Part shown: one piece after another, positions 1 to 32,226 of the stretch
How positions within the stretch are numbered: position 1 is the first letter of the stretch
How the letters are laid out: every line of letters starts with the position of its first letter
Source of the DNA: a virus
IMG/VR virus record: IMGVR_UViG_3300034198_021783
Span: 1 to 32,226 of that record
Length of the DNA: 32,226 bases
Reading direction: 5' to 3' (one strand)
Translations under genes and position numbers: made by a program
Notes under the pieces: generated by a model
Database searches by the model: none
The model's input: the letters and a program-made list of their open reading frames with translations, nothing else
What the model was told of the DNA's origin: nothing

Positions 1-3000
1 ACAGCATCAAATAATAGATATACAACATCTTCTCCACATCCATTTATTGCAGGAGATCCTGTTATTTTTACAGGAACAGTTTTTGCAAGTAGCGGAATTA
101 CAACTAATACAACTTATTGGATTTTAGATGTACCTACTTCAGATACATTTAGACTAACTGAAGAGTATGGAGGCGTAGATCCAATCGATATTACTCTAAA
201 TGGATCTGGATCGATGACTGTTATGTATTCGTATGATGAAACATCTTGTCTTAGAGATGCTTTAGCATATATTGATGCACTTATTGATGATCTAAATTTT
301 GTAGGAAATTATAAATCTATCAGAGCGGCAGTACAATATGTTAATGCTGTTGACGGATCAGAAATGTCAAATATGTTCTTTGTAGGTAACGGTACTGGGT
401 TAAGAAACTGTACAATGACTGGATTAACAGGAACTTTAAGCCCTGCAAATGTTTATGGAACACAACGACCAACTGCTGGTGCTTATACATCACTTAATCC
501 TGGTTTTGGTCCAGCTGATAGTAAAGTTTGGATTAAAGAAAGATCACATTACTCACAAAACTGTACAATGTTTGGTACAGCATGTACTGGTGCTAAAATT
601 GATTCTTCACTTCACGAGGGTGGAAACAAGTCAATGGTTAAGAACGACTATACAACTATCCTCAGTGATGGTATCGGTGTATGGTGTACAGGACAAGACT
701 CACTTGTAGAACTTGTATCAGTGTTTAATTATTATGGTTACGCAGGTTATATTGCTGAACTAGGTGGACGTATTCGTGCTACTAACGGTAACTCATCATA
801 TGGTACATACGGTGTTATTGCTGAAGGTGTTGATACATACGAAATACCTTTATATGCAACTTTAAATAATCGTGGTAACCAAGCAACTATCGGATTAGTA
901 CTAACAGATAGTATTGATAAAGTTCTTAGATTTGAATATACTAATGCCGGAATAGGTTATACCAATTACGTTCCAGACATAAGTGGAGCAGGATTTAATG
1001 CTTCTGCTATAGGTGACGAATTCCGAGATCAAGGTGTATTTGAAACTAGACTTATTGATTTAGACGACGGCAACGATGTCGGCGGCGACGGCTATATAAC
1101 TTTTGCAAACGTAGCACAGACTGGAGATAATACATTTATTACTATTGCTGCTACGGATACACAATTAAGTCCTGCATACATAGGAATGAGATGTTTTCTA
1201 ACAGCAGGAACTGGCGCAGGTCAGTATGGTTGGGTAGTAACATATAACAACGGTAGTAAGATTGCTAAAATTGCTAAAGAATCATTTACAACATTAACTG
1301 TTACTGCTATCGCAAATACAAACGACTTATTAACTGTAGCAAGTACAGCAACACTATATGTTGGTATGCCTATTTACTTAGGAACTGGGGCAACAAACGG
1401 TCTATCAGCAAATACACTTTATTATATTATTGCTGCTAACTTCTCAAGTACACAGTTCGCAGTAAGCACATCTCCGAGCGGTGGTGCTGTTAATGTTACA
1501 GCCGATGCTAGTGGACTAACTATTCCTCTTTACGCAGCAGGTTGGGATCATGTAATTCCAGGAACTTCTATTGAGACTGTTCTTGATCTTACTACTGGTT
1601 ATATTTTAGAGCCAAGACTAACTTATTCTGCTCCAGGATTTAGATCACAAGCTTCTACACTTTCTGCTTCAACAACATGGGGTAAAGTTGCTTATGCCGC
1701 AAATAATTATGTTGCAATTACAAGCAACGGTAACAATACATCATATTCAACTACTGGAGCAACATGGAATAATTCGGGTAACTTACCAGCTTCAAGTACA
1801 TGGGCTGATGTTATTTACGGCGGTGGACAAGGTGCTACTGTTACTGCTACTATTGGCGGTTTAGGTGGAGCAGGTGCTGTACTTAGTGTAACAATGGGTG
1901 AGTTCAATACGAACGGTGATCCGTTACCAGACCAAGTATGGTATGTAAATGTTCTTGATGGTGGATATGGATATAGCTCACCACCGACTATTGAATTTAC
2001 TGGCGGTGGCGGCGGATCTGGAACTGTAGCAGTTGCTAAAGTTCTTGACGGTGTTATTACTGAAGTAATTGTTGAGATTCCAGGATCAGGATATTTAAGT
2101 ACACCATCGGCCGCAGCAAGAACAGATATTATGACAGGTTTAGTAATAGAAACATATGGTCAAGATTATGTTCTCTCTACTACAACTGCTACAGTAACAG
2201 GGGGTGGAGCAACCTCCCAAGCAACACTTACTGTAGACACTATTACAAATGGTGGTGTAACAGAAATATCAATAGACGACGGTGGAGAAGGTTATACTTC
2301 AGTACCTACTATTACAATACTTGATACTAATGCTAAATTCCTTGCAGTCAGAACAGCAGGCGGAAATAACGCTGCTTATAAAACTGTTAGTAATCTAGGT
2401 ATATCAGCGTGGTCAACTTCAGTAGGATTATTACCTTCAGGAACTTATGCTTCATTAGCGTATGGATCTAATATTTGGGTTACTGTAGGAGGAACTGGTA
2501 GTGCAGCTTCCACAACTGACGGTGATACTTGGGTATCAAGATCTATTGGTACAACTTCAGGAACTTGGTCAGATGTAACGTACGGTAATGGAACATTTGT
2601 TGCGGTATCAACAGGTGATAATAAAACTTCTTATTCTAATAACGGAATTACATGGACTGCTGGTGGAACATTACCAAGTTCAACAACCTGGACTAGTGTT
2701 GCTTATGGTAACGGTAGATTTGTTGCTATTGCGAGCGGTGGACGTACTGTAGCGTATAGCATTGATAAAGGTATTACATGGACCGCAGTTACTCCAGGAT
2801 TACCATCAAGTGCTACATGGTCTAAGATTGGTTATGGACAAGGTTTATTTGTTGCTGTCGCAAGTGGTAGTACAACTGCTGCTACAAGTCCAGACGGTAT
2901 TGTATGGACTACAAGAACATTGTCTGCAAGTTCTAATTGGAATGATATTGTATTTGGTAATCCAAATAGTACACCACGTTGGGTAGCTATTTCTAACAGT

Positions 3001-4314
3001 TCAGGTCAAGTTGCTTCATTAATAAAAACAGGAGGAAGAACTGAAGCTAGAGCAAGAATTGCATCTAATGTAATGACAGAAATTAGAATAACAGAACCAG
3101 GTTCTGGATATCCAAAGGGATCAGTTTCTGCTACTACAGTTACTACAAATCTTATTACTACTAATGATACTTCTAACTTAACAAATAGTCAGCCAATTGA
3201 ATTCACTGGATTAGATGATTATGGCTTAATAACTAATGTAACTTATTATGTAATAGGATCAACTATAGTTACAGATACATCATTTAAAGTATCAGCAATA
3301 TCAGGTAGTTCTACTCCAGTTACATTATCAACTGGTACAGGACTAACAGGAACTTATAGAGCAGGACCCACTATTACAATTACAGATCCTAATAATACTG
3401 TTGAAGCAGCTACTCGTGTAAGATTAGGAGACGGCGTATTAGGTACACCATCTTTATCTAATCAAGGTACAGGAAATACAACTGCTACTGCTTCTATTAC
3501 AGGTGACGGTAATGCTGATTTATATCAGCCAGGTAACTTTGTAAACGTTAGAGATGTTTATGAGATGCCAATAGCAGGTGCAAATATTGAATTTGCAGGT
3601 ATTCCTGGAGAATATTTCAAACTAGTTGCTGTATCTAATGTATTAGGTATCGCCGGTGATTACACAGCAACATGGCAAATTAATCCAGCACTTACAACAT
3701 TAAATGCTCCTGCTGATGGTGATTTACTTACTACAAGAATTAAGTATTCACAAGTACGTTTAACAGGACATGACTTCTTGTATATTGGTACAGGTAATTT
3801 TGAAGAAACTAATTATCCAAATGTTGATTCTTCAACTGCTATACAAGCTAATCAGACGTATGCTACAGCAGGAGGTAGAGTATTCTTTACTTCAACTGAC
3901 CAAGACGGTAACTTTAACGTAGGTAACTTGTTCGGAGTTCAACAGTCAACAGGTACTGCTACATTGAATGCTTCGGCATTTAATCTAAGTGGACTACAGA
4001 GCTTACAACTTGGATCGTTCTCTGTAGGTGCAAGTAGTGCTATTATTACACAATTTAGCACTGATCCATATTTTACTGCTAATAGTGATAGCGTCTTACC
4101 AACTCAAAGAGCTATTAAATCTTACATTACTGCACAAATTGGTGGTGGACAGAGCTCATTAAACGTAAATACACTAACTGCCGGTGTAATCTATGTTGCT
4201 AATAACACAATATCGACAACATCCGGTGAACAAATAAATGTTAAAGCAAAAATGAATTTTACAGGCGGTATTGACGGGGCTCCCGTAGCACTTGCCTGGT
4301 TCTTGCAAAGATAA
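1..4314 (+). CDS. Giant virion fibre/adhesin protein, 5'-truncated by the window edge
   Basis: The frame is open from base 1, so the ATG at 214 is internal; 1437 residues are visible. The N-terminal third (roughly bases 230-1050) has the Asn/Gly-rich pattern of a right-handed beta-helix and resembles a module common in marine T4-like fibre proteins. Bases about 1900-2340 and 3010-3420 hold repeats ending in a GxGYxxxP motif. Bases about 1630-3000 hold propeller-like repeats of the type YGNGxFVAV...W; the copy at 2758-2781 reads SIDKGITW, an exact Asp-box (SxDxGxTW). The C-terminus (from about 3800) looks like a fibre tip or attachment domain. The likely role is a tail fibre or baseplate-attached adhesin. 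The Asp-box repeats give a fold, not proof of sialidase activity. TAA stop; the next gene follows after 14 bases. Confidence 0.8.
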   Translation, partial: TASNNRYTTSSPHPFIAGDPVIFTGTVFASSGITTNTTYWILDVPTSDTFRLTEEYGGVDPIDITLNGSGSMTVMYSYDETSCLRDALAYIDALIDDLNFVGNYKSIRAAVQYVNAVDGSEMSNMFFVGNGTGLRNCTMTGLTGTLSPANVYGTQRPTAGAYTSLNPGFGPADSKVWIKERSHYSQNCTMFGTACTGAKIDSSLHEGGNKSMVKNDYTTILSDGIGVWCTGQDSLVELVSVFNYYGYAGYIAELGGRIRATNGNSSYGTYGVIAEGVDTYEIPLYATLNNRGNQATIGLVLTDSIDKVLRFEYTNAGIGYTNYVPDISGAGFNASAIGDEFRDQGVFETRLIDLDDGNDVGGDGYITFANVAQTGDNTFITIAATDTQLSPAYIGMRCFLTAGTGAGQYGWVVTYNNGSKIAKIAKESFTTLTVTAIANTNDLLTVASTATLYVGMPIYLGTGATNGLSANTLYYIIAANFSSTQFAVSTSPSGGAVNVTADASGLTIPLYAAGWDHVIPGTSIETVLDLTTGYILEPRLTYSAPGFRSQASTLSASTTWGKVAYAANNYVAITSNGNNTSYSTTGATWNNSGNLPASSTWADVIYGGGQGATVTATIGGLGGAGAVLSVTMGEFNTNGDPLPDQVWYVNVLDGGYGYSSPPTIEFTGGGGGSGTVAVAKVLDGVITEVIVEIPGSGYLSTPSAAARTDIMTGLVIETYGQDYVLSTTTATVTGGGATSQATLTVDTITNGGVTEISIDDGGEGYTSVPTITILDTNAKFLAVRTAGGNNAAYKTVSNLGISAWSTSVGLLPSGTYASLAYGSNIWVTVGGTGSAASTTDGDTWVSRSIGTTSGTWSDVTYGNGTFVAVSTGDNKTSYSNNGITWTAGGTLPSSTTWTSVAYGNGRFVAIASGGRTVAYSIDKGITWTAVTPGLPSSATWSKIGYGQGLFVAVASGSTTAATSPDGIVWTTRTLSASSNWNDIVFGNPNSTPRWVAISNSSGQVASLIKTGGRTEARARIASNVMTEIRITEPGSGYPKGSVSATTVTTNLITTNDTSNLTNSQPIEFTGLDDYGLITNVTYYVIGSTIVTDTSFKVSAISGSSTPVTLSTGTGLTGTYRAGPTITITDPNNTVEAATRVRLGDGVLGTPSLSNQGTGNTTATASITGDGNADLYQPGNFVNVRDVYEMPIAGANIEFAGIPGEYFKLVAVSNVLGIAGDYTATWQINPALTTLNAPADGDLLTTRIKYSQVRLTGHDFLYIGTGNFEETNYPNVDSSTAIQANQTYATAGGRVFFTSTDQDGNFNVGNLFGVQQSTGTATLNASAFNLSGLQSLQLGSFSVGASSAIITQFSTDPYFTANSDSVLPTQRAIKSYITAQIGGGQSSLNVNTLTAGVIYVANNTISTTSGEQINVKAKMNFTGGIDGAPVALAWFLQR

Positions 4315-4328
4315 CGGAGAAAAAAACA

Positions 4329-4655
4329 ATGGCAACAGGTAGACTTAATACACCATCTCAATTAGCAGCAACAACAAATACTACTGTATACACCGTTCCA
4401 AGCGGATTTTATGCAGTGTTTAATGTTTCTATGACTAATATAACTACATCATCAGTTACAATACGTTTAGCAATATCTACCAGCGGTACCCCAGGATCCT
4501 CTGAATGGATTGAATACGATACTGTTGTACTAGGTAAAGGTGTATTTGAAAGAACTGGATTAGTTCTTGACGCAAATAAAACTGTAGTAGCTTGGGCAAG
4601 TGCTGGTTCAGCAGTAAATGTCACAGTATATGGCATTGAAACATCATTAACTTAA
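4329..4655 (+). CDS. Small virion structural protein (108 aa)
   Basis: This is a short Thr/Ser/Val-rich, beta-strand-type protein with no signal peptide or membrane segment. A good ribosome site (CGGAG, about 10 bases before the ATG) supports the start. It lies 14 bases after the giant fibre gene and 14 before the S74 fibre gene, so it is surely co-transcribed with them. Its alternating hydrophobic and Thr pattern, with a YTVPSGFYAVFNVSMTN segment, resembles small beta-sandwich proteins found among fibre genes of marine T4-like phages. A role as a fibre-associated or decoration protein is inferred from position only. Confidence 0.7.
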   Translation: MATGRLNTPSQLAATTNTTVYTVPSGFYAVFNVSMTNITTSSVTIRLAISTSGTPGSSEWIEYDTVVLGKGVFERTGLVLDANKTVVAWASAGSAVNVTVYGIETSLT

Positions 4656-4669
4656 TAAAGGATTAAAAA

Positions 4670-5671
4670 ATGGCAAGATATAATACAATAACGCCAGTTA
4701 GCACAGTTACAGCAGCTTCAACAATTCCAACTCCGCAAGCTGGTGTTTTTACCTCTTTTACAGGGGCAGCACCGTATACAGTTATACTAGCTGATCCTGG
4801 ACTATATAGAGGTCTTGCTCAAAATTTTTATAATGCAACAAATGGAACAGTTACATTATCTACTCCTGGCGGTTCCATTAAAGGACCAGGGTTTACTACA
4901 GCAGGCACACAAACTATGCCTCAACATGCTACCTATACTATTACTTCTGATGGTACAGATTATATTATAACCAATAACGAAGGTGGTCCTCAGTTAGCAA
5001 CATCATTTACAGTAAGTGGTACTTTTACTGCTCAATCTACAATTAGTATGAGTCCTGCTAGTGCTAATATTACAATGAGTCCAACAGGTACAGGTAATGT
5101 AGTTATGAGTCCTGCTACTGCCGGAACTATTGACAATATGAGCATAGGTGTAACTACAAATGCTGCTGGAAGATTTACTACATTAACATCAACTAGTACA
5201 ACTAGTCTTGCAGGATTTACATCTTCAGCAGCGTCTCAAGTAAATAGTACTTTAGGTTGTAATGGTGTTGTTAGTTTTACAAGCGGCACAGCATCAAGTA
5301 CAACAGGTAATGGTACTTTAGTTGTTACAGGTGGTGTCGGTGTTAGTGGTCAAGTAACTTGTGGAACATTGAGTGCTACCACAGTTAACGAAACATCTAG
5401 TATTACTTTAAAGGAAAATCTTAATCCTATAACTAATGCTCTTGATTCTATCTTACAATTATCAGCATTTACATATGATCGTAAGGATGGTAGTAGCAAA
5501 AGCGAAGCCGGACTTATTGCTGAAGAAGTGTTTCCTGTTTTACCAAACTTAGTCACATTAGACGAAGAAGGAAACCCGAGCGGAATTAAATATACTAAAC
5601 TAACAGCTTACTTAATAGAGGCAGTTAAAGAATTGACTAAAGAAATACAGGAATTAAAAGGTAAACACTAA
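4670..5671 (+). CDS. Fibre protein with C-terminal S74 intramolecular chaperone
   Basis: The first 235 residues are repetitive and Thr/Ser/Gly-rich, including three MSP-type repeats (residues about 127-148), as in a trimeric fibre shaft. Residues 243-333 match the Peptidase_S74 domain: SSITLKENL at 243-251, then GLIAEEVFPVLP, IKYTKLTAYLIEAV and a Lys/Glu-rich coiled coil at the end. In phage endosialidases this domain trimerises the fibre and then cuts itself off with a Ser-Lys pair five residues apart; S243 and K248 have that spacing, so cleavage before S243 is predicted. The ribosome site AAAGGA precedes the ATG. The stop codon abuts the start of the first glycine-rich adhesin gene. Confidence 0.87.
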   Translation: MARYNTITPVSTVTAASTIPTPQAGVFTSFTGAAPYTVILADPGLYRGLAQNFYNATNGTVTLSTPGGSIKGPGFTTAGTQTMPQHATYTITSDGTDYIITNNEGGPQLATSFTVSGTFTAQSTISMSPASANITMSPTGTGNVVMSPATAGTIDNMSIGVTTNAAGRFTTLTSTSTTSLAGFTSSAASQVNSTLGCNGVVSFTSGTASSTTGNGTLVVTGGVGVSGQVTCGTLSATTVNETSSITLKENLNPITNALDSILQLSAFTYDRKDGSSKSEAGLIAEEVFPVLPNLVTLDEEGNPSGIKYTKLTAYLIEAVKELTKEIQELKGKH

Positions 5672-6748
5672 ATGGCAACACTCCAATCGAGTACTTTTAC
5701 TGATTTAACACTACCACTAGGAACTACAGCTCAAAGACCGGCTAGTCCAACTTTAGGTATGATGAGATACAATACTGATATAAGTTTATTAGAGTATTAT
5801 GATGGAACAAACTGGAGACCAGTTACTGGATACAGTTCAGGAGTTATTGGATCTGGTGGAACTATTTCTGTAAGAGGTGGAAATAATCCAGGAATTGTTC
5901 ATTCCTTTACAGCAGTTGGAGCAGCTACATTTACGCCGTCATTTACCGGATGGGTTCAAGTATTAATTGTCGCAGGTGGTGCCGCAGCAGGAGGCTCAAG
6001 TTGGAGTGGTGGCGGCGGCGGTGGTGGAGTGATTTATAATCGTGCCTACCCTGTTACTGCTGGTGTTGGTATTCCATTAACTGTCGGTGGCGGTGGTCCT
6101 GGTAACTCTGCTACAGCAGGCGGCAATTCTATTTTTGGTGTTACAACAGCAACAGGCGGAGGAACAGGCGGTACTTGGGACAGTACAACTCCGGGACGTC
6201 CTGGAGGAAGTGGCGGCGGTGGTGGTAACTCATCTGCAGACGGTAGTAGATTTAGAGTAGCAGGTGGTCCTGGCATAACTGGTCAAGGATTTCCAGGTGG
6301 ATCAGGTGTAAGATTTAATGACGATGGTGAAAATACCCACAACGGTGGTGGTGGTGGCGGAGCAGGAGGTCCTGGTCTAGCTTCACAAGATGAAAATCAA
6401 CAACAAGCTACACACGGCGGTCCTGGAATTGCTCACGATATTTTCGGTGAAGTATTATATTGGGGAGGCGGCGGCGCTAGTGGTCCTCATATTTGCGACG
6501 GCGGAGGCGGCGACGGCGGCGTTGGTGGAGGCGGCGGCGGCTCTGCTCACTTTTGTCCAGGATATGGTCCGGGATTAGGAAATGGTCGAGGTGGTGGACA
6601 AGCATTAAACCAAGGTGGTAATTCTACAAACAGTGATGGTCATGCTCGTTTTGGCGGCAATGGCGGAGCTAACACCGGAGGCGGTGGTGGCAGTGGCGGT
6701 TCTTATCATGGAGCAGGCGGCTCAGGAATAGTTATAGTAAGATATTAA
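5672..6748 (+). CDS. Glycine-rich tail adhesin, paralogue 1
   Basis: Residues 1-60 form a short head ending in a YYDGTNWRPVTG segment, shared with the next two genes. Residues about 78-100 carry an HSFTAVGAATFTP beta segment leading into a VLIVAGG strand. From about residue 100 to the end the protein is dominated by runs of Gly (up to seven) with scattered Trp, His and Asn, closing with GSGIVIVRY. Polyglycine bundles of this kind are known at the receptor-binding tips of T-even-like phages (gp38 of phage S16 is the model), so a host-recognition adhesin is likely. The gene starts directly after the S74 gene's stop, with AAAGG as the ribosome site. GC is raised locally by GGN glycine codons. 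Confidence 0.8.
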   Translation: MATLQSSTFTDLTLPLGTTAQRPASPTLGMMRYNTDISLLEYYDGTNWRPVTGYSSGVIGSGGTISVRGGNNPGIVHSFTAVGAATFTPSFTGWVQVLIVAGGAAAGGSSWSGGGGGGGVIYNRAYPVTAGVGIPLTVGGGGPGNSATAGGNSIFGVTTATGGGTGGTWDSTTPGRPGGSGGGGGNSSADGSRFRVAGGPGITGQGFPGGSGVRFNDDGENTHNGGGGGGAGGPGLASQDENQQQATHGGPGIAHDIFGEVLYWGGGGASGPHICDGGGGDGGVGGGGGGSAHFCPGYGPGLGNGRGGGQALNQGGNSTNSDGHARFGGNGGANTGGGGGSGGSYHGAGGSGIVIVRY

Positions 6749-6788
6749 AGAGAGATTAAATGGCAACATTACAAAATACAACTATTAG
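6731..6788 (+). repeat. 58-base direct repeat at adhesin gene junction, copy 1
   Basis: This segment covers the last codons of adhesin 1, the stop, the ribosome site and the first codons of adhesin 2. It matches 7879-7936 with one mismatch (position 43). It marks the edge of a tandem gene duplication and could allow recombination that adds or removes an adhesin gene. Confidence 0.9.
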
Positions 6789-7896
6789 CGATACTGGATT
6801 TTTAAGACTTCCCCAAGGTGATACTTCCACTAGACCATCTCCAACACCAGGTATGATAAGACTTAACACTAGTAATAATCTTTTAGAATATTATGATAAT
6901 GCAGGTTGGAGACCTGTAACAGGAATAAGCAAAGGATCAATAGGCTCAGGTGGAAATACCATTCTTTTTGCCGGATCAAATGTTGGTCGTGCTAATAGTG
7001 TAGTTCATATGTTTACATCAGCAGGATCTCATACATTTACTCCTGCATTTACCGGTACAGTTGAAGTTTTAGTTATTGGAGGTGGTGCTTCTGGTGGAGG
7101 ACACTTAGGTGCTGGAGGTGGAGCCGGTGGCGTAACTTTTAATCGTGCTTTTCCAGTTACATCAGGATCGGGTATAGGTATAACAGTAGCAGGAACAGCA
7201 GCAAGACCTCCAGCTTATTCACAGTCCTCAACTCCTGGAAGTAATACTGTATTTGGTTCAATCACAGCTAATGGCGGCGGCGGCGGTGGATCATGGGATG
7301 GATATGCAGGTCGTCCTGGTGCTTCTGGTGGCGGCGGCTGTCCTGGCAGCAATGGCGCAGGATCAAACAATCATACCGGACCTAATGATAGTCGTAACAA
7401 AAATATGGGTGGACGCGGTGTTGCCGGTCAAGGTTTTCCAGGTGGATCAGGAATTAGATTTAATCGTCAAGGCGAGGATATGCATGGTGCCGGAGGAGGC
7501 GGCGGAGCAGGAGGCCCAGGGTTCAGTCATATGGACGATTGCCGTCAAGGATTACTAGCAGACGGCGGCCCTGGAATTGCTAACGACATTATGGGATATA
7601 CCTTATATTGGGGAGGTGGCGGCGGCGGCTCTATTCATCACGGTAATAGTACATTAGCAGCATCTGGTGGAATTGGCGGTGGTGGTGGATCAACTCAAAC
7701 TCACGGTGGTCCGAGATATCCTGGATCACAACATGGACCTAATAGTGTAGGTGGAGGAATGGCACTAAACTCAGGAGCAGGTGGTGCTAGTCATTATCAC
7801 GGAGGTAATGCTGGTGATAATACTGGCGGCGGTGGTGGCGGAGCATATGGCGAAGCAGGAAACGGCGGCTCAGGTATTGTTATAGTAAGATATTAA
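6760..7896 (+). CDS. Glycine-rich tail adhesin, paralogue 2
   Basis: The architecture is the same as the preceding gene: an N-terminal head with LEYYDNAGWRPVTG, an HMFTSAGSHTFTP segment, then a long polyglycine region with HH, HG and WD insertions, and the same GSGIVIVRY end. It has 378 residues. The ribosome site is AGAGAG just before the ATG; this leader is repeated almost exactly before the third copy. Differences from its paralogues cluster in the loops between glycine runs, as expected if those loops contact the receptor. The receptor-binding role is inferred from family resemblance. Confidence 0.8.
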   Translation: MATLQNTTISDTGFLRLPQGDTSTRPSPTPGMIRLNTSNNLLEYYDNAGWRPVTGISKGSIGSGGNTILFAGSNVGRANSVVHMFTSAGSHTFTPAFTGTVEVLVIGGGASGGGHLGAGGGAGGVTFNRAFPVTSGSGIGITVAGTAARPPAYSQSSTPGSNTVFGSITANGGGGGGSWDGYAGRPGASGGGGCPGSNGAGSNNHTGPNDSRNKNMGGRGVAGQGFPGGSGIRFNRQGEDMHGAGGGGGAGGPGFSHMDDCRQGLLADGGPGIANDIMGYTLYWGGGGGGSIHHGNSTLAASGGIGGGGGSTQTHGGPRYPGSQHGPNSVGGGMALNSGAGGASHYHGGNAGDNTGGGGGGAYGEAGNGGSGIVIVRY

Positions 7897-7936
7897 AGAG
7901 AGATTAAATGGCAACATTACGAAATACAACTATTAG
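7879..7936 (+). repeat. 58-base direct repeat at adhesin gene junction, copy 2
   Basis: This is the second copy of the 6731-6788 repeat, spanning the end of adhesin 2 and the start of adhesin 3. The distance between copies (1148 bases) equals one adhesin gene plus its spacer. Confidence 0.9.
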
Positions 7937-9044
7937 TGGAACAGGAACAATCCTAACTCCAAACAATACTCAAAGTACTTCTGGGGCAACTGGAAAATTA
8001 AGATATAGTAGTGCGAACTCACAAAACACTTTAGAATTTTTTGACGGTACTACTTGGAGACCTGTAACAGGATTTAGCCAAGGCCTTGTAGGTACAGGTG
8101 GTAATCAAATTAATTATGTACCCGGTGGCGGCATAGTTCATATTTTTACAGCAGTAGGAGGTCATACATTTACTCCCACATTCACTGGAACTGTAGACGT
8201 TCTAGTTGTCGCTGGCGGCGGCGGCGGCGGATCAAGCTGGGGTGGCGGCGGTGGCGGTGGCGGCGTTATTAGCAGTCGTTCATATCCTGTTAGCAACGGT
8301 ACTGGCATTCCGATTACAGTTGGCGGTGGTGGTGCTGGAACAGCAAATGGCAGTAATACAGTGTTCGGTGCTCTTACAGCAACTGGTGGCGGTCAGGGTG
8401 GAACTTGGGCACAAGGACAAAATGGTCTATTAGGATCACCTACAGCAGGACGTCCTGGAGGAAGTGGCGGCGGTGGCTCCAACACAGGCGACGGAACCGA
8501 TAGTAGAATAAGAAGTTATGGCGGTCTTAGCGTATCAGGCCAAGGATATCCGGGTGGATCTGGTGTAAGATTTAATGCTGATACTGAAAACACTCACAAC
8601 GGCGGCGCCGGCGGTGGAGCCGGAGGCGGCGGTGGATCCGCACCTGATGGTAGACAGAATTATAGAGGTAGCTTTAGAAGTGATCAAGTTTGCGGCGGCG
8701 CCGGCAGAGCATCTGATATGACAGGACAAATGTTATATTGGGGTGGCGGTGGAGGTGGTGGTGGTCACCTTGGCTGGGGTTCTTATTGCGGAGGTATCGG
8801 CGGAGGAGGTGGTGGTGGATATCATCACGCAGGTCCGTATGGAAATCAAAACGCGACCAACCCACAAAATACATTAACAGGCAACGTAGCGGGTCGACAA
8901 TTTGAGGGCGGTGGACAAGCGTGGAACAATGGAGCAACATGTAATCCTACCGTCGGTGGCGGCAATGGTGGTGATAATACCGGTGGTGGATCTGGAGGAC
9001 ATGGCGGAACTGGCGGCTCAGGAATCGTAGTAGTTAGATATTAA
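7908..9044 (+). CDS. Glycine-rich tail adhesin, paralogue 3
   Basis: This is the third tandem copy (378 residues), starting MATLRNTTISG and ending GGSGIVVVRY. It keeps the WRPVTG head, the GGHTFTPTFTGTVDVLVV segment and a polyglycine body with long GGC/GGT codon runs (for example around 8213-8270). Like the other two it has an LYWGGGG element, here near base 8735. Its last four bases overlap the 3' end of the convergent gene on the minus strand. A terminator hairpin follows at 9052-9081, so this is the last gene of the left-hand fibre operon. Confidence 0.8.
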   Translation: MATLRNTTISGTGTILTPNNTQSTSGATGKLRYSSANSQNTLEFFDGTTWRPVTGFSQGLVGTGGNQINYVPGGGIVHIFTAVGGHTFTPTFTGTVDVLVVAGGGGGGSSWGGGGGGGGVISSRSYPVSNGTGIPITVGGGGAGTANGSNTVFGALTATGGGQGGTWAQGQNGLLGSPTAGRPGGSGGGGSNTGDGTDSRIRSYGGLSVSGQGYPGGSGVRFNADTENTHNGGAGGGAGGGGGSAPDGRQNYRGSFRSDQVCGGAGRASDMTGQMLYWGGGGGGGGHLGWGSYCGGIGGGGGGGYHHAGPYGNQNATNPQNTLTGNVAGRQFEGGGQAWNNGATCNPTVGGGNGGDNTGGGSGGHGGTGGSGIVVVRY

Positions 9045-9766
9045 TTGTTTGAGTAGGGACATTTATTTGTCCTTACTTTTTCTAAAGATTCATAACGTTC
9101 TTTTAAAGGTCTAAATTTATTAGAATTTACTAAGTTGTTACATTCTATAATTTCATTCCATGGTGTAGGCGATTGAATTAGTTTAATTTTATCTGATGTT
9201 AAAAATTTAAAATAAGATATAGCATCGCCTTTTTTAATAATAATTTTTTCATAATTATTTTTTACTTCAAAAACAGTTTCAACAGGTCTAGTCCATTTAC
9301 TAATATCATATTCACCTGGAATTACTGTAGTTTTACTTGTAAAATCATTATAATTCATAAAAGCTGGTAATATCTGAACCATTGTCGACTCAACTGTAGT
9401 TAATACAACTAACCAATCAATTCCGATTAAAGGAAATTTTTTTTGATTTTTTAAAAATCTTATATCTATAAGTGATTCGAAAATTTCTTGCGAAATATTT
9501 TCACAAAAAATTCTAAATGATTTATTCTTTATATCAATTTCTAGTTCAATAGTAAGATCAAAAGGAGCACAAAAAACAAATGTGTTTTTTAAAAAATCAG
9601 TATGAGCAGGACATTTTAAAAAATCAGATCCCTTTCTAGATGAAATTATTTCCTTAGACAAACTTTTAAAAGGATTAAAATTTTTATCTAATAATTCTTT
9701 CACACATTCAGAGTGATCTATATTAAATTCACTACTAGTAATAAATGACCAATTAATTATTTTCAT
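9041..9766 (-). CDS. Conserved phage protein of unknown function, coupled to halogenase 1
   Basis: The product has 241 residues with no membrane segment or signal peptide. It has a KCPAHTDFLKNTFVF segment near residue 51, a beta-rich middle and a GDAISYFKFL motif near residue 180. I recall similar proteins in marine T4-like phages near oxygenase genes but know no assigned function. The ATG overlaps the stop of halogenase 1 in an ATGA, so translation is coupled and the two products may act together, for example as substrate or partner. The 3' end overlaps the last adhesin gene by four bases and contains that operon's terminator hairpin. I do not see the HxD...H arrangement of the surrounding oxygenases. 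Confidence 0.75.
   Translation of the reverse strand: MKIINWSFITSSEFNIDHSECVKELLDKNFNPFKSLSKEIISSRKGSDFLKCPAHTDFLKNTFVFCAPFDLTIELEIDIKNKSFRIFCENISQEIFESLIDIRFLKNQKKFPLIGIDWLVVLTTVESTMVQILPAFMNYNDFTSKTTVIPGEYDISKWTRPVETVFEVKNNYEKIIIKKGDAISYFKFLTSDKIKLIQSPTPWNEIIECNNLVNSNKFRPLKERYESLEKVRTNKCPYSNN
9052..9081 (+). terminator. Rho-independent terminator of the left fibre operon
   Basis: A 10-bp stem (9052-9061 with 9068-9077, one G-U pair) and a six-base loop TTTATT are followed by a T tract at 9077-9081. It stands eight bases after the third adhesin's stop and lies wholly inside the last codons of the convergent minus-strand gene. Confidence 0.75.
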
Positions 9767-11232
9767 AAATTATTAAGTTCGTTAATTCTATCGATTTCTA
9801 AATCGTGCTTTCGTGACCACACATGTTTATTTTTTTCATGTTCTACATAGTATTCATATATAATTTGCCTTATTTCTTCTTGAGAGTACGGAATATTTCT
9901 TGGCGTTATTTCGTATCCTAACTGTTGAAGACACATAGACCAACTACTTCCACCGAACATATAATTGTGCTTACTATCTACAGGGACTTTAACATTTGGG
10001 TTTTTTAATACTTCGAGGTAATGCAACATTCTATCAGAAGGAACAAATGTATTTCTAACATATTCCCAGAATTTGCTAGTTCTTAAATTGTCTGCATAAT
10101 GCATACTAACAAAATCAACACAATCTTCAAATAAAGTTATTAATTGAGAATTAAAATTATTCACGTCATTCTGGCTATACCATTGCTCGAAGATAGCATT
10201 ACTAAGTTGAGTAATTCCTACAGTAATTAATCCTACACCTGTACTTTCAAGAGGCTCAATAAATCCTCCACTTAAACCGATTTGAACTATATTACCTGTC
10301 CACTGATCCTTATTGTAAAAAGGATCCCAGTTAATTACACGAACATTTTCTTTCTTAATTCTACCATTCCAGTAGTTAACAAAGTATTCTTTTGCTTCTT
10401 CTGGATTTGTTATGTTTCTATTAAAAACCATACCACTACCAATTCTTGAAGAAATGCCAATCTTCCATACCCACCCGTGATCAACAGCATCGCATACTGC
10501 ATAAGGTTTAAATTCTTCAGGACGATCTTCATAAGGTACCTGGCAAACAACCGCAGTATTAACAAATAACCTTCCTTGTAAATCAACTCTTTCTTTTGAC
10601 TTCCTCAAAACACTATGAAACCCTGTACAGTCTACATATAGATCTGCTTTAATTTTATCACTGTTTTTCAGTTCCAAATAATCTATATGAGTATCATCTG
10701 TTTTGATAACATTTACAACTTCTGATTTAATAATCTTTATTTTATCTTGTAGTTTATTCTGAATATACAAAACAAGTTTTCCACAATCAACATGATAAGC
10801 ATATGCATGTAAATTAGAACTATCTACAGTATTATGTATAATAGAAGATTCGTAGGATGCTGTTACATATTTTTTAAAATCAAAATCCTGTGCTAAAGAC
10901 CAAATATCCCACAGATGAAAGTTTTTATCAACTTTTCTATTACCCTTATAAAAAGGATGCCAGATGTCGTTTCCAGTTTTTCGCCAATTAGTGAATAATA
11001 TTCCTGACTTGTATCCTGTATCAATCTTTGAAAACCAATCGTCTATCTGGAACCCACATTCATTCATAAAAGGGAGAAAGGATAGTAACGTAGCCTCTCC
11101 AACTCCTATCGAGTTTCCTACTTCCTTATCAACTACGGTAATATCAATAGCAGGATGATTGTTATGAAGATAAGCGGCCGCTAACCAAGCACTAGTTCCA
11201 CCGCCGACAATGACTAATTTTTCTACTTTCAT
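9763..11232 (-). CDS. Flavin-dependent tryptophan-halogenase-like protein 1
   Basis: Enzymes of this family use FADH2 and O2 to make HOX, which is passed to a lysine that halogenates the substrate. Visible features (489 aa): the FAD motif VGGGTSAW at 9-16, GVGEAT at 43-48, the catalytic-lysine region GYKSGILF with K75 (compare PrnA K79), a WVWKIG at 254-259 in place of the family WxWxIP, and EPLESTG at 326-332 carrying the catalytic-type Glu. An ATG at 11274 would add 14 residues. I prefer 11232 because the FAD strand then begins at residue 5, as is usual, and a TATAAGTA late-promoter-like octamer lies five bases upstream. Viral halogenases are known (cyanophage VirX1, which iodinates), so activity is plausible; substrate unknown. 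Confidence 0.87.
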   Translation of the reverse strand: MKVEKLVIVGGGTSAWLAAAYLHNNHPAIDITVVDKEVGNSIGVGEATLLSFLPFMNECGFQIDDWFSKIDTGYKSGILFTNWRKTGNDIWHPFYKGNRKVDKNFHLWDIWSLAQDFDFKKYVTASYESSIIHNTVDSSNLHAYAYHVDCGKLVLYIQNKLQDKIKIIKSEVVNVIKTDDTHIDYLELKNSDKIKADLYVDCTGFHSVLRKSKERVDLQGRLFVNTAVVCQVPYEDRPEEFKPYAVCDAVDHGWVWKIGISSRIGSGMVFNRNITNPEEAKEYFVNYWNGRIKKENVRVINWDPFYNKDQWTGNIVQIGLSGGFIEPLESTGVGLITVGITQLSNAIFEQWYSQNDVNNFNSQLITLFEDCVDFVSMHYADNLRTSKFWEYVRNTFVPSDRMLHYLEVLKNPNVKVPVDSKHNYMFGGSSWSMCLQQLGYEITPRNIPYSQEEIRQIIYEYYVEHEKNKHVWSRKHDLEIDRINELNNL

Positions 11233-11237
11233 AAAAC

Positions 11238-11245
11238 TACTTATA
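11238..11245 (-). promoter_or_regulatory. Late-promoter-like octamer TATAAGTA for halogenase 1
   Basis: It matches the T4 late promoter TATAAATA at 7 of 8 positions. It ends five bases before the chosen ATG (11232); if transcription starts six bases past the octamer as in T4, the mRNA begins at the A of the start codon. No Shine-Dalgarno is present. Confidence 0.55.
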
Positions 11246-11271
11246 TTTTTTTCAATCTGACTAAAAAAATT

Positions 11272-11279
11272 CATAAGTA
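11272..11279 (+). promoter_or_regulatory. Late-promoter-like octamer CATAAGTA for the 11287 oxygenase operon
   Basis: It faces away from the octamer at 11238-11245 across the divergent gap. It ends seven bases before the ATG at 11287, leaving a leader of about two bases; no Shine-Dalgarno is present. Confidence 0.45.
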
Positions 11280-11286
11280 ATAGACT

Positions 11287-11901
11287 ATGAATAAAAGCAG
11301 TTTATGTATAATAGATGACTTCTTAGATACAGATGAGTTTAACGAACTTTCTACATTTGTCTTAGGACAAAAGTTTCCTTGGTTTTATGGCGAGCATGTT
11401 TCTATAGATCCAAACGATGCTGAAGTAATTAGAGATCCTTTAGCCATGGAAACTTGGGGGTTTCATCATATAGTATTTGAAAAAGAATGGAGCATTAAGA
11501 GCTTTACATATAACACTCTTACACCATTATTTCAGAAGATGGAGAAAGAATTAGGCTTTACTCAAAATCATTTAATTCGAGTAAGGATGAGCATAAAATT
11601 TCAAAAACAAGGCTTTACTAGTAATAATTACAACATGCCACATGTTGATTATTATTACCCACATGAAACTCTTATTCTGTATCTAAATGATTCAGATGGT
11701 GATACTAGAATTTTTAATGAGTGGAGTACGTATACTGGTAAAGGTACAGCAATCGGTCCTGAAACATTCACTACACAAGCTAGAGTTACTCCAAAAGCTA
11801 ATCGATTAATTTGGTTTAATGGACTGCAATATCATACAGCAAGTAATCCAATAGAAGAAACTAAAAGAGCAATAATTAATATTAATTTGGAGCCGAGATG
11901 A
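11287..11901 (+). CDS. 2OG-Fe(II) oxygenase family protein
   Basis: The family couples 2-oxoglutarate decarboxylation to hydroxylation or related oxidation. The Fe(II) triad is clear: H119 and D121 in MPHVDYYYP, H183 in LQYHTAS, with R194 as the likely 2OG anchor in KRAIININ. A DSDGDTRIFNE strand lies between them and FPWFYG near residue 30. The protein closely resembles the minus-strand gene at 15827-16477 and, less so, that at 18030-18632 (FPWF near the N-terminus, PH(V/L)D). It is the first gene of a three-oxygenase operon; its stop overlaps the next ATG (ATGA). Substrate unknown. Confidence 0.85.
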   Translation: MNKSSLCIIDDFLDTDEFNELSTFVLGQKFPWFYGEHVSIDPNDAEVIRDPLAMETWGFHHIVFEKEWSIKSFTYNTLTPLFQKMEKELGFTQNHLIRVRMSIKFQKQGFTSNNYNMPHVDYYYPHETLILYLNDSDGDTRIFNEWSTYTGKGTAIGPETFTTQARVTPKANRLIWFNGLQYHTASNPIEETKRAIININLEPR

Positions 11902-12509
11902 GAGTCAATAATATTTTTCCTATTTCTCTTGCTAGGTTTACAATAGACAAAGAAATAATCGATAATTCTATTTTTTTAGTTAGAAAGTTTATTAAAGATA
12001 CTAATTTTGCTGATAACCCTCCTCCTGGAGAATTGTTAACTACATTTTATAAAGATAAAGATTTTCTAGGAAACTTAGGCGATCGACCTTTACTAGATTG
12101 TATTAATGGAGCAACAAGACAATATTTAGAAATATTAGGACTCGATCCAAAATGTTACATAGAGATAACATCATGGCTTCAATATAATCCTCCAGGATCT
12201 TATTTTGTTAGACACGATCATTATGGTGCGTTAATTAGTGGATGTTTATACTTAAATGTTCCTGAAAAGTCTGGCAACGTTCTTTTTCACAATCCTTTAG
12301 AAGCTCGTCGAGTAACAAATACGTTCTTTGAAAGAATTAAAAAAGAAGAAAATGATTACAATTTTAGCCATGTAAAATATGAACCAATAGTAGGTGAAAT
12401 GATAATGTTTGAGGCATGGTTACAACATACTGTAACACATAATCACAGTGAAGAAGATAGAATAGCAGTTGGTTTTAACATTTGGGCGGATAGAGATGTC
12501 AAAAATTGA
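11898..12509 (+). CDS. 2OG-Fe(II) oxygenase-like protein (TIGR02466/PF13759 type)
   Basis: This is a 203-residue protein of the type often seen in marine phages. The core runs RHDHYGALISGCLYLNVP (105-122), SGNVLFHNP, GEMIMFEAWLQHTV and DRIAVGFNIW. Predicted iron ligands are H106 and H177; the position two after H106, normally Asp or Glu, is H108 here, although D107 sits next to it. R188 is the likely 2OG contact. The ribosome site GGAG lies about nine bases upstream, and the start overlaps the preceding stop in ATGA. The 3' end overlaps the next gene by 14 bases. Substrate unknown. Confidence 0.82.
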   Translation: MRVNNIFPISLARFTIDKEIIDNSIFLVRKFIKDTNFADNPPPGELLTTFYKDKDFLGNLGDRPLLDCINGATRQYLEILGLDPKCYIEITSWLQYNPPGSYFVRHDHYGALISGCLYLNVPEKSGNVLFHNPLEARRVTNTFFERIKKEENDYNFSHVKYEPIVGEMIMFEAWLQHTVTHNHSEEDRIAVGFNIWADRDVKN

Positions 12510-13077
12510 ACTATGGTTTCCTGTAGCAATTTATCTTGAAGAAGATGTCTTATCAAAAGAAGAAAACGATAAACTGAAAGAACATTGTTTATCTATATAT
12601 GATAAAATTCCTACAGGAGGATCAGAATGGGTTGGAGGTACTTATACTTCACATGCTTCTCATAATTTAAATGACGATCCCGAATGTCAATCACTATTAG
12701 ATAAAGTTAATTATCATATACATCAATTTGCTCGGGCACATAATTGTGAAGAAACATACAAAAATAATTATTCTTGGTTAAATGTTGCTACAGGTAGTTC
12801 TTGGCAAGAATTTCATGCTCATAATGGTAATGTTTTTAGTGCCGTTTACTATGTTAGTGCTCCAGAAGGATCAGGAAGAATTGTATTTGAAGATCCTAAA
12901 GAGCCTGATATGTGTCCTATAAAAACTAAAGAAAATAGAAATCAATTAAGATATTCTCGTACAGGATATACCCCAGAAACAGGAACATTAATAATCTTTA
13001 GATCATATCTAAGACATTTAGTTGAACCTGGAACAAATACTGAACCTAGAATTTCTATAGCAATGAATTACAACTAA
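12496..13077 (+). CDS. 2OG-Fe(II) oxygenase-like protein (TIGR02466/PF13759 type)
   Basis: The product has 193 residues from the ATG at 12496; a TTG at 12469 would add nine residues lying inside the previous gene, so I reject it. N-terminal IELWFPVAIYLEED is typical of the family. Core motifs are WQEFHAHNGNVFSAVYYV (H107, H109), SGRIVFEDP, TGTLIIFRSYLRHLVEPG (H174) and R185 in EPRISIAMNYN. As in its upstream neighbour, His replaces the usual acidic iron ligand. It is the last gene of the plus-strand trio and overlaps the convergent halogenase 2 gene by four bases. Confidence 0.82.
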   Translation: MSKIELWFPVAIYLEEDVLSKEENDKLKEHCLSIYDKIPTGGSEWVGGTYTSHASHNLNDDPECQSLLDKVNYHIHQFARAHNCEETYKNNYSWLNVATGSSWQEFHAHNGNVFSAVYYVSAPEGSGRIVFEDPKEPDMCPIKTKENRNQLRYSRTGYTPETGTLIIFRSYLRHLVEPGTNTEPRISIAMNYN

Positions 13078-14540
13078 AATGAATTTCTTATATGTGATAT
13101 AAATTCTTTATGCCCGATAGTAGGTTGGATTTTTTCAAGAGTTCTAAGTTCTCTAAGAAAGTTATCGTCCCTTTTCTTAATTTCAGGATGCATCATTTCA
13201 TATTCTTTTCTAATCAAATCACGATTGAATAAATTTAAACCCGAAAGAATATGAATGTAATGTGCTTCACTGAATAATTTATAATCGGTTGTTCCTCTAA
13301 AGTCATCAGCAATAGGTAAATTCTTTTTCCATTTCTTTAAATTTTCTTCAAGACTTTCGGGAAGTTTAATATTCTGAATATCTCTCCAGAATGGTGTGTT
13401 ATCCTTTTTAGTAACATAGTGTAATATAACAAAGTCTCTGATATTAATTAGAATATCACTAATATCTTTATTATATTTTTCTATAGTTTTTTCATCGTAA
13501 TTCGGTAAGCGATGCATTAACAAAAAGGCTTGCTGAATACTTGTGCCTATTGATGTTGCTTCTAAAGGTTCAACAAAATTAGCACTTAGACCTATAGCAC
13601 AACAATTTTTAATCCAAACTTTATCTAATTTTCCTGGATCAAAATTAAATGCTTTACCAAACTCAATCTTTTTTCCTAAGAATCTTTCTACTTCTTCTTT
13701 AGCTTGATCAACACTTATATAATCACTGTCGAAGATATATCCATTTCCACTTCTTCCCCATACCGGAAGTGTAAACATCCACCCATAATCCATTGCTTGT
13801 GCTAGTGTCCACATATTATATTCTTCAGTATCATCATTAGGAAATGTAATAGCAGATTTCATCTTGAGATATTTTCCGTAAGATTCCCATTTTGCACCTA
13901 ACTTAGAAATTAATGCCTTAGCAAATCCTGTACAATCAATATAAAAGTCAGAAGAGTAATTATTATCTTCACCTATTAAATGGTCAATGTTACCGTCTTC
14001 GTCTATGATTATATCTAGTATTTCGTCGTTAACAACTTTAATACCTTTAATAATAGAAACCTTTGTAAGAAAGTCATTAAGTTTATGTGTATTAAAATGA
14101 TATTGATTCCACGGAGTTTCTGCGTCTGGGTTTAGTCTATCACGATATACTTTATTTTCCCAGGTATAGCTAGGATTTAAAAATTTATTAGGATAGCCCT
14201 CGCCTATTAGCTTGCCATAGATTGATAGATATTGTCCGTTTTTAAAATCTGCTTCTGGACCGATACTATGCATATAATCATTTTCTGCCCATCCTTTAAA
14301 CATAATACCACATTTAAAAGTAGAATCACATTCACGAATAATTGTTCGATAGTTTACACCTATATAATTCATAAATTCATTCCAATGTTCGGTACTACCT
14401 TCTCCAACTCCGACAATACCAATTTTCTTAGAACGAATTACTTCAATTTCTATCTCGGGAAACCTAGTCTTTAAAATTAAAGCAGCAACAAATCCTGCTG
14501 TTCCTCCGCCTACTACGGAAAATTTTTCTAATTTATTCAT
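13074..14540 (-). CDS. Flavin-dependent tryptophan-halogenase-like protein 2
   Basis: The 488-residue protein has the FAD motif VGGGTAGFVAA (10-20), GVGEGST (44-50), the lysine region STFKCGIMFKGW with K76 (PrnA K79 equivalent), IDCTGF near 201-206, and FVEPLEATSIG carrying the catalytic-type Glu. The halogenase signature WxWxIP reads WMFTLP at 254-259: the second Trp is Phe and Ile is Leu. The start has a weak AGGG about 12 bases upstream. It is a single-gene minus-strand unit; its ATG is 16 bases from that of the divergent gene at 14557 and its stop overlaps the convergent gene by four bases. Substrate and halide are unknown. Confidence 0.85.
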   Translation of the reverse strand: MNKLEKFSVVGGGTAGFVAALILKTRFPEIEIEVIRSKKIGIVGVGEGSTEHWNEFMNYIGVNYRTIIRECDSTFKCGIMFKGWAENDYMHSIGPEADFKNGQYLSIYGKLIGEGYPNKFLNPSYTWENKVYRDRLNPDAETPWNQYHFNTHKLNDFLTKVSIIKGIKVVNDEILDIIIDEDGNIDHLIGEDNNYSSDFYIDCTGFAKALISKLGAKWESYGKYLKMKSAITFPNDDTEEYNMWTLAQAMDYGWMFTLPVWGRSGNGYIFDSDYISVDQAKEEVERFLGKKIEFGKAFNFDPGKLDKVWIKNCCAIGLSANFVEPLEATSIGTSIQQAFLLMHRLPNYDEKTIEKYNKDISDILINIRDFVILHYVTKKDNTPFWRDIQNIKLPESLEENLKKWKKNLPIADDFRGTTDYKLFSEAHYIHILSGLNLFNRDLIRKEYEMMHPEIKKRDDNFLRELRTLEKIQPTIGHKEFISHIRNSF

Positions 14541-14553
14541 AACAATAAATATC
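14540..14553 (+). promoter_or_regulatory. Late-promoter-like element (AATAAATA core) for the 14557 gene
   Basis: The core octamer is 14544-14551 and ends five bases before the ATG at 14557, with no Shine-Dalgarno. The whole 14-base string TAACAATAAATATC recurs exactly at 18696-18709, before another oxygenase gene. Confidence 0.6.
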
Positions 14554-14556
14554 CCT

Positions 14557-15174
14557 ATGATAGAACTACAAGAAACACTTTTATTTGTAACTTCATGTTA
14601 CACTACTTACCTAAAAGATGTTGATAGAAACAAAATAATTGAATCTGTAAATTCTATTAAACAAACTCAAAAAGGCAATCAACTTAGTAATGCTGGAGGG
14701 TATCAATCTCATTCTTTAAAATCTCCTAACTATGATTGTTTAGAAACTATGAAATTATTTGAGAATTTAGTAATTCCAATAGGTAAAAGAATATCTAAAG
14801 AATGGGGATTACCTTCTGATATGAACAATGTAAGTTATTGGTATAATATCAACCCTAAATATTCATATAATCAAGAACACAATCATCCAAACTGTTTTCT
14901 AAGTGGAGTTTTTTATTTAAAAATTCCTACTAACAGTGGGAAAATATTTTTCTTAAGGTCTAATACAGAATGTGATCGAATGAATTTTATTACATCAGTA
15001 TTATCTAATAAAGGAATGAATGTTGATAATAATAGAATTAATTGTGAACATTGGTTTGTACCTTATGAAGGACTTTTAATATTATTTCCAAGTTATTTAA
15101 CACACTATGTAGAACAGAATTTAACTGACGATCTCGACAGTGATAGAGTATCTTTAGCCTTTAATTTTTCCTAA
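14557..15174 (+). CDS. 2OG-Fe(II) oxygenase-like protein (TIGR02466/PF13759 type)
   Basis: This is a 205-residue, single-gene plus-strand unit between two minus-strand units. Core motifs are SYNQEHNHPNCFLSGVFYL (H108, H110), NSGKIFFLRS, LLILFPSYLTHYVEQN (H183) and R197 in DRVSLAFNF. It is a third member of the HxH variant group, alongside 11898-12509 and 12496-13077. There is no ribosome site; the late-promoter-like octamer ends five bases before the ATG, so a leaderless mRNA is predicted. The stop overlaps the convergent gene by four bases. Confidence 0.82.
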   Translation: MIELQETLLFVTSCYTTYLKDVDRNKIIESVNSIKQTQKGNQLSNAGGYQSHSLKSPNYDCLETMKLFENLVIPIGKRISKEWGLPSDMNNVSYWYNINPKYSYNQEHNHPNCFLSGVFYLKIPTNSGKIFFLRSNTECDRMNFITSVLSNKGMNVDNNRINCEHWFVPYEGLLILFPSYLTHYVEQNLTDDLDSDRVSLAFNFS

Positions 15175-15830
15175 TAATTAAATTGTGAAACAAAGAAAAG
15201 TAATGATAATCTAGGTGTACCTGTTTCTGTAACAAAACTATTAGGTCTATGCCATAACTTAGAATCATAAGCAATTAGTCGATTAAATTTATTTCCTATT
15301 CTAATAGTTTCTTTATCTTCAAATAATTTTAAATTATTTTCAAATCCAATAACATATTCTTCTGTAAGTTTATCATGAAGATAAAAGTTTTTCAAAGCTT
15401 CTTTGTCGTCAGGTAGCTCTTGAATATCATCTATATTATCAAGAGCAGGATCAAAAATAGATGTTCCTGTATCAAAATTACATTCATTCTCTGTAAGATA
15501 CACTAAACCTGCTAAATTACCATAATCAGTATGAATCCACCCTCTGTTATAATAGGGATACTCTACAGGATCGTTTATATGAAAACAAAGAAATAATTCA
15601 AACATTCTTATTCCTGGAAAAACATCAAGACTAATTCTATTAGCAAACCAATCAGCAAATTGTTTTATTTCAGGCTCCTCAAATCCTAATAAGTTTCCAG
15701 TTCTTCTTCCAGGATAATATGTAGATCTAGAAAAATTTAACGATGTAGACATCTTAACAACATCCTGGGGTTTCTCAAAATAATTGTCTCTACAAATTAA
15801 GTAATTTTGATAAGGATGGTATTCAGTCAT
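15171..15830 (-). CDS. 2OG-Fe(II) oxygenase-like protein (DUF6445-like)
   Basis: The 219-residue protein belongs to a different subgroup from the other oxygenases. Iron ligands are predicted as H100 and D102 in GWIHTDYGNLAGLVYLTE and H194 in DSKLWHRPNSF, with R207 in TPRLSLLFFVSQ. A FDTGTSIFDP strand follows the first motif. The overall layout resembles what I recall as DUF6445, a family with a likely 2OG-dioxygenase fold. It is the last gene of a four-gene minus-strand operon; its ATG overlaps the preceding stop (ATGA). Substrate unknown. Confidence 0.8.
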   Translation of the reverse strand: MTEYHPYQNYLICRDNYFEKPQDVVKMSTSLNFSRSTYYPGRRTGNLLGFEEPEIKQFADWFANRISLDVFPGIRMFELFLCFHINDPVEYPYYNRGWIHTDYGNLAGLVYLTENECNFDTGTSIFDPALDNIDDIQELPDDKEALKNFYLHDKLTEEYVIGFENNLKLFEDKETIRIGNKFNRLIAYDSKLWHRPNSFVTETGTPRLSLLFFVSQFNY

Positions 15831-16477
15831 AATATTTCAAAATCAAAGTTAATTATTATTCTTGAACTATATTCTACTGGATAATTTCCAGAGTGATATC
15901 TATGTCCATTAAAAAATAATCCTGTTCCTTTCTTAGGGGTTATACGTAACAACTCAGGTAACGGATCTGCTAATGCTGGATTGTATATTTCTTCGTTAGT
16001 ATTAAAAATTTTATTAAAAATAATTGTATCACCATCACTATCGTCTACATAATAAATTAATGTATTATATGGGCTATTAGTATTAAAGTCAACATGCGGC
16101 GCAGCATATTTAAATGCTGTATGACCTTGTCCTTTATGTGTATACCTTAATCTAATTCTTAATATTTCTTTAACTTCTATACCTGTTTTATCTGTAAAAA
16201 AATCTAATATCGATTTAAAAAAATCATAGTGCGGAGAATACGATCCACCGTCAAAAGCCATATGAAAGAATCCAACATCATCTGTAATATTAGGATCAAC
16301 ATAATCTGGAGTTGTTCCAATACCATAATGATCTGGATGTCCTATTCTATGAAGAAGGAACCACGGAAAATGTTGATCACCTTGTACTCTAGTAATAATA
16401 GAATCCTGTAAAGATTTAGGAACTATATTATCTATTAAGAGAATTTCATCTTTAATATTTTTTATCTGAAAATCCAT
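15827..16477 (-). CDS. 2OG-Fe(II) oxygenase family protein
   Basis: The triad is complete: H128 and D130 in APHVDFNTN, H195 in GHRYHSGNYP, and R206 in SSRIIINFDF. HFPWFLLHR near residue 36 and DDSDGDTIIFNK near 145 match the gene at 11287, so the two are paralogues on opposite strands. The ribosome site AAGG lies about 10 bases before the ATG. The 5' end lies inside the last 26 bases of halogenase 3 and the 3' end is coupled (ATGA) to the next oxygenase. It is likely co-transcribed with halogenase 3. Confidence 0.85.
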   Translation of the reverse strand: MDFQIKNIKDEILLIDNIVPKSLQDSIITRVQGDQHFPWFLLHRIGHPDHYGIGTTPDYVDPNITDDVGFFHMAFDGGSYSPHYDFFKSILDFFTDKTGIEVKEILRIRLRYTHKGQGHTAFKYAAPHVDFNTNSPYNTLIYYVDDSDGDTIIFNKIFNTNEEIYNPALADPLPELLRITPKKGTGLFFNGHRYHSGNYPVEYSSRIIINFDFEIL

Positions 16478-18011
16478 TCTCGTACCTTAAATTTCTAAAA
16501 TAATTTATAAATTCTTTATATGTATATAAATTTGTAGATTCTGCCCTCCATTGATCTTGTAGATCGTAATATGTAATAGCAGTAATTGGTTCTAATGGTC
16601 CGTAATCGGGTAAATCTAATTGTAAATCTTTTTTAGCTGCTTCTTTGCTTATAAGATGTAATCCAGCCATTACATAACTATACAGTGGCCATCCAGCTGA
16701 TCCATCATAGGAAGGAAAATCATGTATTGAAGGAACTCTAGTTTTTGCCATTTCTAATATATCATTCACATAGTCAGTTTTAGTAACTCCAGTTTTAATA
16801 TACTTCCAAAATTCACTATCATCTCTACCACCCATGTAATGCATAATTAAAAATTCTTTGATATCATCATACATTCTACTAGTTCTTTTGTTATAGATAT
16901 TTCTTGAACCATCATTTAATGTTTCGTCAATTGTGGATTTTAAGAATTCAAATATAAAAGTTTGAGCTTGTACAATTGACGAATGGATTGATGTTGCTTC
17001 TAATGGCTCAAGAAAAGCAGAACTTAAGCCTATAGTAACACAATTTTTTATCCATGATTTTTCTTGTCTTCCTGCGTCAAACTTTATAACTTTACGAATA
17101 TCAACTTTTTTACCTAAAATTATTTCAACTTCTTCTTGTGCTTTTTCTGGGGTTGTATACGCATCGCAAAATACATATCCACAACCTCTACGATCCATTA
17201 ACGGAATTTGCCACATCCAGCCATTTTTTTGCGCCCAGGCTGTAGTAGAAATATCCGGAACTTCACCATCTTCGTATTCTAACCAAAAAGGAATAGCAGT
17301 ATTAAGAGGTAGATTTTTTTGATAACTAATCCACTTACCTCCTAACGCATTAATTAAAATCTTATGAAATCCAGAACAATCAATAAACATATCTCCATTA
17401 ATTGTTCGATCATCACTTAAATCAACACTTGCGATATTTCCTGTTTCGGAGTTGAGAGCAACTTTTACAACTTCTCCGTCGATAAATTCTAAGTTAGCAC
17501 ATCTAAGACATAACTTTTTAAAATATTGGCCTACTTGGTAAGCGTCAACATGCATTGCTTGTCTAGGATCTAAAAAAGTTCCTACATGTTTATTAAACGA
17601 AGACATACCATGATAAGTTAAAAATCCGCATTTCGAAGCTGTTAACAATTTAGAATAATCTAAGTTATTAAGTCCCCAAGCAAATAAAGGATCAGGAGTA
17701 CTAGTATTTGTCCAACTTCCGTCTATAGGTCCAATATAATATTGATCTATATTGTTAGTCCATCCTTTGTGTTTGATCCCAAACTTTAATGTAGCACCAG
17801 TTTCTAATATAAATTCATTTATATCACAACCTAAATCATAGAAAATATTCATCAATACATCGGTAAATCTTCCTGTAGTGCTTTCTCCTACTCCAACTAC
17901 TCCTATTTTTGATGATTCAATTACTTTAACATTATGATTCGGATGTCTTTTTGCTGCTAATAATGCAGTAATCCAACCTGCTGTTCCACCACCGACAATA
18001 ACTATATCCAT
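16452..18011 (-). CDS. Flavin-dependent tryptophan-halogenase-like protein 3
   Basis: This is the most canonical of the three (519 aa): FAD motif IVGGGTAGWITA at 5-16, GVGEST at 40-45, ATLKFGIKHKGW with K76 (PrnA K79 equivalent), IDCSGF near 210-215, a perfect WMWQIP (WxWxIP) at 265-270, and LEPLEATSI with the catalytic-type Glu. The start puts the FAD strand at residue 3; the ribosome site AAAAAGG lies about nine bases upstream. It sits in an operon after an oxygenase (gap 18 bases) and overlaps the next oxygenase by 26 bases. This close packing with 2OG enzymes suggests one pathway or one substrate. No flavin reductase is nearby, so FADH2 must come from the host. Confidence 0.9.
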   Translation of the reverse strand: MDIVIVGGGTAGWITALLAAKRHPNHNVKVIESSKIGVVGVGESTTGRFTDVLMNIFYDLGCDINEFILETGATLKFGIKHKGWTNNIDQYYIGPIDGSWTNTSTPDPLFAWGLNNLDYSKLLTASKCGFLTYHGMSSFNKHVGTFLDPRQAMHVDAYQVGQYFKKLCLRCANLEFIDGEVVKVALNSETGNIASVDLSDDRTINGDMFIDCSGFHKILINALGGKWISYQKNLPLNTAIPFWLEYEDGEVPDISTTAWAQKNGWMWQIPLMDRRGCGYVFCDAYTTPEKAQEEVEIILGKKVDIRKVIKFDAGRQEKSWIKNCVTIGLSSAFLEPLEATSIHSSIVQAQTFIFEFLKSTIDETLNDGSRNIYNKRTSRMYDDIKEFLIMHYMGGRDDSEFWKYIKTGVTKTDYVNDILEMAKTRVPSIHDFPSYDGSAGWPLYSYVMAGLHLISKEAAKKDLQLDLPDYGPLEPITAITYYDLQDQWRAESTNLYTYKEFINYFRNLRYENGFSDKKY

Positions 18012-18029
18012 GTTAGTACCTTTTTCTAA

Positions 18030-18632
18030 CTATATATATGTTACAACAAGCACTAATCTCTTAGATCCTGATGCGGGATATCTTTGAGCGTGCCAGTGCC
18101 CTTTAAAAGTTACTGCTGTATATTGAATACTAGGAATCATATAAGTGTAAGAAAAGTCATCAGGCCATACAATCGTTTGTCCTTGGTCACATGATGTAAG
18201 ATACATAATAAAATTGTTGTGTGGCCAGTGATGATCCAAATGAGGAGCTGTATGCAAATCGCTATTATGCCATGTAAGGTTTAAATTAGCTCTAAATATA
18301 TTTTTATATTTTAGATTATTTTCACTCATAAATCTGTGAAATAGTTCAAGAAAGAATTCAAAATATGAACTTACTTCGTTAGCAGGTCTTTCAGTATGTT
18401 TGACATTTTCTTCTTCTGTTCGTATTAAAAGAGTATGACTTAAAAAAGATCCATTGTCAAATTTAATATGAGGTTTTATCTCTTTTGGTATATTTTCTTC
18501 ATCACCGAATGTTTGTTTATCTTGCCAAAACCAAGGAAAATGTGGGCCTAATACAAACTTTTCTATAAATTCTTTTTCTCTATCATTTACATGTATTGGT
18601 TTTTGTAATATAATAGATTCTAAATTAGACAT
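18030..18632 (-). CDS. 2OG-Fe(II) oxygenase family protein
   Basis: This 200-residue protein heads the minus-strand operon that includes halogenase 3. Predicted iron ligands are H131 and D133 in TAPHLDHHWPHNN and H181 in GHWHAQRYP, with R192 in KRLVLVVTYI. HFPWFWQDK at 31-39 links it to the paralogues at 11287 and 15827, but the middle strand reads CDQGQTIVWPDDF, so it is the most divergent of the three. The ribosome site AAAGGA lies about seven bases before the ATG, and a weak late-promoter-like octamer lies further upstream. Confidence 0.85.
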   Translation of the reverse strand: MSNLESIILQKPIHVNDREKEFIEKFVLGPHFPWFWQDKQTFGDEENIPKEIKPHIKFDNGSFLSHTLLIRTEEENVKHTERPANEVSSYFEFFLELFHRFMSENNLKYKNIFRANLNLTWHNSDLHTAPHLDHHWPHNNFIMYLTSCDQGQTIVWPDDFSYTYMIPSIQYTAVTFKGHWHAQRYPASGSKRLVLVVTYI

Positions 18633-18652
18633 CGTTGATTCCTTTATATTAA

Positions 18653-18660
18653 TACTTAAC
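18653..18660 (-). promoter_or_regulatory. Weak late-promoter-like octamer GTTAAGTA
   Basis: It lies 20 bases before the ATG at 18632, with the ribosome site between. It mirrors the stronger element on the other strand at 18700-18707 across the divergent gap. Two or three positions differ from TATAAATA, so this is tentative. Confidence 0.3.
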
Positions 18661-18695
18661 CATCATATGCTTGAAAAAAAAATAAGTTGATTTTT

Positions 18696-18709
18696 TAACA
18701 ATAAATATC
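18696..18709 (+). promoter_or_regulatory. Late-promoter-like element (AATAAATA core) for the 18729 operon
   Basis: It is identical over 14 bases to 14540-14553. The core is 18700-18707, 21 bases before the ATG at 18729; a GGGGG ribosome site lies between, so this transcript would have a normal leader. Confidence 0.6.
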
Positions 18710-18728
18710 AGAAAATAATGGGGGTTTT

Positions 18729-19328
18729 ATGACAAATACTGATAGTAATTTTACCGATGCTGCTGTAGACGCAGCAAAAAAAACAGCTTCTTTAGAAATT
18801 ATGTCAATTAATAAATCTGTTTTATTCTCTACAGAGGATTGTAAAGATATATTATCTACATGCGTTGAAGAATTATGGTTGCAATCGACAGTTATCGGAG
18901 ATTCAAATCTTCATCAGTCTAAAAGACAAAAATTAAGAGGTGATACAGCAGGATTTCCATTTTTAAATATTAGAGAAGTAACTAAAAGTGCAAACGACGA
19001 AATATATGATTTTAGTTTATTAGGTATTATTGATCAAGATTTTCCTCAAGTATTCAAATATTCAGAAGGTGATTACTATAAAATGCATTTGGAATTAAAT
19101 CTAATGGCTCCTTCTAGAAAAATTACATTTATTATCAATTTAAATGATCCTAACGAATATGAAGGTGGGGATATTGAATTTTTAAATATCAATGCTGACT
19201 CTTCTCTTTTAAAGGAACAGGGATCTTGTTTGATTTTTCCTTCTTATATTCCTTACAGTATAACCCCAATTACAAAGGGAAATAAGTATGTTTTAGTCGG
19301 ACATATTCACGGAGCGTTATTTAAGTGA
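18729..19328 (+). CDS. Degenerate PKHD-type 2OG oxygenase-like protein, probably not catalytic
   Basis: The 199-residue protein aligns by eye with the C-terminal half of its neighbour at 19325: INLNDPNEYEGGDIEF matches SLNDPKEYDGGNLQF, and GSCLIFPSYIPYSITPITKG matches GSVIVFPSHIPHQVTPITRG. The key residues are altered: HxD is H120-L-E122, the distal His is Tyr (Y176) and the 2OG-binding Arg is Lys (K186). Loss of the distal His makes ordinary 2OG oxygenase activity unlikely; a structural or regulatory role, perhaps as a partner of the intact neighbour, is possible. The start has GGGGG four bases upstream; an in-frame ATG at 18801 is an alternative. It overlaps the next gene as GTGA. Confidence 0.8.
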   Translation: MTNTDSNFTDAAVDAAKKTASLEIMSINKSVLFSTEDCKDILSTCVEELWLQSTVIGDSNLHQSKRQKLRGDTAGFPFLNIREVTKSANDEIYDFSLLGIIDQDFPQVFKYSEGDYYKMHLELNLMAPSRKITFIINLNDPNEYEGGDIEFLNINADSSLLKEQGSCLIFPSYIPYSITPITKGNKYVLVGHIHGALFK

Positions 19329-20113
19329 TATTAGAATACCACTATTGGTACTTTCAATCAGCTATACCTTTAACTATTTGTGATCAAATACTTGAAATGG
19401 GTATAACTAAGATGCTCGATGAACAAAAGAAATATGGCGAAGAAGCACTAATAGGGACAACCGGCGGCTGGAAAGAAAAACATAAAGATACTAATGCTAT
19501 ACCAACAAATCATGAGACCACAGAATCCTTAGTAAAAAAAGGTATTGATCTTAATAACATTTATATTAGAGATTCAAGTGTAACATTCTTAAATAATTCT
19601 GAACTTTACGATCTTGTATGGCCCTATATAGTTGAGGCTAATAAACGTGCCAAGTGGAATTTTGATTGGGATTATACTGAAGATATGCAATTTACAAAAT
19701 ACGGAATAAATCAGTTTTATGGCTGGCATACTGATTCTTCATCAATTCCTTATCAACCATTTGATCCAGAAGTTGATCCAATTCATAAAAATTCTGATGG
19801 TACTCCTTTTTATAATCAAATGGGAGAAACTATGCCAGAAGATCATAATAAAACTTCTAATCCCCAAATGATGGGAAAAATAAGAAAGATTAGTGTTACT
19901 GTTAGCTTAAATGATCCAAAAGAATACGATGGTGGAAATTTACAATTTGATCTAGGCCCTCATCGTTCGGATCGGTTTCACACATGTACTGAAATCAGAC
20001 CAAGAGGCTCAGTAATTGTATTCCCTTCTCATATTCCTCATCAAGTAACTCCAATTACTAGAGGAACTAGGTACAGTTTAGTTTGCTGGAGTTTAGGAGC
20101 TCCGTTTAGATGA
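19325..20113 (+). CDS. PKHD-type 2OG-Fe(II) oxygenase
   Basis: This is a prolyl-4-hydroxylase-type fold protein of 262 residues. All key residues are in place: H135 and D137 in FYGWHTDSSS, H239 in FPSHIPHQVTP, R249 in GTRYSLVCW. The KISVTVSLNDPKEYDGGNLQF strand pair is typical of PKHD/PiuC-like hydroxylases, and similar genes are frequent in marine T4-like phages. The start is GTG, overlapping the previous stop as GTGA; starting here gives the N-terminus EYHYWYFQSAIP, which looks complete. The stop overlaps the next ATG (ATGA), so three oxygenase genes are translationally linked. Substrate (protein side chain or small molecule) unknown. Confidence 0.87.
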   Translation: MILEYHYWYFQSAIPLTICDQILEMGITKMLDEQKKYGEEALIGTTGGWKEKHKDTNAIPTNHETTESLVKKGIDLNNIYIRDSSVTFLNNSELYDLVWPYIVEANKRAKWNFDWDYTEDMQFTKYGINQFYGWHTDSSSIPYQPFDPEVDPIHKNSDGTPFYNQMGETMPEDHNKTSNPQMMGKIRKISVTVSLNDPKEYDGGNLQFDLGPHRSDRFHTCTEIRPRGSVIVFPSHIPHQVTPITRGTRYSLVCWSLGAPFR

Positions 20114-20712
20114 CTAACTCGGACTTTTTTAGTGAAAACAAATACGTTGCAGTTCAAAAAATGATACCGACTGATTTGTGTAGAATTATTACCAAGTATG
20201 CCCTTTTAAAAGAAGAAACAGAATTTACGCCAGAAATTGGAAAAGAAGCTCAAGTAGAAAATGCACATTCAGTGTACAGCGATACATTAATGGAAACTAT
20301 GCTTTATTTTTTACATCCTCATATGGAGTAAAACACAGGATTAAAATTATGTCCAACTTATACATATTATCGTGTATATCATCCTGGTATGAAACTTGAT
20401 ATTCACCGAGATCGAGAAAGTTGTGAAATAAGCACAACTATATGCTTCGGATTTAATTATACACAAAAAGATCCTGATTATAAATGGGGAATGTATGTTG
20501 AGCCCGGAACTCTTATTAATCAGGACCCGGGAGATGCTATAATATATAGAGGATGTGAAATTAACCACTGGAGAGATGTTTTTGACGCTGGGACCGGCAG
20601 TTACCAAGTACAGGCATTTTTTCATTACATTAATGTTAACGGGCCGTATTACCCAAAATTTGCTTATGATTCTAGATCTGGATTAGGCGTGAGAAATGAT
20701 AAGTATAAATAA
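20110..20712 (+). pseudogene. 2OG-Fe(II) oxygenase gene interrupted by one in-frame TAA
   Basis: The frame from the ATG at 20110 meets TAA at 20329-20331 after 73 codons, then continues open in the same frame to the stop at 20712. Read through, it would be a 200-codon protein, the usual size here, with IHRDRESCEIS (H99, D101) and EINHWRDVF (H153) all downstream of the stop. A change of one base (for example AAA or GAA to TAA) explains it; there is no frameshift. The downstream part could restart at the ATG at 20389 and keep the triad, but would lack about 90 residues. It is coupled to the previous gene by ATGA. Alternatives are a sequencing error, a strain polymorphism or stop-codon readthrough. 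Confidence 0.8.
20704..20711 (+). promoter_or_regulatory. T4-type late promoter TATAAATA
   Basis: An exact match to the T4 late consensus, lying over the last codons and stop of the preceding interrupted gene, 30 bases before the preferred ATG of the next gene at 20742. Confidence 0.7.
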
Positions 20713-20741
20713 ACAGTGATTTATTAATGTTGGGAGATACT

Positions 20742-21182
20742 ATGTCAAAAAGATTTACAGTAGATGATATTGTAGAAGTCACAAAAATAGCCGGAATGAT
20801 GGGTGTCGATGCTATTTGGTGTACTATACTTTTCAAAGGTTGTAAAAACCCAGTAGAATTTTATGCTTGGGAACGTGCCGAAGATGACTTCCAACGAGAA
20901 ATGTATAAAATTCTTAAAGAAGAAAAGTTTGGTAAAGTACGTGACGGTTCTGGAGAATGGTATATTACTATTCCCCCAGATCAGTATAAACTCGAAGAAG
21001 CTGCTCTAGAGAAGCGTTTAAAACTACTAGTAGAAAGTGATTTTTCTGATCTACCCGTTACCCAAGCAAGACTATCAGATAAGCAAAAAACTGAATGGGC
21101 AGAATACCGTCAAGCTCTTAGAGATATGACAGCTCAAGAAGGATTTCCTTGGGACGTTGATTGGCCAGTAAAGCCAAAGTAA
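20742..21182 (+). CDS. Tail-assembly-chaperone-like protein
   Basis: The 146-residue acidic protein (MSKRFTVDD...) has a C-terminal part containing LPVTQARLSDKQKTEWAEYR then QALRDMTAQEGFPWDVDWP. This is the hallmark of the phage tail-assembly/tail-fibre-assembly chaperone family (PF16778-like: D..LP..R..W..YRQ.LRD...Q.GFP..V.WP). The N-terminal half, with a WCTILFKGCKNPVEFYAWERAE segment, is unfamiliar to me. I prefer the ATG at 20742 over 20727 because GGGAG lies six bases upstream of it. An exact late promoter precedes it and a strong terminator follows, so it can be its own transcription unit. The likely role is in assembly of the tail or fibres encoded on both sides. Confidence 0.75.
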   Translation: MSKRFTVDDIVEVTKIAGMMGVDAIWCTILFKGCKNPVEFYAWERAEDDFQREMYKILKEEKFGKVRDGSGEWYITIPPDQYKLEEAALEKRLKLLVESDFSDLPVTQARLSDKQKTEWAEYRQALRDMTAQEGFPWDVDWPVKPK

Positions 21183-21184
21183 GT

Positions 21185-21210
21185 AAAAAGGCGCTTTAAG
21201 CGCCTTTTTT
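21185..21210. terminator. Bidirectional rho-independent terminator
   Basis: A perfect inverted repeat, GGCGCTT/AAGCGCC (21190-21204), is flanked by A5 on the left and T6 on the right, so it works in both directions. It separates the plus-strand tail chaperone gene from the convergent groEL, and the T tract runs into groEL's stop codon. Confidence 0.92.
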
Positions 21211-22873
21211 ATTGAGCATATTGTTGAGGTAATTCCTGTCCTGCTGCTGGACTTGGACCAGCAATTCTAAGATCCGGCTCATACTCGTCTTCGTATATAG
21301 CACAGTCTGTTATTAGTAATAATCCAGCTACACTAGCAGCATTGATTAAGGCCATTTTAGAAACCTTTGTTGGATCAATAATACCAATCTCAAACATATT
21401 TCCAAATGAACTGTTACTAGCATCGTATCCAAACTCGTTATCGCCTTCGATAACTTTGTTAACAATAACGTCTGGACTATCACCAGCATTATTAGCGATT
21501 GCTCTAAGTGGTTCTTCCAATGCTCTTAATACTATCTGTATGCCAGCATCTTGTTCAGTGTTTGATCCTTTAAGGTTTTTTAGTTTTTCTTTTACACGAA
21601 TATAAGCAACACCACCGCCCGGAACTACACCTTCTTTAATAGCAGCCTTTGTAGCATGTAGAGAATCGTCAATACGATCCTTCTTCTCACCGAGCTCCAT
21701 TTTAGTAGCATGTCCCACACGAATAATTCCAATACCACCAGCTAGTTGAGCAAGACGATCTTCTAATGATTGATCGCTAAAAACTGTATCTCTTTCACCG
21801 CTTTCTATATGTTCCTTAACTGTCTTAATTCTTTCTTCTATCTTGTCTTTATCACCATGGCCACCGATAATTGTTGTAGTGTGTGCTGTTATCTCAACAC
21901 GATTACATTGTCCGCAATCTTCAAGTTCAGCATTTTCAACACGTTTACCTGTAGCATCACTAATAACCTTACCACCGGTTAGGATAGCAATGTCTTCTAT
22001 TAGTTGACTACGCTTTGGTCCCTTCCAATCAGGACCACGAACTGCACAAGTCTGAATAGAACCATTAACATTATTAATAACCAAAGTAGCAAGAATATCT
22101 GTTTCGATACTTTCGGCCATAATAAGAAATGGTCTTTTTGTATGTACTAACTTTTCTAGGATATCCATACAGTCATTCATATTAAGAATCGGACGATCGC
22201 ATATTAGAATATAAGGATTCTCTAATATACATTTCTGCTTATCTGAATTAACAAAGTACGGACTTAAATATCCTTGTTCATATTGTACACCATTTACAAT
22301 TATTAGTTCGTCTTTAAGACTAGTACCGTTCTCTACAGAGACAGCGCCGAGCGGACCGACCTTTATTAATGCTTCAGCAATTAATTTTCCCATATCTTCA
22401 TCATTATTAGCTGAGATAGAAGCTACTTGAGCAATTCTTTTTTCTTCTGAGCATTCCTGGCTTATGTTATCTAATTCGTCAACAATTGCTGCTACTGCCT
22501 TATCAATACCTCTCTTAAGATTAATAGGACTAATTCCTGCTGTAACAAACTTTAATCCTTCTCTAATCATAGCCTGAGCTAAAATAGTAGCAGTAGTAGT
22601 GCCATCTCCAATATCATTTGATGTTTGACTAGCGGCCTGCTTAATCATTCTAACGCCGGTGTCTGCTAACTTATCTTCTAGAAAGATTTCTTTAGCGACT
22701 GTAACACCATCCTTAGTTATATGTGGAGCACCAAATTGTCTCTGAATAATAACATTTCTTCCTTTAGGACCTAAAGTTACCTTAACAGCATCAGCTAAAA
22801 TGTTAACTCCTTTAACAATTCTGTCTCGGGCTTCCTGTCCCATGACTACAACTCTAGGACTAATTTTAGACAT
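21209..22873 (-). CDS. groEL: Group I chaperonin GroEL (phage-encoded)
   Basis: The chaperonin folds proteins inside a double ring with GroES. Key motifs are visible: TLGPKGRN at 33-40, GDGTTTAT at 89-96 (nucleotide site), and GGGVAYIRV near residue 410. Its 554 residues are close to the bacterial 548, but the C-terminus is GPSPAAGQELPQQYAQ-like and lacks the usual GGM repeats. The start at 22873 fits the family N-terminus (MSKISPRVVV), has GGGAG about 10 bases upstream, and overlaps groES by eight bases; the longer start at 22897 is less likely. It sits at the end of a late-type operon with virion genes, so folding of abundant structural proteins is the probable job. Phage GroEL is uncommon but known, for example in Pseudomonas phage EL and marine viromes. 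Confidence 0.95.
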   Translation of the reverse strand: MSKISPRVVVMGQEARDRIVKGVNILADAVKVTLGPKGRNVIIQRQFGAPHITKDGVTVAKEIFLEDKLADTGVRMIKQAASQTSNDIGDGTTTATILAQAMIREGLKFVTAGISPINLKRGIDKAVAAIVDELDNISQECSEEKRIAQVASISANNDEDMGKLIAEALIKVGPLGAVSVENGTSLKDELIIVNGVQYEQGYLSPYFVNSDKQKCILENPYILICDRPILNMNDCMDILEKLVHTKRPFLIMAESIETDILATLVINNVNGSIQTCAVRGPDWKGPKRSQLIEDIAILTGGKVISDATGKRVENAELEDCGQCNRVEITAHTTTIIGGHGDKDKIEERIKTVKEHIESGERDTVFSDQSLEDRLAQLAGGIGIIRVGHATKMELGEKKDRIDDSLHATKAAIKEGVVPGGGVAYIRVKEKLKNLKGSNTEQDAGIQIVLRALEEPLRAIANNAGDSPDVIVNKVIEGDNEFGYDASNSSFGNMFEIGIIDPTKVSKMALINAASVAGLLLITDCAIYEDEYEPDLRIAGPSPAAGQELPQQYAQ

Positions 22874-23177
22874 TTTCAATTTCTCCCTCTGTAACAATAC
22901 CTAAAACTTCTTTTTCTTCTAATATTAGATACTCATCTTTATTAAGTTTTACTGGATGTCCGGCATACTTAGGATACAGAACAGTATCTCCGACCTTTAT
23001 CACCATTGGAAGTATTTTTCCGTCCTCATTTATCGCTCCTTCGCCTACAGCAAGAACAGTACCTTTAGTTGGTCTTTCTTTTGTATCTTCTGATAATATA
23101 AGTCCAGATTTAGTTTTAAGATCATCTTCTATTTTTTTAACAAGAAGACGATCTCTTATTGGAATGAATTTTGTCAT
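22866..23177 (-). CDS. groES: Co-chaperonin GroES (phage-encoded)
   Basis: The 103-residue cpn10 protein reads FIPIRDRLLVKKIEDD at the N-terminus, then the mobile loop KTKSGLILSEDTKERPTKG with a hydrophobic tripeptide LIL (IVL in E. coli), GTVLAVGEG, VKVGDTVLYPKYAGHPVKL and YLILEEKEVLGIV. It is a true GroES by sequence, not the divergent gp31 of T4. A perfect AGGAGG lies at 23182-23187, the strongest ribosome site in the window, implying heavy translation. It overlaps groEL by eight bases, and the 37-base gap to the NUDIX gene suggests the same transcript. Confidence 0.95.
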   Translation of the reverse strand: MTKFIPIRDRLLVKKIEDDLKTKSGLILSEDTKERPTKGTVLAVGEGAINEDGKILPMVIKVGDTVLYPKYAGHPVKLNKDEYLILEEKEVLGIVTEGEIENV

Positions 23178-23214
23178 TACGCCTCCTAATTATATAAATT
23201 TGGCGCTGTATTTA

Positions 23215-23652
23215 CTACGATAAGTTATCTAAAAATTCAAAAATGGTTTCTATTTTAGCTCTTATAACTTTATTATTAATGGTATTTCGTATACCTTGAT
23301 GTGTAGGTTTTGGCCAGCTATCTAACTCGCACCAAGCCCATCCTTTATGTTCTCGACTCAGAGTTGGGATAAATTCTTCTTTTATTATACAAATATACGT
23401 TTGAAAATTAAAATGTGTATCATCACTAACAAAAGTTTCTAAAGGAATTGTTTTTATTAGATCTGGCATGAATCCTATTTCTTCAATAACTTCTCTACAA
23501 AGACCTTGCCAAATAGATTCACCGGATTCTGTTTTACCCCCTACAAGGCCCCATATTCCTTCTTTTTTTCCACTTGCTTTTTGTAAGACTAGAAACCTTT
23601 TAGTGCTTTGACTTAAAAACAAAGCACCACTACCACGGACCTTTTTAATCAT
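23215..23652 (-). CDS. NUDIX hydrolase
   Basis: It hydrolyses a nucleoside diphosphate linked to another group; the exact substrate is unknown. The NUDIX box is perfect: GKTESGESIWQGLC followed by REVIEEIGF (GX5EX7REUXEEXGU). The protein has 145 residues, typical of a single-domain family member. The start at 23652 overlaps the stop of gp15 as ATGA; an upstream ATG at 23706 would run 54 bases into gp15 and is unlikely. The C-terminal WAWCELDSWPKPTHQGIRNTI is reminiscent of MutT or GDP-mannose-type hydrolases, but I would not assign one. T4 also carries a NUDIX enzyme (NudE). Confidence 0.9.
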   Translation of the reverse strand: MIKKVRGSGALFLSQSTKRFLVLQKASGKKEGIWGLVGGKTESGESIWQGLCREVIEEIGFMPDLIKTIPLETFVSDDTHFNFQTYICIIKEEFIPTLSREHKGWAWCELDSWPKPTHQGIRNTINNKVIRAKIETIFEFLDNLS

Positions 23653-25019
23653 AGGACCAGACGCCAGCGTCCTTCTACGTACTCGCCCTCGAAACTCTTG
23701 GTCCATTCATCGCCATCCCACTTATATTGAACACCTGTTCTTAAGTTAGTTATATAAGTGATCTCGGTTACTGTAGCAGCTTCGAAAATTACATTCCACT
23801 GACTACCGTCCCATTCTATGATGTTATTAGCATCAGTAATAAAATCAGAGAGATCAGCATTTTTCCAAGCGTCAGGGCCATCGTTATTTTCATCCTTTCC
23901 TATTCTATCTAAAAGAAGATATCTAATTCCAGCAGCAATAGTATCTGGTGGATTATATGTAAGAGGATCTATAATAGCATCAACATTTCCTCTACCATCA
24001 ATAATAGTATTTGTCGGATATGTATCTGGATCAAAATTAACTACAGCAATAGTGTCGTCGCTAGGATGAATACTCATAGTACCTACAACTTCAGTACCAT
24101 CTGCTTTCTTTAAGAATATACGACTTATACCTGCTCTAAATTTTCCATATTGATCTAATAGTTTGTACCAATTAACATTTGGACCGTACTTTTCTGGTAT
24201 ATCATCTTCAGTTACACTTTCACCTGGTCCAAGTAAACGTGCTTGATTGTTTATAACAAGTAGACCAAATCTACCAGGTGTGATATATTGTGTTGATTCT
24301 GGAAGACCATAAAGAAAATCTGGATCAATTTCTCCAGTTGCTTCAGTAAAAATATTAGCAACAATAGTGTGAATTACACCCATTCTAGTAACTCTAGCAG
24401 GTGGAGTAATGTATATAGGTGTTTCAAATTCTAATGTAGCAATATCAATTTCGCTATCAATTCCTTGAGGTATTGAACGGCTTGTTAAAGTAACATCTGT
24501 AAGTTCTACAACTGATAAACTAGTCCAGTCAACATAATTGTCTGTAGTTTGTATTTCAAAACTTGGGTTGAATAAAACTAAAATTTGTTCAAGAATTTGT
24601 AATTTCTGATCTGTATTAGTGGACCAGATATCTGCTTTAATTGATAACTTATATGGAGTTGGCATTAAACGCTCAACAGTATAATTTAATCCTTGAGCAG
24701 TTCCGTATGTTCCGCTTGCGGATGATCCATCTTCTAAAACTTCTCGCTCTCTAATATGAACTTTACTAGTGAACGTAGCATCACTTAATCTAGATCTGTC
24801 TAATTCTAAGTCTGTCATATAGACAGCGATACGAGGTGCCGAAGGCATTTTATTTTCAGAATTATCTTTTAAAATTGAAGCAACTTGTCTAGAGATATCA
24901 CCGTAAATAACTGGAACAACTTTTTCAACACCGTCGGCTGTTCTGTACTTAAAGTTACTTAACATTCGAATTACTTGAGCAAGGTATCTACGTATTTGCC
25001 CGTCATAAAAATATTGCAT
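23649..25019 (-). CDS. 15: Tail sheath stabiliser / tail completion protein gp15
   Basis: In T4, gp15 forms the hexameric terminator of the tail and joins it to the head. The N-terminus YFYDGQIRRYLAQVIRMLSN matches the T4 gp15 opening (YFYNSSFRRYATLMGDLFSN as I recall it), followed by VPVIYGD, APRIAVYMTDLELDR, MPTPYKLSIKADIWSTNTDQ and LEQILVLFNPSFEIQTTDN, all in the same order as in T4. At 456 residues it is much longer than T4 gp15 (272); the extra 200 or so C-terminal residues are acidic, with a WDGSQWNVIF/WDGDEWTKSF repeat. Its ATG overlaps the preceding stop by one base (TAATG). Confidence 0.85.
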   Translation of the reverse strand: MQYFYDGQIRRYLAQVIRMLSNFKYRTADGVEKVVPVIYGDISRQVASILKDNSENKMPSAPRIAVYMTDLELDRSRLSDATFTSKVHIREREVLEDGSSASGTYGTAQGLNYTVERLMPTPYKLSIKADIWSTNTDQKLQILEQILVLFNPSFEIQTTDNYVDWTSLSVVELTDVTLTSRSIPQGIDSEIDIATLEFETPIYITPPARVTRMGVIHTIVANIFTEATGEIDPDFLYGLPESTQYITPGRFGLLVINNQARLLGPGESVTEDDIPEKYGPNVNWYKLLDQYGKFRAGISRIFLKKADGTEVVGTMSIHPSDDTIAVVNFDPDTYPTNTIIDGRGNVDAIIDPLTYNPPDTIAAGIRYLLLDRIGKDENNDGPDAWKNADLSDFITDANNIIEWDGSQWNVIFEAATVTEITYITNLRTGVQYKWDGDEWTKSFEGEYVEGRWRLVL

Positions 25020-26539
25020 TAGAAATCTGCCCTAGGTCTAAGTGCCTTTGATAAGGCTTGTTTTTGTTTTACTGTTTCTTTGTAAACTGTCCAACGTAAT
25101 TCTTCGCCAACTCGTAATGAAAATCTTACAGTAAAGGCAATACATCCATCTTCTTCAAATACACTTGTAACTGGATTTCTTGCTTCGCCTATCCAAACAT
25201 CAACTCCATAAGTTGAAACATAAGGAACCTTAGTAACAATCTTTTTGCCTGCAACATCCATGAATGATGTAGGATCTGTTGGACGGAATGTGTGAGGATC
25301 TGTAATAGTGAATACATCCATTTCAAGCATACCAACACCGCTTTGTTCAGTATTATTAATAAATTTAGTTTTGTATGTTGTTCTTACGTCGTTGTTTGTC
25401 ATAGTATGACGACTTTGATCCTCATACTTAACCCAACGCTTTCCACTAAATCTAAAAAGTCTATTTGGATAATAATCTGTTCTCAAATAAAAGTCACCTC
25501 TAGCAGCATTGTCTGGAAATTTAATACCAAACCCATATGGAGCACCATTTGGAGCAATGCCGTCGCCTAATAAAAATCCTCTATATCCGTCTTTTACAGG
25601 AGATACCATTGTAGCATCTGCTGTATTAGAATCGTCGATAGCAAGAGTATCTTGGTCAACTGTTTCTAAATTAACATTTCCAGAATTAGGATCAACACTT
25701 AATGTCCAGAACTGACTAGTTTCGTATCCACTTAGCGGAGAATCTGATTCTGCTTCTGCTACAACTGCTTCGTTAATAGCAAGTATCTTTAAATAATCAC
25801 TCATTCCGCTACCAGTAATCTCATTAGGATCTAGCGGACGGAAATATGTTGAATTAGGAGGCTCGTTACCGGTTGTCTCGGCAATAACTTCGTATAGCAC
25901 ACCTTTATCTCTTACAATTTGACCTACACAGTAATGTTTTGTTTCGTCGTATTCTCCAGCAAACATATCGCTGTTTACAGGAGTCATAAAAATATCTTTA
26001 TATTCTTGACTATCAACAAGTGGCTTTAATTTAAGTCTGTAAAGATGTGGCCACCAAGTAGCTGAAAATCCTTCTGCGGCTCTGTTAACATCTTCTACAA
26101 CATAGAATCTTTTAAGAGCATATGCTAAATTTCCCAAAGCATAAGGATCTACAAGATGCGGTAATTCTATAACATCGCCTGTAATAATTTTGCGTCCAAG
26201 GGTATCTACAGTATTATTAATATGTACAGTCATAAAGATAGTATCATTTTGTAGAAATAGACCAAATTGACTCAGGTTAAAATCAATATCGTTTACGTTA
26301 TACACACCACGTAATGGATATATTGAAGTATCGTATTTGCGATCTCTATTTTCTAAGAATAGTACATCTTGAATAGTACTTTCGCCCATAGCTTTATTAG
26401 GATCTGTAGGATCTATAGGTCCTATATATTTGTGAACTAGAACATCAGTTCCACCAACTTGGAACATTTCATAGACTTGTTTGTCTATAAACTTAAAATC
26501 ATTACCTTTTTCGGGCTTATAAAGCGATAACCTGGGCAT
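25019..26539 (-). CDS. Virion structural protein, gp14-like neck protein candidate
   Basis: The 506-residue protein starts MPRLSLYKPEKGNDFKFIDK, as in a conserved structural protein of marine T4-like phages. The region QFGLFLQNDTIFMTVHIN, GDVIELPHL and FYVVEDVNRAAEGF then WWPHLYRLKLK parallels T4 gp14 (FGMQVQDEVTL, GDLIYFP, then a FYQLG segment), suggesting a shared fold; this match is by eye. Its place directly before gp15 fits a neck or tail-completion role. I choose 26539 over an ATG at 26605 because the family begins here and a GATAAATA octamer ends exactly five bases upstream. There is no Shine-Dalgarno, so a leaderless message is predicted. It heads the operon leading to groEL. Confidence 0.75.
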   Translation of the reverse strand: MPRLSLYKPEKGNDFKFIDKQVYEMFQVGGTDVLVHKYIGPIDPTDPNKAMGESTIQDVLFLENRDRKYDTSIYPLRGVYNVNDIDFNLSQFGLFLQNDTIFMTVHINNTVDTLGRKIITGDVIELPHLVDPYALGNLAYALKRFYVVEDVNRAAEGFSATWWPHLYRLKLKPLVDSQEYKDIFMTPVNSDMFAGEYDETKHYCVGQIVRDKGVLYEVIAETTGNEPPNSTYFRPLDPNEITGSGMSDYLKILAINEAVVAEAESDSPLSGYETSQFWTLSVDPNSGNVNLETVDQDTLAIDDSNTADATMVSPVKDGYRGFLLGDGIAPNGAPYGFGIKFPDNAARGDFYLRTDYYPNRLFRFSGKRWVKYEDQSRHTMTNNDVRTTYKTKFINNTEQSGVGMLEMDVFTITDPHTFRPTDPTSFMDVAGKKIVTKVPYVSTYGVDVWIGEARNPVTSVFEEDGCIAFTVRFSLRVGEELRWTVYKETVKQKQALSKALRPRADF

Positions 26540-26544
26540 GTAAC

Positions 26545-26566
26545 TATTTATCGGTAGCGATAAATA
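26545..26566. promoter_or_regulatory. Divergent pair of late promoters forming an inverted repeat
   Basis: GATAAATA occurs on the minus strand (26552-26545) and on the plus strand (26559-26566). Together they make a perfect eight-base inverted repeat, ATTTATCG/CGATAAAT, with a four-base centre at 26554-26557. The minus copy is five bases from the ATG at 26539; the plus copy is 30 bases from the ATG at 26597. Confidence 0.65.
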
Positions 26567-26596
26567 CGATAAGCAACTCGTTTGGGTGGAAAAAGT

Positions 26597-27298
26597 ATGT
26601 CTCAACGCATAATAAACATAGGTACAGGGCCTAATACAAAGGATGGAGATACCGTCCGTCAGGCCTTTAATCTAACTAATCAAAACTTTTCGGAACTTTA
26701 TACACTTATAGGTCAGGGAGGTAATAATTTCTCTGGTAACTTATCAGGATCTGTTTTTGCTGATGATTCAACTCTTATAGTTGATGGAATTACTGGAAAA
26801 GTATATGCCACAGATTTAACAGCCAATAACGTATCAACTACACATCTAAACGCTGTCAGCGCAAACATCATAGAATATGTTACTACAGCAGAACTGGTTA
26901 CAAATGTAGTCACACTACCTAACAGTGTCTATACAAGGACAACAGCCGGCGTAGTTCCTGCTAATACACCAACTATTATTTGGACATCATTTAACACTAA
27001 TATCGCCAGTGCTAAACTTGTTATTCAAGCAGAAGGCACAGTAAGCCCAGATACAAACGGATCAGCAACATGGCATACTCAAGTATGTGAAGCACATGTC
27101 GTTAAGAGAGTGAATTTTACAACTGCTCCGGCATTATCAGTATATGGTATAACTTACACAAGTGTATCAGCGTTAGCAACTTTTACTACACAATTTAATG
27201 TTGTAACAAACAAAATGGAAGTAATAGCAACAGCAACTAACGCAGGATATCCATTAAATATTAAAATCTTCGCTACAGAAATAGAAACATCGGATTAA
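26597..27298 (+). CDS. Virion structural / fibre-associated protein
   Basis: The 233-residue protein begins SQRIINIGTGPNTKDGDTVR followed by QAFNLTNQNFSELY, an opening I recognise from structural proteins of marine T4-like phages. The rest is Thr/Ser/Asn-rich and beta-type. A TTG at 26582 would add five residues, but the ATG at 26597 has GGTGG upstream and matches the family start. It is first in the right-hand fibre operon, under the divergent late promoter, with 11 bases to the giant fibre gene. An attachment or adaptor role is inferred from position. Confidence 0.75.
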   Translation: MSQRIINIGTGPNTKDGDTVRQAFNLTNQNFSELYTLIGQGGNNFSGNLSGSVFADDSTLIVDGITGKVYATDLTANNVSTTHLNAVSANIIEYVTTAELVTNVVTLPNSVYTRTTAGVVPANTPTIIWTSFNTNIASAKLVIQAEGTVSPDTNGSATWHTQVCEAHVVKRVNFTTAPALSVYGITYTSVSALATFTTQFNVVTNKMEVIATATNAGYPLNIKIFATEIETSD

Positions 27299-27309
27299 GG
27301 AAAAAGGAA

Positions 27310-30300
27310 ATGACAAATAAACCATTTGAAGTACAAGACGACGCAATAGTACTAAACGGCGTTGAATTACAAATTACTCAAGAAGGTGATATAAACATCG
27401 ATAATAATCCGATAAGCGGTGTTGGTTCACTCACAGATGACAAGGAAATCAAAGTCACTGTAGGAAATACAGATTACTTTGCTCTAATCAGCCGCGCCCA
27501 ACAGGCAGATATAAACGGTGTATCACCACAAGCAGTAGCCTATGATACCGCAGGTAATATGATTACCCTACACATCAGCCTCTACGATATAGGCAATGAC
27601 AAATTGGTCATTTCAAAGTTTAGTGATACAGGTGAGTTATTGTGGCAACAGCAACTGAACAATCACGATGTTGATACCAGTGTAAATGCTGACCTAGTCG
27701 TATTTGATGACAACAGTATGGTAATAACATTTACCATTGACAGTTATGGTGTTGACAACAGAGACAGCATCGCAGTGATGAAACTTGATGATGAAGGCGG
27801 TCTAGTATGGAGCAAGGTATTAAGCGGTAATCAACCTGTTGAACTCATAGAATCTGTTACTCCTGCCCTAAACGGTATAGGCGGAATAACTGTTGAAGGC
27901 ACAGACTATCAAGTAGTATTTGTCTCTGGAGATTATACATACTATCAGGGATGGGTATTCCAAGAAAGCACAGATGGTACAAATTGGACCACAATAGATA
28001 CAGTTGCGTTGGCTACCTATGACAATATTGGCAACGAAACTAGCCTATTGTTCCCAGATCTTACATTCACAGGCGACTTAGATTATCCAACTAAATCATA
28101 TAGAGTAGCCACTGAAGAAGTCAACAGTTGGCACGAAACCAGTTCTATCACCACAGACGGTGATGATGTGTTTGTGATCGCTGAATACCAAGATGGTGCC
28201 AGTGGTCCTAATCTAACCAAGTCAGCCATATTAAAACTAGCAGGCACTAACGGTAATTTAATATGGGCTAAGGTTCTAGAAATTCCAGGTTCTGTAGTTG
28301 AAATGTACGGGGCAGATGTAGGAGCAGACGGCGACATCGTGGCTATGGGGTATTATGGTCCCGACGGTCCCGGATTAGTAGGAGCCTGGGTCAACAAGTT
28401 TGACGGCACTACTGGTGCTTATATCTGGGGTACCGCAATCCAAGGTTTAGGTGAAGTTGATACTGCTGGTGGCGACATAGTTGTAGACAGTCAAAACAAT
28501 GTTTTCGTTACCTTAAACACTCGTGAAGATATTACCACCGATGGCGGAGACACTACTAAAACTGTAGCCTACATATCAAAGATTGACAGTACAGGAGACA
28601 TAGTATGGAGTCGCAGAGCAGGGCCAGGACCTTGTGCTTCAGTAGCTTCAGGCATTGACTGTGACGATACTGGTAATGTTTACCTAAGTGTACTAACTGT
28701 TACACAGGATAATCCTAATAGAGATATATTTGAATTCGCAACTACTGGCAAAACTACTATGGCTCTGGCCAAGTACAGCACAGACGGTGAAGTTTTATGG
28801 CAGAGATACATTGAATCAGACCACTACGAATTCATAGGCTATGATGATATTAACAACAGCGACTACGATTACGACTACAACTACAATCGTGCTCGTAATT
28901 TAAGCCTAGGACCTAATGGTAAGTTGGCCATACAGGGCTCTGTACTTGAGGAAGACAGCGATGGCCCCTTCGGCGGCGACAGAAACAAACAAGGTGTGGT
29001 ACTACAGATAGATCAAGATGGTCGTGAAATGACCATAGGATCTGGAGTAGACAAGTTCACTGTGGTTGCCAGCCGTATCCCAGGTAAGTTTGTTACATTA
29101 CTTGCTGAAGAAGGTGGAGCAGTAGGTCTACTAACTGATCTCACAGAAGATGTGCTAGTAGTCACACCAACATTAACTTTTGTGGATGCTGAATTGGCAC
29201 AAGTACGCTCAACATCAGCACCTCATGAATATATGTTTGGCAACGATGGCACACTAACAATACCTAACGACGGTGATATTCGTCTAACACAAACACAGAT
29301 TGGTTGGTTCTCAATATTTGGCAATGCTAATAATAACAACGAGGATGTTTGGTTCCGTGCTAACTGTGTAGATCCTAGTAATGGTGATGTATATGCTGTA
29401 GGTCAAGACGATGACATCAATGACGGTATCATAGTTCGCTACAACAGCCAAGGACAGGTAGTATGGAGTATTATACTTAACGACAACGATCTCGGTAATA
29501 ATACTCGTTGTAACGCTGTCAAGATCCATCCGACTAACGGAAACATCGTAGTCCTATGTGAATACTATGGTAATCAAGTAGGAGCATTATTCCTACAGAT
29601 TGATCCAGAAACTGCTCGTGTAGTTGTTAGTGCTGGATTTAGAGATAGTAGCGAAAACGGTGATGCTATACCTTACGACTTTACTTTTGACAATGCTGGT
29701 AACATCATAATAGTTGGTCGTAAGTGGGACGAGTATAACACTGTTTCAATAACTCCACAAACTGGAAGCACTACAAGCATATTGTATGTTCTACAATCAG
29801 TAGGTAATGTTAATGCTAACGACTGGTATGTAAGTGGAACAGGCATCACTGGCCGTGCTAGTATAACAACAGTTAATAGATATACACCACTAAGTGGCAC
29901 AACCCGTCAAGGTAGTGGGGCTGAGTTTGACATTGTTATCGGCGGAGCTGGCCCATATACTTATGATAGTGTTACAGCAACTACACTTGGTACCAACTAT
30001 CTTCCAGGACACAAGATTTTAGTTGATGGAACAGCATTAGAAGGTCTAACAGGAACTAACGATGCTATCATAACTGTTACTAGTGTAAACGAATCAGGCG
30101 GCATTACCGGTGCTACAATTTCGGGTACTTATGGAAACGCACGGGCCGCACCATTTACTTATAATGAGGTTACAGGTACTAACTACCAAGTAGGTAGCGG
30201 ATTTGAATTGATGTATGAGCTAGACTCAACAGCAAATTACGCAAGTTACGGCAATTATGGCGTAGTTACCAGCGGATCTAACTATGTTGAAAACGATATC

Positions 30301-31779
30301 ATAGTTATTCCTGGTACTAGTTTAGATGGTACAAGTCCTGCCAACGACCTTACAGTTAGAGTTAGTGTTAGTGGTGGCCAAGTACAATATGTACATGAGT
30401 TTACAGGTACAGGACAGACAAATACTTTCAAGATAGTAATAGCAAACGCTGTAGACTTTGGCGGAGTAGGTACTTGGAGTTTAGAATACGCTCTAAGTGG
30501 TGAAGCATTTGTTTATAAAGCAGATGATGAGTTTGGTTATTTGTGGAGCAAAGTACTCAGTGCTGGAACAGTTAACGACACAGAGCGTTACCTATCAGTA
30601 GCAGTAGGCAGTGATAATGCTATCTATGCCGCAGGTGAAATGATTGCTAGAAACAATGTAGCAGGAGCAGACCTTAACAGTTATTGGTGTGCTGTGGTAT
30701 CTAAGTTTGATACTAACGGTACACATGCTTGGACCAAAGCACTAAACAATTCAATACATAATTGTTATGCCAAGTGTGTGAGCGTACAAGGTACTAACAC
30801 AATCGTAGTCAGTTACGAAAACACAGGTACCAGTTCAACTGTGGTCACCAAACTAGATGCCGCTGGTAATATCAAGTGGCAGCGTGAAACTAGTTCATGG
30901 GATGACAGTAGTGTAGCAATAGACACTAACGGTGATGTTTACGCTGTCATAGAAGCACAGTTTGAAAACCAATATGAAAGTTGTATCAAGTTAATTAAGT
31001 TCAATGCCACAGGTGAGATAACCTATCGTAAGTTCTTTGGCACACTATTACGACAGTTAGGTGGTACTAACGAATACTTCAAGAACGGCCGTAACTTGAC
31101 CTTGGACGCAGATAATCTTTACATATCAGGTTATACCACAGCCTTTAATAACAACTTCGATAACAGTTTCCTAGTCAAACTACCTAAGTCAGCAAATTGT
31201 GAAGGAGCATACGGTGGTTGGGTTCTACAAAATGACATCTATAATGTCAATAAGATTACCTCAACAGAAGCAACTACATTTACTCCAGTTGTAAGTGCTG
31301 GTGAGTTTGAAGATTGGACACCAGACTTTGCTACTAACTGGTATGACCCAAGCAGTAACGAAGAGTATCACACCCTAGCAGAAATTGTAGATCGCGATGG
31401 CGGTGCTATTGAATTTGCTGATGGTACAAGACAAACAAGTTCAGCACAACAAATTCCACAGCGTAAGATATTCAACGGTGCGGATCATAGACTACAACCA
31501 GAAGATTCGGGCAAGCATATCTTTGTTACTAACAGCGACACTGACATCATCGTTCCTTACAATGAAGACGGTCCGCTACCAATTGGATTTACAGTTGTAA
31601 TCATCAATGACAGTGGTGCTATTATAAATGTAGATGCTGATGGTGGTGGTATCAACATTAGAAATAGCAGTGACGGTAGTAGTGGTACCTATTGGGATCT
31701 TGCTGCCTACGGTATGGCTACATTGATCAAAGTTGATTATAACTACTGGTACATTAATGGTAATGTTACACTAGACTAA
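27310..31779 (+). CDS. Giant tail-fibre-like protein with beta-propeller repeats
   Basis: The protein has 1489 residues. Most of it consists of repeated blades in which a DxxGxxxW(S/A/Q)(K/R) turn recurs: LVWSKVLSG, LIWAKVLEI, EVLWQRYIE, QVVWSIIL, YLWSKVLSA, IKWQRETSS. This is the pattern of PQQ/SBBP-type beta-propellers. A middle part (about bases 29750-30420) holds GTxYxxG-type repeats like those in the left-hand giant fibre. The C-terminus has IEFADGTRQTSS and a final beta domain (FTVVIINDSGAIINVDADGG) typical of marine phage fibres. The ribosome site AAGGA precedes the ATG. By eye its codons are richer in G and C than the enzyme island's. A receptor-binding or side-fibre role is inferred. 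Confidence 0.8.
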   Translation: MTNKPFEVQDDAIVLNGVELQITQEGDINIDNNPISGVGSLTDDKEIKVTVGNTDYFALISRAQQADINGVSPQAVAYDTAGNMITLHISLYDIGNDKLVISKFSDTGELLWQQQLNNHDVDTSVNADLVVFDDNSMVITFTIDSYGVDNRDSIAVMKLDDEGGLVWSKVLSGNQPVELIESVTPALNGIGGITVEGTDYQVVFVSGDYTYYQGWVFQESTDGTNWTTIDTVALATYDNIGNETSLLFPDLTFTGDLDYPTKSYRVATEEVNSWHETSSITTDGDDVFVIAEYQDGASGPNLTKSAILKLAGTNGNLIWAKVLEIPGSVVEMYGADVGADGDIVAMGYYGPDGPGLVGAWVNKFDGTTGAYIWGTAIQGLGEVDTAGGDIVVDSQNNVFVTLNTREDITTDGGDTTKTVAYISKIDSTGDIVWSRRAGPGPCASVASGIDCDDTGNVYLSVLTVTQDNPNRDIFEFATTGKTTMALAKYSTDGEVLWQRYIESDHYEFIGYDDINNSDYDYDYNYNRARNLSLGPNGKLAIQGSVLEEDSDGPFGGDRNKQGVVLQIDQDGREMTIGSGVDKFTVVASRIPGKFVTLLAEEGGAVGLLTDLTEDVLVVTPTLTFVDAELAQVRSTSAPHEYMFGNDGTLTIPNDGDIRLTQTQIGWFSIFGNANNNNEDVWFRANCVDPSNGDVYAVGQDDDINDGIIVRYNSQGQVVWSIILNDNDLGNNTRCNAVKIHPTNGNIVVLCEYYGNQVGALFLQIDPETARVVVSAGFRDSSENGDAIPYDFTFDNAGNIIIVGRKWDEYNTVSITPQTGSTTSILYVLQSVGNVNANDWYVSGTGITGRASITTVNRYTPLSGTTRQGSGAEFDIVIGGAGPYTYDSVTATTLGTNYLPGHKILVDGTALEGLTGTNDAIITVTSVNESGGITGATISGTYGNARAAPFTYNEVTGTNYQVGSGFELMYELDSTANYASYGNYGVVTSGSNYVENDIIVIPGTSLDGTSPANDLTVRVSVSGGQVQYVHEFTGTGQTNTFKIVIANAVDFGGVGTWSLEYALSGEAFVYKADDEFGYLWSKVLSAGTVNDTERYLSVAVGSDNAIYAAGEMIARNNVAGADLNSYWCAVVSKFDTNGTHAWTKALNNSIHNCYAKCVSVQGTNTIVVSYENTGTSSTVVTKLDAAGNIKWQRETSSWDDSSVAIDTNGDVYAVIEAQFENQYESCIKLIKFNATGEITYRKFFGTLLRQLGGTNEYFKNGRNLTLDADNLYISGYTTAFNNNFDNSFLVKLPKSANCEGAYGGWVLQNDIYNVNKITSTEATTFTPVVSAGEFEDWTPDFATNWYDPSSNEEYHTLAEIVDRDGGAIEFADGTRQTSSAQQIPQRKIFNGADHRLQPEDSGKHIFVTNSDTDIIVPYNEDGPLPIGFTVVIINDSGAIINVDADGGGINIRNSSDGSSGTYWDLAAYGMATLIKVDYNYWYINGNVTLD

Positions 31780-31788
31780 GGAATCAAG

Positions 31789-32226
31789 ATGCCTATAACA
31801 CAGATATTACTAACGGCCGGCGGAGGACCAACTTATACACTAACCCCAGCAGCTAACAATGTTGATGAAGGTAGTAGTTTAACACTTACAGTTGGTGGAA
31901 CTAATATTCCGAACGGAACTTATTACTGGACTATAACTATTGTAGGCGTCGGTACAGGTAACTTTGTCGCAAATACCGGAGAAGTTATTATTACCGACAA
32001 CAGTGGCTCATTTACAGTAACACCCACTAATGATGCTACCACTGAAGGTAGTGTAACATTTATAGTTGCTCTCCGTTTAAACGGCATCGGCGGTACAATA
32101 GTAGCAAGCAGCGGTTTAATTACTATCAATGACACCAGTTTTGCCATAGGTGGTTCGCTTGTAATTAACGGTAGTACACTGAATTGGGGTACAACTAATG
32201 CCGCATCCCCTACCTACGGGGCATAT
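31789..32226 (+). CDS. Structural protein with Calx-beta/Ig-like domain, 3'-truncated by the window edge
   Basis: The frame from the ATG at 31789 is open to the last base: 146 codons, no stop. GGA lies eight bases before the ATG, nine bases after the giant fibre gene's stop. The visible part starts MPITQILLTAGGGPTYTLTP, then has NNVDEGSSLTLTVGGTNIP, YYWTITIVG, GSFTVTPTNDATTEGSVTF and ITINDTS. This DEGSSLTxTV...TEGxxTFxV pattern is that of Calx-beta or Ig-like repeats in large marine phage structural proteins, so several more repeats probably follow beyond the window. Confidence 0.8.
   Translation, partial: MPITQILLTAGGGPTYTLTPAANNVDEGSSLTLTVGGTNIPNGTYYWTITIVGVGTGNFVANTGEVIITDNSGSFTVTPTNDATTEGSVTFIVALRLNGIGGTIVASSGLITINDTSFAIGGSLVINGSTLNWGTTNAASPTYGAY

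Follow-up and report, generated by a model that had tools for sequence, protein, structure and literature searches.

A conserved, fibre-linked island of halogenase-like and 2OG-oxygenase-like genes in a marine jumbo T4-like phage

What would a phage do with three flavin-dependent halogenases (FDHs), ten 2OG-oxygenase-like proteins and one β-clip-like protein, all encoded beside its host-attachment genes? The question is raised by positions 9041-20712 of the window, a 32,226-nucleotide stretch of DNA from a marine virus of bacteria. To our knowledge, work on viral halogenases has so far treated them as individual biocatalysts and given them no natural role. An earlier note on this DNA had counted three halogenase-like and ten oxygenase-like genes; the island gene coordinates it gave were all confirmed in the window, and profile and fold matches agree with the count. 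The island genes are as follows.

U1, 9041..9766 (-), beta-clip-like protein, phrog_17480
H1, 9763..11274 (-), FDH-like, in its own deep clade
O1, 11287..11901 (+), 2OG oxygenase-like, phrog_274 group with O6 and O7; HxD...H...R
O2, 11898..12509 (+), PF13759 2OG-FeII_Oxy_5; HxH...H...R
O3, 12496..13077 (+), PF13759 2OG-FeII_Oxy_5; longest ORF from 12469, likely ATG at 12496
H2, 13074..14540 (-), FDH-like, in a clade common to P-SSM2, S-H38 and S-SCSM2R
O4, 14557..15174 (+), PF13759 2OG-FeII_Oxy_5
O5, 15171..15830 (-), DUF6445 / phrog_1644; HxD...H...R
O6, 15827..16477 (-), 2OG oxygenase-like, phrog_274 group
H3, 16452..18011 (-), FDH-like, in a clade near alphaproteobacterial FDHs
O7, 18030..18632 (-), 2OG oxygenase-like, phrog_274 group
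O8, 18729..19328 (+), PF13640 family; distal His replaced, conserved pseudo-site
O9, 19325..20113 (+), PF13640 2OG oxygenase, tandem partner of O8
O10, 20110..20712 (+), prolyl-4-hydroxylase-like, phrog_2954; in-frame stop at codon 74

H1, H2 and H3 all match phrog_2928 and Trp_halogenase PF04820, the latter with E values of 1e-82 to 5e-92 and scores of 275-310 bits against a 21-bit cut-off. Each has the GGG FAD motif, the catalytic Lys and the active-site Glu, and these two residues are invariant in all covered orthologs. The WxWxIP position reads WMWQIP in H3, WMFTLP in H2 and WVWKIG in H1. The Trp4 substrate motif of free-tryptophan halogenases (groups A/B) is missing from every FDH ortholog and from the viral halogenase VirX1 (neither published pattern matches any of 92 sequences), and free-tryptophan halogenation was rejected on this ground. 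Bacterial BrvH-type (group C) FDHs are similar in that they belong to PF04820 and carry the catalytic Lys and Glu without the Trp4 motif, but bacterial FDHs differ in their surroundings: searches with the phage oxygenase profiles left 79 of 80 of them without a neighbouring partner, and the sole exception, locus L155, resembles a phage contig. Bacterial FDHs such as that of Caulobacter reportedly lie in a SapC/TonB/DUF6445 context. FDHs classically use small aromatics as substrates, and peptide-acting FDHs such as MibH are also known; the PDB relatives of the phage FDHs include 5UAO, which we take to be MibH.

The oxygenase-like proteins are more diverse. Pfam 2OG or DUF6445 models match O1-O6, O8 and O9, with O1 and O6 under the gathering score, and neither O7 nor O10 has a Pfam 2OG match; profile comparison groups O7 with O1/O6 (97%). 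The Fe-binding histidines are kept in all but one of the ten proteins. The HxD/E...H facial triad is invariant in orthologs of O1, O5, O6, O7 and O10, and in those of O9 the distal His and the Arg are invariant and HxD is found in 26 of 28. O2-O4 keep HxH...H, so that the acidic ligand is absent at its usual place; the proximal HxH in place of HxD is also found in 3BVC, a solved PF13759 relative. The exception is O8, the oxygenase that the earlier note had called degenerate: its distal His is Y, F or W in 25/25 orthologs and the facial triad is absent, although the gene is under purifying selection. O10, chosen for a fold test as the most doubtful member, is predicted to adopt a prolyl-4-hydroxylase-like double-stranded beta-helix (pLDDT 87; Foldseek E 3e-9; TM 0.62-0.65), and it resembles protein-acting prolyl hydroxylases (EF-Tu P4H, PHD2 and viral collagen P4H). 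The nonsense codon reported in O10 is present in the window, but in this sequence only: the gene is intact in a 99.995% identical contig, whose single-base difference from the window over 21,557 bases falls within that stop codon.

U1, the unknown protein that the earlier note had described as coupled to a halogenase, shares a 4 nt overlap with H1. Putative U1-like proteins come directly after the halogenase in four cyanophages and share a KCPA...AP-DF pattern with U1 (hhalign E 7e-4, yet with a probability of 27%). The viral Foldseek matches of U1 are phage proteins without a name (E 1e-14) and an S-CAM3 protein (E 1e-10). Its identity as a true dUTPase was rejected, as the PDB matches are weak only.

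The island lies between adhesin/fibre genes and neck/tail genes, as had been described. Its flanks are:

TF, 1..4314 (+), tail fibre gene, cut short by the window edge; the positional test is anchored on it
S74-chaperone-domain fibre protein, 4670..5671 (+)
GR1-GR3, 5672..9044 (+), a tandem of three adhesin-like proteins rich in glycine (PF21722) that are candidate substrates
APC, 20727..21182 (+), tail-fibre assembly chaperone-like (PF16778), with ATAAATA upstream at 20705
GroEL, GroES, NUDIX and gp15 tail sheath stabiliser, 21209..25019 (-), conserved right flank

Across 79 loci anchored on the tail fibre, FDH genes lie downstream of the fibre gene in 48 cases and upstream in 0, and oxygenase genes downstream in 61 and upstream in 0. 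No co-occurrence links the Gly-rich adhesins to FDHs (Fisher p=0.29), and on that ground these adhesins were rejected as the specific substrate. Proteins at the adhesin position of FDH loci show no Tyr/Trp enrichment in a test that is confounded by spurious ORFs.

The earlier note had also proposed joint late expression from shared promoter motifs. The window contains 5 copies of the late-promoter core ATAAATA against 20 expected, each 3-31 nt 5' of a plausible gene start, and two are inside the island:

ATAAATA core, 14545..14551 (+), upstream of O4; kept in 14/17 orthologous loci
ATAAATA core, 18701..18707 (+), upstream of O8; conserved at just 4/24 orthologous loci

No core precedes the minus-strand island operons, and the full T4 motif TATAAATA was set aside, with one site, fewer than expected by chance. 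The island is probably late-expressed at least in part.

A nucleotide search of phages with the window gave no match. The lineage is that of an uncultured jumbo T4-like phage whose nearest relatives are PA5oct and Phosso. The block is common to 25 IMG/VR contigs having enough genes, with protein identities of mostly 45-79%; 23 are collinear, and the remaining two carry the H1-H3 block in inverted orientation, still intact between the same flanks. The order is not due to chance, because none of 2000 permutations was as good among the 21 relatives that have at least 10 island genes and share the order. The earlier note had considered that the genes might be unlinked and randomly distributed in related phages; the opposite was found. 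Island content varies, and sampled relatives have 3-5 FDHs each. Every island gene tested is under purifying selection, with a median dN/dS of 0.07-0.16 in 13 of the 14 genes and no usable pair for O5.

Similar islands of fibre, FDH, putative β-clip and oxygenase genes are also found in the distant cyanophages (Kyanoviridae) Syn10, P-TIM40, S-RIM44 and S-CREM1. VirX1 (CPUG_00131, PDB 6QGM) had been cited as a single viral halogenase; this contrast is wrong because VirX1 is one of two FDHs in an island of Syn10 (HQ634191). There, as in the window, fibre- and adhesin-sized genes are followed by FDHs, a putative U1-like protein and about 10 oxygenase genes from the same PHROG families (phrog_81, 274, 1644, 61 and 2954). 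Syn10 differs in having two FDHs, of another clade, instead of three, in using a single strand throughout and in being a member of the Kyanoviridae and not a PA5oct/Phosso-like jumbo phage. The islands of S-CREM1, P-TIM40 and S-RIM44 share the layout, with 1-2 FDHs and some 5-9 oxygenases immediately following the fibre/adhesin genes, but they have fewer FDHs than the window, no interleaving of these with oxygenases and low identity (~25-37%); a third FDH copy of S-RIM44 is away from the fibres, near talC. In Pelagibacter phage HTVC008M, an array of four annotated 2OG/phytanoyl-dioxygenase genes lies between the fibre-side genes and the neck genes, together with a gene like O10, but its one FDH is nearby and separate, adjoining terminase. 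A study by Iyer (2021, PMC7824862) described a 10-gene halogenase/2OG/carbamoyltransferase cluster in the jumbo phage S-SSM6a. It resembles the island in combining a halogenase with several 2OG/DSBH oxygenases and differs in its carbamoyltransferases, HemK-like methylase and phosphatases; fibre linkage is not part of its description (PMC7824862). The claim that no comparable array had been described is therefore not supported.

The explanation that best fits these comparisons makes the island a tailoring module that jumbo T4-like phages have conserved. Decoration of attachment proteins is probable because about 25 relatives have retained the packed block beside attachment genes and cyanophages carry a simpler version of it; the specific proposal, that late-expressed island enzymes hydroxylate and halogenate the neighbouring fibre/adhesin proteins, is given close to an even chance. 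The enzymes would be made, at least partly from late promoters, during tail fibre building and would modify the products of the adjacent fibre/adhesin genes inside the host cytoplasm. The 2OG oxygenases would hydroxylate side chains, and the FDHs, with host reduced flavin, O2 and halide, would halogenate aromatic ones. U1 may be an FDH-associated adaptor or substrate binder and O8 may have a role as well. Attachment proteins would be chemically diversified as a result, which might affect adsorption. This proposal is favored by the fibre linkage, the order kept, the recurrence in Kyanoviridae, the dN/dS values, the likeness of O10 to protein-acting hydroxylases, the missing Trp4 motif, the lack of scaffold enzymes and the existence of peptide-acting FDHs. 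Counted against it are the absent association of Gly-rich adhesins with FDHs, the lack of Tyr/Trp enrichment, the FDHs of S-RIM44 and HTVC008M that are off the fibres, the Phosso cargo at the same site and the virion proteomics of S-CREM1, whose published account, in the part available, does not report hydroxylation or halogenation and does not describe looking for them.

It is unlikely, though the best of the alternatives, that hydroxylation and halogenation by the enzymes instead target a metabolite, of the host or of the phage (a toxin, antibiotic, protectant or surface sugar). Small aromatics are the classical FDH substrates, VirX1 reportedly halogenates diverse small substrates, going by the title of the paper on it, and the prnA antibiotic idea has been put forward repeatedly in publications. 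The S-SSM6a cluster was likewise proposed to make a metabolite or to decorate a polysaccharide (Iyer 2021, PMC7824862). However, profile searches found no carbamoyltransferase, methyltransferase, glycosyltransferase, NRPS/PKS or scaffold-building enzyme among the island genes, and no island gene matches the S-SSM6a-type carbamoyltransferases or HemK-like methylase. The FDHs also lack the Trp4 motif, and a metabolite substrate leaves the strict fibre linkage unexplained.

That the fibre/neck junction merely tolerates insertions, with unrelated accessory genes there by chance, is rather improbable. In Phosso the equivalent site is occupied by NAD-salvage genes and can therefore hold unrelated cargo, PAC2 has almost nothing there, and variable island content fits the same idea. 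Against this, both enzyme classes, accompanied by a putative U1-like protein, occur again in two phage groups that are distant from each other, the order persists at 45-79% identity, the block was inverted as a unit and the present data already suggest that FDH and 2OG genes are over-represented there relative to other cargo. Modification of host proteins such as translation factors is more doubtful still: the best structural match of O10 is a Pseudomonas putida prolyl hydroxylase, with one entry in complex with EF-Tu, but the late-promoter cores before O4 and O8 and the fibre linkage point to assembly and not to early takeover. Nucleic-acid modification or repair, an older idea for cyanophage 2OG genes near uvsY/uvsW, is very improbable, since the subfamilies are P4H-, PF13759- and DUF6445-like and not AlkB/TET and the island sits among virion genes.

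With tailoring of attachment proteins as the preferred reading, these results place viral halogenases next to tail-fibre genes, in the company of numerous oxygenases, in two phage groups distant from each other. On a wider reading, given somewhat less than an even chance, both of these groups of large T4-like phages have a dedicated oxidative-halogenating assembly line that decorates their receptor-binding proteins post-translationally. This would be a hitherto undescribed route of virion maturation, with VirX1 as one of its enzymes. If halogenated and hydroxylated residues do occur in these virions, the islands would represent a new means by which phages change the chemistry of attachment, and a source of halogenases that act on proteins.

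The IMG/VR virus record is linear (32,226 bases), and its island comprises fourteen genes with almost no spacing between them: three flavin-dependent halogenases (FDHs; H1-H3), ten 2OG-oxygenase-like genes (O1-O10), and U1, which encodes a beta-clip-like protein. The GC content of the island is 0.31, versus 0.42 and 0.38 in its flanks, which hold the following genes.

5672-9044, left flank: three glycine-rich adhesin-like genes
20727-25019, right flank: tail-fibre assembly chaperone, GroEL/GroES, a NUDIX gene and the gp15 tail-sheath stabiliser

The halogenase/oxygenase island proposed in the earlier note was upheld, and the case for it is stronger than was claimed as the block is conserved, linked, and under selection. 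Among 25 contigs with at least six marker genes, 23 are collinear with the window and 21 of those have at least ten genes; none of 2000 permutations was as good as the gene order of these 21 relatives. Most island proteins are 45-79% identical to those of the relatives, and 13 of the 14 genes have median dN/dS values of 0.07-0.16; no pair was usable for O5. Two contigs (L060 and L061) carry the whole H1-H3 block in inverted orientation between unchanged flanks, and three to five FDHs were found in each of the eight records searched for the family. The GroEL/GroES pair (21209-23177) next to the island is also conserved, at 58-79% and 60-81% identity, and lies in the opposite orientation in one clade among the relatives (L054-L059 and L062). 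A contig filed under the Verrucomicrobia MAG TMED56 (L155:4515-11124) encodes three O2-type oxygenases, a sulfotransferase (PF13469), two FDHs, and O1- and O9-like genes, and resembles a piece of a phage genome with a different form of the island.

The nearest relatives of the window gp15 are PA5oct-like Pseudomonas phages and Sinorhizobium phage Phosso (36%). A larger relative of 152,808 bases, G001, has a major capsid protein with 66-71% identity to the PA5oct-like and Phosso proteins and a DNA polymerase with 52% identity to that of Phosso. The lineage is jumbo T4-like and not cyanophage, and its host is probably a proteobacterium. Phage PAC2 shares the gp15-NUDIX-fibre layout but lacks the island, and Phosso carries NAD-salvage genes at that site.

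Halogenases of the prnA type and numerous 2OG oxygenases are known from cyanophages, mostly counted as scattered auxiliary genes. The premise that no comparable array exists was wrong, as a counterpart is present in Syn10, the phage of the viral halogenase VirX1. In the annotated Syn10 genome, two FDHs (the second is VirX1, PDB 6QGM) come after a 1,317-residue protein and several genes of adhesin size. A U1-like protein and a small ORF come next, then a run of ten genes: nine match oxygenase PHROGs found in the window, and one belongs to phrog_8014, an unknown family. In S-CREM1, a single FDH precedes eight 2OG genes and a JmjC gene, with a collagen-like protein adjoining; P-TIM40 has two FDHs, then oxygenases; and S-RIM44 carries two FDHs with five or more oxygenases ahead of the neck genes. 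A third FDH of S-RIM44 (L244:10001-11437) lies well away from the fibre island, in the neighbourhood of talC, hli and tRNA genes, which suggests that phages use halogenases in a second way. In the part of the literature covered, no paper was found that treats the cyanophage sets as one fibre-linked island.

The position of the enzymes was examined in 79 contigs chosen by the tail-fibre protein alone, with 10-kb flanks scanned. FDHs were present in 31 of the 79 loci; 48 FDH genes and 61 oxygenase genes lay downstream of the fibre gene and none of either upstream. Several lineages share the order fibre, S74 protein, tandem proteins of 200-380 residues, then enzymes. Glycine-rich adhesins did not predict FDHs in these loci.

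For each gene, orthologs were aligned from as many as 34 further contigs. H1, H2 and H3 retain the FAD motif wherever the alignment covers it, and the catalytic lysine and active-site glutamate without exception among covered orthologs. In the FDH tree they form three separate, deep, well-supported clades, with VirX1 in a fourth, and are therefore not recent duplicates, which suggests different substrates or positions for the three. Several relatives have a further FDH next to U1, and it is akin to the VirX1 clade. None of the 92 sequences tested fits either published pattern of Trp4, the substrate motif of free-tryptophan halogenases. For U1, a confident model (pLDDT 88) resembles the dUTPase beta-clip fold weakly; unnamed phage proteins match it better. 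In four cyanophages, the protein after the FDH shares the KCPA...AP-DF pattern of U1, and because U1 adjoins an FDH, a putative partner role is suggested.

Profile comparison separates the oxygenases into five groups (O1/O6/O7, O2/O3/O4, O8/O9, O5, and O10). The HxD/E...H motif is retained in orthologs of O1, O5, O6, O7 and O10, and in 26 of 28 for O9. O2-O4 instead retain HxH...H, as does a solved PF13759 relative (3BVC), so their chemistry is less certain. In O8 (18729-19328) the distal iron-binding histidine is replaced in all 25 orthologs, always by Tyr, Phe or Trp, despite a dN/dS of ~0.11; O8 is a candidate pseudo-enzyme with a conserved pseudo-site and may partner its intact tandem paralogue O9. 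O10 has no Pfam match, and an intact ortholog is predicted to adopt a prolyl-4-hydroxylase-like fold (pLDDT 87). Its stop codon (20329-20331) is the sole base difference in 21,557 from contig IMGVR_UViG_3300032221_000476, and by this comparison is read as a population variant or sequence error, not decay. The PHROGs names 'DNA endonuclease V' (phrog_274), 'minor coat protein' (phrog_1644) and 'ferrochelatase' (phrog_2954) are assigned to 2OG-oxygenase-like families and appear to be misannotations.

11287-11901, 15171-15830, 15827-16477, 18030-18632, 20110-20712: genes under doubtful PHROGs names

The late-promoter core ATAAATA precedes O4, where it is kept in 14 of 17 relatives, and O8. The window has five such sites (14545, 18701, 20705, 26551 on the minus strand, and 26560) versus ~20 expected; all of them lie directly in front of gene starts, as though the core were avoided at other positions.

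In S-SSM6a, a halogenase/2OG/carbamoyltransferase cluster has been described and interpreted as a pathway for a metabolite or polysaccharide (PMC7824862). For the island, putative tailoring of the neighbouring fibre/adhesin proteins is best supported because of its position and recurrence in two distant phage groups, the promoter cores before O4 and O8, the prolyl-4-hydroxylase-like O10, the absence of Trp4, and the lack of scaffold-making enzymes. Counted against protein tailoring are the absence of Tyr/Trp enrichment in the adhesin-position proteins of FDH loci, the location of some FDHs outside fibre islands, and the Phosso cargo at the equivalent site. With a counterpart in VirX1's own phage, the role of the island is testable in cultured viruses.
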